64,000 nt of DNA, taken from contig NZ_KI440837.1 of the NCBI RefSeq assembly GCF_000474945.1, forward strand, positions 1 through 64,000. Reading direction: 5' to 3'. This DNA comes from Solimonas soli DSM 21787 (GTDB taxonomy: Bacteria > Pseudomonadota > Gammaproteobacteria > Nevskiales > Nevskiaceae). This document shows, piece by piece, positions 1 through 64,000 of this stretch. A program made the translations under genes and the position numbers. The first letter of the stretch is position 1. Every line of letters starts with the position of its first letter. The notes under the pieces are model-generated. The model was not told the origin of the DNA, did no database searches, and saw only the letters and a list, made by a program, of their open reading frames with translations.

Positions 1-89
1 CGCGCACATGCCTGGACGTGCGGCCGCACGCATGAGAGAGCGTGCTCCCGCACCCGTTTGCGCTGCGCGCAAAGCACCGTGTCGCACGC

Positions 90-743
90 TCATGCCGAAA
101 CGCCGTCCCGTTCGAGCGCGCTGTCGTCGGGTGCTGCGTCGGCGAACAGATCGGGCTGCGCGCAGGGCGCGAAGCTCAGGCGATGCAGCGCGCAGACGCC
201 GAGGCGACGCAGCGCGGCGAGATGATCCGGCGTGCCGTAGCCCTTGTGCTTGGCGAAGCCGTAGCCCGGATAGTCGGCGTCGAGACGCCGCATCTCGCGG
301 TCGCGCGCCACCTTGGCGAGGATCGAGGCCGCCATGATCGGCGCGTGGATGGCGTCTCCTTCGACGACCGCGGAGGCCGGGCACGGCAGCTGCGGCGGCA
401 GGCGGTTGCCGTCGATCAGGCAATGCAGCGGCGCCGGCTGCAGCGCGGCGATGGCGCGCTGCATCGCCAGCATGGTTGCGTGCAGGATGTTGAGGCGTTC
501 GATCTCCTCGAGCTCGGCGCGCGCGATGGCGAACGCGAGGGCGCGCTTCTGGATCTGCTCGAACAGGGTCTCGCGCTCGGCGGCCTTGAGCTTCTTCGAA
601 TCGTCGAGGCCGCGGATGCCGTGGTTTCTGGCGAGTATGACCGCCGCCGCATAGACCGGCCCGGCGAGGCAGCCGCGCCCGGCTTCGTCGATCCCGGCGA
701 CGAGCGGAACGGTGTACGAGGCGATCGAGACGCGACGGGGCAT
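90..743 (-). CDS. rnhB: Ribonuclease HII
   Basis: Ribonuclease HII cuts the RNA strand of RNA-DNA hybrids and removes single ribonucleotides from DNA in the cytoplasm. The N-terminal signature AGIDEAGRG (about residues 16-24) carries the first catalytic Asp-Glu pair, and the C-terminal HKGYGTPDH block is typical of the family. The frame stays open upstream to 896, but those residues are Arg/Ala-rich filler; ATG at 743 gives 217 aa, the usual RNase HII size. It is last in the lpxD-fabZ-lpxA-lpxB-rnhB order seen in gammaproteobacteria, but is separated from lpxB by 279 bp that hold a 20-bp inverted repeat. A conventional GRGPLAGPV is GRGCLAGPV here. Confidence 0.95.
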
Positions 744-875
744 GGCGGGAATTCTAGGCGCTGCGGGCGACGAAAACAGGCTTGACGAACGCGCCGGACG
801 CGCGAACGTCCCGGCGCGACGGCGCGCGGCGGGTTCTGCGGCAAGCCCCGCTTCATGGGGCCGGCCCCTACGGGA

Positions 876-993
876 TGCCGTCTGGCAAGCCGCCATGCGG
901 CGTTGCGGGCCGCTTCCTGGGAATCACCCGAGTGCGCGTCCCGCGCCTTGCCCTTGGACGGGAACCCGGTGCCTGGCGGCTTGCCAGACGGCA
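876..993. repeat. 20-bp perfect inverted repeat, REP-like, between lpxB and rnhB
   Basis: Bases 876-895 (TGCCGTCTGGCAAGCCGCCA) return as the exact reverse complement at 974-993, with 78 bp between. The right arm also sits in a smaller imperfect hairpin (GGTGCC at 969-974 with GGCACC at 991-996). The arms lie in the only sizeable gap of this gene run. This could be a mobile palindromic repeat or an mRNA-processing or stability structure; the window holds no second copy that I can see. Confidence 0.6.
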
Positions 994-1022
994 CCACAGC
1001 GACGCGATGAGCGTCAACAGGC

Positions 1023-2168
1023 CTAGCGCTGCAGCATGCCGGCGATGATCGCCGCGGCGCGCGCCGCGGCGTCGCAGCGCAGGGTCTGGCGCACGCGGTC
1101 GAAGGCCTCGAGCTGGCGCGCGCGCGCGGCGCTGCCGGGCGTCAGCAGTTCGAGCACGGCGGCGGCGAGCCGCTCCGGCGTCGCCCGGTCCTGCAGCAGT
1201 TCGGGCACCGTCGGTTGGTCGGCGAGCAGGTTCGGCAGGCTGACGTACCGGGTCTTCAGCATGCCGGCCTTCAGCAGCAGCCAGGCCGTCACCGGCGAGC
1301 CGCGATAGGCCACCACCATCGGCCGGCCGACCAGCAGGCATTCCAGCGTGGCGGTGCCGGAGGCGATCAGCACTGCGTCGGCGGCACGCATCACCTCGCG
1401 CGACTGGCCGTCGAGCAGCGTCCACGGCAGCTGCGGCGCGTGCTCGGCGATCGCCGCCTGCATGGCCGCACGCAAGCCGGGCTTGGCGAGCGGCGTGACG
1501 AAACGCACGTCGGCAAGCTGCGCGGCGATGCGCCGCGCCGCCTGCGCGAACGGCGCGGCCAGGTATTTCAGTTCCGAACCGCGGCTGCCCGGCAGCACGG
1601 CGACGGTCGGCGTGTCGAGCGGCAGGCCGAGCGCGGCACGCGCCTCGCGCGGCGTCACCGCGGCATCGAGTTCGTCGGCCAGCGGATGGCCGATGTAGTC
1701 GGCGGCGACGCCGCGCTGCGCGTAGAACGCCGGCTCGAAGGGAAACAGGCAGAGGATGCGCTCGACCGCCCTGGCGATGGTCTTCACGCGGCCGGCGCGC
1801 CAGGCCCAGACCGTCGGGCTGACGACGTGCACGGTGCGCAGGTCCTGCACGCGCAGCGCGCGTTCGACGCCGAGATTGAAATCCGGTGCGTCGATGCCGA
1901 TGACGACGTCCGGCCGGTCGAGCGAGAACCGTGCGATCAGCTCGCGGCGCAGGCGCAGGATGCGCGGCAGCGCCGGCAGCACTTCGGCGATGCCCATCAC
2001 CGACAGCTGGTCGATCGAGGCGATCGCCTCGCAGCCGGCGGCGCGCATGTGCGGCCCGGCCACGCCGTAGAACTGCGCGTGCGGCAGCCGCGCGCGCAGC
2101 GCCTCGATCAGCGCGGCACCGAGCAGGTCGCCGGACAGCTCGCCGGCGATCAGCGCGATCTTCAGCAT
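1023..2168 (-). CDS. lpxB: Lipid-A-disaccharide synthase
   Basis: LpxB (GT19 family) condenses UDP-2,3-diacylglucosamine with lipid X to form the lipid A disaccharide at the inner face of the cytoplasmic membrane. The protein is 381 aa, normal length. The N-terminus has the family signature GELSGD (about residues 9-14), followed by SPTVWAWR near residue 118 and AVLPGSRGSE near residue 192. It follows the peroxiredoxin gene by 34 bp in the minus-strand lipid A run, so the acyltransferase (lpxA), thioester dehydratase (fabZ) and disaccharide synthase lie on one likely transcript. Confidence 0.97.
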   Translation of the reverse strand: MLKIALIAGELSGDLLGAALIEALRARLPHAQFYGVAGPHMRAAGCEAIASIDQLSVMGIAEVLPALPRILRLRRELIARFSLDRPDVVIGIDAPDFNLGVERALRVQDLRTVHVVSPTVWAWRAGRVKTIARAVERILCLFPFEPAFYAQRGVAADYIGHPLADELDAAVTPREARAALGLPLDTPTVAVLPGSRGSELKYLAAPFAQAARRIAAQLADVRFVTPLAKPGLRAAMQAAIAEHAPQLPWTLLDGQSREVMRAADAVLIASGTATLECLLVGRPMVVAYRGSPVTAWLLLKAGMLKTRYVSLPNLLADQPTVPELLQDRATPERLAAAVLELLTPGSAARARQLEAFDRVRQTLRCDAAARAAAIIAGMLQR

Positions 2169-2202
2169 CGCGCGCGAACGTCCGCCCGTCGTGCCGGCGC
2201 CC

Positions 2203-2757
2203 TCACGAAGCCGGCTGCGCCGGCTTCTGCGCCTTCCACTGCCTGATGGCGTTCAGCGTGTTGGCGACGTGCTGGCTCGGGTCCATCGCGCTATAGGCGT
2301 AGAGGATCTTGGCGTCCGGGGTGATGACGTAGGAAATGCGGCTGGCGTAATTCACCAGCGGCAGCTTGGCGTCGTAGGCCGTCATGATCTTTGCGTCGGC
2401 GTCGGCGGCGACCGGAAACTTGCCGCCGCATTCGGTCAGCGAGAACTTGTGCAGGGTATCGATGGCGTCGCCCGACACGCCGATCACCGTCGCGCCCAGC
2501 GCCTTGTACTGGTCCATCGCCTCGGCGAACAGATGCGCTTCCACAGTGCAGCCCTTGGTGAAGGCCTTCGGGTAGAAGTAGACGACGACCGGACCGCGCC
2601 TGAGGGCGTCGGCCAGCGAGAAGGCGTAGTCCTTGCCGGCCAGCGACGCCGGCGCCGAGAAATCCGGCGCGCTGGCGCCCGCCTCCAGCGCGGCGCTCGC
2701 CGGCATGACGACGCCGAGTCCGAGCAGTGCCGCGATCCACCATTTGCTTATGCGCAT
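2203..2757 (-). CDS. Exported AhpC/TSA-family (PrxQ-like) peroxiredoxin
   Basis: A thiol peroxidase predicted to reduce peroxides outside the cytoplasm. Residues 1-22 form a classic signal peptide (basic MRISK, hydrophobic core, PASA then AL), so it should be periplasmic. The peroxidatic cysteine is C70 in KAFTKGCTVE. No Cys lies five residues later, as in alpha2-type Bcp; instead C110 (LTECGG) could be the resolving cysteine, as in alpha3-type PrxQ. At 184 aa it is slightly longer than cytoplasmic Bcp because of the leader. It sits between lpxA and lpxB, which are normally adjacent, spaced 36 and 34 bp, so it is probably co-transcribed with lipid A synthesis. A second, cytoplasmic Bcp is at 51.2 kb. 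Confidence 0.88.
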   Translation of the reverse strand: MRISKWWIAALLGLGVVMPASAALEAGASAPDFSAPASLAGKDYAFSLADALRRGPVVVYFYPKAFTKGCTVEAHLFAEAMDQYKALGATVIGVSGDAIDTLHKFSLTECGGKFPVAADADAKIMTAYDAKLPLVNYASRISYVITPDAKILYAYSAMDPSQHVANTLNAIRQWKAQKPAQPAS

Positions 2758-2793
2758 GACCTTCTCCTTGAGCCTTGGGCCGCCGGCGCGCGC

Positions 2794-3579
2794 TCAGCGT
2801 TGCAGCGCGCGCTTCGAACCTTCGATGAACTTCAGCATGTACGCGACCTGCGCCGATCCGGATGCCATCTGCGCCAGCTCGAGCTTGACGTTCTCCATCG
2901 TCTGGCCCGACAGGAAGATCAGCTTGTACGCGTCCTTGATCGCCGCGACGTCTTCGGCACTGAAGCCGCGCCGGCGCAGGCCCTCGGCATTGATGCCGCG
3001 CGCTTCGGCCGGATGGCCCTGGACCATGATGAAAGGCACCACGTCGCGGGTGATGACGCTGCCGCCGCCGGTGAAGACATGATTGCCGATCTGGCAGTAC
3101 TGGTGGATCAGCGTGTAGCCGCCGCAGCCGACGTAGTCGCCGAGCAGCACGTGGCCGGCGAGCGAGGTGTTGTTGGCGAGGATGTTGTGGCTGCCGACGA
3201 TGCAGTCGTGGCCGATGTGCACCGCGGCCATGATCCAGTTGCGATCGCCGACCCTGGTCAGGCCGTCCTTTTCCTTCATCGTGCCGCGCTGGATCGTCAC
3301 GTATTCGCGGATCGTGTTGCCGTCACCGATCTCGACGCGCGTCGGATCATCCGGCTTGGCGGTCATGTCCTGCGAAATCTCACCGAGCGAGGCGAACTGG
3401 AAGATCCTGTTGTGCTTGCCGATCGTCATCGGCCCGCGCAGCACGACATGCGGACCGACGACCGTGCCCTCGCCGATCGTCACGCCCGGACCGACGATGC
3501 TGTACGGGCCGACCTCGACCGTCTCGTGCAGTTCGGCCTTCGGATCGATGATCGCGGTCGGGTGAATGCGGCTGCTCAC
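2794..3579 (-). CDS. lpxA: Acyl-ACP--UDP-N-acetylglucosamine O-acyltransferase
   Basis: LpxA starts lipid A synthesis by moving a 3-hydroxyacyl chain from ACP to UDP-GlcNAc in the cytoplasm. The left-handed beta-helix hexapeptide repeats fill most of the protein. The SLGEISQD block, the catalytic-His segment AVHIGHDC and the C-terminal helical segment with EGLRRRGFS match LpxA. I chose GTG at 3579, which overlaps the fabZ stop as GTGA and gives 261 aa (E. coli LpxA is 262). The frame is open further upstream to 3621 but would run into fabZ. The overlap implies translational coupling to fabZ. Confidence 0.96.
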   Translation of the reverse strand: MSSRIHPTAIIDPKAELHETVEVGPYSIVGPGVTIGEGTVVGPHVVLRGPMTIGKHNRIFQFASLGEISQDMTAKPDDPTRVEIGDGNTIREYVTIQRGTMKEKDGLTRVGDRNWIMAAVHIGHDCIVGSHNILANNTSLAGHVLLGDYVGCGGYTLIHQYCQIGNHVFTGGGSVITRDVVPFIMVQGHPAEARGINAEGLRRRGFSAEDVAAIKDAYKLIFLSGQTMENVKLELAQMASGSAQVAYMLKFIEGSKRALQR

Positions 3580-4061
3580 GATTCGACGCCCTCGTCGTAT
3601 TTCGCGGTGCGCAGCACGCACATGATCTCCGCCTCGCTGGCCAGCTCGCCGTCGACGGTGGCGCGCGTGCGGAATTTCCAGATGTCGCGCTTGTGCTTCT
3701 CGAGCTCGACGTGGAAGGTCAGGGTGTCGCCCGGCGTCACCGGCCGCTTGAAGCGGCAGTTGTCGATGCCGGCGAAATACAGCACCAGGCCGTCCTTGGC
3801 GGACAGGCCCGACTTGTGGATGGCGAGCAGGCCACAGGCCTGCGCCAGCGCCTCGATCTGCAGCACGCCCGGCATGGTCGGCAGGCCGGGGAAATGGCCC
3901 GGGAAGAACGGCTCGTTGAAGGTGACGTTCTTGATCGCGGTCAGCGTCATCTTCTCCGCGTCGATCGCCGTCACCCGATCGACCAGCAGGAACGGATAGC
4001 GGTGTGGCAGCAGCTTGAGGATCTGGCAGATATCAAAGGTTGGCGTCGTTGTTGTCGTCAT
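3576..4061 (-). CDS. fabZ: (3R)-hydroxyacyl-ACP dehydratase
   Basis: FabZ dehydrates 3-hydroxyacyl-ACP in fatty acid elongation and competes with LpxA and LpxD for the same substrate pool. The 161-aa hot-dog-fold protein shows the catalytic-His motif LLPHRYPFLLVD (about residues 17-28), the PGHFPG motif and the catalytic Glu in GVLQIEALAQ. Its start overlaps the lpxD 3' end by 29 bp; AGGACG just before the ATG can serve as ribosome binding site. Its stop overlaps the lpxA GTG. A run of five threonines follows the initiator. Confidence 0.97.
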   Translation of the reverse strand: MTTTTTPTFDICQILKLLPHRYPFLLVDRVTAIDAEKMTLTAIKNVTFNEPFFPGHFPGLPTMPGVLQIEALAQACGLLAIHKSGLSAKDGLVLYFAGIDNCRFKRPVTPGDTLTFHVELEKHKRDIWKFRTRATVDGELASEAEIMCVLRTAKYDEGVES

Positions 4062-5097
4062 CGTCCTGTGACCCTTGGGGGAGACGGAGGTGTTGCTCGA
4101 GCGCCTGCAGGCGCGCTTCCAGCTTGCCCAGGCGCCGCACCCGCGCCACGGTCTTGCGCCATTCGCGGGCGTCGTCGAGCGGCAGACCGGAGCCGTAGAT
4201 GCCGCGCTGCCGGATCGAGTTCGTCACCATGGCACGGCCCAGCACGACGACGTCGTCGGCGATCTCGATATGGCCGTTGATGCCTACCGCGCCGCCAATC
4301 ATACAGCGGCGCCCGACGCGGGTACTGCCGGCGATGCCGGTGTGCGCGGCGATCGCCGTATGCGCGCCGATCCGGCAGTTGTGGGCGATCTGGATCAGGT
4401 TGTCGAGGCGCACGCCGTTCTCGATCACCGTGTCGTCGATCGCGCCGCGGTCGATGCAGGTATTGGCGCCGATCTCGACGTCGTCGCCGATCAGCAGCGA
4501 GCCGAGCTGCGGCACCTCCTCCCAGCCGTTCGGGCCGCGCGCGTTGCCGAAACCGCGCGAGCCGAGCACGGCGCCGGCCTGCACCTGGCAGCGCGCGCCG
4601 ACGCGCACGCGCGGCCCGACCCAGACACGGGCGACGAGGCGCGTGCGCTCGCCGATCACGGCGTCGCGCGCGACGACGCAGCCGGGGCCGACGAAGACCT
4701 GCGCGCCGAGCTGCGCGCCGGCCTCGATCAGCGCGCCGGCGCCGACGTGGCAGCCCTCGCCGAGCGTCGCGCCGGCCGCGACCACGGCGCTGGCATGCAC
4801 GCCGGGCGCGAAATCGCGGTCCGGATCGAACAGCGCGGCGATGCGCGCGTAGGCCAGATACGGATCGGGCGCGACCAGGCCCGCGGTCCGCAGCGCCTCG
4901 GCGTCGCGCGGATGGACGATGACCACGGCCGCCGCCGTCGTCGCCAGCTCGGCGCGCAGCCTGGGATTCGACAGGAAGCTGAGGCAGCCCGCCTTGCCCG
5001 GCGACAGTCCGCAGACCCCGGACACCGGCGTGGACGGATCGCCGCGCGAAGTGAGGCCGAAGCGCTGCGCGAGATCTTGGAGCGTGTAGGAAGCCAT
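4033..5097 (-). CDS. lpxD: UDP-3-O-acylglucosamine N-acyltransferase
   Basis: LpxD adds the second 3-hydroxyacyl chain to UDP-3-O-acylglucosamine in lipid A synthesis. ATG at 5097 (MASYTLQDLAQRFG) gives 354 aa, close to the family size. The N-terminal uridine-binding domain is followed from about residue 100 by hexapeptide repeats of the left-handed beta-helix. The NLIQIAHNCRIG segment holds the catalytic His. The C-terminus is an amphipathic helix ending in an unusually acidic tail (several Asp and Asn). It overlaps fabZ by 29 bp. A 12-bp hairpin at 5163-5190 separates it from skp. Confidence 0.95.
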   Translation of the reverse strand: MASYTLQDLAQRFGLTSRGDPSTPVSGVCGLSPGKAGCLSFLSNPRLRAELATTAAAVVIVHPRDAEALRTAGLVAPDPYLAYARIAALFDPDRDFAPGVHASAVVAAGATLGEGCHVGAGALIEAGAQLGAQVFVGPGCVVARDAVIGERTRLVARVWVGPRVRVGARCQVQAGAVLGSRGFGNARGPNGWEEVPQLGSLLIGDDVEIGANTCIDRGAIDDTVIENGVRLDNLIQIAHNCRIGAHTAIAAHTGIAGSTRVGRRCMIGGAVGINGHIEIADDVVVLGRAMVTNSIRQRGIYGSGLPLDDAREWRKTVARVRRLGKLEARLQALEQHLRLPQGSQDDDDNNDANL

Positions 5098-5153
5098 GGA
5101 CGCGGAGTGGATGTGCGGCGGCAGGCTAGAGCCTAGCCGGGCGCCGGCAGGGC

Positions 5154-5190
5154 GCGCAAACAACGACGGCCTGCGCAGGCAGGCCGTCGT
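5154..5190 (-). terminator. Hairpin terminator candidate between skp and lpxD
   Basis: Bases 5163-5174 and 5179-5190 form a perfect 12-bp stem with a 4-base loop. Read on the minus strand it is followed by TGTTTGCG, a short T-rich run, so it could end part of the bamA-skp transcript before lpxD. The T-tract is weak, so read-through is likely. Confidence 0.55.
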
Positions 5191-5238
5191 GAACCATGCG
5201 GCGGGCTCGCTCGGCGCAGCGCCGCCGCCGGCCGCGGC

Positions 5239-5757
5239 CTACTTGCCGCCCGGCGTCTGCAGGCGCTTCAGCACGTCGTCGGTGATGTCCATGTCCGGCT
5301 TGGCGAACACCGGCTCGTCGACGACCAGATCGAGATTCTTTTCCTTGGCGACGGCGTCGATCACGCCCTTGATCGCCGTCATCGCCTTCGACAGCTGCTC
5401 CTGGCGCGCCTTGTTGAAATCTTCCTGCAACTGGCGGCCCTTGGCTTCGATGTCGATGCGGCGCGTCGTCAGATCCTTCTCCTTCTTCGCGCGATCGGCG
5501 GCCGCGAGCAGATCGGCTTCCTTCTGGTAGGCGCCGATGTCGTCCTGCAGCTTCTTGCCTTCGGCCTGCAGGTCGTTGTTGCGGCGGTCGAACTGTGCCT
5601 TGAGCTGGTCCTGGGCGGCCTTGAACTGCGGCGCCTTGGCGGTGAGCTCGGCGGAACGCAGCACGCCGATCTTGACGTCGGCCAGCGCCGGCAGCGCCGT
5701 CATGGCCAGAACGATAGCGGCAATGGCGCCGGTGATGGCGCGGGTCTTACGAATCAT
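5239..5757 (-). CDS. skp: Periplasmic chaperone Skp/OmpH
   Basis: Skp is a trimeric periplasmic chaperone that holds unfolded outer-membrane proteins on their way to the BAM complex. The first 26 residues are a signal peptide ending ALPALA before DVKIGVL. The rest is a charged, mostly helical coiled-coil region of about 100 residues (rich in Lys, Asp, Gln), matching the jellyfish tentacles, and the DLVVDEPVFA strand near the C-terminus is typical. The length of 172 aa fits. It lies 36 bp downstream of bamA, the standard order. Confidence 0.94.
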   Translation of the reverse strand: MIRKTRAITGAIAAIVLAMTALPALADVKIGVLRSAELTAKAPQFKAAQDQLKAQFDRRNNDLQAEGKKLQDDIGAYQKEADLLAAADRAKKEKDLTTRRIDIEAKGRQLQEDFNKARQEQLSKAMTAIKGVIDAVAKEKNLDLVVDEPVFAKPDMDITDDVLKRLQTPGGK

Positions 5758-5793
5758 GTCTCTCTCTCGTGTCGTCGTGTTGCTGCAGAAATT

Positions 5794-8103
5794 TTAGAAG
5801 CCGGAGCCGAAGGTGATCTGGAAGCGATCCTGATCGTCACCCGGTTTCGGATTGAGCGGGAACGCATAGCTCAGGTCGAGCAGGCCGAGGAACGGCGTGA
5901 ACCAGGAGAAGGCGATACCGGCCGACTGGCGCAGTTCGTCGAACTCGAAGTCGCCGGGCTTGGCGAACACATTGCCGACGTCCCAGAAGGCTTCCAGGCG
6001 CGTCGACTTGCCGTCGCTCTCGATCGGCAGGGGGATGATGATATTGGTCTGCGCCGTGGTGCGCAGCTTGCCACCGTAAGGGTTGCCGAACAGGTTGGTC
6101 GGATGGTCGTGCGGACCGAGCGAGCCGTCCTTGTAGCCGCGCACCGTGCGCGAACCGCCGGCGAAGTAGTTTTCCCACGGCGGCACGTCGCTGCTGCCGT
6201 AGCTGTCGACCAAGCCGATCGAGCCGTTGATCTCGGCGGTGAACTTCCAGAACAGCGGCACGTACTGCTGGGCGCGGTAGCTGAGGTTGTAGTACTCGAG
6301 GTCGCTGCCCGGCAGCGCGAGATCCATGGTCAGCGAGTGCAGCGCGCCGCGCGTCGCGAAGAAGGTGCGGTTGCGCGAGTCGTAGCTGATGCCGGTGCGC
6401 GCCTGGTACGTGAAGAACTCGGTGCCGTTGTCGATGACGAACCTGAGGATTTCGTCCGAGCTGCTCGACGGGAAGGTGTCGACCGCGGTGTTCTCGATGC
6501 CGAAGCCGGCGCGCAGCGCGACGAATTCCGACAGCGGGATGCCGTAGGTCAGGTTCGCCGCCAGCGTGTTGGTGTTGAAGCCCGACGAATAGCGGATCAC
6601 CGATTCCGACTTGCGGTACGACAGCGAGATCGTCTGCGCGATGCCGTCCTCGGTGAAGTAAGGATCGGTCCACGACAGGTTGATCGCCCGCGAGATCGCG
6701 TTGTTCTCGGCCTGCAGGTCGATGCGGTTGCCGGTGCCGAGGAAATTCGTGTGCGTGATCTGGCCGGTGATCAGGAAGCCGGACGAGCCCGAGTAGCCGA
6801 CGCCGAACTGCAGCGAGCCCGGCGGGCGCTCCTTGACCTTGAAGGCGACGTCGACGAGATCGTCGCTGCCGGGCACCGGCTTGGTGTCGACTTCCGCTTC
6901 CTCGATGAACGGCAGGCGCGTGAGACGCACGCGCGAACGCTCGATCGACGACTTCGCATACGGCGCCGCCTCGAGCTGGCGCATCTCGCGGCGCAGCGTC
7001 TCGTCGTTGGTGCCGCTGTTGCCGGTGAAGCTGATCTGGCGGACGTAGGCGCGCTTGCCGGGGTCGACCACGTAGTTCAGCGAGACTTCCTTCTTGTCCT
7101 CGTCGACCTCCGGCACCGGCGTCACCTTGGCGAAGGCGTAGCCGATGTCCGACAGCGCCGCCTCGATGCGATCCGACGACTCGGTCGCTTCCTTGCGCGA
7201 GAAGGTCTGGCCGGCCTGCGTCGAGGTCAGCGCCTCGAGGTAGCGCTCGTTGAGGATGGTGTTGCCCGAGTAGCGGCGGTCCTTGATCTTGTAGATGTCG
7301 CCTTCGGTGACGTTGATCGTCACGTAGATCGACTTCTTGTCCGGCGTCAGCGCGACCTGCACGGAGTCGACCGAGAACTTCAGGTAGCCGCGGTCCTGGT
7401 AGTAGGACTGCAGCTTCTCGAGATCGCCGGACAGGGCCTGCTTGGAGTAGCGGTCGCTCTTCTGGAACGGCACCCAGTTGGTGGTCTTCAGGCTCAGCTG
7501 GTCGAGCAGATCCTGGGTCTTGAAGACGTGGTTGCCGATGATGTTGATGTCGGTGATCTTGGTGACCGAGCCTTCGGTGACCTTGATGTTCAGCGACACG
7601 CGGTTGTTCGGCTCCTCGGTGACCTTGGTCTCGATGCCGACGTCGTAGTAGCCGTTGGCGAAGTACTGGCGGCGCAGTTCCTGCTCCACCTGATCGAGCA
7701 GGTCGCGGCGGAACAGCTCGCCGTCGGCGAGGCCGAGATCCTTCAGCGACTTCTTCAGCTCGTCGCCGCCGATCTTCTCGTTGCCCTCGATCTTGAAGGT
7801 CGAGATCGCCGGTCGCTCGACGAGCTTGACGACCAGCGCATTGCCGTCGCGCTCGAGCTGCACGTCCTGAAACAGGCCCGAGCCGTACAGGGCCCGGATC
7901 GCCTGCGTCGAGGTCGCGCTGTTGAGTTCGTCGCCGGCGGTCAACGGCAGATAGGTGAGCACCGTGCCGATCTCGAGGCGCTGCAGGCCCTCGGCACGAA
8001 TCTCGGAAATCTTGAAGGGCTCGAAGGCATGCGCCTGCGCCGTCAGCGCCAGTGCGGCCAGAGCGGTGGCAATGGCCGTCTTGGAAGTCTTGAGTCTTTT
8101 CAC
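5794..8103 (-). CDS. bamA: Outer membrane protein assembly factor BamA
   Basis: BamA is the essential Omp85 core of the BAM complex, which folds beta-barrel proteins into the outer membrane. A signal peptide covers about residues 1-26 (ending AHA before FEPF). Five POTRA domains follow, up to about residue 345. A 16-strand barrel fills the rest and ends with the terminal-Phe signature FGSGF. The barrel segment holds VRGYKDGSLGP, the loop-6 VRGY/F-type motif. The length of 769 aa is normal. It lies between rseP (17 bp upstream) and skp. Confidence 0.98.
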   Translation of the reverse strand: MKRLKTSKTAIATALAALALTAQAHAFEPFKISEIRAEGLQRLEIGTVLTYLPLTAGDELNSATSTQAIRALYGSGLFQDVQLERDGNALVVKLVERPAISTFKIEGNEKIGGDELKKSLKDLGLADGELFRRDLLDQVEQELRRQYFANGYYDVGIETKVTEEPNNRVSLNIKVTEGSVTKITDINIIGNHVFKTQDLLDQLSLKTTNWVPFQKSDRYSKQALSGDLEKLQSYYQDRGYLKFSVDSVQVALTPDKKSIYVTINVTEGDIYKIKDRRYSGNTILNERYLEALTSTQAGQTFSRKEATESSDRIEAALSDIGYAFAKVTPVPEVDEDKKEVSLNYVVDPGKRAYVRQISFTGNSGTNDETLRREMRQLEAAPYAKSSIERSRVRLTRLPFIEEAEVDTKPVPGSDDLVDVAFKVKERPPGSLQFGVGYSGSSGFLITGQITHTNFLGTGNRIDLQAENNAISRAINLSWTDPYFTEDGIAQTISLSYRKSESVIRYSSGFNTNTLAANLTYGIPLSEFVALRAGFGIENTAVDTFPSSSSDEILRFVIDNGTEFFTYQARTGISYDSRNRTFFATRGALHSLTMDLALPGSDLEYYNLSYRAQQYVPLFWKFTAEINGSIGLVDSYGSSDVPPWENYFAGGSRTVRGYKDGSLGPHDHPTNLFGNPYGGKLRTTAQTNIIIPLPIESDGKSTRLEAFWDVGNVFAKPGDFEFDELRQSAGIAFSWFTPFLGLLDLSYAFPLNPKPGDDQDRFQITFGSGF

Positions 8104-8120
8104 CGGCTCTATTCTTTAGA

Positions 8121-9500
8121 TCAGTTCAGCAGGCGCACGATATCGTTGTAAAACGCGAGTCCCATCAGCAAGGCCAGCAGCGTCAGGCCGATGCGCTGCC
8201 CCGCTTCCTGGGCCCGCTCGGAAAGCGGCGAACCTTTCAGTGCTTCCACGCCGTAATAAAGCAGATGCCCGCCGTCCAGCACCGGCACCGGCAGCAAGTT
8301 GAGCACGCCGAGACTGACACTGACCACCGCCATGAAGCTCAGGAACGGAATCCATCCGACCTGCGCCGAATACCCCGCGACCTGCGCGATCTGGATCGGA
8401 CCGCTGACGTTCTTGACCGACACCTCGCCGGTCACCATGCGCCACAGCATGCGCAAGCTCAACGCCGACATCCGCCAAGTCTCTGACGCGGCTCGCGGAA
8501 TCGCCTCGAGCGGACCGGACTGACTGACGGCGCGCAAATCCTGCCACAAGTCCCCGGGGTTCGCCACGCTGGCGCCGAAGCGGCCGATGGTTTTGCCGTC
8601 CTCCTCGACGCGGCCGAGGATCACCGTGAACGCCAGTTCCTCGCCGTTGCGGCGCACGCGAACCTTGGTCACCTCGCCCGGATGCGCGCGTACCCAGCTT
8701 GCCCACTGCTGCCAGGAATCAATGTTCGTGCCATCGAAGCTCAGCAGCTCGTCGCCCGGCCTGAAGCCGGCCGCCTCCGCCGCGCCGCCCGGCTGCACGC
8801 CGTCGAGCCGCGCCGGCAGCTTCGGCTGGAACGGCACGAGACCGAGATCGTCGAACAGGAATTCGGGGTCGACGCGCACGCCGGACAGCGGCAGCACCAC
8901 CGACCGCAGGCCGCCGCCGCTCGACTTCACCGTCAGCGGCAGCTCGCCCCTGTCGAGCGTGCGCTCGATGATCTCGGTGCGCAGCTCGTTCCAGGTCGGG
9001 ATCGGTTCGTCGCCGACCATGGTGATCTGTTCGCCGGCCGCCAGGTGCGCCTGCGCGGCGACCGAGCCTTCCGGCGGCTGCGCGATGATCGGCTTGAGGC
9101 CCTGCACGCCGATCACGAACACGCACCAGTACAGCGCGATCGCCAGGGCGAAGTTGAACAGCGGCCCGGCGGCGACGATCGCCATGCGCTTGAACACCGG
9201 GGCCTGCGTGAAGGCCAGATGGCGCTCGGCCGGCGCAACGATGCCCTCGCGCTCGTCGAGCATCTTCACGTAGCCGCCGAGCGGCACCGCCGAGATCACC
9301 CACTCGACGCCGTCCTTGGCGCGATGCGTCCAGATCGGCCGGCCGAAGCCGATCGAGAAACGCAGCACCTTGACGCCGCAGCGACGCGCCACCCAGTAGT
9401 GCCCGAATTCATGGAACGCGACCAGCACGCCGATGGTGACGATGAAACCGCCGATCGACCAGGCGCCGGTGGCAAGCCCCGCCGTAAGCGTGTCAAGCAC
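8121..9500 (-). CDS. rseP: RIP zinc metalloprotease RseP (site-2 protease)
   Basis: RseP cleaves the anti-sigma factor RseA within the inner membrane to release sigma-E, and also removes signal-peptide remnants. The zinc motif HEFGH lies at residues 30-34 in the first membrane helix. Two PDZ-like segments occupy the periplasmic centre (one with [18 protein letters not shown]). The [13 protein letters not shown] motif supplies the third zinc ligand near the C-terminus. GTG at 9500 overlaps the dxr stop by 8 bp and gives 459 aa (E. coli 450); the open frame further upstream lies inside dxr. Confidence 0.95.
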
Positions 9501-10707
9501 CGGCGGCCTCCGCGGCGCGCGCGCGCGCCCAGGCATCGACAGCGACGATCGCCTCCATGTCGGCGGCCGGTGGCGCGCTCCTGCCTGCTGCGTCGCTCAG
9601 CGTCGTTTCGATCACTTCTGCAATCCCCGGGTACGAAAGCCGCCCCTCCAGAAACGCTTGGACAGCGATTTCGTTCGCGGCGTTCAATATGTTCGGCAAA
9701 TCGCCGCCGCCGCGCAGCGCGGCGCGGGCCAGCGCAAGGCACGGGAAGCGTCGCGGATCGGCCGGCTCGAAGCGGAAGCGGCCGAGCGCCGCCAGATCGA
9801 GCCCGCCGACGCCGGATTCCCAGCGCTCCGGCCAGGCCAGCGCGTGCGCGATCGGCACCCGCATGTCGGCCTGCCCGAGCTGCGCGAGCATGGAACCATC
9901 GACGTATTCGACGAGCGAATGGATGGCGCTTTCCGGGTGGATGACAACCTCGAGCCGCGCGTCCGGCAGGTCGTAGAGCACCGAAGCCTCGATCAGCTCG
10001 AGGCCCTTGTTCATCATCGTCGCCGAGTCGACCGAGATCTTGCGACCCATCACCCAGTTCGGATGGCGCACGGCCTGCTCGGGCGTGACGTCCGCCAGGG
10101 CCTCGAGCGGCGTTTCGCGAAACGGCCCGCCGGACGCGGTGAGGATCAGGCGCTGCACGTGCGAGGGCGCGCGGCCGCAGCGGCTGTCCGGCGGCAGGCA
10201 CTGGAAGATCGCGTTGTGTTCGGAGTCGATCGGGATGATCAAGGCCCCGCTGCGCGCGGCTTCCTGCATCAGCAAGCGGCCGGCCATCACCAGCGGTTCC
10301 TTGTTGGCGATCAGCACGCGCTTGCCGGCGCGCACCGCGGCCAGGGTTGGCAGCAGACCGACGGCGCCGACGATCGCCGACATCACCTGATCGGCGTCGG
10401 CGTGCGCGGCGAGCTCGGCGAGCGCCGCGGCGCCGGCCCGCACTTCGGTGCGCAGGCCCGCTTCGTTGGCCAGACGCGCGCGCAGCGCCTGCGCCGCCCC
10501 GGCATCGGCGAGCGCCGCGTAGCGCGGGCGAAACTCGACGCACAGCGCCGCCAGCGCATCGACGTCGCGGTTCGCGGTCAGGGCCAGCGCCTGCAGGCGC
10601 TGCGGATGGCGACGCACGAGATCGAGCGTGTTGCGGCCGATCGTGCCGGTCGCGCCGAGCACCACCAGTTGCTGCGGCTTCACGGCAGGCATGCGCAGGT
10701 CGGGCAT
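9493..10707 (-). CDS. dxr: 1-deoxy-D-xylulose 5-phosphate reductoisomerase
   Basis: Dxr makes 2-C-methyl-D-erythritol 4-phosphate, the committed step of the non-mevalonate isoprenoid pathway that feeds undecaprenyl phosphate. The N-terminal NADPH-binding loop reads [21 protein letters not shown], the metal-ligand segment [10 protein letters not shown] and [13 protein letters not shown] are family signatures. ATG at 10707 has a GAAGG Shine-Dalgarno 4 bases upstream and starts 7 bp after cdsA, giving 404 aa; an in-frame start at 10728 is possible but overlaps cdsA. Cytoplasmic. Confidence 0.96.
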
Positions 10708-10714
10708 CGTGCCT

Positions 10715-11536
10715 TCACGCCAGACCACAGAGCAGCAGGCCGAGCACCATCACCGGCACGGCGGCGACGATGCTGTCGGTGCGGTCGAGGATGCCGCCGT
10801 GGCCCGGCAGGATGTGGCCGCTGTCCTTGAGGCCGGCGCTGCGCTTGAGCATCGATTCGGTGAGATCGCCGATGATCGACACCGCCGCGACGATCAGCGA
10901 CAGCGCCACCAGTGCCGCGATCGCCCCCGGCGTGCGCAGGCCGAACACCCAGCTGCCGGCGACCAGCGCGAACACCGCGACCAGCGCCAGCCCGCCGCAG
11001 GCGCCCTCCAGCGTCTTGCCCGGCGAGATCGCCGGCGCCAGCTTGCGCCGGCCGAAGGCGCGGCCGGCGAAGTACGCGCCGGTGTCGGCGGCGAACACGA
11101 CGAACAGCGTGTACAGCAGCTTCAGCGGACCCTGCTCCAGGCGATGCAGCGCGGCGATCGAGATCAGCGTGCTGGCGATCATGAGCAGGCCGCCGAGCGC
11201 CAGCGCCGGCGTCGCCACCGGACCGCTCCGCGGATAGAGACGCAGGCGCAGCGGCATCAGCAGCCAGATCAGCGCGACCGGCAGCAGCGCCGTGCCCAGC
11301 GCCGGGCCGTTGATCGGGCTGAACCAGGTCGCCGCCAGCATCGCCGCGGTCACCGCCAGATACGCGATCCGCGCGCCCCGGCGTGCGGCCAGTCCCATGA
11401 AGGCGGTCCACTCCCAGGCCATGACCAGGCCGACGCCGGACAGCGCGAGATACAGCCAGGGCGTCGGCGCGAACCAGACCAGGCCGAGCAGGATCGGCAG
11501 CAGCACCAGCGCCGTGAGGACGCGTTGCATCAGCAT
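10715..11536 (-). CDS. cdsA: Phosphatidate cytidylyltransferase (CDP-diacylglycerol synthase)
   Basis: CdsA converts phosphatidic acid and CTP to CDP-diacylglycerol, the precursor of all major phospholipids, in the inner membrane. The protein is 273 aa with about seven to eight hydrophobic segments. The C-terminal signature [18 protein letters not shown], followed by ILDRTDS, is the CDP-alcohol cytidylyltransferase motif. The gene is followed 7 bp later by dxr and preceded by uppS, as in E. coli. Confidence 0.97.
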
Positions 11537-11584
11537 GTCGGCTTCCTCATCGGTTCATTCGGGCCACGGGTCGGCACGGTTCGT

Positions 11585-12322
11585 TCAACTCCCGGCGGCC
11601 GCCGGCACGCCGCCGAAGCGGCGCTCGCGGCTCGCGTACCAGTCGAGCGCCTCGCGCAGCAGCGGCGCGTCGGCGTCCGGCCACAGCAGTTCGGTGAAGT
11701 ACAGCTCGGTGTAGGCCAGCTGCCAGAGCATGAAGTTGCTGATGCGCGATTCGCCGCCGGTGCGGATCAGCAGCTCCGGCGCCGGCCACTCGGCGGTCGC
11801 CAGTTCCGCTTCGAGCGCCGCCGCGCTGATCTCGCGGCCGCTCGCCGCGACCTTCTGCGCCGCCTGCACGATGTCCCACTGCCCGCCATAGCCGACCGCG
11901 ACCACCAGCGTCATCGTCGTGTTGCCGGCGGTGTGCCGCTCGGCCTCGGCAATGCGCTGGCGCAGCTTGTCGGAGAAGCCGGAGTGCTCGCCGATCACGC
12001 GCAGGCGGATGCCGTTCCGGTGCAGGTCCGGCAGCTCGCGCTCGAGCACCGTCAGCAGCAGCTCCATGAGCATGCGCACTTCGAGCGGCGGCCGCTTCCA
12101 GTTCTCCTGCGAGAAGGCGAACAGGGTCAGCACTTCGATGCCGAGGTCGCGCGCGGCGCCGACGATGCGGCGCACGGCCTTGACGCCGGCCTGGTGCCCG
12201 AACGGCCGCAGCTGGCCGCGCGCCTGCGCCCAGCGGCCGTTGCCGTCCATGATGATCGCGACGTGGCGCGGTGGTTCGGATATGCCCATCGAGGGGCCTA
12301 TCGGGCGGGATGCGCGCGACAT
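11585..12322 (-). CDS. uppS: Di-trans,poly-cis-decaprenylcistransferase (undecaprenyl diphosphate synthase)
   Basis: UppS chain-elongates farnesyl diphosphate to C55 undecaprenyl diphosphate, the carrier lipid for peptidoglycan and polysaccharides. The signature HVAIIMDGNGRWA carries the catalytic Asp, followed by GHQAG and FAFSQENWKRP; the C-terminal RTGGESRISNFMLWQ is also conserved. I give the longest ATG (245 aa); ATG at 12289 (MGISEPPRHV) is an equally plausible start, and neither has a good Shine-Dalgarno. Confidence 0.96.
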   Translation of the reverse strand: MSRASRPIGPSMGISEPPRHVAIIMDGNGRWAQARGQLRPFGHQAGVKAVRRIVGAARDLGIEVLTLFAFSQENWKRPPLEVRMLMELLLTVLERELPDLHRNGIRLRVIGEHSGFSDKLRQRIAEAERHTAGNTTMTLVVAVGYGGQWDIVQAAQKVAASGREISAAALEAELATAEWPAPELLIRTGGESRISNFMLWQLAYTELYFTELLWPDADAPLLREALDWYASRERRFGGVPAAAGS

Positions 12323-12344
12323 GGCGCGGTGTACGGCGGCCGCC

Positions 12345-12902
12345 TCACATCGACATCAGTTCTTTTTCCTTCACCGCCGCCGCTTCGTCGACCTTGGCGA
12401 CGTACTGGTCGGTCAGCTTCTGGATGTCGGTCTCGGCGCGCTTCTCGTCGTCGGTCGAGATCTGCTTGTTCTTGACCAGGTCCTTGACCGCCTGGTTGGC
12501 ATCGCGGCGCACGGCGCGAATCGCCACCTTGGCGTTCTCCGCCTCGCTCTTGACGACCTTGACCAGATCCTTGCGGCGCTGCTCGGTGAGCGGCGGAATG
12601 ATGATGCGGATGGTCTGCCCGGCGGTATTCGGCGTCAGGCCCAGATCGGAGGTCATGATCGCCTTCTCGATCAGGCTGACCAGCGCCTTGTCCCAGGCCT
12701 GGATGACGATGGTGCGGGCGTCCTCGACGGTGATCTGCGCCGCCTGCGACAGCGGCACTTCGGAACCGTAGTACTCGACGCGGACGTGGTCGAGCAGCGC
12801 GGCGTTGGCGCGACCGGTGCGCAGCTTGGCCAGTTCGTTCTTCAGCACGTCGACGCACTTGCTCATGCGCTTGGTGGCGTCGTTCTTGATGTCGTTCAGC
12901 AT
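12345..12902 (-). CDS. frr: Ribosome recycling factor
   Basis: Frr splits post-termination ribosomes together with EF-G. The 185-aa length is exact for the family. The three-helix-bundle segments are present: RTGRANAALLDHVRVEYYG near the N-terminus and conserved IRAVRRDAN near residue 130. The gene lies between pyrH (48 bp upstream) and uppS (22 bp downstream). Confidence 0.97.
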   Translation of the reverse strand: MLNDIKNDATKRMSKCVDVLKNELAKLRTGRANAALLDHVRVEYYGSEVPLSQAAQITVEDARTIVIQAWDKALVSLIEKAIMTSDLGLTPNTAGQTIRIIIPPLTEQRRKDLVKVVKSEAENAKVAIRAVRRDANQAVKDLVKNKQISTDDEKRAETDIQKLTDQYVAKVDEAAAVKEKELMSM

Positions 12903-12950
12903 CTGCGAAACTCCAGTACAGCGAATGGGTGCGGCGATTGTCCTTGCAGC

Positions 12951-13691
12951 TCAGCGATTGACGCGCGTGCCGATGGTCATGTCGCCGGTGACGATCTTCA
13001 GCAGCGCGCCGGGCCGGTCCATGTCGTAGACGCACAGCTTCATGCCGTGGTCGCGGCACAGCACCATCGCCGTCTGGTCCATCACGCCGAGCCGCCTGGC
13101 CAGCGCCTCGTCGTAGCTCAGCTCGTCGTAGCGCTTCGCGGTCGGGTCCTTCTTCGGATCGGCGGTGTAGATGCCGTCGACGGTCGTCGCCTTCAGCAGC
13201 AGGTCCGCCTCGATCTCGACGGCGCGCAGCGCGGCCGCGGAGTCGGTGGTGAAGAACGGGTTGCCGGTGCCGGCGGCGAACACCACGACGCGGCCTTTCT
13301 CGAGATGACGCGCGGCCTTGCGGCGGATGAAGTCCTCGCAGACCTCGTTGATGCGGATCGCCGACTGCACGCGCACCTGCAGGCCGCCGACGCGCTCGAT
13401 GGCATCCTGCAGCGCCAGGGCGTTGATGACGGTCGCCAGCATGCCCATCTGGTCGCCGGTGACGCGGTCCATGCCGGCCCGCGCCAGGCGCTCGCCGCGG
13501 TAGATGTTGCCGCCGCCGACCACCAGCGCGACCTCGACGCCGATGTCGACCACCGCCTTGATCTCGTGCGCGAGAAAGGCCGTGACCTCCGGCGAGATGC
13601 CGAACGCCTGATCGCCCATCAACGCTTCGCCGGACAGCTTGAGGAGGATTCGCCGGTACGCGGGTTTCAGGTCAGCGCTCTGCGTGCTCAT
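12951..13691 (-). CDS. pyrH: UMP kinase
   Basis: PyrH phosphorylates UMP to UDP in pyrimidine nucleotide synthesis. This is the bacterial amino-acid-kinase-fold hexameric type. Motifs: [12 protein letters not shown] at the N-terminus, [31 protein letters not shown] read in parts, and the C-terminal [11 protein letters not shown] at 13691 gives 246 aa; the open frame upstream to 13733 adds a Pro-rich stretch that lacks family resemblance. It is the first gene after the rpsB-tsf terminator, so it should have its own promoter in 13692-13772. Confidence 0.96.
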
Positions 13692-13770
13692 GGGGGCTCG
13701 AAGTGGGCTCGGGCGGGGCTCGGGCGGCGTCACACCGCCCGCATAGTACTAGGGTCCGTCAGCGCCATGG

Positions 13771-13804
13771 GCTTAAAAAGAAGCCCCGTTTCCGGGGCTT
13801 CTTC
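13771..13804 (-). terminator. Intrinsic terminator of the rpsB-tsf operon
   Basis: On the minus strand GAAGAAGCCCCGG, a short loop, then CCGGGGCTTCTTTTTAAG (read in parts) forms a GC-rich stem of about 10 bp followed directly by a run of five T. It lies 36 bp beyond the tsf stop and before pyrH, so it ends the rpsB-tsf transcript. Confidence 0.88.
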
Positions 13805-13840
13805 GCTATCGGACGCTAAGCGCGTCGATCTTAACGCGGA

Positions 13841-14887
13841 TCAGGCCTTGATGCCGGCCTGCGCCATGACCTCGGCGGCGAAATCGACCTGCGCCTTCTC
13901 GATGCCCTCGCCGACCGCGAAGCGCACGAAACGCGCGACCTTGGCCTTCTTCTCGGCGAGCAGCTTCTCGACGGTCTGGTCGGGGTTCTTGACGAAGGGC
14001 TGGCCGAGCAGGGTGATCTCGCTGACGAACTTGGCGGTGCGGCCGTCGATCATCTTGGCGAGAATCTCGGCCGGCTTGGCCTTGAAGCCGCCGCCGAACT
14101 TCTTCTTGATCACCGCGTAGTCGTCGTCCCAGCGCTTCTTCTCGTCGTCGGACAGCCCGGCATAGACGCCGTTCTGCTTTTCCTCGTCCATTTCCTTGAG
14201 CGCCGCCGCCAGCTTGTCGGACTCGGCCTTGGCGTCGGCCTGCTCCTGCGCGACGGTCGCTTCGATGATGCGACGCTCGTTGGCCAGCACCTCCGCCGAG
14301 ATTTCGCCGGCGTTGAGGAAGCGCGGGCTCATCGCGGCGATGTGCATGGCGATGTCGCGCGCCAGCTCGACGTCACCCGACTCCATCGCCACGATCACGC
14401 CGATCTTGTCGCCCGGGTGCAGGTAGCTGACCAGCGGGCCGCCGGCCGATTCGACGATCGCGAAGCGGCGGATCGTCATGTTCTCGCCGAGCTTGGCGAT
14501 CAGCGCGCGGCGCTGCTCGTCGAGCGTGGCCTCGCCGGCCTTGAGCGCGGTCAGCGCGTCGACGTGGCCCGGCTTGTGCGCGTGCGCGGCCTGCGCGGCC
14601 AGCTTGGCCAGCTCGCGGAAGGCCTCGCCCTTGGCGACGAAGTCGGTTTCGCTGTTCAGCTCGACGATGGCCAGCGCCTCGTCGTTGCCGGCGATCGCCA
14701 GCACGCCTTCGGCGGCGGTGCGGCTCGCCTTCTTGTCGGCCTTGGCGGCGCCGTCCATGCGCAGCTTCTCGGCAGCCTTGTCGAGATCGCCGCCGGTCGC
14801 TTCGAGGGCCTTCTTGCAGTCGCCCATGCCGGCGCCGGTGCGCTCACGGAGCTCTTTGACGAGGGCAGCAGTGATGGGAGTGCTCAT
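13841..14887 (-). CDS. tsf: Translation elongation factor Ts, with a ~55-residue insertion
   Basis: EF-Ts exchanges GDP for GTP on EF-Tu. The N-terminal UBA-like domain (ELRERTGAGMGDCKKAL), the NSETDFVAKGEAF block and the C-terminal GEGIEKAQVDFAAEVMAQ are all canonical. At 348 aa it is about 55 residues longer than usual (roughly 285-295). The extra material lies about residues 205-262, after ERRIIEATVAQEQ and before FKAKPAEILAKMI. It is highly charged (DEEKQNGV, SDDEKKRWDDDYAVIKKK) and falls in or next to the coiled-coil subdomain. The reading frame is intact across it, so it is a true in-frame extension. Confidence 0.96.
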   Translation of the reverse strand: MSTPITAALVKELRERTGAGMGDCKKALEATGGDLDKAAEKLRMDGAAKADKKASRTAAEGVLAIAGNDEALAIVELNSETDFVAKGEAFRELAKLAAQAAHAHKPGHVDALTALKAGEATLDEQRRALIAKLGENMTIRRFAIVESAGGPLVSYLHPGDKIGVIVAMESGDVELARDIAMHIAAMSPRFLNAGEISAEVLANERRIIEATVAQEQADAKAESDKLAAALKEMDEEKQNGVYAGLSDDEKKRWDDDYAVIKKKFGGGFKAKPAEILAKMIDGRTAKFVSEITLLGQPFVKNPDQTVEKLLAEKKAKVARFVRFAVGEGIEKAQVDFAAEVMAQAGIKA

Positions 14888-15010
14888 GGGGGTTCCTGAG
14901 TGTTCGATTCTTCGGTGATGGGGCCGAGCCCCTGAAACGACAAACCCGGCAGCCGAACGGCGGCGGCCGGGTCGTGCGGGCGCGGCGTGCCGCGCCCGCC
15001 TGCGCGGGGC

Positions 15011-15835
15011 TTACTCGCCGCGGCGGCCGGCGCCGCGACGCTCGCCGCCACCCGGCTTGCGGTCGCCACGCGGGGCGCCGCGCGGCTTGCGCGGACGATC
15101 GTCGCCCGCCGCCACTTCCGCCGGCTCCTCGACGGCGCGGAACGGCACCGGGTTGGCGCCGCGCGCTTCGATGATGGCGTCGGCGATGCACTGCGCATAG
15201 ACCTTGATGGCGCGCGTGGCGTCGTCATTGCCCGGGATGACGCAGTCGATCGGGCTCGGATCGTTGTTCGAGTCGACGACGGCGATGACCGGGATGCCGA
15301 GCTTCTTGGCTTCCAGGACGGCGTTCTTCTCATAGCCGGTGTCGATGATGAACAGGCAGTCCGGCAGCGCCGGCATTTCCTTGATGCCGCCGAGCGACTT
15401 GCGCAGTTTCTCGATCTCGCGCGTGAAGACCAGCTGTTCCTTCTTGTTGAGGCGGTTGATCGAACCGTCCTCGACCTGCTTCTCCATCTCGACAAGGCGC
15501 TTGATCGAGGCCTTGACGGTCTTGAAGTTGGTCAGCGTGCCGCCCAGCCAGCGCTGGTTGACGAACGGCATGCCCGAGCGCTTGGCCTCTTCCTCGATCG
15601 TCTCGCGCGCGGCGCGCTTGGTGCCGACGAAGAGGATGCGGCCGCCGTTGGCGGCGAGCTTGCCGGCGAAGGAACAGGCGTCCTTCAGCATCGGCAGGGT
15701 CTGCTCGAGGTTGATGATGTGAATGCGATTGCGGCTGCCGAAGATGTATTGATCCATCTTCGGGTTCCAGTAGCGCGTGCGGTGGCCGAAGTGGGCACCC
15801 GCCTCGAGCAACTGGCGCATCGTGATGTCCGCCAT
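15011..15835 (-). CDS. rpsB: 30S ribosomal protein S2
   Basis: S2 binds the 30S head-body junction and is needed for bS1 assembly. Motifs: [22 protein letters not shown] at the N-terminus in parts, FVGTKRAAR, and [21 protein letters not shown] in parts. The length of 274 aa is about 30 above average because of a C-terminal tail after residue 240 that is rich in Arg, Gly and Lys. It lies 123 bp upstream of tsf, the universal pairing, and is preceded by a promoter and leader of about 115 nt that could carry S2 autoregulation. Confidence 0.97.
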
Positions 15836-15958
15836 GTGAGACTCCGTAGGTTGTCAGCAAATCGCGCCGGGGCACCGCCGACGGGCGGGCACCTTACGAA
15901 TGGCGCGAGTGGATTTCCAAGGACGCTCCGCCTTGCGGATTGCCTTTGGAGGGCGCGC

Positions 15959-15987
15959 TTTATACCATAGCGCCCCTTTGAAAACAA
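15959..15987 (-). promoter_or_regulatory. Sigma-70 promoter for rpsB-tsf
   Basis: On the minus strand TTGTTT (15987-15982) and TATAAA (15964-15959) are spaced by exactly 17 bp. Transcription would begin near 15952, leaving a leader of about 115 nt before the rpsB ATG at 15835. The site also lies just upstream of the divergent map gene. Confidence 0.7.
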
Positions 15988-16025
15988 TGAGTTTGCGGCT
16001 CGCCGCAGACCACTACGCAGGCGCA

Positions 16026-16808
16026 ATGGCCGTCACGATCAAGACTCCCGAGGAGCAGCAGAAGATGCGCGAGGCCGGGGCCGCCGCGGCCTCCGTGCTG
16101 CAGATGCTCGAACCGCACGTCAAGCCGGGCGTGAGCACCGAGGAGCTCAACCGGCTCTGCCACGAATACATCGTCAACGTGCTCGATTGCATTCCCGCGC
16201 CGCTGCACTACGGCGGCGGCAACGGCCGGCCGCCGTTCCCGAAATCGATCTGCACGTCCGTGAACCATGTGGTCTGCCATGGCATTCCGGGCGCCAAGGT
16301 GCTGAAGAAGGGCGACGTCCTCAACGTCGACGTCACCGTCATCAAGGACGGCTGGCACGGCGACACCAACCGCATGTACTACATCGGCGAGCCGAGCATC
16401 CTCGCCCGCCGCCTCTGCGAGACCACGCACGAGGCGATGATCGAGGGCATCAAGGTCGTGCGGCCGGGGGCGCGGCTCGGCGACATCGGCGCGGTGATCC
16501 AGAAGTACGCCGAATCGCGCGGCTTCTCGGTGGTGCGCGAATACTGCGGCCATGGCATCGGCCGCGGCTTCCACGAAGACCCGCAGGTGCTGCATTACGG
16601 CCGCCCTGGCACGGGTCTTGAACTGGTCGAGGGCATGACCTTCACGATCGAGCCGATGATCAACGCCGGCCGCCCGGAAACGCGGCTGCTGCCGGACGGC
16701 TGGACGGTCGTCACCAAGGATCACTCGCTGTCGGCGCAGTGGGAGCACACCATCCTGGTCACGAAGGACGGGTACGAAGTGCTGACGCTGCGCGACGGGA
16801 AGATGTGA
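16026..16808 (+). CDS. map: Type I methionine aminopeptidase
   Basis: Map removes the initiator methionine from nascent proteins. All five metal ligands are visible: two Asp in NVDVTVIKDGWHGDTNRMY (read in parts), His in YCGHGIGRGFHEDP, Glu in FTIEPM, and Glu in QWEHTILVT. ATG at 16026 (MAVTIKTPEEQ) gives 260 aa, the type I size; an in-frame ATG at 15987 would overlap the rpsB promoter. It is divergent from rpsB and followed by a palindromic repeat and glnD. Confidence 0.97.
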   Translation: MAVTIKTPEEQQKMREAGAAAASVLQMLEPHVKPGVSTEELNRLCHEYIVNVLDCIPAPLHYGGGNGRPPFPKSICTSVNHVVCHGIPGAKVLKKGDVLNVDVTVIKDGWHGDTNRMYYIGEPSILARRLCETTHEAMIEGIKVVRPGARLGDIGAVIQKYAESRGFSVVREYCGHGIGRGFHEDPQVLHYGRPGTGLELVEGMTFTIEPMINAGRPETRLLPDGWTVVTKDHSLSAQWEHTILVTKDGYEVLTLRDGKM

Positions 16809-16868
16809 GCGTGGGCAAGCCGATTTCATTCGTTCCGCCACACGCGCCCCGGCGCGGCATCGTGGCGG

Positions 16869-16932
16869 CCCTCACCCCACCGTCCGCTCCGCGGACGGTC
16901 CCCCCCTCTCCCGCTACGCGGGCGAGGGACGA
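16869..16932. repeat. Palindromic repeat, copy A, upstream of glnD
   Basis: A 64-bp element made of two GC-rich hairpins: CCGTCCGC/GCGGACGG followed by CCTCTCCCGC and GCGGGCGAGG. It is nearly identical to 26307-26372, which lies inside the dapE coding sequence. The consensus starts CCCTCACCCCACCGTC and ends GAGGGACGA; the loops and inner stem bases differ but keep pairing. It fills most of the 151-bp map-glnD gap. The palindrome may also act as a weak terminator for map. Confidence 0.8.
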
Positions 16933-16959
16933 CAGCGCCGCTGCGCGGCAGGCAACTTA

Positions 16960-19641
16960 ATGGGCGCCGAGATCGATCTCGCCGAAGAGGAAGCCGCCGG
17001 CATCTTCAGCGCGCACCGCATCCGCTCGCGGCTCGCCGATGGCGGCTACTCCATCAACTCCTTCCGCGACACGCTGAACTGGGGCCGCGAACGCCTCTAC
17101 AGCCTGTTCCACGAAGGCCTGCCCGCCGACTCGCTGGTGCACGCGCGCGCGCACCTCGTCGACGAGGTGCTGCGCGCGTCCTGGCAGAAATTCCTGCCGC
17201 GCGGCGCCACCGGCCTGACGCTGGTCGCGGTCGGCGGCTACGGCCGCGGCGAACTGGCGCCGCATTCGGACATCGACATCCTGCTGCTGCACGAGGGCGA
17301 CGCCCTGGAGCAGCATCGCGGCGCGCTCGAGCAGATGACCGCCTTCGGCTGGGACATCGGCCTCGAAGTTGGCCAGAGCGTGCGCACGGTCGCCGAATGC
17401 GTGGCCGAGGCGGAGAAAGACGTCACCATCATCACCAACCTGATCGAGGCACGGCTGCTGGTCGGCGACGAGAACCTGTTCCGCGCCATGCAGGCGGCGC
17501 TGACGCCGGACAGGATCTGGCCGGTCAAGGATTTCTTCGAGGCGAAGAAGGAAGAGCAGGCGGCCCGCCACCGCAAGTACGACGACACCGGCTACAAGCT
17601 GGAGCCGAACGTCAAGGAATCGCCGGGCGGCCTGCGCGACATCCACACGATCGGCTGGGTCGCCAAGCGCTACTTCGGCGCGCAGACGCTCGGCGAGCTG
17701 CGCGAGCGCGGCTTCCTGAGCAAGCAGGAGTGCGACGAGCTGTTCGCCGGCCAGGATTTCCTGTGGCGCGTGCGCTTCGCGCTGCACATGCTGACCGGCC
17801 GCCACGAGGACCGCCTGCTGTTCGACCACCAGATCAAGGTCGCCGAACTGTTCGGCTACGAGGACGACGACAAGAACCGCGCGGTCGAGCAGTTCATGCA
17901 GCTGTACTACCGCACGATCAAGTCGCTGTCCTGCCTCAACGACATGCTGCTGCAGCTGTTCGAGGAAGCGATCATCCATCCGGCGCAGGGCGGCGAGCCG
18001 ATCACGCTCAACCCGCGCTTCCAGGTCCGCAACGGCTGGCTCGAAGTGCGCGCCGACGACGTTTTCCAGCGTTACCCCTGGGCGCTCATCGAGGTGTTCC
18101 TGCTGCTGCAGCAGCATCCGAAGATCGAGGGCATCCGCGCGCAGACCCTGCGCCTGATCCTGCGCGACGGCCGCCTGCTCAATGATCAGGTGCGCCAGTC
18201 GGTGCAGGCGCGCTCGCTGTTCATCGAGATGTTCCGCGAGGGCCGCGGCCTGACGCGCAACCTGCGCCGCATGAACCGCTACGGCGTGCTCGGCCGCTAC
18301 CTGCCCGCCTTCGGCCGCATCGTCGGCCTCATGCAGTACGACCTCTTCCACACGCTGACGGTCGACGAGCACATCCTGCGCGTGGTGCGCAACGCGCGCC
18401 GTCTGGCCATGCAGCGCTTCCGCCACGAGCTGCCGTTCTGCAGCCAGGTGATGGACCGCCTGGCCAAGCCGGAGCTGCTGTACCTCGCCGCCTTCTGGCA
18501 CGACATGGCCAAGGGCCGCGGCGGCGATCACTCCGACATCGGCGCCAGCGAGGCCGAGCAGTTCTGCCTCGACCACGGCCTCTCGCATCCGGATGCGGCG
18601 CTGGTGCGCTGGCTGGTGCAGAACCACCTGCTGATGTCGCTGACCGCGCAGAAGCAGGATCTCAGCAACCCTGCCGTCATCGCCGAATTCGCGCGTGCGG
18701 TCGGCGACCGCCAGCATCTCGACTACATCTACCTGCTGACCTGCGCCGACATCCGCGGCACCAATCCGGCGCTGTGGAACGCCTGGCGCGATTCGCTGCT
18801 CAAGGAGCTGTACAGCCTCACGGTGCGCACGCTCGAGCGCGGCGTCGACAATCCCCTGCAGGAAGACGAGCGCGCCGCCGAAGTGCGCGCCAAGGCGCTC
18901 GCCCTGCTCGCCGCGCAGAACATCACGCACGAGCAGGCCGAAGGCGTGTGGAAACGCTTCGACCGCGACTACTTCCTGCGTCACTCGCCCGACGAGCTGG
19001 CCTGGCAGCTGCCGGCGATCATGTCGGCGACCGAGGCCGACCTGCCGCTGGTCCTGGTCGCCTCGATCGGCAACCGCGGCACCAGCGTGTTCATCTACAC
19101 GCGCGACCGCGATCACCTGTTCGGCCTGTCGACCGGCGTGCTTGCCCGTCTCGGCCTCAACATCCTCGACGCGCGCCTGCACACGACCGACGACGGCTTC
19201 GTGCTCGACTCCTACGCGGTCGCCGAAGGCGACAACACGCCGATCACGCAGCCGATGCGCTTCGAGGAGATCCGCGCGGCGCTGCGCAAGGTGCTGTCCG
19301 ATCCGGAGGCCTCGACGATCGACGTCAACCGCCGCATGCCGCAGCGCCTCAAGCACTTCAACACGCCGACCAACGTGCACTTCAGCCAGGACGACGCGCG
19401 CGGCCGCACGATCCTCGAACTGGTGACGGCCGACCAGCCGGGCCTGCTGTCGATCATCGGCCGCGTGTTCCAGAAGCGCGGCATCCTGCTCAACGCGGCG
19501 AAGATCGGCACCATCGGCGAGCGCGCCGAGGACGTCTTCTACGTCACCGACCGCATGCACCGGCCGATCGTCGACGAGGACGTGCTGGACGATCTGCGCG
19601 AGGTCCTCGTCCGCACCCTCGATCGGCCGGAGACGGCGTGA
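16960..19641 (+). CDS. glnD: Bifunctional uridylyltransferase/uridylyl-removing enzyme (PII)
   Basis: GlnD senses glutamine and adds or removes UMP on PII proteins, controlling nitrogen assimilation. Domains in order: nucleotidyltransferase with GGYGRGELAPHSDIDIL at about residues 92-108, the glutamine-responsive linker, an HD phosphohydrolase domain (FWHDMAKGRGGDHSD near residue 510), and two C-terminal ACT domains (about 700-780 and 815-890, the second with AKIGTIGERAEDVFYVTD in parts). The length of 893 aa is normal. It is followed by dapD, as in xanthomonads and E. coli. Confidence 0.97.
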   Translation: MGAEIDLAEEEAAGIFSAHRIRSRLADGGYSINSFRDTLNWGRERLYSLFHEGLPADSLVHARAHLVDEVLRASWQKFLPRGATGLTLVAVGGYGRGELAPHSDIDILLLHEGDALEQHRGALEQMTAFGWDIGLEVGQSVRTVAECVAEAEKDVTIITNLIEARLLVGDENLFRAMQAALTPDRIWPVKDFFEAKKEEQAARHRKYDDTGYKLEPNVKESPGGLRDIHTIGWVAKRYFGAQTLGELRERGFLSKQECDELFAGQDFLWRVRFALHMLTGRHEDRLLFDHQIKVAELFGYEDDDKNRAVEQFMQLYYRTIKSLSCLNDMLLQLFEEAIIHPAQGGEPITLNPRFQVRNGWLEVRADDVFQRYPWALIEVFLLLQQHPKIEGIRAQTLRLILRDGRLLNDQVRQSVQARSLFIEMFREGRGLTRNLRRMNRYGVLGRYLPAFGRIVGLMQYDLFHTLTVDEHILRVVRNARRLAMQRFRHELPFCSQVMDRLAKPELLYLAAFWHDMAKGRGGDHSDIGASEAEQFCLDHGLSHPDAALVRWLVQNHLLMSLTAQKQDLSNPAVIAEFARAVGDRQHLDYIYLLTCADIRGTNPALWNAWRDSLLKELYSLTVRTLERGVDNPLQEDERAAEVRAKALALLAAQNITHEQAEGVWKRFDRDYFLRHSPDELAWQLPAIMSATEADLPLVLVASIGNRGTSVFIYTRDRDHLFGLSTGVLARLGLNILDARLHTTDDGFVLDSYAVAEGDNTPITQPMRFEEIRAALRKVLSDPEASTIDVNRRMPQRLKHFNTPTNVHFSQDDARGRTILELVTADQPGLLSIIGRVFQKRGILLNAAKIGTIGERAEDVFYVTDRMHRPIVDEDVLDDLREVLVRTLDRPETA

Positions 19642-19796
19642 TCCGGCCGCTGCGCGGGCCGATCCCGCGCTCTCCGTGCTCGCCGTGCCTCGGCACAGCT
19701 GTGCGCGGAAGCCGCGACCTTGGCCCTGCTCACAAGGACGGCTTGCGGTCTCCTCACGATTTTTGAAACAGACAAACGACAACGAGAGAAATCCCG

Positions 19797-20612
19797 ATGA
19801 CCACCCTGCAGAACACCATCGAAGCGGCTTGGGATCAGCGCGAGGCGTTCGACAAGAACGACGCGGCGGTGCGGCACGCGATCGAGGACGCGATCGGCTT
19901 GCTCGACAGCGGCGAGGCGCGCGTGGCGCAGCCGTCAGCCTCGGGATGGATCGTCAACGAGTGGCTGAAGAAGGCGGTGCTGCTGTACTTCCGCCTGCAC
20001 GACAACATTCCGGTCGACATGGGCGCGCTGGCGGGCTATGACAAGGTGCCGCTGAAGTTCGCCAGCTGGGGCGAGGAGGAGTTCAAGGCGCAGGGCGCGC
20101 GCGTGGTGCCGCCGGCGGCGGTGCGCAAGGGCGCCTACATCGCGCCGGGCGCGATCCTCATGCCCTCCTACGTCAACATCGGCGCGCACGTCGGCCGCGG
20201 CACCATGGTCGACACCTGGGCGACGGTCGGCTCCTGCGCGCAGATCGGCGCCAACGTGCATCTGTCGGGCGGCGTCGGCATCGGCGGCGTGCTGGAGCCG
20301 CTGCAGGCGAGCCCGACGATCATCGAAGACGATTGCTTCATCGGCGCGCGCTCGGAGATCGTCGAAGGCGTGATCGTCGAGAAAGGCGCGGTGATCTCGA
20401 TGGGCGTGTTCATCGGCCAGTCGACGCCGATCTACGACCGCGACGCCGACACCGTCAGCTACGGCCGCGTGCCGGCCGGTGCCGTGGTGGTCGCCGGCTC
20501 GCTGCCGAAGGCCGGCGGCAAGTACAGCCTCAACTGCGCGGTGATCGTCAAGCGCGTCGACGAAAACACGCGCAAGAAGGTCGGCATCAACGCCCTGCTG
20601 CGCGATCTCTGA
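19797..20612 (+). CDS. dapD: 2,3,4,5-tetrahydropyridine-2,6-dicarboxylate N-succinyltransferase
   Basis: DapD succinylates tetrahydrodipicolinate with succinyl-CoA in the succinylase branch of lysine and diaminopimelate synthesis. The N-terminal helical domain is followed by hexapeptide repeats from about residue 100 ([21 protein letters not shown] in parts), then [17 protein letters not shown] and [11 protein letters not shown]. The 271-aa length matches. An intrinsic terminator follows. The next enzymes of the pathway, DapE (25.9 kb) and DapA (49.6 kb), are in this window but unlinked. Confidence 0.97.
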
Positions 20613-20632
20613 GCCCGGCGCTGCGGCGCGCG

Positions 20633-20670
20633 AAGCCCCGCGGACTTCGAGTCTGCGGGGCTTTTTGTTT
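20633..20670 (+). terminator. Intrinsic terminator after dapD
   Basis: AAGCCCCGCGGA (20633-20644) pairs with TCTGCGGGGCTT (20652-20663), one G-U, and is followed by TTTGTTT. It lies 20 bp past the dapD stop and before the convergent nucleotidyltransferase gene. Confidence 0.9.
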
Positions 20671-20715
20671 GCGCGGCCCGCACCGTCGCCGCGTCGCCGC
20701 GATGCGCGGCGGCGC

Positions 20716-22206
20716 TCAGCCCGGCTCCACGCGCGCCGAGAGCACGCGGAACGGCAAGGCCTCAAACCGCTCGACCGTCGATTGCGGCTCGCCGTCGCGA
20801 CAATGCCGCAGCCAGCGCGATTCCAGGCTGAGCGCCCCGAGCGGCAGCGGGCACGGCACCTCGCCGCGAAAGCGCAGGATCAGCGGCCCGCCGCGCTTGC
20901 GCGCATGCCGGTACACGAGATGGGCGAGATGAACACCCGCCGCCTTCAGTTCCAGGCGGATGCCGCGCGAACTCGGCAGCACCGGCATCTCGAAACGCAG
21001 CCGCAGATCGAATCGCAGCGTCGTGCCGCGCGCCGGCGCCGCCGGCAGCGGCAGCTCGGCGCGCAGCACCGCCGCGGCTTCGTGTGCCGCCCGCGCGCCG
21101 GCCACGACCTTGCCTTTCACCGTCACCTCCGGCGGCATCGTCCGGCGCTCGGCGCGCGCCGCCAGGACACGCACGCCGCGCCGCAGCAGGCGCAGGACGG
21201 GATTCAGGCCCTGCTTGGGTTTCATCGACGCCAGCGTCATCAGCCGCGTGAGGCCCGGTCGCCCGGCCGCGGCGCGCACCGCGTCCAGCAGTCCCTCGGG
21301 CAGTGCAACGTCGAGGCCGCAGGCGAGATAGGACAATGCGACCGCCGCCGGATCGAGCAGCCGGCGGCGGCGCAGCACGTCCATCAGTTGCGCCGCATCG
21401 GTCTGGCCCTGGCGCAGCGTCACCGCGGCGTCGACCAGCCAGTCGCTGTGCGCGGCGGTGTTGCGCGCGCCATGGGCGATGGCCAGCGCCACCCGGTCGG
21501 CGGCGGACGGCACCCAGACATCGAGCCCGCCGAAACGTGCCGGACGGGCGCGCTCCCAGATGGCGCGGTCGTCGCCGGCATCGGCCTGCAGCGGGTGATA
21601 GGCGCACTGATGCAGGTCGATATCGCCGAAACGGCCGTACTGCAGGTTGATGGCGCGCTGCGCGCCCAGCCGCGCGCGGAGATACGGGTGGCTCACACCG
21701 CTGGCGGCCAGCCAGCCGCGCTCGTGCAGGAGATCGAGCGCCTGGCCCATCGCCGCGGCCGGCACGAGAACGTCGATGTCATAGGCGATCCGACCGCGCT
21801 GCGCCGCCGCGTCGACGGCGATGCGGCTCGCGCCCTTGAGCATCATCAGCGGAATGCCGGCCGCATGCAGCGCGCGCAGCGCCGGCAGGGTGTCGCGCAG
21901 CGCCAGCTGCGAGCGCGTCCACAGCATCTTCTGCAGGCCGGCCAGCCGCGGCCAGGCCGGATGGTCGGCCAGCGCCTCGCTCAGCCGCGTGGCGATGGCG
22001 AGCAGAAGACGATGCTCGGCGAAGCCGGCCGAATTGATGTCGTGCTCGTCGAGCCAGCGCCGCGCCGCGGCGAGCGCCGCCGCGTCGTCGGCGAGCAGCG
22101 CGGCGCGCAGCAGGCGGTCGCGCCCGCCCGCCGGCCAGGCCCAGCCATGACCGGGAAAGCGCCGCAGGCGGCGCGCCGGCGACCGGCCTGCGTGGTCCGC
22201 GCTCAT
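20716..22206 (-). CDS. Nucleotidyltransferase family protein (PF14907-like)
   Basis: A 496-aa protein with the signature of the uncharacterised nucleotidyltransferase family often found with lasso-peptide and exopolysaccharide clusters: MMLKGASRI near residue 120, then an Arg-containing linker and AYDIDVLVP, which should hold the catalytic DxD. The C-terminal third, after about residue 340, contains no motif I know. It is the last gene of the PqqD/HprK-like/GT cluster, and its ATG overlaps the preceding glycosyltransferase stop by 4 bp (ATGA), so it is translationally coupled. Its substrate is not known; a role in modifying a peptide or glycan is inference from context. Confidence 0.75.
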   Translation of the reverse strand: MSADHAGRSPARRLRRFPGHGWAWPAGGRDRLLRAALLADDAAALAAARRWLDEHDINSAGFAEHRLLLAIATRLSEALADHPAWPRLAGLQKMLWTRSQLALRDTLPALRALHAAGIPLMMLKGASRIAVDAAAQRGRIAYDIDVLVPAAAMGQALDLLHERGWLAASGVSHPYLRARLGAQRAINLQYGRFGDIDLHQCAYHPLQADAGDDRAIWERARPARFGGLDVWVPSAADRVALAIAHGARNTAAHSDWLVDAAVTLRQGQTDAAQLMDVLRRRRLLDPAAVALSYLACGLDVALPEGLLDAVRAAAGRPGLTRLMTLASMKPKQGLNPVLRLLRRGVRVLAARAERRTMPPEVTVKGKVVAGARAAHEAAAVLRAELPLPAAPARGTTLRFDLRLRFEMPVLPSSRGIRLELKAAGVHLAHLVYRHARKRGGPLILRFRGEVPCPLPLGALSLESRWLRHCRDGEPQSTVERFEALPFRVLSARVEPG

Positions 22207-22892
22207 GCTCCGTCCTCGGTGTCGCGCGCGGCGCGCGCCGCACGCTGGCGCAGCAGCGCGCGGCGCGCCACTTCCAGATAGCCGCGGTCACGCGCGGCAT
22301 CGCGCCCGTAAGAAAGACTGCCCGCGTGAATGCGCCGCAGCACCAGCACCTCCTCCATCATCTGCAGGCGATGCCCCTGGGCGCGCGCGCGGCCGAGCCA
22401 GTCGACCATCTCGCCGCGCCGGCCGGGCGGATCGACGACGGGGCCGATGGCGGCGATCGCCTCGGCGCGCGCGAGCATGGTGCTGCGCGTCCATCCCGGA
22501 CCCGCCGGTCCGGCGGTGGCCGGATCGGCGTCGCGGAAATGGCGCCAGTGCGTGAAGCTGATGGCGATGCCCGGCTCAGCCGCCATCAGCGCCATCTGTC
22601 TGCGCATCTTGTCGGGCAGCCACACGTCGTCGGCATCGAGCGTCGCGATCAGTGCCGCCCGGCTCGCGGCAAAGCCGTGGCTGGTGGCGCTGCCGGGGCC
22701 GGCGTTCGGCTGCGTCAGCAGCAGCACGTCGATGCCGCTGCGGCGCACGGCGTCGACCGTGCCGTCGCTCGATCCGTCGTCGACGACGATGATCCGCTGC
22801 GGCGCAGGCGACTGCGCGGCGACCGAGCGCAGCGCCGCGACGATCGTGCGCTCGGCGTTGAAGGCGGGGATCACCACGTCGTAGGCCGGCAT
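22203..22892 (-). CDS. Family 2 glycosyltransferase
   Basis: A GT-A-fold inverting glycosyltransferase of about 229 aa. The N-terminus shows the nucleotide-binding strand DVVIPAFNAERTI and VVDDGSSDGT; the metal-binding DxD is in TLDADDVW near residue 87. ATG at 22892 shares one base with the preceding gene's stop (TGATG). The longer open frame upstream to 23099 runs inside that gene and is Arg/Ala-rich, so I reject it. No membrane segment is seen, so it is likely cytoplasmic. The acceptor is unknown; the gene is wedged between a second GT2 and the nucleotidyltransferase. Confidence 0.85.
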   Translation of the reverse strand: MPAYDVVIPAFNAERTIVAALRSVAAQSPAPQRIIVVDDGSSDGTVDAVRRSGIDVLLLTQPNAGPGSATSHGFAASRAALIATLDADDVWLPDKMRRQMALMAAEPGIAISFTHWRHFRDADPATAGPAGPGWTRSTMLARAEAIAAIGPVVDPPGRRGEMVDWLGRARAQGHRLQMMEEVLVLRRIHAGSLSYGRDAARDRGYLEVARRALLRQRAARAARDTEDGA

Positions 22893-23641
22893 CAGCGGAA
22901 TCCCCTCCGCGCCAGATCGCCCATGTCGATCACCTCGGCGATCGAACCGAGCGACGGATCGGCGCGCCGCCGCCGCATCGATCCGTGCAGCGCGCGGGCG
23001 AAGTCGCGGCGCGCTTCGTCGCGCCGGCCGGTCATGTTGCCGGGGTGGCGGCGGTAGTACATGGCGACGCGCTCGCTCAGCACATGCGGCACGCGACACT
23101 CGAAAGCGCGCATGAGGAAATCCAGATCCTCGGACTGCCGGTAACTTTCATCGAAACCGCCGAGCCGCGCCAGCAGCCACGGACGAAACAGCGCGACGCC
23201 GAGGTGCACGCCGCGCAGCGTCGCCACGACGTCGGCGGGATCCGGCGCCAGTGTCTCGGCGTCGAGCGCCGCGACGATCGCCATGCGCCCATAGCAGAAC
23301 GCGGCGTCCGGCGCCGCCGCGAGCAGGGCCAGATCGGCCAGCCGGCCCGGCGCCCAGGCATCGTCGGAATCGAGGAAGGTGACCGCGTCGGCATCCGCCG
23401 GCAGCCGCGCCAGCCCGGCGTTGCGCGCCGCCGTCACGCCGCGGTTCGACTGGCGGAACAGGCGGATCTGCGGATGCGCCGGCACGAGCGCCTCGACCAC
23501 CGCGGCGCTGTCGTCGGTCGAGCCGTCGTCGATGACGATGATGTCGAGCTCGGCATGCGCCGCTTCGCGCAGGATCGAGCGCAGCGCGCCGCCGATCATC
23601 GCCGCGCGGTTGAAGACCGGCACGATCACGCTGACTTTCAT
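22892..23641 (-). CDS. Family 2 glycosyltransferase
   Basis: A second GT-A-fold glycosyltransferase of 249 aa. Motifs: VSVIVPVFNRAAMIGGAL at the N-terminus, VIDDGSTDDS, and FLDSDDAWAPGRL carrying the DxD; DESYRQSEDLDFLMR corresponds to the conserved acidic ED block. Start chosen at ATG 23641, which overlaps the upstream kinase-like gene stop as ATGA. Two adjacent but diverged GT2 enzymes suggest sequential addition of two sugars to one acceptor (inference). Confidence 0.87.
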   Translation of the reverse strand: MKVSVIVPVFNRAAMIGGALRSILREAAHAELDIIVIDDGSTDDSAAVVEALVPAHPQIRLFRQSNRGVTAARNAGLARLPADADAVTFLDSDDAWAPGRLADLALLAAAPDAAFCYGRMAIVAALDAETLAPDPADVVATLRGVHLGVALFRPWLLARLGGFDESYRQSEDLDFLMRAFECRVPHVLSERVAMYYRRHPGNMTGRRDEARRDFARALHGSMRRRRADPSLGSIAEVIDMGDLARRGFR

Positions 23642-24696
23642 GCGCGCCGTCCTTGCATCGACGCCGGATCGCCTTCGATGAAGGCGGCGATGGCGGCGGC
23701 GATCTCGGCGGCGTCGTGACCGAGCGTCAGCCGGAAGCAAGGCAGGCTGCGCGTCAGGGCGCCGAAGAAACGGAATCCCGCCAGGCGATCACCCGGCATC
23801 TGGTTGATGGCGGACGGCGCCAGCGCCAGCATCGCCTCGCTGGCCGGCGCCGGGCTGATGGTCGTGCGCGCCCCGCCGCCGATGCGCGGCAGCAGGAGCG
23901 CAGTCAGCGCGAGATGGTCCACCGGCGCGCGGCGCGCCAGATCGCCGATGCGGAATTCGTGCTTGCCCTGCCAGTTCAGCGGTCCCGGCTGCGGCAGGAC
24001 GCGCGCCAGCCGCAGGCGCGCGAAGCCGGCCGGATCCTGCTTGAGCGTATCGAACAGGCGGTGCGCCCGGGGCTGCGGCCTGAGCTGCACGAGCACGTAG
24101 TCGTCGCCGACGCTGTCCAGCCCTTCGACGAGGCCGGCCGCCACGGTGCCGGACTTGCCGGCCCCGCCGGCGCCGGCCAGCAGCACGCCGCGACCACCAT
24201 GGCCCAGCGTGCCAGCGTGTGTCAGGCGCATGCCGAGGGCGGCGTAGTACCAGTGCAGGAACGCACGCAGCGGCGCACCGGTCTCCCACGGCGGGAAGGC
24301 GTCGCGCGCCGCCATCAGCTGCACGCCCTGGCGGCTCGCCGGATCGTAGAACTGCCAGAAGCGCAGTTCGTGGAAATAGCTGCCTCTGAGGCCCTCGGCC
24401 GCCAGCAGATCGGCGAAGGCGTTGCTGCCGAAATCCGCGTCGCCCCACTCGGCGGGCGGCGCGATGCCGGCGAGCCCCGGATGGACGATGCGCACCTGCA
24501 TGTCGGGCGCCGCCGCGACGCCCGCGGCGAAACCGGCCATCGCCTCGGCGAGCGGGCCGTGATCACAGCGAATCTCGACGTCCAGCGCCGGCAGGCGCGC
24601 GCGGCGGCGGCAGGGAATGGAAGCGTCGGCCGCCGCGGCCCGGGCCAGTGTGTCGCGGGCATAGCGGACCAGCGTCTGCGGCATGACCCGGCGCAT
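23638..24696 (-). CDS. HPr kinase-like (HprK/PEPCK-fold) serine kinase
   Basis: About 352 aa with a P-loop VLLAGAGGAGKSGT followed some 20 residues later by DSVGDDYVLV, the arrangement of HprK-related kinases found beside PqqD-like proteins. True HprK phosphorylates HPr in the PTS; stand-alone relatives in lasso-peptide clusters phosphorylate a precursor peptide. No PTS gene is nearby. The start is uncertain: ATG at 24696 or 24684, or GTG at 24762; none has a convincing Shine-Dalgarno. The stop overlaps the next glycosyltransferase start by 4 bp. The region before the P-loop (about 170 residues) has no motif I recognise. Confidence 0.75.
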   Translation of the reverse strand: MRRVMPQTLVRYARDTLARAAAADASIPCRRRARLPALDVEIRCDHGPLAEAMAGFAAGVAAAPDMQVRIVHPGLAGIAPPAEWGDADFGSNAFADLLAAEGLRGSYFHELRFWQFYDPASRQGVQLMAARDAFPPWETGAPLRAFLHWYYAALGMRLTHAGTLGHGGRGVLLAGAGGAGKSGTVAAGLVEGLDSVGDDYVLVQLRPQPRAHRLFDTLKQDPAGFARLRLARVLPQPGPLNWQGKHEFRIGDLARRAPVDHLALTALLLPRIGGGARTTISPAPASEAMLALAPSAINQMPGDRLAGFRFFGALTRSLPCFRLTLGHDAAEIAAAIAAFIEGDPASMQGRRA

Positions 24697-24810
24697 CAGC
24701 AGGCCGACGAAGGACGATGCATCGCCCGCCGCGGACGCGGCGCGACCAACCCGGCCGAGCACACGATCGGAGAAGGCACGACGCGATCGGCGTGGCGCAT
24801 GAGCGTCGCG

Positions 24811-25239
24811 CTATTGCTTGCGGATCGGCCAGCCGGCCTGTTCTTCGACGTCGTGAATCGGATCGACCAGCAGCAGATCGGCGAGCTCGTCGTGCATCTC
24901 CACCGACAGCGGTTCACGCGCCGCCTGCAAGGCCTCCGCGATGGCCGCCGGCAGCGGCACCGGGCTGGCCTCCGGCGAGGCGGCGAGCAGGCCGAAGCCG
25001 AGCAAGCGGCCGACGAAGCCTTCGACATCGCTCGCGCTCAGCGCCTGGCCCGCGCATGCCTGCCCGACGAGCGCCGCCGGCGGCACCTGCAGGATCAGCG
25101 CCTGCCAGACCTGGCTGCCGGAGTCCGAGAATCCGTAGTAGCGCCCCTGTCCCAGATCGAGCACGACGGCGTCGCCATCGAAGGACTCGAAGACGATGTC
25201 GGTCCGCGCGATCGCGTAAGGGAGGGAAGAGATGCTCAT
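24811..25239 (-). CDS. PqqD-family peptide chaperone (RRE-like)
   Basis: 142 aa. The first 90 residues match the winged-helix PqqD/RRE pattern: AVVLDLGQGRYYGFSDSGSQVW in parts, then a helical block ending near LLGFGLL. PqqD domains bind leader peptides of ribosomally made, modified peptides and hand them to the modifying enzyme. The last 45 residues are a helical acidic extension. It is the first gene of the compact five-gene set and lies 114 bp ahead of the kinase-like gene if ATG 24696 is used. I found no precursor-peptide gene in the flanking gaps. Confidence 0.8.
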   Translation of the reverse strand: MSISSLPYAIARTDIVFESFDGDAVVLDLGQGRYYGFSDSGSQVWQALILQVPPAALVGQACAGQALSASDVEGFVGRLLGFGLLAASPEASPVPLPAAIAEALQAAREPLSVEMHDELADLLLVDPIHDVEEQAGWPIRKQ

Positions 25240-25319
25240 GGAATGCCCCGATCAGGGAAGCGCGAGGTCGCGCCCGGAATGTAGCGCGCCGCCCTCCGCG
25301 CCATCAACGCAGGCCGCGC

Positions 25320-25820
25320 TCAGTCGGTCGGCTGGCCGCGATGCGTCTTGACGGTTTGCGCCCCGGGCACGGCCTGTTCGGGATCGAGCTCGCCGATGCG
25401 CAGATAGCGGGTCGCCAGCTGCACCTCGCGCAGGAAGCAGAACAGGCCGCCGATCAGCGACAGGATCGAGGTGACGAACAGGCCGGTGATCAGCCGCGAC
25501 AGGTTCCACTTCGAGAACGTGCCGACGAACAGCACGACGATCACGCTGCTGATCAGCAGCGCGCAGCCGATGCAGAAGACGATGGCCAGGTTCGTCAGCC
25601 GCGCGCGGCGCGCCTGCTGGCGCAGCGCGATGCGGATGCCGGGCGCGCGGCCCGGCGCCGCGGTCACCAGATCCGATTCGAGCTTGCGCGCGCGATCGAC
25701 GATGCGCGCCAGGCGGTTGGTCAGCACGCCGAGCATGGTGCTGACGCCGCCGAGCAGGAACACCGGCGCGACGGCGACCTGGATGGTATGCGCGATCGCT
25801 GAAACCTGAGTCTCGTCCAT
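25320..25820 (-). CDS. DUF2721 family membrane protein
   Basis: A 166-aa inner-membrane protein with three hydrophobic stretches: about residues 8-30 ([19 protein letters not shown]), 80-102 and 112-134. The N-terminal [13 protein letters not shown] segment after the first helix is typical of DUF2721; its function is unknown. ATG at 25820 has GCGGAA just upstream; the open frame extends far upstream on this strand but overlaps dapE and is not coding in style. It lies 80 bp ahead of the pqqD-like gene and divergent from dapE. Confidence 0.8.
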
Positions 25821-25932
25821 GTTCCGCATTATCCATGAGGGGCAGCGTTTGCGGTGCGCCACCGGACTTGCGCCGCTAAACTTGCGCGCTACTCCCCGCG
25901 GCCGCCCGGCCGCCCTGCCGGCAGACCCAGCC

Positions 25933-27168
25933 ATGGCCGATGACCTCGCCGAACACGCGGTACTCGATCTGACCTGCGCGCTGATCGCGCGCCATTCGCT
26001 GACGCCGGACGACGCCGGCTGCTGCGCGCTGATCGGCGAACGCCTCGCCAGGCTCGGTTTCACGCTCGAATCCATCGACGCCGGCGGCGTGACCAATCTG
26101 TGGGCGACCCGCGGCAGCGGCGCGCCGCTGCTGATCCTCGCCGGCCACACCGACGTCGTGCCGCCCGGCCCGCGCGGCGACTGGCTCAGCGATCCCTTCG
26201 TGCCGGACATTCGCGACGGCGTGCTCTACGGCCGCGGCGCCGCCGACATGAAGTCGGGACTGGCGGCCATGGTCGTCGCCGTCGAGCGCCTGCTGGCGCG
26301 GCGCGCCCCTCACCCCACCGTCGGCGCTGCCGACGGTCCCCCCCTCTCCCCGCTGCGCGGGGCGAGGGACGAGGGTCGGCAGCCCGCGGCTGCCGCAGCA
26401 ATCTCCGGCACCCTCGCCTTCCTGATCACCAGCGACGAGGAAGGCGCGGCGAAGCACGGCACGCGCCACGTCGTCGAGGTGCTGAAGGCGCGAGGCATCA
26501 GGCCGGACTACGCGATCGTCGGCGAGGCCACCGCCGCCGAGCAGCTCGGCGACCGCATCACCATCGGCCGCCGCGGCTCGCTCGGCTGCAATCTGCGCGT
26601 GCTCGGCAGGCAGGGCCACGTCGCTTACCCGGAAAAGGCCGACAACCCGATCCACCGCCTGGCGCCGGCGCTCGCCGAACTGAGCGCCGAAGTCTGGGAT
26701 CGCGGCAACGCGCACTTCCCGCCGACTTCGTTCCAGATCTCGAACATCCACGGCGGCACCGGCGCCAGCAACGTCATCCCCGGCCACGTCGACCTGATCT
26801 TCAACTTCCGCTTCTGCACCGAGTCGAGCGCCGAAGACCTCAAGGCCCGCGTCAGCGACATCCTCGATCGCCACGGCCTGCGCTACGAGGCCGACTGGTG
26901 GCTGTCCGGCGAGCCCTTCCTGACGCGCGAGGCCGAACTGGTCGCCGCCGCGCGGGCGGCGATCGCCGACGTCACCGGCATCGCGGATCCGCTGCTGTTC
27001 ACCGGCGGCGGCACCTCGGACGCGCGCTTCCTCGCGCCGTGGGGCGCGCAGACCGTGGAGATCGGTCCGGTCAACGACAGCATCCACAAGGTCAACGAGC
27101 ACGTGCGCGTCGCCGATCTCGAACGGCTGAGCCGCATCTACGAAGGCACGCTCGACCGCCTGCTGTGA
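25933..27168 (+). CDS. dapE: Succinyl-diaminopimelate desuccinylase with in-frame repeat insertion
   Basis: DapE hydrolyses N-succinyl-LL-diaminopimelate; it is a dinuclear zinc M20 peptidase-family enzyme of the cytoplasm. Metal and catalytic residues are visible: [30 protein letters not shown], and IHKVNEH at the C-terminus. ATG at 25933 gives 411 aa, about 33 more than usual. The excess is residues 125-156, encoded by the palindromic repeat at 26307-26372 and its flank, inserted between the helix [10 protein letters not shown] and the strand [12 protein letters not shown]. The frame stays open, all active-site residues are kept, and the insert falls in a surface-type loop, so the enzyme is probably active. 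Confidence 0.95.
26307..26372. repeat. Palindromic repeat, copy B, inside dapE
   Basis: A 66-bp element, near-identical to 16869-16932: same CCCTCACCCCACCGTC head, same GACGGTCCCCCCCTCTCCC centre (19 bases) and same GCGAGGGACGA tail, with compensating changes in the first stem (GTCGGC/GCCGAC instead of GTCCGC/GCGGAC). Here it is translated in frame as part of DapE ([10 protein letters not shown] and onward). A further GC-rich palindrome continues to about 26400. Confidence 0.85.
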
Positions 27169-27188
27169 GCGACGGCGCGCGCGCCACG

Positions 27189-28181
27189 ATGACCGCCGCC
27201 GGCGACAGCTTTCGCCCGCACTGGGCACTGCGCCACGCGCAGATCCAGTCGATCCTGGCGACCAAGAGCCCGCGCCGCCGGCGCTGGCTGCGGCGCGACG
27301 ACCGCCTCGAAGCCTGCGCGCAGGCGCTGCTGCTCGACGGCAGCGACGGCGTGCGGCTCGCCGCGTACCTGTCGAAACAGGCCGAAGGCGTCGCGCCGCG
27401 CGGCCTGGCCGTGCTGATCCACGGCTGGGAAGGCAGCCACGAATCGAGCTATCTGTACTCGATGGCCTGCACCGTCTACGCCGCCGGCTACGACGTGCTG
27501 CGCCTCAATCTGCGCGATCACGGCGCGACGCATCATCTGAACCGCGAGTTCTTCCACTCGGCGCGCATCGACGAGGTTGTGCACGCCATCGCCGACGCGC
27601 GCCGCCACAGCGAGGCCGCGCCGCTGTACGTGATCGGCTTCTCGCTCGGCGGCAACTTCGCGCTGCGCGTCGGCCTGTACGGTCCGGCGCTCGACGTGCG
27701 GCCGCGGCTCGCGATCGGCATTTCGCCGGCGATCAATCCGCGCGCGACGATGCAGGCGATCGACGACGGCCCGACGCTGTTCCGCTGGTACTTCACCGGC
27801 AAGTGGCGCAAGACCGTGCTGGCCAAGAAGGCCGCGTGGCCGGACCTCGATACCGAAGCGCTGCTCGACGGCAGCAGCCTGATGGCGATCACCGCGCGCT
27901 TCGCCGAGCGCCACACCGAGTACGGCGCGCTCGATCCCTACTTCGCCGCCTACACACTCGGCGCCGAACAGCTGCAGGCATCGCCGTCACCGCTGGCGAT
28001 CCTCACCGCCGCCGACGATCCGGTCATTCCGGTCGCCGATTTCGCCGGCCTGCGCGCGCAGGGCGCGCTGCACGCCTTCGATCTGACGCGGCATGGCGGC
28101 CACTGCGGCTTCATCGAGGATTTCGCGCTGCGCAGCTGGGCCGAGCGACGCGTGCTGGAACTGCTGGCCGCACATCGCTGA
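27189..28181 (+). CDS. YheT-like alpha/beta hydrolase
   Basis: A 330-aa alpha/beta hydrolase resembling YheT/ABHD1-3 type proteins. Motifs: oxyanion-side LIHGWEGSHESSY, nucleophile elbow GFSLGGNFALR (Ser), acid DDPVIP, and C-terminal His in RHGGHCGF. A GTG at 27165 overlapping the dapE stop (GTGA) is an alternative in-frame start adding 8 residues; I prefer the ATG, but coupling to dapE is likely either way. The family is linked to esterase activity on lipids; the substrate here is unknown. Confidence 0.85.
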   Translation: MTAAGDSFRPHWALRHAQIQSILATKSPRRRRWLRRDDRLEACAQALLLDGSDGVRLAAYLSKQAEGVAPRGLAVLIHGWEGSHESSYLYSMACTVYAAGYDVLRLNLRDHGATHHLNREFFHSARIDEVVHAIADARRHSEAAPLYVIGFSLGGNFALRVGLYGPALDVRPRLAIGISPAINPRATMQAIDDGPTLFRWYFTGKWRKTVLAKKAAWPDLDTEALLDGSSLMAITARFAERHTEYGALDPYFAAYTLGAEQLQASPSPLAILTAADDPVIPVADFAGLRAQGALHAFDLTRHGGHCGFIEDFALRSWAERRVLELLAAHR

Positions 28182-28211
28182 GGCGGGACGCGCCGGTCAC
28201 GGCGCGCGCAT

Positions 28212-29000
28212 TCACGTCACCCGGGCGCGCTTGATCAGCGCCGACACCAGCGACGGCGCCCAGCGCTTGGCGTAAATCGCCAGCTTCTCGCGGCCGACGT
28301 ACAACTCCTCGGCATCGCGTCCGACGCCGGCCCAGATGCGCGCCGCGCAGGCCTCGGCGTCCATGCCTTTCTCCTGCCCCGCATCCATCCTCGCGTAGCG
28401 GCCGCCGTCGCCGGTGATCGCATTCACCGAGACCTGCGTGCGGATGAAGCCGGGGCATACGAGCGTGAACTTCAGTCCCTCGCGCCACAGCTCGGCGCGT
28501 GCAGCCTCGTAGAAACCGTGCAGCGCGTGCTTGGCCGCCGCGTAGCCCGTGCGCAGCGGCGTGCCCATCTTGCCGACCACGCTGCTGATGACGACGACGT
28601 GTCCGCCGCCGCGTGCGCGCATGCCCGGCACGAGGGCCTTGGTCAGGGCCACCGGCGCGAAGAAGTCGAGTTCCATGATGCGGCGGTAGACGTCCATGCC
28701 GGTATCCACGAGCAGGCTGCGCTGCGAGATGCCGGCGTTGTTGACGAGCACCTCGATCGGCCCGAAAAAGGCCTCGGCCGCCCGCAGCGCCGCCGCGGCG
28801 TCGAACGCGGTCAGATCGAGCGGCAGCACGGCGACCCGCGCCGGATCGGCGCAGGCGGCGCGCACGCGCTCGAGTTCATCGACACGTCGCGCGCTGAGCA
28901 CCAGCTTCGCGCCGCGCCGGCTGGCGAGCAGCGCCAGCGCCTCGCCGATGCCGCTCGATGCGCCGGTGATCCAGATCGTCCTGCCCGCGATGTCCGTCAT
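28212..29000 (-). CDS. Short-chain dehydrogenase/reductase
   Basis: A 262-aa classical SDR. The NAD(P) motif TGASSGIG lies near residue 13, NNAG near 88, catalytic Ser in VVISSVVGKMG and the YAAAK Tyr-Lys pair around residues 155-159. The C-terminal segment is typical of DHRS7-like SDRs acting on lipophilic substrates. ATG at 29000 is preceded by the strong Shine-Dalgarno AAGGAGGGG, which decides it over the longer open frame to 29045. It is convergent with the hydrolase gene, 30 bp away. Confidence 0.87.
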   Translation of the reverse strand: MTDIAGRTIWITGASSGIGEALALLASRRGAKLVLSARRVDELERVRAACADPARVAVLPLDLTAFDAAAALRAAEAFFGPIEVLVNNAGISQRSLLVDTGMDVYRRIMELDFFAPVALTKALVPGMRARGGGHVVVISSVVGKMGTPLRTGYAAAKHALHGFYEAARAELWREGLKFTLVCPGFIRTQVSVNAITGDGGRYARMDAGQEKGMDAEACAARIWAGVGRDAEELYVGREKLAIYAKRWAPSLVSALIKRARVT

Positions 29001-29030
29001 GCGCCCCTCCTTCGAACCACCGACCGTTGG

Positions 29031-29099
29031 AACCACAGATTTCACAGATTACACAGAAAGAAATGTTCCCCCGTCGCTTCACCTGCGGCATCTGTGGTT
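29031..29099. repeat. ACCACAGAT inverted repeat between SDR gene and aldolase terminator
   Basis: AACCACAGAT (29031-29040) is mirrored as ATCTGTGGTT (29090-29099), with internal tandem CACAGATT copies (29034-29050). Such ACCACAGATTTCACAG strings recur in intergenic DNA of many proteobacteria. Here it fills most of the gap between SDR start and the aldolase terminator. Confidence 0.55.
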
Positions 29100-29115
29100 G
29101 ATGTTTTCCGGCACC

Positions 29116-29154
29116 GCAAAAAGAAAACGCCCGCTCCGTTGCCGGAGCGGGCGT
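29116..29154 (-). terminator. Intrinsic terminator of the aldolase gene
   Basis: On the minus strand ACGCCCGCTCC and GGAGCGGGCGT form an 11-bp perfect stem with a 6-base loop, followed by TTTTCTTTTT. It lies 42 bp downstream of the aldolase stop. Confidence 0.92.
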
Positions 29155-29196
29155 CCGCGGGTCTGGCCCGCAAGACCGCGGATTTGATTCGGCCGA

Positions 29197-30084
29197 TCAG
29201 GTCAGCGAGGCCTGATAGATGCTCTCGATGGCGGCGTCCAGCGCCTTGTCGAACTCGGCGTCCGACATCTGCGCGGTCAGACCTTCGGTCAATGCGCGGC
29301 TGAAGCTGGCGATCACGCCCTTGTTCTTGGCGAGGATGGCATTGGAATCGGCGCGCGAATAACCGCCGGACAGTGCGACCACGCGCGTCACCTTCGGATG
29401 CTTGACCAGCGCATCGAACTTGCCGGCCACTTCCGGCAGCGTCAGCTTGAGCATCACCGAGGTACCCGCCGGCAGCGCGTCGAGACGCTTGAGAAGGCCC
29501 GCCACCAGCAGGTCTTCGATCTTCGCCTTGTCCGGCGACTTGATCGACACTTCCGGCTCGATGATCGGCATCAGGCCGGCATTGAAAATCTGCAGACCGA
29601 CTTCGAACTGCTGATCGAGCACGGCGTCGATGCCCTTCTGGTTGGCTTCGTCGATCACCGAGCGCATCTTGGTGCCGAAAATGCCCTTGGCGCGGGCGCG
29701 CTTCAGCAGTTCATCGAGCCCCGGGTTCGGCTTCATCAGCTGCACGCCGTCGGCGGCCGCGGCCAGACCCTTGTCGACCTTCAGGAACGGCACCACGCCC
29801 TTCTTCTTCCACAGATATTCGGCGGCCGGAAGGCCACCGAATTCGCGATCCATGGTCATCTCGAACAGGATGGCGCCGAGCACGCGCTGGCCGCTGAAGG
29901 CCGGGCTGGTGACGATGCGGGCCCGCATGGCGTGAACCAGATCGAACATCTGCGCTTCGCCGCTGTAAGCGGACTCTTCGATGCCATAAAGCTTGAGCGC
30001 CTTCGGCGTGCTGCCGCCGCTCTGGTCCAGCGCAGCGATGAAGCCCTGGCCCTTGGCGACTTTAGCCAGTTGTTCCTGATTCAT
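29197..30084 (-). CDS. Class I fructose-bisphosphate aldolase
   Basis: A 295-aa Schiff-base aldolase of the bacterial FdaB-like type, which interconverts fructose 1,6-bisphosphate with dihydroxyacetone phosphate and glyceraldehyde 3-phosphate. The N-terminus [14 protein letters not shown] is diagnostic; VPFLKVDKG and the Schiff-base Lys in [10 protein letters not shown], then the phosphate-binding ALSGGYSR, complete the site. AGGAGTG precedes the ATG. The gene is monocistronic between a terminator and tRNA-Ser. Confidence 0.93.
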
Positions 30085-30204
30085 TCATGCACTCCTGATG
30101 CGATGCCTGTGGTGTTCGAGCGGTAATTTGGCGCGCGATGGTATCAGGATGCAGGCCCCGATACACGACCGCGCGCAGGGGGTTTCCGGTAAGATTCCCG
30201 GCTC

Positions 30205-30711
<507 letters not shown>

Positions 30712-30740
30712 TTGTTCGCGACAGGCGAGCACCCTATAAT
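30712..30740 (+). promoter_or_regulatory. Promoter of tRNA-Thr
   Basis: TTGTTC (30712-30717), 17 bp spacer, perfect TATAAT (30735-30740). The tRNA begins 12 bp after the -10 box. GC-rich discriminator CGCGCCCC follows the -10, as in stringently controlled tRNA promoters. Confidence 0.85.
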
Positions 30741-30751
30741 TCGCGCCCCTC

Positions 30752-30827
<76 letters not shown>

Positions 30828-30861
30828 TTCAAGGGTCCGCAAGGGTCCATCGCTGTACAGA

Positions 30862-30887
30862 AACCGCGCTTAATGCGCGGTTTTTTC
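30862..30887 (+). terminator. Terminator after tRNA-Thr
   Basis: AACCGCGC, loop TTAAT, GCGCGGTT followed by TTTTTCTT. It lies 35 bp past the tRNA, already inside the integrated element, and would insulate the integrase from the tRNA promoter. Confidence 0.88.
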
Positions 30888-30940
30888 TTGGCTTACGGTT
30901 TTCTGTCGTCCAGTACCGTCCACCAACATCCAGCCCTTGC

Positions 30941-31000
30941 GTCGGGCAACTTGTCGGGCAACATTGGCCCCGCACCACCACTGCGGAAAAGTTGCCCGAC
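30941..31000. promoter_or_regulatory. Arm-type integrase sites, left end
   Basis: GTCGGGCAACTT (30941-30952) is followed 12 bp later by a second GTCGGGCAAC (30953-30962 region) and mirrored by AAGTTGCCCGAC at 30989-31000, a perfect 12-bp inverted copy ending 2 bases before the integrase ATG. Matching direct copies occur at the right end (38994-39012). Likely arm-binding sites of the integrase; the inverted copy over the start could let it repress its own gene (inference). Confidence 0.68.
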
Positions 31001-31002
31001 CC

Positions 31003-32241
31003 ATGAAGAAGCTGACCGACACCTACCTGCGCGCGCTCCGGGCCAAGGCCAGGCCGTACAAGTCGACCCGAGACGGCGGCCTATACGTGGTGGTAATGCC
31101 CACCGGCAGCAAGCTCTGGCGGTTCGGCTACAGCTTCTCCGGCCGGGAAAAGCAGATCAGCCTGGGCCCCTACCCCGATGTTCCTCTGGCTCTTGCCCGG
31201 GAGCGCCGGGACGAAGCACGCCGCCTTCTCGCTGCCGGCATCGATCCAAGCGCCGAGCGCCGCGAGGCCCGTGCCGCAGTCGCGGCGGCGACCATCAATA
31301 CCTTCGAGGCGGTCGCCCGCGAATGGCTGGCGAAGCAGCGCCATCTGGCCCGCGCCACGCATGACAAGGCGCGCATCATGCTTGAGCAGATGGCGTTCCC
31401 ATGGATCGGCGGCCGTCCGATTGGCGAAATCACCGCTCCCGAGTTGCTCGCCGTCGTGCGCCGGGTCGAGGAACGAGGCCGCATCGAGACAGCGCAGCGG
31501 CTCAAGCAACGCTGCGGCCAGATTTTCCGCTACGCCATCGCCACTGGGAGGGCGGAACGTGATCCCTCCGCGGATTTGCGGGGCGCGCTCGCGACGGCGA
31601 AGGTCCGCCATCGCGCCGCCATCACCGAGCCCGACCGCTTCGCCAAGCTGCTGCGCGACCTGGACGGCTATAGCGGCTCTTTCGTGGTTGCTTGCGCCCT
31701 CAGGCTCGCACCATTGCTCTTCGTGCGCCCCGGCGAGCTGCGGCATGCCGAGTGGAGCGAGATCGACCTGTCGGCGGCTGAATGGCGCATACCGGCGTCG
31801 AAGATGAAGATGCGGACCGAGCACGTCGTGCCACTCAGCGAGCAGGCCGTCGCAATCCTGCGCGAATTGCAGCCGTTGACCGGCCATGGCTTGGACCTGA
31901 GGCCCGATGCGCCACGCTACGTGTTTCCCTCTTCGCGCTCACGCCTCAGGCCGATGAGCGAGAACACCGTCAATGCCGCACTGCGCGGCCTCGGCTACAG
32001 CAAGGAACAGGCGACTGGCCATGGCTTTCGGGCCACTGCGTCAACGCTGCTGCATGAGCTGGGCTGGCGATCCGACGTGATCGAGAGACAGCTGGCGCAT
32101 CAAGAGCGCAACGCCATCAAGCGCGCCTACGATCGATCGCAGCACCTGCCCGAGCGCCGCAAGCTGATGCAGTTCTGGGCCGATCATTGCGGCGCCCTGA
32201 AGAGCAACACCGCGAAGCCTGGGCTTTTGCGAGCAGCCTGA
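31003..32241 (+). CDS. int: P4-type tyrosine integrase
   Basis: A 412-aa site-specific recombinase. The N-terminal arm-binding domain (DUF4102-like) shows RDGGLYVVVMPTGSKLWRF in parts and LGPYPDVPLALAR; a core-binding domain spans about 100-195. The catalytic set is complete: R242 (VRPGELRHAEW), H340 and R343 (GHGFRATAS), H366 (QLAHQE) and the nucleophile Y376 (RAYDR). ATG at 31003 is preceded by arm-type repeats rather than a clear Shine-Dalgarno; upstream in-frame starts would read through those repeats. Typical of integrases that use tRNA 3' ends. Confidence 0.95.
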   Translation: MKKLTDTYLRALRAKARPYKSTRDGGLYVVVMPTGSKLWRFGYSFSGREKQISLGPYPDVPLALARERRDEARRLLAAGIDPSAERREARAAVAAATINTFEAVAREWLAKQRHLARATHDKARIMLEQMAFPWIGGRPIGEITAPELLAVVRRVEERGRIETAQRLKQRCGQIFRYAIATGRAERDPSADLRGALATAKVRHRAAITEPDRFAKLLRDLDGYSGSFVVACALRLAPLLFVRPGELRHAEWSEIDLSAAEWRIPASKMKMRTEHVVPLSEQAVAILRELQPLTGHGLDLRPDAPRYVFPSSRSRLRPMSENTVNAALRGLGYSKEQATGHGFRATASTLLHELGWRSDVIERQLAHQERNAIKRAYDRSQHLPERRKLMQFWADHCGALKSNTAKPGLLRAA

Positions 32242-32346
32242 ATACTTACCGCGAAGCCTGGCGGCGGACGACAGCTAGGCATTCGAGCGAATCAGCGACG
32301 TACTTGTCCCACGCCGCTGACTCTGACTCGCAACATGGAGAAAGCC

Positions 32347-32652
32347 ATGAAGCAAGCTGAAAAAGATGGTAACGCGCCGGCGACGGCCGCGCATTCGTTT
32401 GTTCAGTACGCGCCTGGAAAGATCGGCCTATTCAGCGTTCCCGCCGGGATATCCGCCGAAATCGCGCTTGAGCATGCAAGCTGTTTCATCGACTGTGCGG
32501 AAACGCTTTCGCGCATCGTCGCGACGGAAATCGATGATAACGCCGCCGAATCGAACATGGCGCACGCCGCCAAGTATCTCAACGAGATGGGAAAGGCGCT
32601 CATCGATGCCGTGAGTAGTGGACTTCTCCACAAGAATATCGTTGGGGCATAG
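32347..32652 (+). CDS. Small DUF3077-like protein
   Basis: A 101-aa protein. The core GLFSVPAGISAEIALEHASCFIDCAETL matches in style the DUF3077 pattern (LF.V..G....AL..AS.LL..A..L; quoted in parts) of small proteins common in Pseudomonas accessory DNA; function unknown. GGAG 9 bases before ATG 32347 decides this start over ATG 32335. It is the first of three tightly spaced small genes that end at an intrinsic terminator. Confidence 0.65.
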   Translation: MKQAEKDGNAPATAAHSFVQYAPGKIGLFSVPAGISAEIALEHASCFIDCAETLSRIVATEIDDNAAESNMAHAAKYLNEMGKALIDAVSSGLLHKNIVGA

Positions 32653-32654
32653 TC

Positions 32655-32945
32655 ATGAAAGCGCGCGACTCCATGTTCACCATGAACGCCAATTACCTCA
32701 TCGCTGACAACGCAACGTCGAGCGCGTTACTGGAAGATGCATTGGCCTTGTCCGAGCCCGCACTTGAGATCGTCAATACTCTGGCGATCGAATTGGGAGA
32801 TAAGGGTTCGCAGACAACCGCCAACCCGGAAGCTGCAGCGCGGATGCTTTGGGGAGCATTCAACATGCTTAGCATGGCGCAGAACATCACGACAGCTGCG
32901 CTGAGCAGGATGAATGCGGCCGAGTCTGCGAAGGTGGAAGGATGA
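32655..32945 (+). CDS. Hypothetical small helical protein
   Basis: 96 aa, mostly alpha-helical by composition (Ala, Leu, Glu, Met). The segment ALLEDALALSEPALEIVNTLA resembles the helical half of the preceding gene, so the two may be related partners. Two bp after the upstream stop; its own stop overlaps the next start (ATGA-type). No function can be assigned. Confidence 0.6.
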   Translation: MKARDSMFTMNANYLIADNATSSALLEDALALSEPALEIVNTLAIELGDKGSQTTANPEAAARMLWGAFNMLSMAQNITTAALSRMNAAESAKVEG

Positions 32946-33223
32946 ACGCCGCCCCTGATCAAGATCAGGTCGAACCTGAGCGCCTGAAGATCGCCATCGA
33001 GGCAGCATGGGAGGCTGAGCAGCTCTGTCTGCGCATGATCGAAATGTGCGGGCTCGATCGGCTCGACTTCCGTGGCATGGCTGCCCGCTTACTGGCGCTC
33101 AGCCGCGCTTCCATGTGGGCGCTCACTGACCCCGATCACGAGCTCGCCGATATCCGCCGGCGGCTTGGCTGCAAGGATTTTGGCAATACCGTCGGTATGA
33201 CCACCGATATTCAATCTGCCTGA
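32942..33223 (+). CDS. Hypothetical small protein
   Basis: 93 aa, with helical stretches IAIEAAWEAEQLCLRMIEM and FRGMAARLLALSRASMWAL. The start overlaps the previous gene by 4 bp, indicating coupling. A terminator follows 9 bp after the stop. Unrecognised. Confidence 0.6.
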   Translation: MNAAPDQDQVEPERLKIAIEAAWEAEQLCLRMIEMCGLDRLDFRGMAARLLALSRASMWALTDPDHELADIRRRLGCKDFGNTVGMTTDIQSA

Positions 33224-33231
33224 CCGCACCA

Positions 33232-33270
33232 CCGCGCGGGGTCTTGGCTGACCTCGCGCGGCGCTTTTTT
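33232..33270 (+). terminator. Intrinsic terminator after the three small genes
   Basis: CCGCGCGGGG and CCTCGCGCGG form a 10-bp stem with one G-U pair and a 10-base loop, followed by CGC and six T (33265-33270). It supports the three short frames upstream being a real operon. Confidence 0.88.
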
Positions 33271-33286
33271 GAGAACGGGGAAGCGG

Positions 33287-33727
33287 ATGGAAAACCAAAG
33301 TCGACTGAATCAGAAGCGCATCCTGCTCTTTGCTGTCATAGCAACGAGCATTGCTGTCGCCGTCGCCTTGTTCGCGCACTATCGCGCAAGGCCTGACAAG
33401 GGCGTTATGTATCGCTACGCCTTAAGTAAGTTAAGCGACGATGAAATCCGCATGTTGGCGGCGCGAGCCCATAGCGATTGGATTCAAAGGCGCAATGCCA
33501 ATGTCGCAGCAGCCGCACGCAGCGACGAACAACGTGCTCGCTCGTTTGAACGCTGCCAAGACGCGGCCTACAGGCTCCGGCATGAGAATGAGTGTTCGCC
33601 GCGCACGCCCCTCTTTACGGAGGGACTTCCTGAACCAACTGAAAGCGATCTTCTCTACCAAGCGATTCTTGGCCCATGCCTCATCGCATCAACAATATGG
33701 GAGGCTCGGACATGGGGGTGTCTGTGA
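33287..33727 (+). CDS. Hypothetical single-pass membrane protein
   Basis: 146 aa. A basic N-terminus (MENQSRLNQKR) precedes one hydrophobic helix, about residues 12-31 (ILLFAVIATSIAVAVALFAH), then a soluble, Arg-rich, helical domain with three or four Cys near the C-terminus (AILGPCLIASTIW). It is probably an inner-membrane protein with its bulk in the periplasm or cytoplasm; the topology is not clear. GGGGAAG precedes ATG 33287. No family recognised. Position between terminator and alpA marks it as an accessory gene of the element. Confidence 0.55.
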   Translation: MENQSRLNQKRILLFAVIATSIAVAVALFAHYRARPDKGVMYRYALSKLSDDEIRMLAARAHSDWIQRRNANVAAAARSDEQRARSFERCQDAAYRLRHENECSPRTPLFTEGLPEPTESDLLYQAILGPCLIASTIWEARTWGCL

Positions 33728-34236
33728 AGCCGCATAGACGAGCCATTACCGTTCTATCCGACATTGAGCCGCTCGACCAAAATGAAGAACGAAAACTTGT
33801 TGAGACACTGCGTAAGGAATGGCTGGATCGCGCTCGAATCGCGATCTTGATTGAGGCAAGAGCTGATCCTTCTTTTGCACGAAAAGCCATAGATGACCTT
33901 GTAGCCTTGGCCGTAGAGAACAGAGACCTCTATTCGCGGCTACGAAAGACGATAAATTCCGGGAAATCGTCTAGACCTTCTTACAGAACAAAGCGTTGGA
34001 ACAAGAACCTGCATGTTGCTTTGGTTCAGAGCTACTTGGGCTCTAAAAGACATCACGAAACCCGTGCCGCTTTGCTTGAATTCCTCGCTAACGCCTGGGG
34101 GCCTATGAGCGTCAAGGCATTTGAGAACCGCCTTTCGAAGGCATTATCTGAGGTCAGTGAAGACGACCTTCCGGAGTTTGTCCGGGAAGATTTTTGCAAG
34201 CTTCGCTCTACTCACAGAAAGAATCCCAAGCGATGA
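33712..34236 (+). CDS. Hypothetical protein of lower GC
   Basis: 174 aa, soluble, charged, largely helical; no motif recognised. ATG 33712 has GGGAGG 7 bases upstream and overlaps the preceding gene by 16 bp. Codon use is visibly AT-richer than the chromosomal neighbours (many codons ending in T or A), pointing to recent transfer. The cargo slot between int and alpA in phage satellites often carries defence or interference genes; that role here is conjecture. Confidence 0.6.
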   Translation: MGVSVKPHRRAITVLSDIEPLDQNEERKLVETLRKEWLDRARIAILIEARADPSFARKAIDDLVALAVENRDLYSRLRKTINSGKSSRPSYRTKRWNKNLHVALVQSYLGSKRHHETRAALLEFLANAWGPMSVKAFENRLSKALSEVSEDDLPEFVREDFCKLRSTHRKNPKR

Positions 34237-34265
34237 GTTAATAAATCAAGGCGAATAGCTAGTCT

Positions 34266-34306
34266 TCCATTCACCGCCGCCATGCGGCACAGCAAAGGTG
34301 AATGGA
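34266..34306 (+). promoter_or_regulatory. Inverted repeat over the alpA ribosome binding site
   Basis: TCCATTCACC (34266-34275) pairs with GGTGAATGGA (34297-34306), a 10-bp perfect stem with a nested small hairpin (CCGC/GCGG). The 3' arm contains the AAAGGTG Shine-Dalgarno of alpA and the alternative ATG at 34302. It could be an operator for AlpA or its repressor, or an RNA hairpin that hides the start. Confidence 0.6.
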
Positions 34307-34307
34307 T

Positions 34308-34517
34308 ATGGATGCGAAGACCCCAAGCCTTGACCGACTCGTCCCTCCGTCCGAGGGCATGAAGATCGTCGGCGTTCGATCGCCTACGTCGTACTACAAC
34401 CTGATCAAGCTCGGCGAGCTTCCCCCGCTGATTAAGCGCGGACGCAACTCCTTCCATCTCGAAAGCGATCTGCTGGCATATGTGCGCCGGCTGGCTTCCA
34501 CGCGCATCGCTGCCTAA
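34308..34517 (+). CDS. alpA: AlpA-family excisionase/transcriptional activator
   Basis: A 69-aa winged-helix/MerR-like DNA-binding protein. VGVRSPTSYYNLIKLGELPPLIKRGRNS (in parts) is the AlpA/Xis helix-turn-helix plus wing, and FHLESDLLAYVRRLA the C-terminal helix. AlpA proteins activate integrase expression and excision in P4-like elements and are the master regulators in Gram-negative PICIs. ATG 34308 is favoured by spacing to AAAGG; ATG 34302 would be too close. Confidence 0.85.
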   Translation: MDAKTPSLDRLVPPSEGMKIVGVRSPTSYYNLIKLGELPPLIKRGRNSFHLESDLLAYVRRLASTRIAA

Positions 34518-34527
34518 GGAGTCCGCC

Positions 34528-34806
34528 ATGGCTGGAATTGGTAGCGGCATTCAAAATTCACTTGGTCATCGCACCCTTCGACATGTTCTCGGTGACAGCG
34601 GCTATCGCCAAATGTCGCGGGTGGCCGATCCCGGGAATCTGTTCGGAGGCGCCACACCACCGCCGCCGCGCCCTGATCCGGTTGTGCCGATGCCGGATGA
34701 AGAAGCGTTGGCGGCCGCGAAGCGGCGCTCCATTGCTCAGCAGCGTGCCCGTGGTGGCCGCGCCAATACCATCTTGTCTGATGGCAACAGCGAGACGCTG
34801 GGCTAA
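34528..34806 (+). CDS. Small Pro-rich, phage-type protein
   Basis: 92 aa. The centre is proline-rich (TPPPPRPDPVVPMPD), followed by a basic helix AAAKRRSIAQQRARGGRANTIL and a C-terminal ETLG. The GGRANTILS.G...LG ending resembles short proteins in podovirus structural regions, where GRASTIL-type tails occur; the resemblance is from memory. AAGGAG lies 7 bases before the ATG. It starts 10 bp after alpA and ends 3 bp before the primase. Confidence 0.6.
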   Translation: MAGIGSGIQNSLGHRTLRHVLGDSGYRQMSRVADPGNLFGGATPPPPRPDPVVPMPDEEALAAAKRRSIAQQRARGGRANTILSDGNSETLG

Positions 34807-34809
34807 CTA

Positions 34810-35619
34810 ATGCGAGTCCCTTGGACATCGCTCCCGGACGGCAACTCGCGCGCGACCTGCCCGAATTGCGGGAAAGGGCCAAAGGACAAGACGCTTGGGG
34901 TGACGATCACCCATGAGAAGGGCATCGCGCACTGCTTCCGCTGCAATCACGTCGAGCACCGGGACGGCTTGGTCCGCGCGGGTTCGGTGATGCCGATCAT
35001 CCTTGAGCAGAAGCACGAAACCCTGAGCGAGTACTGGCGCGCGCTGTGGGACGCCTGCGACCCGATACACGGTGCCGCCCGCGAGTATCTGCAGGCACGC
35101 AACTGCGTCGTCCCGCCCAAGGATGGACATCTGCGCTGCCACGCAGCCCTCAAGCATCCGAGCGGCCACGTTGGCCCGGCGATGGTGGCGCTGATCACGG
35201 ACCAGGTGACCGGCGAGCCTCTGAGCCTACATCGCACTTGGGTGAAGCCGGATGGCAGGAAAGCCACCGATCCGCCCCGTCTGTTGATCCCGAACCATCG
35301 CAAGCAGGGCGGCGTCGTGCGTCTCTGGCCCAACGAGGCCGTGACGCATGGACTGGGAATCGCCGAGGGTATCGAGACTGCCCTGAGCCTCGCGCACGCC
35401 TTTACACCGGTCTGGGCGCTGATTGACGCAGGCAATCTCAAGGAGTTCGGCCCACTGCCCGGCATCGAGGCCCTGACCATTGCGGTCGACCATGATGCGG
35501 CCGGCATTAGCGCTGCTGAGGACTGCGCGCTGAGGTGGATCGAAGCGGGTGCCGAGACGCGCTTCATCATGTCGCCAACGACGAAAGGCGACATCAACGA
35601 CATGGCGGTAGCCGCATGA
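34810..35619 (+). CDS. Zinc-finger/Toprim primase
   Basis: A 269-aa DNA primase-like protein. The N-terminal zinc ribbon has C17, C20 (ATCPNCG) and C42, C45 (HCFRCNH). The Toprim domain has the Glu loop GIAEGIETALSLAHAF (E186, E189) and the DxD-type AVDHDAAG (D227, D229). It would make primers for replication of the excised element. Its stop overlaps the helicase start (ATGA), so primase and helicase are coupled, as in the pri-rep modules of satellites. Confidence 0.88.
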   Translation: MRVPWTSLPDGNSRATCPNCGKGPKDKTLGVTITHEKGIAHCFRCNHVEHRDGLVRAGSVMPIILEQKHETLSEYWRALWDACDPIHGAAREYLQARNCVVPPKDGHLRCHAALKHPSGHVGPAMVALITDQVTGEPLSLHRTWVKPDGRKATDPPRLLIPNHRKQGGVVRLWPNEAVTHGLGIAEGIETALSLAHAFTPVWALIDAGNLKEFGPLPGIEALTIAVDHDAAGISAAEDCALRWIEAGAETRFIMSPTTKGDINDMAVAA

Positions 35620-37001
35620 TCGACGCCGCCACGCAGGAGCGATTTGGCCGCAATCGTGAAGTGATCCGCGAGTTGGTCAGCAACACCGTGCCGATCCGGC
35701 GCAACCTCGTTGCCTCCAATGTCGTCGTAGGCGACAACGACGACACGACGACGCGACGGCTCAAGTGGGAATGGGCGACCGACGAAACTGCCCGCGACGT
35801 TCCCGACGAGCTCGTGCAAGGCCTCTTGGTCCGTGGCGGCGTGTCCCTGCTGTACGGCGACAGCAACTCAGGCAAAACTTTCCTCGCACTCGATATCGCC
35901 GCCGCTGTCGCCCGGGGCGCGCAGTGGTTCGATCGCCACGTAGAGCCCGGCCTTGTCGTCTACCTTGCCAGCGAATCGCCGGCCTCGCCGCGCACGCGCC
36001 TGCAGGCTTACCGGACTGCATTCAAATGCGAGACCCCGAACATCGTCATCGTTTCGTCGCCGGTCGATCTGTTCAACGGCGACGGCGACAAGGATGACAT
36101 CGTAAACCTGGTCAAGGAGATCGAGGGCAAAACCCACAAGACGTGCCAGTTCATCATCGCCGACACGCTGGCCAGAGTCAGCGCCGGTGCCAATGAGAAC
36201 AGCGGCGAGGACATGGGTCGCGTTATCAAGCGCGTTGATGCGCTCAGGGAAGCGACCGGCGCGCACGTCATGCTGATCCACCACGCAGGCAAGGACCAGG
36301 CTAAAGGCGCCCGCGGTTGGTCAGGCCTGCGGGCCGCTGTCGACACCGAGATCGAGGTCACGGCCGACGACGCCACCGGACTGCGCTGCGCTGAAGTCAC
36401 CAAGCAGCGCGATATCGCCGGCAAAGGCACGCGCATTGGTTTCCAACTTGAGCAAGTGAACTTGGGAACGACCAAGTGGGGCGAGCCGTTTACGAGTTGC
36501 GTCGTGCAGCCAACCAACGCTCCGGTCAAGCAGACGAGGAACAAACGCGTCAGTGAGATCGGCGGCGCGATCGTGGAGTTTCTCAGCCAAGGCGACACGG
36601 CGGTGAAGCGGACCAATGTCGTCAACCACATCGTTGAGTCGCATGGGTGCCTCCGCCAGTCGGTCTACAAGCAGATCGAGGCCTTGAAGGCGGCTGGCCG
36701 CCTTATTGAGTTTGCTGGCGCCGTCAGACTCGTGAAGGAAACCGCGATGTCGCCGGAGGCCGATCGGCGACAAGGCGACACAGCGACGCCCGTCCACAGG
36801 CCAGCGACGATGACAGAGGGGATAGCCGCAAGTGATGCGAGCAGTAACCCAGAAGATTTGTCGCCAATGTCGCCAACTGTAGCCCAGGCGACAAATGGCG
36901 ACAGCAGACAGACCGAAGTGCAGATGTCGCCAATGTCGCCTCTCCCCTATAGGGGAGGCGACAAAGGCGACAACACGGAGCCGCGCGCCAATGTCTCTTA
37001 A
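35616..37001 (+). CDS. RepA-type hexameric replicative helicase (AAA_25)
   Basis: 461 aa. RecA-fold ATPase with Walker A GDSNSGKT (residues 81-88), Walker B FIIADTLARV, and HHAGKDQAKGARGWSGLRAAVD (in parts), typical of RSF1010 RepA/AAA_25 helicases. A winged-helix-like segment lies about 310-370. The last 90 residues are low-complexity with repeated MSPMSP because the DNA there is an iteron-like array (36748-36972). ATG 35616 overlaps the primase stop. It probably unwinds the element's own origin. Confidence 0.88.
   Translation: MIDAATQERFGRNREVIRELVSNTVPIRRNLVASNVVVGDNDDTTTRRLKWEWATDETARDVPDELVQGLLVRGGVSLLYGDSNSGKTFLALDIAAAVARGAQWFDRHVEPGLVVYLASESPASPRTRLQAYRTAFKCETPNIVIVSSPVDLFNGDGDKDDIVNLVKEIEGKTHKTCQFIIADTLARVSAGANENSGEDMGRVIKRVDALREATGAHVMLIHHAGKDQAKGARGWSGLRAAVDTEIEVTADDATGLRCAEVTKQRDIAGKGTRIGFQLEQVNLGTTKWGEPFTSCVVQPTNAPVKQTRNKRVSEIGGAIVEFLSQGDTAVKRTNVVNHIVESHGCLRQSVYKQIEALKAAGRLIEFAGAVRLVKETAMSPEADRRQGDTATPVHRPATMTEGIAASDASSNPEDLSPMSPTVAQATNGDSRQTEVQMSPMSPLPYRGGDKGDNTEPRANVS
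36748..36972. repeat. Iteron-like array, candidate replication origin
   Basis: Heptamer TGTCGCC at 36748, 36859, 36868, 36925 and 36934, and its complement GGCGACA at 36766, 36774, 36887, 36897, 36957 and 36966. The last eight form two sets of head-on pairs: two forward copies 9 bp apart face two reverse copies 9-10 bp apart. The second set encloses a perfect 16-bp palindrome CTCCCCTATAGGGGAG (36942-36957). All of it lies in the 3' end of the helicase gene. Spacing near one helical turn and ordered orientation argue for protein binding. Confidence 0.7.
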
Positions 37002-37078
37002 CGAGCCCCTTTTCTTATCAGCAGTGGCGCTTCTCGTGCTCTGCCTGCTGCCTCCGACTAGTCGATAGAAGATCTGCA

Positions 37079-37567
37079 ATGAACGAACACTTGGAAGAGC
37101 TTGTTGACGTTATCAAGGGTATCTCCCAGTACACGCCCATCTGGCGTGGAAAAGCGGTCCATCTCATGAAGATGATCCCGGAGATCGCCACATCACCACT
37201 CCTGCCTGGGACTTGGATGACGGACGAACAGGCGTTCGTGAACTCACTCCGAATCCCCGAAGTGGTCGGGGCTCTGAGTGTTCAGAACATCCATATCTGG
37301 AAGGGCTCCGATGGCCTGATACGCCTTGTGGTCACGAATCCGAACCGGTTCATGACGCCGACGCAGATTCAGACTCTGGTCGCACCGCCGCTGCCCGGCG
37401 GGGTCCGATGCAAGTATTGCGGAATGAATGAGGATCGGACGCCCGAAGAGCTGCAGCCCTATTGTGGGATAGGCCAATCAACTGGCGAGGGTCTCGTGCA
37501 CCCACAATGCACTTATGGCTGGCGCAATGCCTTGATCCTGGCCAAGCGGCAGGCAAAGGCCGCCTGA
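37079..37567 (+). CDS. Hypothetical protein with C-terminal Cys cluster
   Basis: 162 aa. The C-terminal 60 residues have VRCKYCGMNEDR, then QPYCGIG and HPQCTYGWRNAL, which could bind zinc in a Cys3-4/His arrangement. The N-terminal 100 residues are alpha/beta in composition with no known motif. It follows the helicase by 77 bp and its stop shares one base with the next start. Possibly a structural or head-associated satellite gene; unassigned. Confidence 0.55.
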   Translation: MNEHLEELVDVIKGISQYTPIWRGKAVHLMKMIPEIATSPLLPGTWMTDEQAFVNSLRIPEVVGALSVQNIHIWKGSDGLIRLVVTNPNRFMTPTQIQTLVAPPLPGGVRCKYCGMNEDRTPEELQPYCGIGQSTGEGLVHPQCTYGWRNALILAKRQAKAA

Positions 37568-38103
37568 TGTCAGAGCTCTCAACTACGAGCTCGCGCGGGA
37601 AGGCTCCGGCCTCTCCTGAGGACATGACGCCGGCAGATATTGCCGAAGCGCTTCTTAATCCTTTGGCGGCGGGCGCCCGGTCTGCTCAGCTTTTCAGCTT
37701 GTCGGAGGAGGTTCTTGATCAGAAAGCGGTCATGAACGAACTGATCGCGCAGACCAAAGCGGTTCATGGGGGCGATCTTTCTCGGCTGGAGACGATGCTT
37801 ACTGTGCAGGCCCATAGCCTGGACGCCGTGTTCAACGCCATGCTCAGGAAGGCGAATCAAAACCTCGGCGAATACCTCCCCGCGGCAGAGACCTATCTGC
37901 GTCTGGCTCTCGAAGCTCAAGCTCAGAGTCGGGCCACCGCTGAGTCCCTAGCAATCCTCAAGAATCCGGCGCCGTTCACCTTCGTCCGACAGACGAATAT
38001 CGGGAACGCAGTGCAGATTAACGCGGGGGGCGCGCAACATCGGCCTGAGCCTGCCTCAGGGGAAAGCGCGGTTGTGCCTTTCGAGGCCGCTCGACAAGGC
38101 TGA
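37567..38103 (+). CDS. Hypothetical protein upstream of small terminase
   Basis: 178 aa, helical (LIAQTKAVHGGDLSRLETML; LEAQAQSRATAESLA), ending in FVRQTNIGNAVQINAGGAQ. Proteins with this helical build and Asn/Gln-rich end sit directly ahead of small terminase genes in other phage-derived DNA, from memory. TGATG overlap with the upstream gene; 3 bp before the terminase. Function unknown. Confidence 0.6.
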   Translation: MSELSTTSSRGKAPASPEDMTPADIAEALLNPLAAGARSAQLFSLSEEVLDQKAVMNELIAQTKAVHGGDLSRLETMLTVQAHSLDAVFNAMLRKANQNLGEYLPAAETYLRLALEAQAQSRATAESLAILKNPAPFTFVRQTNIGNAVQINAGGAQHRPEPASGESAVVPFEAARQG

Positions 38104-38106
38104 TCC

Positions 38107-38733
38107 ATGCCTGTGCTCTCCAACCCTCGTCATGAGCTGTTTGCCCAAGAAGTAGCGAAGGGGCAGTCACAGCGTGCCGCCTATCGTGCCGCTGGCTACG
38201 ACACCGAATCCGACGACGCTACGGATGCGGCGGCATCCAGGCTGGTAAGCGACGTTAGGGTTTCGGCGCGGATCACCGAGATCCAAAGCGAGGCCGCCAA
38301 GGTGGCAGAAATGACTGCGCAAAGGATTTTCCTGGCGTGGTCCAAGATCGCCACGGCCGATATCCGCAAGGTCGCTAAATGGAGCAATCAGGAACGCCTC
38401 ATCGACGGAGAAGACGGCAAGGTTCGCGTGGAGAGTGAGGTGCTGTTCATCCCCAGCAATGAACTAGACGACGACACCGCCGCCGCCATTGCCGAAGTGA
38501 GTCACGGCAAGAACGGCCTGCGGGTCAAGATGCATGACAAGGTTTCCGCTCTCGCGAACATGGCTCGCTATCTCGGGATGTTCACGGACAAGGTCCAGCA
38601 CACGGGAAAGGACGGCGAGCCGCTGATACCGCCTCTGGGTGATATCGACTTGGCGAAGGCGATCTGTTTTGCCCTCGAAGCAGCTGTGAAGAAAGCCAAA
38701 GAATCCGCTCAGCCCGAAGCGGACAAGCCGTAG
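38107..38733 (+). CDS. Phage terminase small subunit
   Basis: 208 aa of the Terminase_2 type. The N-terminal helix-turn-helix reads LFAQEVAKGQSQRAAYRAAGY and continues into AASRLVSDVRVSARITEIQ; a central region (TADIRKVAKW, IAEVSHGKNGLRVKMHDKVSALANMARYLGMF in parts) is typical of small terminases. TerS recognises pac DNA and recruits the large subunit. No large subunit follows, which is the hallmark of satellites that redirect a helper phage's packaging motor. Confidence 0.85.
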   Translation: MPVLSNPRHELFAQEVAKGQSQRAAYRAAGYDTESDDATDAAASRLVSDVRVSARITEIQSEAAKVAEMTAQRIFLAWSKIATADIRKVAKWSNQERLIDGEDGKVRVESEVLFIPSNELDDDTAAAIAEVSHGKNGLRVKMHDKVSALANMARYLGMFTDKVQHTGKDGEPLIPPLGDIDLAKAICFALEAAVKKAKESAQPEADKP

Positions 38734-38749
38734 CACACAGGAAATCAAC

Positions 38750-38941
38750 ATGCCCCGCCTTCCAGACGCAACCATCTTGGGCCGTCGCCCTGCTCCGCAA
38801 CCCGATTTGTCGATCGTCAGGCCTGCCGACCGTAGCTCGGTAGGTCGCTTGCCGCAGGCGCAACTTTCGCGCGAAGTGCTCTTCATGCGCGCGACCGTGC
38901 GACCGTTCGTCGGAAAGATCAGGAAAGAATACTCGCCATGA
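38750..38941 (+). pseudogene. N-terminal fragment of a phage virion protein
   Basis: 63 aa. The start RLPDATILGRRPAPQPD followed by SIVRPADRS resembles the N-terminus of podovirus-type internal/injection proteins (RLP...LG.RP.P), a comparison from memory. The similarity stops after about 35 residues and the frame ends soon after, near the right end of the element. A weak GGAAATCAAC precedes the ATG. It reads as a truncated gene left by a recombination that removed the virion module. Confidence 0.5.
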
Positions 38942-38993
38942 TCGGCGAGCGGCCAAGGCCGCAGACATGATTCTTGGGGGAGCCCAGCCAATT

Positions 38994-39012
38994 TCGGGCA
39001 ACTTTTCGGGCA
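38994..39012 (+). promoter_or_regulatory. Arm-type integrase sites, right end
   Basis: TCGGGCAACTT (38994-39004) and TCGGGCA (39006-39012), 12 bp apart in the same orientation, repeat the arrangement at 30942-30960. A 12-bp palindrome CCGTGGCCACGG follows at 39019-39030. Confidence 0.68.
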
Positions 39013-39071
39013 GATAGTCCGTGGCCACGGGCAAAAACATTTCTGAATCAATAGGGAAAGGCCGCTTTTGC

Positions 39072-39083
39072 ATTCCTGTTCCC
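39072..39083 (+). repeat. attR core repeat
   Basis: ATTCCTGTTCCC, the second copy of the tRNA-Thr 3' segment. It marks the right boundary; DNA beyond it (39084 on) contains a terminator that probably belonged to tRNA-Thr before integration. Confidence 0.7.
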
Positions 39084-39101
39084 ACCATGGGACCCATGCC
39101 A

Positions 39102-39131
39102 AAGCCCCGATACCTTCGGGGCTTTTGTATT
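39102..39131 (+). terminator. Terminator beyond the element, original tRNA-Thr or dnaE2 terminator
   Basis: AAGCCCCGA, loop TACC, TTCGGGGCTT followed by TTGTATTT on the plus strand; on the minus strand the stem is followed by TGG, so it works best rightward. It is 20 bp after attR and 12 bp from the dnaE2 stop. Confidence 0.75.
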
Positions 39132-39142
39132 TCCGGCTGCCG

Positions 39143-42100
39143 TCAGTGGAAATCGCGCGACAGGTACGGCAGGCCGTCGATCCACCGCGAGCGGTCGGCA
39201 AAGCGCTCGGCGAGCACGTGGATCACCCAGCCCCTGTCGGCCGACCCCTGCTTCTGCAGCCGGCCCCTGGCGATCAGGAAGCGGCCACCGATGATCGCCT
39301 CGCGCTCGGCCTCGATCAGCTGCGGGCGCACGATCAGGTTGACGATGCCGGTCTCGTCCTCGAGCGTGACGAAGACGACGCCGCTCGCCGAGCCCGGCCG
39401 CTGGCGGAACATCACCATGCCGGCGACGCGCACGGTCTGGCCGTCCTCGAAATCGGCGAGGCTGCCGTTCGGCACGATGCGCTGGCGCTCGAGCGTGTCG
39501 CGCAGGAAGGCGACCGGATGCCGGCGCAGGCTCAACTCGGTCGTCCGGTAATCGGCGTGGACGGCCTCGCCTTCCGTGGGTTCGCGCAGCAAGGCCGGCT
39601 CGTCGGGCAGTACGGCCTCGCGCAGCACGCCGTCGAGCGCCGCGTGGCCGCGCGTCTTCCAGCGCGCCTGGAAGCGATGCCCGGCCAGCGATGCCAGCGC
39701 ATCGGCCGCCGCCAGCAGGTCGAGTTCGCGCGCCGACAGCGCGGCGCGGCGCGCGAGATCGTCGAGGTCGGCAAACGTGCGCGTCGCGCGCGCGGCGGCG
39801 ATGCGCTGCGCGGCCGCCTCGTTGAAGCCCTTCACCAGCCGCAGGCCGAGGCGGATCGCCGCGCATCCCTGCGCATCGCGTTCGAGATGGCAGTCCCAGC
39901 GGCTCGCCTGCACGTCGATCGCGCGCACCTCGACGCCCATGCGCCGCGCCTCGCCGACCAGCATCGATACCGGATAGAAACCCATCGGCTGCGCATTGAT
40001 GAGGCCGCAGACGAAGGCGGCCGGCCGATGCCGCTTGAGCCAGGCGGACTTGAAGGCGAGCAAGGCGAAGCTCGCCGCGTGGCTCTCCGGAAAGCCGTAG
40101 GAGCCGAAGCCTTCGATCTGCTTGAAGATGCGCTCGGCGTATTCCTGGCTGTAGCCCTTGGCGTCCATGCCGGCCATCAGTTCGTCGCGGAACTTGTCGA
40201 CGTGGCCGTTGCGCTTCCACGCCGCCATCGCGCGGCGCAGCGCATCGGCGCGGCTCGCCGAAAAACCGGCGGCGACCATCGCGATCTGCATGACCTGCTC
40301 CTGGAAGATCGGCACGCCGGAGGTGCGTTTGAGCACGCTCTTGATCGGATCATCGGGACCGAGCGGATACCGGATGTCATCCGGGTCCATATGCCGCTGC
40401 TTGAGATACGGATGCACCATGCCGCCCTGGATCGGCCCCGGCCGCACGATGGCGACCTGCACCGTCAGGTCGTACTGACACTTCGGCCGCAGGCGCGGCA
40501 GCATCGTCATCTGCGCGCGCGATTCGATCTGGAACACGCCGATCGTCTCGGCCTTGCAGATCATGTCGTAGGTTTCCCGTGTGAGCCGATCCTCGTCGTA
40601 GCCGCGATCGCGGATGTCGCGATAGTCGATCCGCTCGCCGAACTCGCGCAGCAGCGCCAGCATCTTGCGCAGCGCGGTGAGCATGCCGAGGGCGAGCACG
40701 TCGACCTTGAGCAGACCCAGCGTCTCGAGATCGTCCTTGTCCCACTGGATGATCGTGCGATCCTGCATCGCCGCGTTCTCGACCGGCACCAGCTCGTGCA
40801 GCGGGCCATCGGAAATGACGAAGCCGCCGACGTGCTGCGACAGATGCCGCGGAAAGCCGCCGTCGCTGGCGAGGATCTGCGCGAGTCGCAGCCATAGCGC
40901 GATGCGCGGCTGCGCCGGATCGACGCCGACGCGGCGCAGCCGCTCGTCGAGCTGGCCCGCATCGTCCCACCAGGCCAGCGACTTGGCGACGCGGTCGACG
41001 ACTTCCTCGCCGATGTCGAGCGCGCGGCCCACGTCGCGCAGCGCCGAACGCGCGCCGTAGCCGATCACCGTCGCCGCGATCGCCGCGCGCTCGCGGCCGT
41101 ACTTGCGGAACACGTACTGGATCACCTCCTCGCGCCGTTCGTGCTCGAAGTCGACGTCGATGTCCGGCTCCTCGTCGCGCTCGGCCGACATGAAGCGCTC
41201 GAACAGCAGATCGTTTCTTTGCGGATCGACTTCGGTGATGCCGAGCACGTAGCAGACCACCGAGTTCGCGGCACTGCCGCGGCCCTGGCAGAGAATGCGG
41301 TGCCTGCGCGCCCATTGCACGATGTCGTGGACCGTGAGGAAGAACGGTTCGTGCTGCTTGCCGGCGATCAGCGCCAGTTCCTTCTCGATCGTGTCGCGGA
41401 TCTGCGGCGCACAGCCGTCCGGCCAGCGCTCGGGCAGATGCCGCTCGACGAGATGGCGCAGCCAGCTCGTCGGCGTGTGGCCGTCGCCGACGATCTCCTG
41501 CGGATAGCAGTATTTCACCGTCTCGATGCGGAACGCGCAGCGCTCGGCGACGCGCAGCGTCTCGTCGAGCAGATCGCGCGGATACAGCGAGGCCAGATCA
41601 TCGAGCGTGCGCAGATGGCGTTCGGCGTTCGGAAACAGGCGATGTCCGCAGCGCGCGACCGGCAGGTGATGGCGCAGCGCCGTCATCACGTCCTGCAAGG
41701 CGCGGCGCTGCGCGATGTGCATGTGCACGTCGCCGCTTGCCACCAGCGGCACGGCGCAGCGCCGGCCGAGGGCGCGCAGCCGCGCCAGCCTGTCGGCGTC
41801 GCTGCCGTCGCGGTGCAGTTCGACAGCGATCCACAAGCGCCCCGCATAACGCTCGCGCAGCCAGGCCAGCGCCTCCTCGTCGCCCTCGCCGCGCGGCAGC
41901 CACAGCAGGCTGCAGTCGACGAGCGAGGCTTCGACGTCTGCGCGCGCCAGCCGGTAGCCGCCTTTCTCGCTCGCCCGCCGCGCCTGCGTGATGACGCGGC
42001 ACAGGTTCGCGTAACCGCTCTTCGTTTCGGCGAGCGCCACGCAGCGCAGGCCGTCGATGAAGTTCAGCTCGCTGCCGATCAGCAGCTCCGGCACCTTGAC

Positions 42101-42298
42101 GCGCGGATCGCGCTCGCGCGCTTCGCGCAGACGTTTCTGTGCCTCGTAGGCGCGCACGACGCCGGCGACCGAGCATTCATCGGTCAGCGCCAGCGCGCCA
42201 TAGCCGAGCGCGCCGGCCTGCGCCATCAGCTCCTGCGGCAGCGAGGCGCCACGCTGGAAGCTGAATGCGGACAAGGCGTGCAGTTCGGCGTAGCCCAT
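39143..42298 (-). CDS. dnaE2: Error-prone DNA polymerase III alpha subunit (DnaE2/ImuC)
   Basis: The catalytic subunit of the SOS mutasome. PHP domain at the N-terminus (YAELHALSAFSFQRGAS, ALTDECSVAGVVRA), polymerase core with the catalytic Asp motif PDIDVDFEHERREE, then helix-hairpin-helix and a C-terminal OB domain (VRVAGMVMFRQRPGSASG). ATG 42298 gives 1051 aa, the DnaE2 size; it follows the imuB stop by 1 base, so the two are coupled. The long open frame upstream to 42514 lies in imuB. The phage satellite's right end is only 60 bp from its stop. Confidence 0.96.
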   Translation of the reverse strand: MGYAELHALSAFSFQRGASLPQELMAQAGALGYGALALTDECSVAGVVRAYEAQKRLREARERDPRVKVPELLIGSELNFIDGLRCVALAETKSGYANLCRVITQARRASEKGGYRLARADVEASLVDCSLLWLPRGEGDEEALAWLRERYAGRLWIAVELHRDGSDADRLARLRALGRRCAVPLVASGDVHMHIAQRRALQDVMTALRHHLPVARCGHRLFPNAERHLRTLDDLASLYPRDLLDETLRVAERCAFRIETVKYCYPQEIVGDGHTPTSWLRHLVERHLPERWPDGCAPQIRDTIEKELALIAGKQHEPFFLTVHDIVQWARRHRILCQGRGSAANSVVCYVLGITEVDPQRNDLLFERFMSAERDEEPDIDVDFEHERREEVIQYVFRKYGRERAAIAATVIGYGARSALRDVGRALDIGEEVVDRVAKSLAWWDDAGQLDERLRRVGVDPAQPRIALWLRLAQILASDGGFPRHLSQHVGGFVISDGPLHELVPVENAAMQDRTIIQWDKDDLETLGLLKVDVLALGMLTALRKMLALLREFGERIDYRDIRDRGYDEDRLTRETYDMICKAETIGVFQIESRAQMTMLPRLRPKCQYDLTVQVAIVRPGPIQGGMVHPYLKQRHMDPDDIRYPLGPDDPIKSVLKRTSGVPIFQEQVMQIAMVAAGFSASRADALRRAMAAWKRNGHVDKFRDELMAGMDAKGYSQEYAERIFKQIEGFGSYGFPESHAASFALLAFKSAWLKRHRPAAFVCGLINAQPMGFYPVSMLVGEARRMGVEVRAIDVQASRWDCHLERDAQGCAAIRLGLRLVKGFNEAAAQRIAAARATRTFADLDDLARRAALSARELDLLAAADALASLAGHRFQARWKTRGHAALDGVLREAVLPDEPALLREPTEGEAVHADYRTTELSLRRHPVAFLRDTLERQRIVPNGSLADFEDGQTVRVAGMVMFRQRPGSASGVVFVTLEDETGIVNLIVRPQLIEAEREAIIGGRFLIARGRLQKQGSADRGWVIHVLAERFADRSRWIDGLPYLSRDFH

Positions 42299-42299
42299 G

Positions 42300-43694
42300 T
42301 CAGCCCCACAGGCCATGCAGGAACCAGCGACCGCCGGCGCGCTCGCGGAACACCCAGACGCGCTGCCGCTGCCATTCGGCGACGTAGTAATCGCGGCGCA
42401 GCTCGCCGCCGTCCCACCAGCCGCTTTCGATGCGCTCGACGTTCGCGTCGACCGCCGGCTCGCCGGGCAAGGGCTGCGGCTGATGCAGCAGCCACAGCGG
42501 TCGCGGCCGCGCACTCACCGTCTGCGCGTCGCCATCGTTGCGCCAGGCGCGCTCCGGACGATGATCAGCCTGCGGCGCCGGCGTCCACAGGACGTGCGCG
42601 CCGAGCCGTGCGGCGATGCGTTCGATCGCCGCCGTCCATTCCGCCTGGCCGCCGCCGCTGTCGAACAGATCGCTCTGCGTGCGCTGCGCGCCGCCGAGCT
42701 CGGTTGCGCGCAGTTCGAGCGCACGCACCGCCGCGCCCAGCGGTTCGCGGCCGAGGCGCTCGTTCAGGCCGTTGAAGATGCGCTTGCCGTCGCGATGCGC
42801 ATCGAGAAAGCGCAAGGTGAAGCTGGTGCGCTGGCGCGCGTGCAGGCAGTCGAGACGCAGGGCGCGCAGCGTCAGGTCGCGTGCGCGCAGCCAGCCCTGC
42901 AGCTCGTAGGCGAGCCGGTGCAGGGGGAATTGCAGCGACTCGAGCTGCTCGACTTCGCCCGGCAGCTCGAAGCGGCGCCGGAAGCGCTCCGGCGGCACGA
43001 TGGCGACGGCCGGCTCGGCGGCTTCGCCATGCAGGCGATCGAGTTCGCGCAGGCGCCCGGCGCCGAAGCGGCGCGCGAAAGCGGCGCGCGGCAGCGCACG
43101 CAGCTCGCCGATGGCCTGCAGGCCGACGCCGCGCAAGGCCTCGATCTGCGCCTGCGGCCACGGCAGCTCGCGAATCGGCCGCGCCGCCAGACGCCGGGCG
43201 AGCGCCGCCGGCCCGCGCACGCGAATGCCGTCGCCGGCACAGGCGAACAGGGCCGCAGCGGCGCGCGTCGGCGCCACCGCCAGCGAGATTCGATGGCGGC
43301 CGGCGGCGAGTTCGGCTTCGATGCCGGCCTGCAACTGCAGATAGCCGCCGAACAGACGCAGGCTCGCCGAGATCTCGAGCCACAGCAGCGCCTGCGGCGC
43401 GCGCCCGGTTTCGTCGAACTCGCGCAGCTCGGCATGCACCGGACTGCCGTAGTGATAGAGCGTGTGGGCAAGGCCTTGCAGCATCGCGCGCTCGGCCTTC
43501 GCATGGCGCGCGTGCGCCCGCAGCAGCGGCTGCAGCGACAGCGCCGTGCCGAGCGGCGTGCCGACGCCGACGCCGGGCGCCGCCGTGATCAGCCAGCGGC
43601 TCGCGCCACGCTGATCGGTGACGACATCGAACTCGCCGTCGAGCCCCAGGGCTTCGGCCGGCAGACGCGGCAGGTGCAGGCACAGCCACAGCAT
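42300..43694 (-). CDS. imuB: ImuB, Y-family polymerase-like mutasome subunit
   Basis: 464 aa. Y-family DNA polymerase fold, but the N-terminus MLWLCLHLPRLPAEAL lacks the catalytic Asp of DinB-type enzymes, as expected for ImuB, which bridges DnaE2 to the beta clamp. RTQSDLF near residue 360 fits a clamp-binding motif. The C-terminal ImuB-specific region ends VWVFRERAGGRWFLHGLWG. ATG 43694 is 7 bp after imuA; the open frame extends upstream through imuA but is Arg/Ser filler there. Confidence 0.94.
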   Translation of the reverse strand: MLWLCLHLPRLPAEALGLDGEFDVVTDQRGASRWLITAAPGVGVGTPLGTALSLQPLLRAHARHAKAERAMLQGLAHTLYHYGSPVHAELREFDETGRAPQALLWLEISASLRLFGGYLQLQAGIEAELAAGRHRISLAVAPTRAAAALFACAGDGIRVRGPAALARRLAARPIRELPWPQAQIEALRGVGLQAIGELRALPRAAFARRFGAGRLRELDRLHGEAAEPAVAIVPPERFRRRFELPGEVEQLESLQFPLHRLAYELQGWLRARDLTLRALRLDCLHARQRTSFTLRFLDAHRDGKRIFNGLNERLGREPLGAAVRALELRATELGGAQRTQSDLFDSGGGQAEWTAAIERIAARLGAHVLWTPAPQADHRPERAWRNDGDAQTVSARPRPLWLLHQPQPLPGEPAVDANVERIESGWWDGGELRRDYYVAEWQRQRVWVFRERAGGRWFLHGLWG

Positions 43695-43701
43695 CGCGAT
43701 C

Positions 43702-44328
43702 TCACGCGCCGAGCGCGCAACTCCGCGTCGGCCGCGCGCCGCGGCACTTGAGGACATCGACGCGCGACACACCGCGCTCGCGCGCAATGCCGAGACGCAG
43801 GCTCGCCACCGAAGCCGATGCGCCGGCCGCATCGCGCGTCGTCGCGCGGCGATAGACGAGCGCGAAGCCGTCGCCGGTTTCGGCGGCGAGCTGCAGGCGG
43901 CGCTGTGCGGTCGGCGCGATGGCGTCCTGCCACAGCAGCACGGCACCGGCCTGCGCGCGCAGCAGCTCCTCGGCGGCCCACAGCGCATCGCTCTCGCGGC
44001 CGGCATCGACGACGACCAGGGCTTGCGCGTCGAGGCCGTGCTGCGCGAGTGCCGGCGCATACGGCACATACGGCGGCGCGATCATCGCCAGGCGCCGCCG
44101 GCCGCGTGCCAGGCGCGCGAGCAGCGGCATCGCCAGCTGCAGCTCGCCGACGCCGGGCGCGGCGTAGACGATTTCGCTGAGCGCCGCGCAGGGCCAGCCG
44201 CCGCCGGGCAGCAGCGCGTCGAGGCTGGCGTGGCCGGTCGGCTCGGCGCGCAGCGGCGCCTGGCCGTCGCCACGCCACAGGCGCGCGTCGCGCAGCAGAT
44301 CGTGCAGGGCTTGCGCACGCGCGCTCAT
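43702..44328 (-). CDS. imuA: ImuA, RecA/SulA-like mutasome subunit
   Basis: 208 aa with a RecA-like core lacking a good Walker A. Motifs seen in ImuA: GHASLDALLPGGGWPCAALSEI (in parts) at the N-terminus, RRLAMIAPPYVPYAPALAQHGL (in parts), LLRAQAGAVLLW and a basic C-terminus. It inhibits or recruits RecA and partners ImuB. It sits 18 bp after lexA in one SOS operon. Confidence 0.9.
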   Translation of the reverse strand: MSARAQALHDLLRDARLWRGDGQAPLRAEPTGHASLDALLPGGGWPCAALSEIVYAAPGVGELQLAMPLLARLARGRRRLAMIAPPYVPYAPALAQHGLDAQALVVVDAGRESDALWAAEELLRAQAGAVLLWQDAIAPTAQRRLQLAAETGDGFALVYRRATTRDAAGASASVASLRLGIARERGVSRVDVLKCRGARPTRSCALGA

Positions 44329-44346
44329 CGCAGGACTGCGCGCGGA

Positions 44347-44976
44347 TCAGGCGAGGCTGAAGCCGCCGTTGCGGATCAGGCCGACGACGCGCCCTTCGAT
44401 GACCAGCTCCTCGCGACGCAGGTCGATGCGGATCGGCGCGAAGTCCGGATTGGCGGCGAGCAGGCGCACGATGTCGCCGCGCCGCTCGAAGCGCTTGACC
44501 GTCACCTCGTCGCCGATGCGCGCGACGACGATCTCGCCGTTCTGCGCCGTCGCGCGGCGCTGCACGGCCAGCAGATCGCCCGGCAGGATGCCGACGTCGC
44601 GCATCGACCAGCCCTGCACGCGCAGCAGAAAATCCGGCTCGGCGATGAACATGCGGCGGTCGAGCTTGTACCAGGCCTCGATGCTCTCGGTCGCCAGCAT
44701 CGGCAGACCGGCGGCGACGCGGCCGACCAGCGGAATACCCTCGTTGGCCGGCGGCGGCGCGTCCTCGGCGTCGAGCACGCGAATGCCGCGCGAGGTGCCG
44801 GGCCGCAGCTCGATCGCGCCCTTGCGCGCCAGCGCACGCAGATGGTCGTCGGCGGCGGTCGGCGAGCGGAAGTCGAAGGCGGTGACGATCTCGGCCCGCG
44901 TCGGCGGCATGCCGTGCGCATCGCAGTGGCGACGGATGAAGGCGAGGATTTCGGCTTGGCGCGACGTCAGGTCCAT
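44347..44976 (-). CDS. lexA: LexA repressor
   Basis: SOS repressor and autoprotease, 209 aa from ATG 44976. The N-terminal winged helix ([29 protein letters not shown] in parts) binds operators; the cleavable Ala-Gly is in VGRVAAGLP; the catalytic Ser is in VQGWSMRD and Lys in [10 protein letters not shown]. The usual GMSM is GWSM here. The frame is open upstream to 45303 across the operators, so the short start is used. Two CTGT-N8-ACAG boxes precede it, implying autoregulation and control of imuA-imuB-dnaE2. Whether it is the only LexA of the cell cannot be told. Confidence 0.95.
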
Positions 44977-44991
44977 GGCGGAGTCCGATAA

Positions 44992-45007
44992 CTGTACATC
45001 CATACAG
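44992..45007 (-). promoter_or_regulatory. LexA box 1
   Basis: CTGTACATCCATACAG, matching CTGT-N8-ACAG, 16 bp upstream of the lexA ATG. It overlaps a possible -10 (TACTGT on the minus strand). Confidence 0.88.
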
Positions 45008-45025
45008 TATCCATTCGGTCGTCGA

Positions 45026-45041
45026 CTGTAAATCCATACAG
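45026..45041 (-). promoter_or_regulatory. LexA box 2
   Basis: CTGTAAATCCATACAG, the same pattern 34 bp (about three helical turns) further upstream, overlapping a possible -35 TTTACA on the minus strand. Two phased boxes suggest tight, cooperative repression. Confidence 0.88.
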
Positions 45042-45105
45042 TCCTCCATGCGCGCAGGGTCCCGCGCGTTGACGCAGGGCCCTCATTGCGGAGGGCAGCG
45101 GAACC

Positions 45106-45315
45106 TTGGTCGAAGTAGTACGCATCCCCGCGGTCGGCGTACCGACCATCGGGACCTTCATCGAAAATCCGCTGGGATTTACACGCGGCCATGGCATTTC
45201 CGACGACGGTCGCACGTTCTATATCGGCGGCCCAGACTCGGACAAAGGTCCAAGCAAGACGCAGATCATCCGCTACATACTTCCGGACGCTCAGAACGTG
45301 CAACGCGTCGTCTGA
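45106..45315 (+). pseudogene. Small gene interrupted at its 3' end by the IS3 element
   Basis: A 69-codon frame from TTG (GGAGGG lies 10 bases upstream): [19 protein letters not shown], then [19 protein letters not shown] and [17 protein letters not shown]. The Gly/Asp-rich centre is beta-strand-like. The stop TGA is the first codon of the IS. Joining the frame to 46631 (deleting the IS and one GTC copy) restores seven more codons (FPGRKSE) and a stop at 46652-46654. No family is recognised; it may itself be the 3' part of a larger lost gene. Confidence 0.55.
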
Positions 45316-45351
45316 ACCGCCCCGGTTTTCCCGGAGGCCCGCTGGTGTGAG

Positions 45352-46577
<1,226 letters not shown>

Positions 46578-46738
46578 GGCTCCATTCTCTCAAGTTATGG
46601 AGCCTCCGAGATTTCCGGGGCGGTTCAGTCTTTCCGGGACGAAAAAGCGAGTGATACTGATCAGTGGAACTCGGAGAGATCTGATGCCGCATACGTCGGC
46701 CATTTCTGCCAACCACACGCTCACCATTTGATCAGTGG

Positions 46739-47060
46739 ATGAATCTCTCGTTCCTCACCATGCATCGATCAAAGGGCGGCGAAGCTGACTATGTGATCCT
46801 CCCCAGCACGGTCAGTGTGGGCCGTGGGCGCAGCTTTCCCAGCACGCACGCGGATGATCCTGTCATGGCTTTGGCAATGCCAAGCGGGGATAGCTTCCCG
46901 TTTGGAGAAGAGCGCCGTACGAGGCCAACGCTCGATTTTCCTAGACGAGATCACAAAGGACAGCGGCCTGGCGATTACAGATACCGACTCTACAGGCGGG
47001 GCACGACCGCTTCTCCCGCCTGCGGGCTTTCCCAAAAAACTCGGGGCCTTGATGGACCAA
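46739..47060 (+). pseudogene. Remnant of a UvrD/HelD-type helicase C-terminus
   Basis: FLTMHRSKGGEADYVILP and MALAMPSGDSFPFGEERRT match the motif V-VI region of helicase IV-like SF1 helicases (normally HRSKGLEADYVI and FPFAEERRL.YVALTRA). After EERR the frame shifts; a later piece (SPACGL, then FPKKLGALMDQG in another frame) looks like the Cys-containing tail. N-terminal three-quarters are absent. Decayed gene. Confidence 0.6.
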
Positions 47061-47172
47061 GGCGAAAGCGGTCCGGCGGCGGCGTCAATGAGACGTGCAT
47101 CTCATTTACACTGCCGAAATTCTAGTGAGTTCGCCTACCATGGACGGACCAATCCCGTCGGCTGGAGCCGCG

Positions 47173-48513
47173 ATGCGCACAGTCTCCCGAGTTTTCGGTG
47201 TGATGCTGCTGATGAGTGGAATCGCCACCAGCGCTGCTGCCCCCAGCGATGTGGATTCGACGTTCGGCACCGACGGAAAGGCCGTGACGCCGGCACAACA
47301 GACCTTGCTGCAGCCCGGCGAGCCCTCGGTCGACAGTCAAGGGCGAATCTATGTTCCGGTCTACGGCGCCAGCCTGGATGTGGGACCGATTCCGAACCCG
47401 GCTACCGAATATGCAGCGATCATGCGTCTGACGGCCTCCGGTGTTCTCGACTCGAGCTTCGGAGACGGCGGCGTGCTTTTGCTGCCGGATACGCCTGCCT
47501 TCGCCCCGGCAGCGATCGCCGTTGATGAGAAGCAGCAGCGACTGCTCGTTGGCGGTGCCGGTGATACTTCCGGCATTGGCGTGCCGAACAGCGCCGCCGT
47601 GATGCGGATCGCCTTTAACGGCGCTCTCGATACCACATTCGGCGATGGCGGCATCGCGCGCCCGGCAGTCGCGAGCCTGATCTCCGAAGTCGACGCGATC
47701 GACTTACTCGAAGACGGCCGCATTCTGACTGCGTCGACGGATGGTGGCAGCATCTCCGTGTCACGGCTGCTGTCGGACGGCAGTGTCGATCAAAGTTTTG
47801 GCACCGACGGCCGTACTGGCTTGATTTCGGCCCCTGGACAGCCTGCGGTTTCAGTGTTGCGCCGAGATCGCGACGGCAACATCTTTGTCTGCGGCCCAAG
47901 GGGATTCCGGAGCACGTCGCCGGGCATAGAGTTTCCCGACGATGGGGTTCGCGTCGGGCGCTTGAGCGCCAATGGAATGCCGGTTACGACGTTTGGGGAC
48001 GGTGGCTCGAAAGAAGTCGATCTCGATGGCCCGGCCGCTTGCGTAGACCTGCAGCCGGGTAAAGGCGGCGCGTTTAGCGTCGCCGCTTCGACGCCGTCAA
48101 CGCTGGTCGTTGCGCGGCTGCGGGCCGACGGCAGCCGTGACACGACCTTCAACGGCAGCGGTCTCGACACCGGCCCTTTCCAGAGTGCAATGGCGCCGGT
48201 AGGAAGGGCGCTGGATGACGGCCGGCTGCTGCTCGTGCGTTCGGGCGGAGCGATTAACGTTGGCGGTACCGAGATCGCACTGTACGCACCGCCCGGCCAC
48301 GGTGGCATCGAGATCACACGTGTCGCTGGATCACCAGAACTGCGCCGTGCCAACGGCGCGGCATCGACGGGCGATTCCGGCGGTGGTGGTGCCCTCGGTC
48401 CGGCTGTGCTCGTCATCTTGAGCCTCTTCGCCATCCTGCGCAGCACCATACGATGGAAGTCGGTGGCCGCGAGCGACTGTCAATCTAGTCGGCCCCTTTT
48501 AGCGGCTGGTTGA
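47173..48513 (+). CDS. Secreted delta-60-repeat protein with C-terminal sorting-like tail
   Basis: 446 aa. Signal peptide about residues 1-23 (ending SAAA before PSD). At least six repeats of the delta-60 kind follow, each with a D..FG.DG core: DSTFGTDGKA, DSSFGDGGV, DTTFGDGGI, DQSFGTDGRT, TTFGDGGSK, DTTFNGSG. They form a beta-propeller-like domain. The C-terminus has SGGGGALG, then a hydrophobic helix PAVLVILSLFAIL and basic RSTIRWK, resembling GlyGly-CTERM-type tails. GGAG 7 bases before ATG 47173. Located in the decayed zone but itself apparently intact. Confidence 0.78.
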   Translation: MRTVSRVFGVMLLMSGIATSAAAPSDVDSTFGTDGKAVTPAQQTLLQPGEPSVDSQGRIYVPVYGASLDVGPIPNPATEYAAIMRLTASGVLDSSFGDGGVLLLPDTPAFAPAAIAVDEKQQRLLVGGAGDTSGIGVPNSAAVMRIAFNGALDTTFGDGGIARPAVASLISEVDAIDLLEDGRILTASTDGGSISVSRLLSDGSVDQSFGTDGRTGLISAPGQPAVSVLRRDRDGNIFVCGPRGFRSTSPGIEFPDDGVRVGRLSANGMPVTTFGDGGSKEVDLDGPAACVDLQPGKGGAFSVAASTPSTLVVARLRADGSRDTTFNGSGLDTGPFQSAMAPVGRALDDGRLLLVRSGGAINVGGTEIALYAPPGHGGIEITRVAGSPELRRANGAASTGDSGGGGALGPAVLVILSLFAILRSTIRWKSVAASDCQSSRPLLAAG

Positions 48514-48560
48514 TTGGAGCGAAAACAGACTTCATCAACGCCGCGTAACCCCGCGGGAAC

Positions 48561-48974
48561 TCAATGACGCTGACTCCTCAGTAACTCAACAGCTCGATCG
48601 ATCCATGGATCTTCCACGCCGGCAAGGAGCTTGTCAGGCGGCGTCGGTAGCTCAACATCAGGCCTCAAGCCATTGCCTTCGAGCAGCACATCAGCAGCGT
48701 CGTACCAACGACCCGTAGTGAGCTTGATTGCCGCTCCGTTCTGCAAGGGCATGATGGTTTGAACACTGCCATGCCCGTAAGTACGTTGGCCAACGACGAG
48801 CGCGCCGGCATGAACTCGCAGCGCAGAGGCTACGATCTCGGACGCAGCCGCGCTGCCGCCGTCGACCAGAACAGCAATTCGCGGCTGGTGTCTGTTTGCT
48901 GTTCCGGTAGCGCGCTCCTGGCGGTTTGAACCCGTGGAGCGCCCTTTCTGCGTGGCGATCGTGCCCTCTCGCAC
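48561..48974 (-). pseudogene. C-terminal fragment of an S41 (Tsp/CtpA) peptidase
   Basis: IAVLVDGGSAAASEIVASALR carries the catalytic-Ser region and RTYGHGSVQTIMPLQNGAAIKLTTGRWY (both in parts) the Lys region, with GNGLRPDVELP. In active enzymes the second motif is G-K-G; here it is GHG, so the catalytic Lys is missing. The N-terminal half and PDZ domain are absent; upstream is only the arm-like repeat and tRNA-Ser. About 35 N-terminal residues are unrelated Arg/Thr-rich filler. Confidence 0.75.
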
Positions 48975-48983
48975 AAAGATACC

Positions 48984-49005
48984 TTAGCCCACAATTTAGC
49001 CCACA
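48984..49005. repeat. Direct repeat TTAGCCCACA next to tRNA-Ser(GGA)
   Basis: TTAGCCCACA occurs at 48984-48993 and 48996-49005, a 12-bp period. It has the same geometry as the arm-type repeats of the tRNA-Thr element and lies between a gene fragment and a tRNA 3' end, suggesting a relic of an older integrative element. Confidence 0.5.
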
Positions 49006-49056
49006 GCGAATCGAGTATTCAGGAGTTGTCTGTGGCTGTCCCAAGTAGTCAGGCAA

Positions 49057-49083
49057 CAAAAAGCCCCTCAGAATCAGGGCTTT
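49057..49083 (-). terminator. Terminator of tRNA-Ser(GGA)
   Basis: Read on the minus strand, AAAGCCC and GGGGCTTT pair around a loop of about 9 bases and are followed by TTGTTGCC. It lies 33 bp downstream of the tRNA 3' end. Confidence 0.75.
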
Positions 49084-49115
49084 GATGCTTCAGGACTACT
49101 CCTGAATCGCCAAAT

Positions 49116-49208
49116 TGGCGGAGAGAGCGGGATTCGAACCCGCGATACGGCTATAAACCGTATACACGCTTTCCAGGCGTGCTCCTTCAACCACTCGGAC
49201 ATCTCTCC
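49116..49208 (-). tRNA. tRNA-Ser (anticodon GGA)
   Basis: 93 nt with acceptor GGAGAGA/TCTCTCC, encoded CCA, anticodon stem CACGC/GCGTG around CTGGAAA (GGA), and a long variable arm (TATACGG...CCGTATC). Reads UCC/UCU. Confidence 0.97.
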
Positions 49209-49257
49209 GGGAAATCGGTACCGCGGATTAAGGGGGCGGATTATAGAGAAAGGGGCC

Positions 49258-49641
49258 TCAGAACGGCCACCACCAGTGCTTCTTCTTTTCGCCTTCGTTG
49301 GCGTCCGGCACTTTCTTGCCGGCCTTGTTGTCCCGCTCCGCCTGCTGCAGCTCGGCGCTGCCGGCCAGGCGCGGCGGCGTGTCGAGGCATTCGTACCTGG
49401 CGGTGTCGCGGCGATCCTGGGCCTCGGCGACTCGCTGGCCGAACGGCACGTCGCTCGCCGGCGGCGGCGGGATGCGCAGGGCCGACGGCGAATCCGGCAC
49501 CGTCAGGCCCGGCACGGCGGCCGGCGGCGGCAGCGTTTCCGCCTTCTGGTAGGGCAGCGTCGCATCGCAGCGGCGCGTGTTGCTGCAGGCGCCGATCAGG
49601 AGTGCCGCGCCGCACACGGCGATGATTCCGAGCTGGCGCAT
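49258..49641 (-). CDS. Small lipoprotein downstream of dapA
   Basis: 127 aa. Lipobox LLIGAC at about residues 14-19, so it should be lipidated at Cys19. The mature part is Pro-rich (PPPAAVPG, IPPPPASDVPFG), then a helical charged C-terminus ending KKHWWWPF. The ATG shares a base with the dapA stop (TGATG). In E. coli the gene after dapA is bamC; this protein is far shorter and lacks clear similarity, so BamC is only a positional thought. Confidence 0.82.
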   Translation of the reverse strand: MRQLGIIAVCGAALLIGACSNTRRCDATLPYQKAETLPPPAAVPGLTVPDSPSALRIPPPPASDVPFGQRVAEAQDRRDTARYECLDTPPRLAGSAELQQAERDNKAGKKVPDANEGEKKKHWWWPF

Positions 49642-50519
49642 CAGATCGCCCCGGCGCTGCGCAGCGCCGCACGCACCACATCCTGGTGCGCGGCATCCAT
49701 GGGAACCAGAGGCAGGCGCAGGCCGGCGGGAATCTTGTTCATTTCGTTCAAAGCCCACTTGACGGGAATCGGATTGGGTTCGACGAACAGATGCTTGTGG
49801 AGCGGCTGAAGTTCCGCGTCGAGTCGTTCGGCCTTGGCGCGGTCGCCGGCGAGGGCGGCGATGCACATCTCGTGCATCTTGCGCGGCGCGACGTTGGCGG
49901 TCACCGAGATGTCGCCGTGCGCGCCCATCAGGATCGATTCGCAGGCCGTCGCGTCGTCGCCCGAGTAGATCGCGAAATCGCGCGGCAGGCCGAGCGCCAG
50001 CAGCTCCTTGATGCGCGCCAGATCGCCCTTGGCCTCCTTGAGGCCGACGATGTTCTTGATCTGCGCGAGACGCGCGACGGTCGCCGGCAGCAGATCGCAG
50101 CCGGTGCGGCCCGGCACGTTGTAGAGGATCACCGGAATGTCGACCGCTTCGGCGACCGCCTTGAAATGGCGGTACAGGCCTTCCTGCGGCGGCTTGTTGT
50201 AGTACGGCGTCACCTGCAGCACGGCGTCGGCGCCGACGTCCTTGGCGGCCTTGGTCAGCTCGATGGCCTCGGCGGTCGCGTTGGCGCCGGCGCCGGCGAT
50301 GATCGGCACGCGCTTCTTGGCGAGCTTGACCGCGCGGCGGATCACCTCGATGTGCTCTTCGACGCCGAGCGTCGCCGATTCACCCGTGGTGCCGACCGCG
50401 ACGATGCCGTCGGTGCCTTCGGCGATATGCCACTCGATCAGGGCGGACAGGCTGTCCCAGTCCACCGCGCCATCCGGGAACATGGGTGTGACGATGGCGA
50501 CAATGCTGCCCTTGATCAT
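49641..50519 (-). CDS. dapA: 4-hydroxy-tetrahydrodipicolinate synthase
   Basis: DapA condenses pyruvate with aspartate semialdehyde, opening the lysine/diaminopimelate branch. Schiff-base Lys is K161 in [11 protein letters not shown]44-T45 (VGTTGES) and Y133 ([10 protein letters not shown]) complete the catalytic triad. The 292-aa length is exact. It is divergent from gcvR, as in E. coli, and coupled to the downstream lipoprotein gene. Confidence 0.97.
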
Positions 50520-50649
50520 GCGCGGTGCGGGGAAACTGGGTTTGCGGGGGGCGCAAGTATAGCGATTGCCGCTACGCCGGCGTAGCGGCGCCGCTTACGC
50601 GCTCTGGCCGCGGGCACTACAATAGGCCGCTTTTCCGCCTGCCGAGCCC

Positions 50650-51189
50650 ATGTCCGCCAACGATAATCTGCTCACCGTCTCCGTCATCGGCAAGCCGAAA
50701 GGCAACGTGCCCCTGGAGCTGTTCAAGGCGATCCGCGAGCGTGGCGGCGAAGTCGAGGACTGCCGCATCGCGCAGATCGGTGATCGCCTGACGGCGAACC
50801 TGCTGGTGTCCGGCAACTGGAGCACGCTCGGCCGGCTCGAGACCGCCCTGCCGGGCATCGCCGAGAAGCTGGAACTGCAGGTGCGCTTCGAGCGCTGCGA
50901 GGTGCGGCCGGTCAATCCGGATTTCCGTCCTTACGCGGCCGAGGTCATCGCGCCGCAGGACCCGAATCTTCTGGTCAACATCCTCGAGTTCTTCCAGCAC
51001 CAGGACGTCGAAGTCGTCGAGATCTCGACGCAGAAATACCAGTCGACCTACACCGGCGCCGAGATGGCGAGCGTGCAGATGGTGCTGCACGTGCCGGTCA
51101 ACCAGCATCCGCAGGCGCTGCGCGAGTCCTTCATGGATCTCTGCGACGATCTCAATGCCGACGGCATGCTCGACCCGATCAAGACCTGA
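50650..51189 (+). CDS. gcvR: Glycine cleavage system regulator GcvR (double ACT)
   Basis: 179 aa with two ACT domains: residues about 6-85 (LLTVSVIGKPKGNVPLELFKAI in parts; GGEVEDCRIAQIGDRL) and 95-170 (NLLVNILEFFQHQDVEVVEIS in parts). GcvR binds GcvA to repress the glycine-cleavage operon in E. coli. The position beside dapA and just ahead of bcp matches the enteric dapA-gcvR-bcp order, which supports the name. Confidence 0.9.
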   Translation: MSANDNLLTVSVIGKPKGNVPLELFKAIRERGGEVEDCRIAQIGDRLTANLLVSGNWSTLGRLETALPGIAEKLELQVRFERCEVRPVNPDFRPYAAEVIAPQDPNLLVNILEFFQHQDVEVVEISTQKYQSTYTGAEMASVQMVLHVPVNQHPQALRESFMDLCDDLNADGMLDPIKT

Positions 51190-51204
51190 CGCGGTGCGAC
51201 ACGC

Positions 51205-51663
51205 ATGAAGCCCGGCGACAAGATTCCCGACCTCAAGCTGCCGGCCAGCGGCGGCCAGACGCTCGCCCTGCGCTCGTTCAAGGGCAAGGCGCTGGTGATC
51301 TACTTCTACCCGAAGGACAACACGCCGGGCTGCACCCAGGAAGGCCAGGATTTCCGCGATCTCTACGCGCAGTTCAGGAAGGCCGGCGCCGAAGTGCTCG
51401 GCGTGTCGCGCGACAGCGTCAAGTCGCACGACAGCTTCATCGCCAAGTTCGAGTTCCCGTTCGCGCTCCTGTCCGACGGCGACGGGGCGATGTGCCAGGC
51501 CTTCGACGTCATCAAGGAAAAGAGCCTGTACGGCCGCAAGTACATGGGCGTCGAGCGCAGTACCTTCCTGTTCGACGCGAACGGCAAGCTGGTGCGCGAG
51601 TGGCGCGGCGTGAAGGTCAAGAACCACGCCGCCGAAGTGCTGGAAGCGGTGCGCGCGCTGTAG
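51205..51663 (+). CDS. bcp: Thioredoxin-dependent thiol peroxidase Bcp
   Basis: 152-aa cytoplasmic peroxiredoxin. Peroxidatic C43 in DNTPGCTQEG; no Cys at +5, so it is not the E. coli alpha2 type. C97 (GDGAMCQAF) could resolve, or it may act as 1-Cys. YGRKYMGVERSTFLFD is a Bcp signature. It is 15 bp after gcvR, as in E. coli. No signal peptide, in contrast to the peroxiredoxin at 2.2 kb. Confidence 0.93.
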   Translation: MKPGDKIPDLKLPASGGQTLALRSFKGKALVIYFYPKDNTPGCTQEGQDFRDLYAQFRKAGAEVLGVSRDSVKSHDSFIAKFEFPFALLSDGDGAMCQAFDVIKEKSLYGRKYMGVERSTFLFDANGKLVREWRGVKVKNHAAEVLEAVRAL

Positions 51664-51974
51664 CGTGCGGTCAAAAAATCAGCAGAAAGGCGCCGCGACG
51701 GAATCCCACAGTAGCGGCAAAAGCCCGCGCTGAAAAGCACTTTTTTCTGCAAAGCGCATGGGCTAGATTGAAGCCGGTCGTCGGCGCCACCGACGCGGCT
51801 CTCCCAGCCAAGCTTCCCCGGAAAAATTAGTACACACCCTGCTCCATCGCGCTCCGGCGCGCGCTACACAGGCCCGCCCCCACAGGACGAGGGTCGCTGT
51901 CCGCGGTGTCTCCATCCACGTCTCCAGACAGCGCCGCAGGCTCCGCCCGCGCGCGCGAGGTGCTTCAACGCCCG
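51664..51974 (+). other. Gap between bcp and the PIN-PhoH gene
   Basis: 311 bp. It holds a T6 run (51741-51746) after a weak hairpin region that could terminate bcp, an AT-richer stretch (GGAAAAATTAGTAC near 51820) that could house a promoter, and GC-rich palindromic sequence near 51850-51865. No gene is seen. The upstream part of the PhoH frame from GTG 51906 lies here. Confidence 0.5.
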
Positions 51975-53405
51975 ATGAGCAAGCGCAAGATCTTCGTCCT
52001 CGATACCAACGTCCTGCTGCACGACCCCTCCGCGCTGTACCGTTTCGAAGAACACGATCTTTTCATCCCGATGGTGGTGCTCGAGGAGCTCGACAACTCC
52101 AAGAAGGGCACCAGCGAAGTGGCGCGCAACGCGCGTCAGGTCAGCCGCTTCCTCGACGACCTGATGAAGGACAAGAACCACGCGCAGATCGAGAAAGGTC
52201 TGCCGCTGCCGGGCCTGCGCGGTCCGCTCAACGGCCACGGTCGCGGCCGTTCCGGCGAACCGGCCACCGGCAAGCTGTTCTTCCAGACGCGGCCGACCGA
52301 GGCCGTGCTGCCCGGCTTGATGCCGGGCCAGAAGGCCGACAACAGCATCCTGATCAACGCGCTCGACCTGCAGGCGAAGAACCAGAATCGCCACGTCGCG
52401 CTGGTCAGCAAGGACATCAACCTGCGCATCAAGGCGGCGATCGTCGGCGTCCACACCGAGGACTATCACAACGATCAGGTCCTCGACGATCTCGACCTGC
52501 TCTACACCGGCTACAAGGAACTGCCGGCCGACTTCTGGCAGACGCACGGCGAGAAGATGGAGAGCTGGCAGGATTCGCGCGGCCGCGCCTGCTACCGCAT
52601 CAAGGGGCCGCTGGTGAAGAACTGGTACGTCAACCAGTTTCTCTACATTCCCGACGACGACCACGACAAGGGCCTCGAACTCGTCGTCTCGAAGATCGAA
52701 GGCACGATGGCCGAGCTGCGCGTGGTGCGCGACTACCGCGCCGCCAAGACCAGCGTGTGGGGCATCCACGCCAAGAACCGCGAGCAGAACTTCGCGCTGA
52801 ACCTGCTGCTCGATCCGGACGTCGACTTCGTGACGATCCTCGGCACCGCCGGTTCCGGCAAGACGCTGCTGACCCTGGCCGCCGGCCTCGCGCAGACCAT
52901 GGACGAGCAGCGCTACCGCGAGATCATCATGACCCGCGTCACCGTGCCGGTCGGCGAGGACATCGGCTTTCTGCCCGGCACCGAGGAAGAAAAGATGGCG
53001 CCGTGGATGGGCGCGCTGATGGACAACCTCGAAGTGCTGACGCAGAACAGCTCGGGCGGCGACTGGGAACGCCAGGCGACCAACGACATCCTCGCCAAGC
53101 GCATCAAGATCCGCTCGCTGAACTTCATGCGCGGCCGCACCTTCCTCAACCGCTACATCATCATCGACGAGGCGCAGAACCTCACCGCCAAGCAGATGAA
53201 GACGCTGATCACGCGCGTCGGCCCCGGCTCGAAGATGATCTGTCTCGGCAATCTCGGACAGATCGACACGCCGTATCTGTCGGAGACGACCTCGGGCCTC
53301 ACCTACGTCGTCGACCGCTTCCAGGGCTGGCCGCACGGCGGCCACGTCACGCTGGCGCGCGGCGAACGTTCGCGCCTCGCTGCCTACGCATCGGATATCC
53401 TGTAG
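51975..53405 (+). CDS. PIN-PhoH fusion ATPase (PhoH2-like)
   Basis: 476 aa. N-terminal PIN ribonuclease domain (IFVLDTNVLLHDP with the first Asp; VLEELDNSKKG; ADNSILINAL; LVSKDINLRIKA) followed by a PhoH ATPase with Walker A GTAGSGKTLL near residue 295 and Walker B YIIIDEAQNL near 398. PIN-PhoH proteins are RNA-unwinding nucleases. I prefer ATG 51975 because homology-like sequence begins there; GTG 51906 in the same frame adds 23 Ser/Pro/Ala-rich residues. Confidence 0.9.
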   Translation: MSKRKIFVLDTNVLLHDPSALYRFEEHDLFIPMVVLEELDNSKKGTSEVARNARQVSRFLDDLMKDKNHAQIEKGLPLPGLRGPLNGHGRGRSGEPATGKLFFQTRPTEAVLPGLMPGQKADNSILINALDLQAKNQNRHVALVSKDINLRIKAAIVGVHTEDYHNDQVLDDLDLLYTGYKELPADFWQTHGEKMESWQDSRGRACYRIKGPLVKNWYVNQFLYIPDDDHDKGLELVVSKIEGTMAELRVVRDYRAAKTSVWGIHAKNREQNFALNLLLDPDVDFVTILGTAGSGKTLLTLAAGLAQTMDEQRYREIIMTRVTVPVGEDIGFLPGTEEEKMAPWMGALMDNLEVLTQNSSGGDWERQATNDILAKRIKIRSLNFMRGRTFLNRYIIIDEAQNLTAKQMKTLITRVGPGSKMICLGNLGQIDTPYLSETTSGLTYVVDRFQGWPHGGHVTLARGERSRLAAYASDIL

Positions 53406-53439
53406 CGATTCGCGAAGAACAGGAACCGGAGACGTCCGC

Positions 53440-53772
53440 ATGCTCGGAAAGCTGGGCAAGTCGATGAAGGAGGGCGCGCTCGCCGTGGCGTTGCGCGCCT
53501 ATGTCAACGATCGCTACAAGGAATACGGTGAGGTGCTCGACTGCCAGGTCGACACCCAGGAGAACCGCCTGCAGTTCCGCGTGCTGCTGCGCGGCGAGAA
53601 GGAACCGGCCAGCGCCTCGATCGACCGTTACGAGATCGAGCGCGAAGGCGAGGACGTCTACCTCAAGCTGCGCAGCTTCTCGACCTCGCGCGAGTGGATC
53701 ACCTTGCTGCTCAACCAGCTGCTCGCCGGCAAGCGCTTCAAGATTCCGTCGAAGGTCGCTTCGCTGCTTTGA
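53440..53772 (+). CDS. Conserved-type hypothetical protein
   Basis: 110 aa, an apparent alpha/beta fold: amphipathic helix KLGKSMKEGALAVALRAYVN, then strands (LQFRVLLRGEKEPASASI, YEIEREGEDVYLKL). No known motif. It is spaced 34 bp after the PIN-PhoH gene and 19 bp before the YjbR gene, likely one transcript. GGAGACGTCCGC precedes the ATG. Confidence 0.75.
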   Translation: MLGKLGKSMKEGALAVALRAYVNDRYKEYGEVLDCQVDTQENRLQFRVLLRGEKEPASASIDRYEIEREGEDVYLKLRSFSTSREWITLLLNQLLAGKRFKIPSKVASLL

Positions 53773-53791
53773 ACCGACACGGTGACGGACG

Positions 53792-54151
53792 ATGACCGAG
53801 GCGCAGTTCGAGAAACTCGTCGCCGCCTGGCCCGGCGTCACGCTCGACGTGAAGTGGCAGAGCCATCGCGTCGCCTCGGTCGACGGCAGGATGTTCGCGA
53901 TGCTGAACCTGCCCGGCTGGCCGCGCGCCGGCTGGCTGCATTTCAAGGTCGACGACGATCTGTTCCTGGCGCTGACCGAGCAGCCCGGCATTCAGGCCGC
54001 GGCGTATCTAGCGCGCGCGAAGTGGATCACCGTCACCGAGCCGCGCCGCTACGCCCGCGGCTGGTACGCGGCGAGCCTGCGCCGCGCTTACGAGCTGACC
54101 GCACGCAAGCTGAGCAAGAAGCGCCAGCGCGAACTCGGCCTGCCCGCCTGA
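53792..54151 (+). CDS. MmcQ/YjbR family protein
   Basis: 119 aa matching the YjbR fold: N-terminal helix FEKLVAAWPGVTLDVKW, then VDGRMFAML and FKVDDDLFLALTEQPGI, and WITVTEP followed by a C-terminal helix of Arg/Lys residues. Such proteins have a CyaY-like fold; a DNA-binding role is proposed for the family. Cytoplasmic. It sits between the hypothetical gene and the permease. Confidence 0.85.
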   Translation: MTEAQFEKLVAAWPGVTLDVKWQSHRVASVDGRMFAMLNLPGWPRAGWLHFKVDDDLFLALTEQPGIQAAAYLARAKWITVTEPRRYARGWYAASLRRAYELTARKLSKKRQRELGLPA

Positions 54152-54173
54152 GCGCGATGCCGGCCCGGCGGCG

Positions 54174-54956
54174 ATGACGCTCGCGCCTGAATTCGCATCG
54201 ACCTGGGCCGCCTTGTGCGGCTTCGCCTTCCTCGCCGGTTTCGTCGACTCGGTGGTCGGCGGCGGCGGCCTGATCCAGGTGCCGGCGCTGTTCGTGCTGC
54301 TGCCGCAGATGGCGCCGGTCACGCTGCTCGGCACCAACAAGTTCGTCAGCGTCTGGGGCACGACGACGGCCGCCGTGCAGTATGCGCGCCGCGTCACGAT
54401 CGAATGGCGCGCGACCTGGCCGACGGTCATGGCGGCGCTGATCTTCGGCTTTCTCGGCGCGCGCGTCGCGGCGCTGATTCCCGCCGACTGGTTCCGCCCG
54501 CTGGTGCTGCTGCTGCTGCTCGCCGTGCTCGCCTACACCCTGTGGCGCAAGGATCTCGGCGCGCTGCACGCGCCGCGCCTGAGCCGCACGCACACGGTCT
54601 GGTTCGGCCTGGCGACCGGCGCGGCGATCGGCTTCTACGACGGCTTCCTCGGCCCCGGCACCGGCTCGTTCCTGATTTTCGCCTTCGTCGGCCTGTTCGG
54701 CTTCAGCTTCATCAAAGCCTCGGCCTCGGCCAAGCTGGTCAACGTCGCCACCAATCTCGCCGCCCTCGCCTTCTTCGTCACGCACGGTCACGTGCGCTAC
54801 GGGATCGCCGTGCCGATGGCGGCGTTCAACATCGCCGGCAGCATGCTCGGCTCGCGCATGGCGATCCGCCGCGGCAGCGGTTTCGTGCGCGGCCTGTTCA
54901 TCGTCATCGTCGCCGTGCTCATCGCGCGCTATGCCTGGGACATCTGGAAAGCCTGA
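54174..54956 (+). CDS. TSUP (TauE/SafE, YfcA-like) membrane permease
   Basis: 260 aa with about eight hydrophobic helices. The two half-repeats carry the family glycine motifs: GFVDSVVGGGGLIQVPAL with LLGTNKF at the N-terminal half, and GFYDGFLGPGTGSFL with KLVNVATNLAAL in the second half. Such transporters export sulfur-containing organic anions; the substrate here is unknown. The stop codon lies within the left arm of a 14-bp inverted repeat. Confidence 0.9.
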   Translation: MTLAPEFASTWAALCGFAFLAGFVDSVVGGGGLIQVPALFVLLPQMAPVTLLGTNKFVSVWGTTTAAVQYARRVTIEWRATWPTVMAALIFGFLGARVAALIPADWFRPLVLLLLLAVLAYTLWRKDLGALHAPRLSRTHTVWFGLATGAAIGFYDGFLGPGTGSFLIFAFVGLFGFSFIKASASAKLVNVATNLAALAFFVTHGHVRYGIAVPMAAFNIAGSMLGSRMAIRRGSGFVRGLFIVIVAVLIARYAWDIWKA

Positions 54957-55131
54957 AGAAGCTGCTGCGCTCGGCATCGCGCGCGGGCGATGCTCGGAAT
55001 GCCCCGGTGCTGATGTACGTTCCGCTTTTGTTCGGCTTGAGCCGGACTGACATTGAGTCAGTCCGGTTCTGCAGGCGAACCCTGCTCCGTCCTGCCGCGA
55101 CCTTCTTCGCTCACTACGCTTCTTCAGGCTT
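54949..55131. repeat. Nested inverted repeat between the TSUP gene and epmA
   Basis: AAGCCTGAAGAAGC (54949-54962) is mirrored exactly at 55118-55131. In the 155 bp between, CCGGACTGAC (55042-55051), loop ATTGA, GTCAGTCCGG (55057-55066) is a perfect 10-bp hairpin. The outer arm overlaps the permease stop. The two converging genes end around it, so it may serve as a bidirectional terminator; it also has the shape of a small MITE. Confidence 0.65.
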
Positions 55132-55145
55132 CGCGCAGCGCCGAA

Positions 55146-56153
<1,008 letters not shown>

Positions 56154-56174
56154 GAATCACCGCTCACGAAGGAA

Positions 56175-56744
56175 TTACTTGCCGACGCGGCTCAGGTATT
56201 CGCCGGTGCGCGTGTCGACCTTGATCTTCTCGCCTTCGTTGATGAACAGCGGCACCTTGACCACGGCGCCGGTCTCGAGCTTGGCCGGCTTGGTGCCGCC
56301 GGTCGCGGTGTCGCCGCGCAGGCCCGGGTCGGTTTCGGTGACGACCAGCTCGACGGTGTTCGGCGCGTAGACGATCAGCGGCACCTCGTTCCACAGCGTG
56401 ACGCGCACGGTCTCCTCGCCCTTCAACCACTGCGCGGCCTCCGCCATCGCCGCCTTGCCGGCCTGGATCTGGTCGAAGGTCTTCGGGTCCATGAAAGTCC
56501 AGAACTCGCCGTCGTTGTACAGATACTGCATGTCCATGTCTTCGACATCGGCGACTTCCCAGCTGTCGCCCGACTTCAGCGTCTTCTCCAGCACGCGACC
56601 CGTCTTCAGGTTGCGGATCTTCAGCGTGTTGGTGGCCTGGCCCTTGCCCGGCTTGCGGTACTCGTTGTCGATGACCGAGTACGGATCGCCGTCGATCAGG
56701 ACTTTGGTGCCGGCCTTCATTTCATTGGTGCTGACGGTTGCCAT
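56175..56744 (-). CDS. efp: Elongation factor P
   Basis: EF-P relieves ribosome stalling at polyproline. 189 aa from ATG 56744. The modification loop is KPGKGQA with Lys34, the same number as in E. coli, consistent with beta-lysylation by EpmA and EpmB next door. The C-terminal SP signature [25 protein letters not shown] is present in parts. The open frame upstream (to 56861) crosses the epmB start region and is not coding in style. Confidence 0.97.
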
Positions 56745-56835
56745 AGGATTGCTGCGAATGGAGTGGAGTGGCTCTTGCGCTGAAGATCGCAGCCACGGAT
56801 GGCTGCGGCCTTGCCGGGGACGGCATAATCGCTGA

Positions 56836-57882
56836 ATGATACCGTCGCCCCCCCCAAACAACCAGCCTGCGGAGCCGCGCGCGCCGGCCTGGCAGCGCGC
56901 GTTGCGCGAGGCTTTCAGCCGTCCCCGCGACCTGCTCGATTACCTGCAACTCGATCCGGCGACGCCGCATCTGGCGTCGGCCCTGCTGCGCGATTTTCCG
57001 CTGCGCGTGCCGCGCGGCTACGCGGCGCGCATGCGCAAGGGCGACGCGCGCGATCCGCTGCTGCTGCAGGTCTGGCCGCAGACCCGCGAGGCCGACGAAA
57101 CGCCCGGCTACGCGATCGATGCGGTCGGCGATCTGCACCGCGTGCGTCGCGACGGCCTCATCCACAAGTACCGGGGCCGCGTGCTGCTGGTCGCGACCGG
57201 CGCCTGCGCGGTGCACTGCCGCTACTGTTTCCGCCGCCACTTTCCGTATGCCGAGCAGCTCGCCGCGCGCGGGCAATGGTCCGCCGTGCTCGACGAGATC
57301 GCCGGCGACGCCAGCATCGAAGAGGTGATCCTCTCCGGCGGCGATCCGCTGTCGCTGTCCGACGAGCGGCTCGGCGAACTGGTCGAGGCGCTCGGTGCGA
57401 TCCCGCAGCTCAAGCGCCTGCGTGTGCACACGCGCCAGCCGATCGTGCTGCCGGAGCGCATCGACGGCCGCCTGCTCGCCTGGCTCGACCGCACGCGCCT
57501 GCAGACGGTGTTCGTGCTGCACGCCAACCATGCCAGCGAGCTCGACGACGCCGTGCGTGCCGCGCTCGCGCCGCTGCGCCAGCGCGGCATCGCGCTGCTG
57601 AACCAGTCGGTGCTGCTGGCCGGCGTCAACGATGACGCCGACACGCTCGCCGCGCTGTCCGAGCGCCTGTTCGCCTGCGGCGTGCTGCCGTACTACCTGC
57701 ACCTGCTCGATCGCGTGCAGGGCGCCGCGCATTTCGACCTGCCCGTGCAGCGCGCGCAGGAACTGATGCGCGTGTTATCGTCGCGGCTACCGGGCTATCT
57801 GCTGCCCAGACTGGTCCGCGAAATCGCCGGCCGTCCGTCGAAGACCTGGATCGATTGGGAACGGTCCGCGCCTTCGCCCTGA
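56836..57882 (+). CDS. epmB: Lysine 2,3-aminomutase-like EpmB
   Basis: A 348-aa radical-SAM enzyme that converts lysine to (R)-beta-lysine for EF-P. The iron-sulfur motif is C124-x3-C128-x2-C131 ([13 protein letters not shown]), followed by [15 protein letters not shown] and the PLP/SAM-binding HTRQP and LHANHASE segments. It is divergent from efp with 91 bp between. With epmA and efp this completes the lysylation set; the hydroxylase EpmC was not seen. Confidence 0.95.
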
Positions 57883-58070
57883 ACACCGGGCCCCGACGGC
57901 TGTGACCGGCCCAGAACGACAATACGGGGAATCGGCATGACGCCTTCATCACCGCAGCGCGAGAAACGGTCCGCCCTGGGCGCCGGGCGCCGCTCGGGCG
58001 CCGGGCGCCGCCGCTCGTCGCGCACCCCTTACGGCGCACGCGCTTCCGGCCTTATGAAGAGAGCCTGCCC

Positions 58071-60206
58071 GTGGCCCTCGAAGCGCTGAGCCCCCTGATG
58101 CCGACTTCCGCCGTCTCCCTGATCACCGCCACGCCGCCCGCCGCCAACCAGGCCAGCGGGCACGTCGCGCTGGTGATCAGCGATTCCGAAAGCATCGCCA
58201 AGCGCATCGAGAGCTATCTGCGCAATGCCGGCCACCCCTTGCGCACCGCCTGGGTCACCGATCTCGAGGACGTCGAGGAAGCGCTGCGCCGCGGCGCGCC
58301 GGACCTGGTGCTGTGCGCCGACGGCCTCGCCGATGCGCCGCTGCGCGACGTCGTCGATCTGTGCCGGCGCCTCGCGCCCGATCTGCCGGTCGTGCTCCTG
58401 ACGCCGCAATTCGCGCCCGAAGACACCGTCGCCGCGATGGCGACCGGCGCACGCGACCACGTCGCCTACGACGACCTGCGCCACCTGCGTCATCTGGAGC
58501 TGGTCACGCTGCGCGAAATCGCCGCGCATCAGCATCTGCGCGAGCTGCGCGCCACGCAGAAGCGCCTGCAAATCTTCGAATCGCGCCACCACGAACTGCT
58601 CAGCGGCACCAACGACGCCGTCGCGCACATCCAGGAAGGCATCCTCGCGCACGCCAACCCCGCTTTCGCGCACCTGCTCGGCCACGACGACGGCGAGGCC
58701 TTGATCGGCACGCCGCTCATGGACCTGGTCGCGCCGGACTTCGTGCCCAAGGTCAAGGAGCAGATCAAGCTGCTGCTGCGCGGCAAGACCGACAACCGCA
58801 CGCTCGATTGCTGCCTGCTGCACGCGGACGGCCGCCGCGTCGCCATCAATGCCCGTCTCACCGTCAGCGAAAGCGAGGGCGAGCAGCTGATCGAAATGCT
58901 GATCCGCGCCGAAGCCGCGCAGCTCACGCCCGACACCGCGGCCGTGGCGCCGACCGGCCGCCTGCCCTTCTTCGAGAATCTCGGCGCGGCGATCGCCGGC
59001 GCCGCCCAGCAGAAGCAGCAGCGCGCCGCGGTGCTGATCGCCATCGACCATTACGCCGCGCTCGAGGAGCAGCTGGGCCTGCACGACGCCGAACAGGCGG
59101 TGCTGCAGCTGCTCGACTGGATCAAGGGCAAGCTGGGCGCCGGCGACCAGGTTTTCCGTTTCTCCACGCACGAACTCGCCGCGCTGGTGACGCAGAGGGA
59201 TGCGGGGGTGATCCAGCAGTGGGGCGAAGCGCTGATCCGCGAGACCGGCAAGCAGATCTTCAACACCGCCGGCCACGAAGCGCATCTGGCGCTGACGGTC
59301 GTCGCCTATCCCTTCAGCGGCAGCGAGCAGGCCAGCGCCATCGCCGCCGAGCTGGTACGCGCGGCGCGCGCGCTGTCGGCCAAGGGCGGCCGCCAGTTCG
59401 CCAATCTCGGCGCCACCGCGCAGCATTCGCTGCAGGAACGCGAGCTCGAACGCAAGGCGGAGATGGTGCGCAAGGCGCTCGCCGACAACCGCCTGAAACT
59501 CGCCTACCAGTCGATCGCCAGCCTCGAGGGCGACACCCGCCAGCACTTCGACGTGCTGGTCCGCGTCATCGACGAGGAAGGCCGCGAGGTGCACGCCTCC
59601 GAATTCATCAAGGCCGCGGAACGCTCGGCGCAGATGGCGGCGATCGATCGCTGGGTCGTGCTGCGCGCGCTGAAGATGCAGGCCAAGCGCGACGGTGCGC
59701 AGGAAGCCTCGAGCCTGTTCGTGAAGCTGTCGGAAGACACCTTGAAGGACAGCGAGGCCTTCATCGCCTGGCTGCAGGAGCAGCTCAAGGCGCGGCCGCT
59801 GCGTCCCGGCGAGATGGTCTTCGAACTGCAGGAGCTGGTGCTGCAGAACCATATCCGCAAGGCCAAGCTGCTGGCCAAGGCGCTGGGCGATCTCGGCGCG
59901 CAGTTCGCCATCGAGCATTTCGGCGTCGGTTCGAACTCCGCGCAGATGATCGAGCACCTGCCCGTGCGCTTCCTCAAGTTCCACCAGTCGTACGCCAAGA
60001 ACTTCGGCGACAAGGAAACGCACAAGCGCATGTCGGCGCTGATGGATCTGGCCAAGCAGAAACAGATTAAAACCATCGTCAGCCATATCGAGGATGCCAA
60101 CGTCATGGCGCGCCTCTGGCAGATGGGCGTCAACTTCATCCAGGGCTACCACGTGCAGGAGCCCGAGGTCGTGCTGCTGTCGGCCGAAGTCGGCACCGCG
60201 CGGTAA
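58071..60206 (+). CDS. FimX-like REC-PAS-GGDEF-EAL c-di-GMP receptor, catalytically degenerate
   Basis: 711 aa. Domains: a REC-like domain (about 28-150), PAS (about 165-280; ILAHANPAFAHLLGHDD), a GGDEF-like domain (about 300-440) in which the signature is replaced by FSTHE, and an EAL-like domain (about 455-700) beginning LAYQSIASLEG, where the E-A-L motif reads FDVLVR. Both enzyme centres are therefore lost, as in FimX, which binds c-di-GMP and controls type IV pili. GTG 58071 with GAAGAGAG upstream; ATG 58098 is an alternative. It is followed by a strong terminator. Cytoplasmic. Confidence 0.88.
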   Translation: MALEALSPLMPTSAVSLITATPPAANQASGHVALVISDSESIAKRIESYLRNAGHPLRTAWVTDLEDVEEALRRGAPDLVLCADGLADAPLRDVVDLCRRLAPDLPVVLLTPQFAPEDTVAAMATGARDHVAYDDLRHLRHLELVTLREIAAHQHLRELRATQKRLQIFESRHHELLSGTNDAVAHIQEGILAHANPAFAHLLGHDDGEALIGTPLMDLVAPDFVPKVKEQIKLLLRGKTDNRTLDCCLLHADGRRVAINARLTVSESEGEQLIEMLIRAEAAQLTPDTAAVAPTGRLPFFENLGAAIAGAAQQKQQRAAVLIAIDHYAALEEQLGLHDAEQAVLQLLDWIKGKLGAGDQVFRFSTHELAALVTQRDAGVIQQWGEALIRETGKQIFNTAGHEAHLALTVVAYPFSGSEQASAIAAELVRAARALSAKGGRQFANLGATAQHSLQERELERKAEMVRKALADNRLKLAYQSIASLEGDTRQHFDVLVRVIDEEGREVHASEFIKAAERSAQMAAIDRWVVLRALKMQAKRDGAQEASSLFVKLSEDTLKDSEAFIAWLQEQLKARPLRPGEMVFELQELVLQNHIRKAKLLAKALGDLGAQFAIEHFGVGSNSAQMIEHLPVRFLKFHQSYAKNFGDKETHKRMSALMDLAKQKQIKTIVSHIEDANVMARLWQMGVNFIQGYHVQEPEVVLLSAEVGTAR

Positions 60207-60220
60207 AACGCGCGGCGACG

Positions 60221-60248
60221 AAAAAGGCGGCCCTTGGGCCGCCTTTTT
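60221..60248. terminator. Bidirectional intrinsic terminator
   Basis: AAAAAGGCGGCC (60221-60232), loop CTTG, GGCCGCCTTTTT (60237-60248): a perfect 12-bp stem with A5/T5 flanks, active in both directions between the FimX-like gene and htpX. Confidence 0.93.
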
Positions 60249-60302
60249 ATGCCGGTTTGAAAGTCGGCGCCTTGGATGGCCCCGGCTTGCGCCGGATGTG
60301 CA

Positions 60303-61181
60303 TCAAGCTGCCTTCTGCAGGGCGGCGATGCGCACGTCGAGCGGCGGATGCGTCGCGAACAGCTTGGCGAGCTGGCCGCCGCTGATGCCCATCGCCGTCA
60401 TGTTGGCCGGCAGCGAGGACTGCTCGTGGCCGAGCTTGAGACGCTCCAGTGCGGCGATCATCTTGCGCTTGCCGGCCAGATGCGCACCGCCGGCGTCGGC
60501 GCGGAACTCGCGCTGCCGCGAGAACCAGGCGACAATCATGCTGGCGAGGATGCCGAACAGCAGTTCGAGGACCATCACCGTGACGAAGTAGCCAATTCCC
60601 GGACCGCGCTCGTCCTCGCCGCGACGGAACAGGGCCTGGTCGATCACATAGCCGACCACGCGCGCGAGGAACATCACGAAGGTATTCACCACGCCCTGGA
60701 TCAGGGTCAGCGTCACCATGTCGCCGTTGGCGACGTGGCTGATCTCGTGGCCGAGCACGGCTTCGACCTCGTCCTGGCTCATCGAGCGCAGCAGGCCGGT
60801 CGACACGGCGACCAGCGCGCTGTTCTTGCTCATGCCGGTCGCGAAAGCGTTCGGTTCCGGCGCTTCGTAGATGGCGACTTCCGGCATGCCGATGCCGGCG
60901 GCGCGCGCCTGGCGCTCGACGGTCTGCAGCAGCCACATCTCGGAAGAGTTGCGCGGTTCGGTCAGCACCTGCGCGCCGGTCGACCACTTGGCGATGGTCT
61001 TCGACAGCGCCAGCGAGATGAACGCACCGCCGAAGCCGAATACCGCGCAGAACACCAGCAGCGCCTGGTAGTTCAGACCGTTGGCGGCGAACCAGCGGTT
61101 CACGCCGAGCAGCGAGGTGACGACGCTCAGGACGAGGACGATGGCGAGGTTGGTCGCCAGGAACAGCAACACTCTTTTCAT
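60303..61181 (-). CDS. htpX: Membrane metalloprotease HtpX
   Basis: 292 aa, four hydrophobic segments: two at the N-terminus, two after the active site. The M48 zinc motif is in [14 protein letters not shown], with the third ligand Glu in [18 protein letters not shown] (in parts). It degrades damaged inner-membrane proteins with FtsH and is often heat-shock induced. A terminator lies beyond its stop. Confidence 0.95.
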
Positions 61182-61328
61182 GGATGGAAAGCCTTCTCAG
61201 TCAAAGGGCCCGGGATCGGTTGTCAGATGCCTTCGCGCCTTTCGCGAAAGCATCTGTTAACGGACCCGTCCCCGCTTAAAGTCGGGCCATGGACCCCGAT
61301 TTCAAGGCAGTGGTTCAAAAGCGCGGAT

Positions 61329-63572
61329 TCAGGATTTCGGTTCGGCCTGCATGCTGTCGACGCGCTGGAAGCCGCGCGGCAGATGATTGCCGCGGCTGGC
61401 GCGCGATCCACTGTAGTGGGTCAGATCGGACGGCTTCAAGGTCAGGGTACGCTTGCCACAGATCAGCGTCAGGCTCGCGTCAGGCGGCAGCACGCAGGCG
61501 GCCAGGATGCGGTCTTCGCCCTTCAGCGCCACCAGCTTGTTGCCCTTGCCCTTCGCGAGTTCCGGCAGCTCGGCGAGCGGGAATACCAGCAGGCGGCCTT
61601 CGGCCGTCGCCAGGGCATAGCGATCCTGGCCGACGTCGCCGACGCGCAGCGGCGGCAGCACGCTGGCCGTCGCCGACAGGTTAATGACGGCCTTGCCGGC
61701 CTTGAGGCGCGATTCGAGATCGCCGAGCCTGGCGATGAAGCCATAGCCCTCGTCGCTGCCGAGCACCAGACGCTCGCCCGCCTCGCCCATCATCAGGCCC
61801 ATGATGCGGCCGCCGTCCTGGATGTCGAGGCGCGTCGTCACCGGCTCGCCCTGCGAGCGCGCGCTCGGCAGTTCGCGCGGATTGAGCGTGTAGCTGCGGC
61901 CCTTGTGGTCGAGCAGCACCAGCAGCTGGTTGGTCCTGCCCTGCGCGGCGTAGGCGAACTCGTCGCCGGCCTTGTAACTGAGCGCGGTCGGATCGAGATC
62001 GTGGCCCTTGCCGGCGCGGATCCAGCCGGCCTTCGACAGCACCACGGTGACCGGCTCGGCCGGAATGATCTCGGCCGCTTCCAGCGCCGCCGCCGGCGGC
62101 CTGGCGTTGATCGGACATCGGCGTTCGTCGCCGTACTTCTTGGCGTCTTCCTTCAGCTCCTCGCCGATCAGCTTCTTCAGCCTGTCGTCGTCGCCGAGCA
62201 ACTCTTCGAGACGCGCGCGCTCGGCGGCAAGCTCCTCCTGCTCGCCCTTGATCTTCATCTCCTCGAGCTTCTGCAGATGGCGCAGCTTGAGGTCGAGGAT
62301 CCATTCGGCCTGCGCGTCGGACAGCGCGAAAGTGCTGATCAGCCTGGCCTTCGGATCGTCCTCGAAGCGGATGATGCGGATCACCTCGTCGATGTTCAGA
62401 TACGCGATCAGCAAGCCTTCGAGGATGTGCAGGCGCTCGTTGAGCTTGTTGAGGCGATGGTTGAGTCGCCTGGTCACCGTCGCGAAGCGGTAGTCCAGCC
62501 ACTCCGAGAGGATTTCCTTGAGATTCTTGACGCGCGGCCGGCCGTCGAGGCCGATCATGTTGAGATTGACGCGATAGCTTCTCTCGAGATCGGTGGTGGC
62601 GAACAGATGCGCCATCAACTGCTCGGCGTCGACGCGGTTGCTGCGCGGCACGATGACCAGCCGCGTCGGATTCTCGTGGTCCGACTCGTCGCGCAGATCC
62701 TCGACCAGCGGCAGCTTCTTGGCGCGCATCTGCTCGGCGATCTGCTCGAGGATCTTCGCCGGCGACACCTGGTGGCCGAGATGCGTGACGATGATGTTGC
62801 CGTCCTCGTCGCGCTCCCAGCGCGCGCGCGCGCGAATCTGGCCGTTGCCGGTCTGGTAGACCTTCAGCAGATCGTGCGGCTCGGAGACGATCTCGCAGCC
62901 GGTCGGAAAATCCGGCGCCGGCACGAACTCGCAGAGCTTCTCGATGTGCGCGTTCGGATGCTTGAGCAGATGCAGGCAGGCGGCGACCAGTTCGCGGATG
63001 TTGTGCGGCGGGATATCGGTGGCCATGCCGACGGCGATGCCGGTCGTGCCGTTGACGAGGATGTTCGGCAGACGCGCCGGCAACAGGCGCGGCTCCTCGC
63101 GCGAGCCGTCGAAGGTCGGCAGCCAGTCGACCGTGCCCTGGTCGGTTTCGGCGAGCAGCGTCTGCGCGTAAGGCGTCAGCCGCGATTCGGTGTAGCGGTA
63201 GGCGGCGAACGACTTCGGATCGTCCTGCGAGCCCCAGTTGCCCTGGCCGTCGACCAGCGGATAGCGGTAGGAGAACGGCTGCGCCATCGTCACCATCGCC
63301 TCGTAGCAGGCGCTGTCGCCGTGCGGATGGTATTTGCCGATGACGTCGCCGACCGTCAGCGCCGACTTGCGCGGCTTCGACGTGGCGTTGATGCCGAGCT
63401 CCGACATCGCATAGACGATGCGCCGCTGCACCGGCTTCAAGCCGTCGGCGACGTTCGGCAGCGCGCGGTCGAGAACCACGTACATCGAGTAATCGAGGTA
63501 GGCCTTCTCGGCAAAGACGCGCAGCGGCAGGCGTTCGGTGTCGAGGCCGGTATCGTTCGGGGTCGTGCTCAT
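61329..63572 (-). CDS. parC: DNA topoisomerase IV subunit A
   Basis: 747 aa. Catalytic Tyr127 in [10 protein letters not shown]; the quinolone-region [14 protein letters not shown] has S87 and E91 at the positions of E. coli S80 and E84 (sensitive-type residues). GyrA-like N-terminus [26 protein letters not shown] in parts; a reduced C-terminal beta-pinwheel domain from about residue 500 without a GyrA box. ParC decatenates daughter chromosomes. recQ lies 63 bp upstream. Confidence 0.96.
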
Positions 63573-63635
63573 GGAATGAAAAGTCTGAGGATCGTGGCGG
63601 GCCGCGGCCCGCGGGTTCAGCGGTCGGGTCGGATT

Positions 63636-64000
63636 CTAAGGCCTGGCGCCGCCGCGTTCGCGAAAGCTGCGAATGGTCTTGACGAACGCCTCGCCATACT
63701 GTTCGAGCTTGCGGCTGCCGACGCCGTTGATGTCGGCGAAAGCGTCGAGATCGGTCGGCTGGCTTTCGGCCATTTCGCGCAAGGTCGCGTCGTTGAAGAC
63801 CACGTAGGGCGGCACGTTCTGCGCGTCGGCGAGCTGCTTGCGCAGCGCGCGCAGCTGCTCGAACAGCGATTGCTCGTCCGGCGGCAGCGACGCCGCGGCC
63901 GCCGACTTCTTCGCCTTCGCTTTGCGGCTCGCCGCCGTCTCGCGCGCCGGCGGCGGCACGACCAGCACGCGGCGCTCGCCCTTCAGCACCTCGCGGCTCG
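63636..64000 (-). CDS. recQ: ATP-dependent DNA helicase RecQ, C-terminal part (cut by window edge)
   Basis: The frame is open to the window edge, so only the last ~121 residues are visible. They comprise a basic linker (ASRKAKAKK), then the HRDC domain: FEQLRALRKQLADAQNVPPYVVFNDATLREMA (in parts) and DLDAFADINGVGSRKLEQYGEAFVKTI (in parts). RecQ unwinds recombination intermediates. The helicase core lies beyond 64000. Confidence 0.85.
   Translation of the reverse strand, partial: SREVLKGERRVLVVPPPARETAASRKAKAKKSAAAASLPPDEQSLFEQLRALRKQLADAQNVPPYVVFNDATLREMAESQPTDLDAFADINGVGSRKLEQYGEAFVKTIRSFRERGGARP

Follow-up and report, generated by a model that had tools for sequence, protein, structure and literature searches.

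We analysed a 64,000-nucleotide stretch of Solimonas soli DSM 21787 (contig NZ_KI440837.1, positions 1 to 64,000; hereafter the window) and found a discrete 8.26-kb mobile element between tRNA-Thr(CGT) and dnaE2. Its genes run in the order integrase, small unassigned ORFs, a weak AlpA-like gene, Toprim primase, RepA-like helicase, two unassigned genes and a small terminase (TerS); the annotated genes share one orientation and have open frames, and no broken gene was noticed. This agrees with the order given by the first-pass annotation (integrase, cargo, AlpA, Toprim primase, RepA, unknowns, lone TerS), with the AlpA assignment being weak. The features are listed below by position in the window.

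30752..30827, + strand: tRNA-Thr(CGT), the integration target, with the attL core ATTCCTGTTCCC at 30809-30820
30828..30897, + strand: sequence directly 3' of the tRNA, island-borne, with a terminator-like hairpin (by eye); common to the element of congener G001
30941..31000, both orientations: left candidate arm-type motifs GTCGGGCAAC, three copies, two direct (12 bp apart) and one inverted
31003..32241, + strand: tyrosine integrase (Pfam Arm-DNA-bind_3, Phage_int_M, Phage_integrase)
32335..32652, + strand: small protein, DUF3077 (Pfam)
32655..32945, + strand: small protein, no family assigned (ORF list, Pfam scan)
32942..33223, + strand: small protein, no family assigned (ORF list, Pfam and PHROGs scans)
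33284..33727, + strand: protein with a hydrophobic N-terminal stretch by eye (ORF list, Pfam scan)
33676..34236, + strand: 186-aa protein, no family assigned (Pfam and PHROGs scans)
34302..34517, + strand: weak AlpA-like HTH regulator or excisionase (HTH_17, phrog_9834)
34528..34806, + strand: small protein, no family assigned (mechanical ORF start 34480)
34810..35619, + strand: primase (DUF7146 and Toprim_3)
35616..37001, + strand: RepA-type helicase (AAA_25), whose start overlaps the primase stop in ATGA (mechanical ORF start 35535)
36748..36972, alternating orientation: candidate iteron cluster, 11 copies of GGCGACA, at the 3' end of repA
37079..37567, + strand: u37079, 162-aa protein, no family assigned (Pfam and PHROGs scans)
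37567..38103, + strand: u37567, 178 aa, unnamed conserved family of small islands (mechanical ORF start 37462)
38107..38733, + strand: lone terminase small subunit, TerS (Terminase_2; phrog_51)
38994..39013, + strand: right candidate arm-type motifs, the tandem pair TCGGGCAACTTTTCGGGCAG with a period of 12 bp; the attR core lies 78 bp after its start
39072..39083, + strand: attR core ATTCCTGTTCCC, followed by ACCAT, with the GGC of the tRNA end missing
39101..39125, + strand: terminator-like hairpin immediately past attR; the attR of G001 has a similar one outside it

The 12-bp core ATTCCTGTTCCC is identical at both ends (30809 and 39072); when words of 12 to 60 bp beginning anywhere in 30700-30960 were searched for on the plus strand, none gave a longer exact match. 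By itself this repeat is weak evidence, because about one match of such length would be expected by chance in 64 kb, as estimated from its length. The two att sites also align, with gaps, beyond the core, with a score of 15.5 that was the highest among 1,594 plus-strand segments (80 bp in 40-bp steps; mean 7.5, sd 1.5). Four of the five copies of TCGGGCAAC in the 64 kb lie at the element ends, at 30942(+), 30954(+), 30991(-) and 38994(+), and each end carries two tandem copies with a 12-bp period; on the right, the second of these is imperfect. We consider these motifs candidate arm-type sites that the integrase would bind, and the ATG at 31003, just past them, is the more likely integrase start (mechanical ORF start, 30937). 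Two related loci, L103 and L197, have a tandem motif pair 75 and 71 bp inside attR, compared with 78 bp in the window, and repeat it just before int. GC content is 0.56-0.65 across 32-39 kb versus 0.62-0.75 in the rest of the window.

Better support than the 12-bp repeat comes from the arm-type motifs at both ends together with a congener element that shares the tRNA and end layout. This congener (G001) carries a 6.6-kb element whose integrase is 68% identical and whose interior is different; the DNA from the tRNA through int is 71.6% identical to the window over 1,484 bp, and the left arm region has the same motif topology with a different motif. G001 was the only source of a relative of any island protein among 19 stretches from ten congeners, and the only one of this small sample of ten with an integrase of the window type at tRNA-Thr. 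In G008, tRNA-Thr and the next tRNA are 249 bp apart, which leaves 30828-49115 as extra sequence in the window. The alternative of one 18-kb island reaching from tRNA-Thr to tRNA-Ser(GGA) was rejected: in G006 and G007, tRNA-Thr (flipped there) has dnaE2 and adjacent genes alongside, with nothing island-like between, and we accordingly take the satellite to be an insertion of its own that ends at 39083. Taken together, the repeat, arm motifs, G001 layout and GC content bear out the earlier proposal of an 8.3-kb candidate satellite in tRNA-Thr(CGT). Its "clean ends" are only partly right, since the tRNA end is degenerate in its right-hand copy. The displaced chromosomal 3' end at attR lacks GGC, part of the acceptor stem; a clean excision is therefore predicted to leave a damaged tRNA-Thr(CGT), which would select for retention of the element.

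We then considered the replication genes. The primase and RepA helicase matches confirm that the island has a replication module of its own, as previously claimed. RepA matches the RSF1010 RepA structure 1g8y in sequence (E = 1.3e-8), and we favoured a start at 35616 over the mechanical one at 35535. GGCGACA is present in 11 copies within 225 bp, whereas none of 20 first-order Markov sequences had more than 3 in 260 bp; judging from these repeats and their position, the cluster is a candidate iteron replication origin. Relatives often have repeat clusters at the 3' end of repA, mostly with different motifs, and a strong 8-mer cluster fell within -500/+350 bp of the repA stop in 21 of 28 sequences (window included; the loci are not independent), against about 3.6 expected by position.

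The AlpA-like protein matched HTH_17 at E = 9e-4 and 19.9 bits, under the Pfam cut-off of 27, and phrog_9834 at E = 9e-4, and is 46% identical over 61 aa to its G001 homologue. The int-alpA RNA (RF02996) gave no match in the window up to E = 5 and was present in 6 of 14 related loci scanned (L103, L107, L108, L109, L110 and L114); a home-made RNA model (R1) gave only weak matches, none convincing (best 8.3 bits). PADLOC detected no convincing defence cargo among 9 proteins (best E = 0.017), and NCBIfam matches for 10 proteins were all far under cut-off.

A profile of TerS, a relative of the SF6 type, matched solved small terminases, including SF6 (3zqp/2cmp), and its nearest relatives reached at best 46% identity (tblastn). 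Here TerS is followed by the island end, whereas in phage phiLM21 a TerS relative is followed by the large terminase and portal. The reported lack of capsid, portal, large terminase, tail and lysis genes was upheld: besides TerS, no such family was found by Pfam in all 13 island ORFs or by PHROGs in 12 of them (all except 32655-32945). The missing virion genes were not found nearby either, with no virion family in 10 flanking proteins (Pfam) and no match in the whole draft genome (34 contigs) to the two hallmark models used, Terminase_6N (PF03237) and Phage_portal (PF04860). No relative of the window TerS lay within about 1.5 kb of two congener Terminase_6N matches (L202 and L203). Whole-island DNA had no near match among phages and short integrase matches to three plasmids, while the primase and u37462, as single-protein queries, found no relative among viral contigs. 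The u37567 family, encoded just before TerS, was found in small islands and on two Polaromonas plasmids (one typed MOBV), and in none of 50,697 phage records.

Loci with the window-type primase are spread over proteobacteria, and some are prophages. With a search recipe that combines an integrase, a Toprim primase and RepA with repeats at the repA stop and a tRNA repeat, we found five related complete islands of 5.7-12 kb in tRNA genes with exact att repeats, belonging to Burkholderiales, one alphaproteobacterium and one member of the window's class. No large terminase, portal or lysis family was detected in these five among the 61 of 118 ORFs scanned. Exact att duplications span 49 bp in L103 and 46 bp in L197, and 15 of 20 related loci lacked an end repeat of at least 22 bp. 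One complete island (L104) encodes TerS, a major head protein and an HNH-type nuclease, with no large terminase or portal found; a major head protein also occurs on a contig fragment (L110), and a baseplate-hub-like protein in L108. Downstream of its primase-RepA module, L147 has a phrog_2 large terminase; L156 and L122 gave endolysin-type matches, and L115 and L116 appeared prophage-like by eye.

These results suggest that the element is probably an integrated 8.26-kb phage satellite working like a TerS-carrying Gram-negative phage-inducible chromosomal island (PICI) while having a replication module of its own kind, and that its spread most likely relies on hijacked particles of another virus. 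An incoming phage, or its gene product, would activate the AlpA-like regulator; the integrase and an AlpA-type excision factor would recombine the two 12-bp cores, and RepA and primase would replicate the circle from the iterons into multimers. The satellite TerS would then mark satellite DNA at its own pac site and pass it to the helper large terminase, which would fill helper heads. In a new cell, the circle would enter tRNA-Thr and restore the 3' end of the tRNA with the copy that it carries. Points against this reading are the occurrence of the primase-RepA module in prophages as well, TerS relatives of 46% identity at best, the weak AlpA call, the lack of an int-alpA RNA match in the window, the degenerate attR, the 15 of 20 related loci without an end repeat of 22 bp or longer, and the unexplained u37079, u37567 and several cargo ORFs.

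It is unlikely that a full prophage has instead decayed to this element by losing all but TerS of the stretch between its early region and its right end. The primase-RepA module is not exclusive to satellites, given the prophage-type loci L147, L156, L122, L115 and L116, and a deletion just past TerS, normally the first of the late genes, would give the observed order. However, the large terminase, portal, head, tail and lysis genes of a prophage were not recognised in the element, whose genes are open and co-oriented and whose arm motifs are kept at both ends. The five related islands likewise combine exact att repeats with a similar compact plan and no large terminase found, and the small G001 element had no virion gene recognised in 10 proteins (Pfam). 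In the stretches from ten congeners, a small sample searched for relatives of the island proteins, this small island and the 249-bp interval of G008 did not refute the earlier view of a PICI-like plan rather than a decayed prophage, which remains the best reading.

An integrative mobilizable element or plasmid-like island, moving by conjugation or transformation with TerS incidental, is improbable. The resemblance of RepA to RSF1010 RepA, the iteron-like candidate origin and the plasmid-borne u37567 relatives would fit it, yet no island ORF matched a relaxase family (Pfam), a lone intact TerS without adjoining phage genes has no evident use other than packaging, and a related complete island carries TerS together with head and nuclease genes. 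Very improbable is a generic integrative island, immobile through attR decay and with no active transfer: the missing GGC and the predicted harm to tRNA-Thr(CGT) upon excision, with no second near-identical copy in the genome among the 40 of 313 candidates scored, agree with it, whereas integrase, primase, RepA and TerS all keep open frames and the two ends carry identical 12-bp cores.

More tentatively, and with somewhat less than even confidence, the satellite may represent an unnamed, widespread proteobacterial kind of about 6-12 kb, defined by a tRNA target, an arm-type integrase, a Toprim primase with RepA, a fast-changing iteron origin at the repA 3' end and a swappable hijacking slot. 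As part of this same tentative reading, the slot would hold TerS in the window, a head protein and an HNH nuclease besides TerS in L104, and the baseplate-hub-like protein in L108; the u37567 family would serve such elements as a specialised hijacking or packaging factor, and a host whose attR has lost the tRNA 3' end would be bound to the satellite. The first-pass suggestion that a satellite in such a high-GC chromosome extends the known range is fair, tempered by the wide proteobacterial distribution of same-primase loci, some of them prophages. New here are the GGCGACA iteron cluster, the five related tRNA islands and the u37567 family absent from the phage records searched; among the papers listed in literature searches, none dealt with TerS/RepA satellites on this plan. 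Satellites influence phage success and gene movement among bacteria and are known from few groups. This one is small, has well-supported ends and carries a TerS for which a partner large terminase is required, and the comparison yields a search recipe for related islands and one unnamed protein family.

We further compared the element with known systems. The element resembles an RSF1010-type plasmid replicon in its RepA helicase (1g8y), primase and iterons, and differs in having no relaxase family and no recognised RepC and in being integrated in a tRNA gene. P4-like satellites have Sid/Psu/Delta-type capsid and transactivation genes and an alpha-type fused primase-helicase. In the island no protein matched a family described as Sid, Psu or Delta, and the P4-like label of the first-pass annotation was therefore rejected; the primase and helicase are also separate genes, and TerS is present. 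Capsid-forming PICIs have their own capsid and packaging gene set. Two relatives (L104 and L110) share a major head protein with these; the window element has just TerS recognised and no recognised head gene, which sets it apart. Capsid-forming PICIs are mentioned in PMC11389934. P4-like satellites, which PMC6092414 discusses, do share with the element a tRNA target, an arm-type integrase, an AlpA/Vis-like regulator and replication genes of their own.

Gram-negative PICIs are described as having an integrase, a replication module and a transcriptional regulator in conserved order, no structural or lytic phage genes, and an att site never occupied by prophages; they are typically 12-15 kb, with an iteron-type origin next to pri-rep (PMC6092414). 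Like EcCICFT073 and PmCI172 in that description, the element combines an integrase, an AlpA-type regulator and a replication module with a candidate iteron origin, judged here by position and repeats, and its gene order agrees, the regulator being weakly AlpA-like. It also shares the lack of structural and lysis genes, TerS being the only packaging gene recognised and terS being present in some PICIs (PMC6092414). The element differs in its smaller size of 8.26 kb, in its Toprim primase with a separate RSF1010-RepA-like helicase, and in iterons lying inside the repA 3' end. An average PICI size of 9.5 kb is given in PMC10803314. The PICMI of Vibrionaceae are, like the element, very small, with an integrase, alpA and a primase and no capsid-remodelling gene (PMC10803314). 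PICMI adjoin fis, whereas the window element lies in tRNA-Thr beside dnaE2 and is therefore no PICMI, and it has RepA, iterons and TerS, while the main text of PMC10803314 never uses the word "terminase". Given the lack of a capsid-remodelling gene, packaging of the element as multimers in full-size heads, in a PICMI-like manner, is plausible.

An all-plus-strand gene run fills the space between the two genes that border the island:

30752-30827, tRNA-Thr(CGT), left border of the island
39143-42514, minus strand, dnaE2, right neighbour of the island

Domain matches recovered the gene order claimed in the first-pass annotation (integrase, AlpA, Toprim primase, RepA-type helicase and lone TerS), the match of the AlpA-like HTH being weak. 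In full, a tyrosine integrase is followed by small unknowns (one DUF3077), this HTH protein, the primase (DUF7146/Toprim_3), the RepA-type helicase (AAA_25), two unknowns and the TerS (Terminase_2). Among solved structures, the helicase is closest in sequence to 1g8y (E = 1.3e-8; entry title, regulatory protein RepA), the RepA of RSF1010. The TerS profile matches the small terminases 21di, 3zqp and 2cmp (Pam5 and SF6-type), a likeness that points to a pac-type, headful terminase as the likeliest kind. The island is best read as a PICI-like satellite that carries TerS, an RSF1010-RepA-like helicase and, as its candidate origin, a cluster of iterons; it would be transferred inside phage particles.

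Of the exact plus-strand repeats that the tRNA region has within the window, the longest is the 12-bp ATTCCTGTTCCC at 30809 and 39072, a match of a length expected by chance, on length alone, about once per 64 kb. We find it convincing as the island ends because gapped alignment carries the repeat past 12 bp (top score of 1,594 windows), putative arm-type motifs lie at both ends, and a congener, G001, has a like layout. The arm motif TCGGGCAAC has 5 copies in the 64 kb, 4 of them at the two ends, arranged as a direct pair with a 12-bp period on each side and an inverted copy before int; the second right-hand copy is imperfect (final G instead of AC). At the same tRNA, the G001 integrase is 68% identical to that of the island over 424 residues, and the DNA from tRNA through int matches the window at 71.6% over 1,484 bp. 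Its arm motifs, GTGGGTAAC, are unlike those of the window in sequence but the same in topology; a tRNA-end copy is found at a distance of ~6.6 kb, ~78 bp inside it lies a single arm-type copy, and a hairpin outside the right end resembles that of the window. Two positive controls, the islands L103 (exact 49-bp att duplication) and L197 (46 bp), carry tandem motif pairs before int and also inside attR (75 bp in L103 and 71 bp in L197; 78 bp in the window).

The earlier description of clean ends holds only in part: in the attR copy of the tRNA end, ACCAT directly follows the core and GGC, the acceptor-stem completion at attL, is missing. The right tRNA-end copy in G001 lacks one G. No second near-identical tRNA-Thr(CGT) was seen among the 40 of 313 candidates scored in the window's genome, other tRNA matches reaching at most 82% over 55-93 nt. 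Given both the missing GGC and this result, simple excision should damage tRNA-Thr(CGT).

The insertion region was further compared among congeners. In G008, tRNA-Ser(TGA), tRNA-Thr(CGT) and tRNA-Ser(GGA) are grouped, the last two separated by 249 bp. In G006 and G007 dnaE2 and its neighbours adjoin a tRNA-Thr in opposite orientation, and no island proteins were found in the stretches fetched from these two genomes. The island thus appears to be an insertion of its own, at a locus that is rearranged between species. The insertion region (30205-49208) is bracketed by the two tRNA-Ser genes, which face each other, and the tRNA-Thr between them in G001, G003, G006 and G007 is opposite to that in G004, G005, G008, G010 and the window. 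The G001 element (L068 4720-11361, 6.6 kb, same tRNA-Thr) encodes a HigB-like toxin with HTH antitoxin, an AlpA-like protein and two HTH proteins, with no recognised primase or TerS. Directly adjoining the island, 39143-45303 is probably an SOS mutagenesis cassette, with a dnaE2-type polymerase, a LexA-like repressor (44347-45303) and a conserved protein of 588 aa that matches no Pfam family. The chromosomal position of this cassette varies among congeners, and an IS3-like transposase pair (rve, HTH_Tnp_1; 45352-46577) adjoins it.

TerS relatives were found in no other genome among 10 of the genus searched, and that search gave weak matches only, in 3 of its 99 other genomes; primase relatives were found in 1 of 84 other genomes of the order (E up to 1e-3) and 9 of 368 others of the class (E up to 1e-10). 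A primase profile search yielded at least 79 loci from genome contigs and one from a viral contig, mostly Burkholderiales among the top matches listed, with Alphaproteobacteria lower. Of 20 loci checked, five had a tRNA 3' end with direct repeats, 22 to 49 bp long; no end repeats of at least 22 bp were found in the other 15.

Complete islands with end repeats
L103, Ralstonia sp. SET104, tRNA-Lys, 8,084 bp
L104 7624-16309, Burkholderiales MAG, tRNA-Asn, 8,685 bp
L108, Burkholderiaceae MAG, tRNA-Lys, 12,073 bp
L139, Roseomonas MAG, tRNA-Phe, 5,693 bp
L197, member of the window's class, tRNA-Met, 8,552 bp (entered via u37567; RepA match just 24%)

Together these islands have 118 ORFs 100 aa or longer. 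Of these, 61 were scanned with PHROGs alongside 6 window proteins; the scan excluded the ORFs for integrase, primase and RepA and most of the frames that overlap these. None of the 17 families matched in this set was of large-terminase, portal or lysis type; matches included small terminases in the window and L104, a major head protein in L104, a baseplate hub in L108 and a single-strand-binding protein. L104 combines integrase, primase, RepA and TerS with the lone major head protein, and it also has an ORF of an endonuclease family (phrog_452), which we read as HNH type. On two short contigs, L110 and L117, phrog_57 small-terminase-like proteins follow RepA, and L110 additionally encodes a major head protein. 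Against a satellite-only primase-RepA module count a phrog_2 large terminase in L147, endolysin-type matches in L156 and L122, and L115 and L116, which by eye look like prophages. No int-alpA RNA (RF02996) was found in the window element. Six related loci have one between integrase and primase:

L103 8736-8805
L107 7883-7947
L108 7661-7727
L109 8645-8710
L110 1761-1829
L114 8930-8995

As a candidate origin, 11 of the window's 42 copies of GGCGACA lie within 36748-36972, in alternating orientation in the 3' end of repA (against at most 3 per 260 bp in 20 first-order Markov runs). We scanned the window and 80 related loci, 81 sequences in all, for the strongest 8-mer with at least 4 copies in 250 bp, skipping 35 (34 without a recognised RepA ORF, 1 too short). 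Such clusters were present in 28 of the 46 evaluable sequences and absent from 18. In 21 of the 28, including the window, a strongest cluster was centred between 500 bp before and 350 bp after the repA stop, an interval that makes up 12.9% of the searched stretch, and in 7 outside it; the 21 are not independent, since the loci are related to one another. Apart from the pairs L126/L143, L123/L125 and L139/L144, which share a motif, the motif mostly differs between elements, which suggests that RepA-iteron specificity may change fast.

Directly before TerS, the 178-aa u37567 (37567-38103, + strand) had no convincing match in Pfam (best E = 0.056) or PHROG (best E = 0.0076; three relatives, none up to 0.01), one match far below cut-off in NCBIfam and no matching PDB chain. 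Relatives occur in 4 of 80 related loci (L109, L122, L150, L152), 8 of 368 other class genomes and, in a pattern-limited scan, 2 viral contigs. In L197 and L199 the relative ends an integrase-bearing run whose replication genes are distant or different. A tblastn search with the L109 relative (E up to 1e-3) gave no match among 50,697 phage records and 2 among 72,556 plasmids, both small Polaromonas plasmids that additionally encode RepA, ParA and a recombinase; the relatives lie at 4047-4655 of L200 (7.2 kb) and 7883-8497 of L201 (11.2 kb). To assign u37567 to packaging or replication would be a guess. In different bacteria, the u37567-family elements L109 and L191 each adjoin an mnmE-like gene (named by eye), possibly a shared attachment site.

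At E up to 1e-5, TerS relatives were found in 28 of 50,697 phage records, the 20 matches listed including phiLM21 (37.6% over 83% of query), where TerS, large terminase and portal are consecutive, and a Bordetella phage (44% over 57%). The best viral-contig relatives (L005, L006; 44-46%) are overlapped downstream by an ORF that is a large-terminase candidate by size alone. The first-pass annotation had reported virion genes missing from the island. The window's genome had no match to two models, Terminase_6N and Phage_portal, which as controls matched in 6 and 4 of 14 genomes, respectively; Terminase_6N matched in two congeners. By eye, two other integrase loci of the window's genome had no evident phage genes. 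These results suggest that the helper, if any, is probably an incoming phage, the terminase search having covered Terminase_6N. On contig C2 of the same genome, L209 7451-18560 is, by eye, probably another island, its integrase (34% identical to the island's) lying beside a YidC-like gene and followed by what looks like a restriction-modification system.

For comparison with known systems, the available portions of PMC6092414 supplied the PICI criteria and origin layout, and those of PMC10803314 the satellite sizes. Within this partial literature coverage, the portions of these two papers, PMC12595487 and PMC11389934 do not describe the architecture of the window element.
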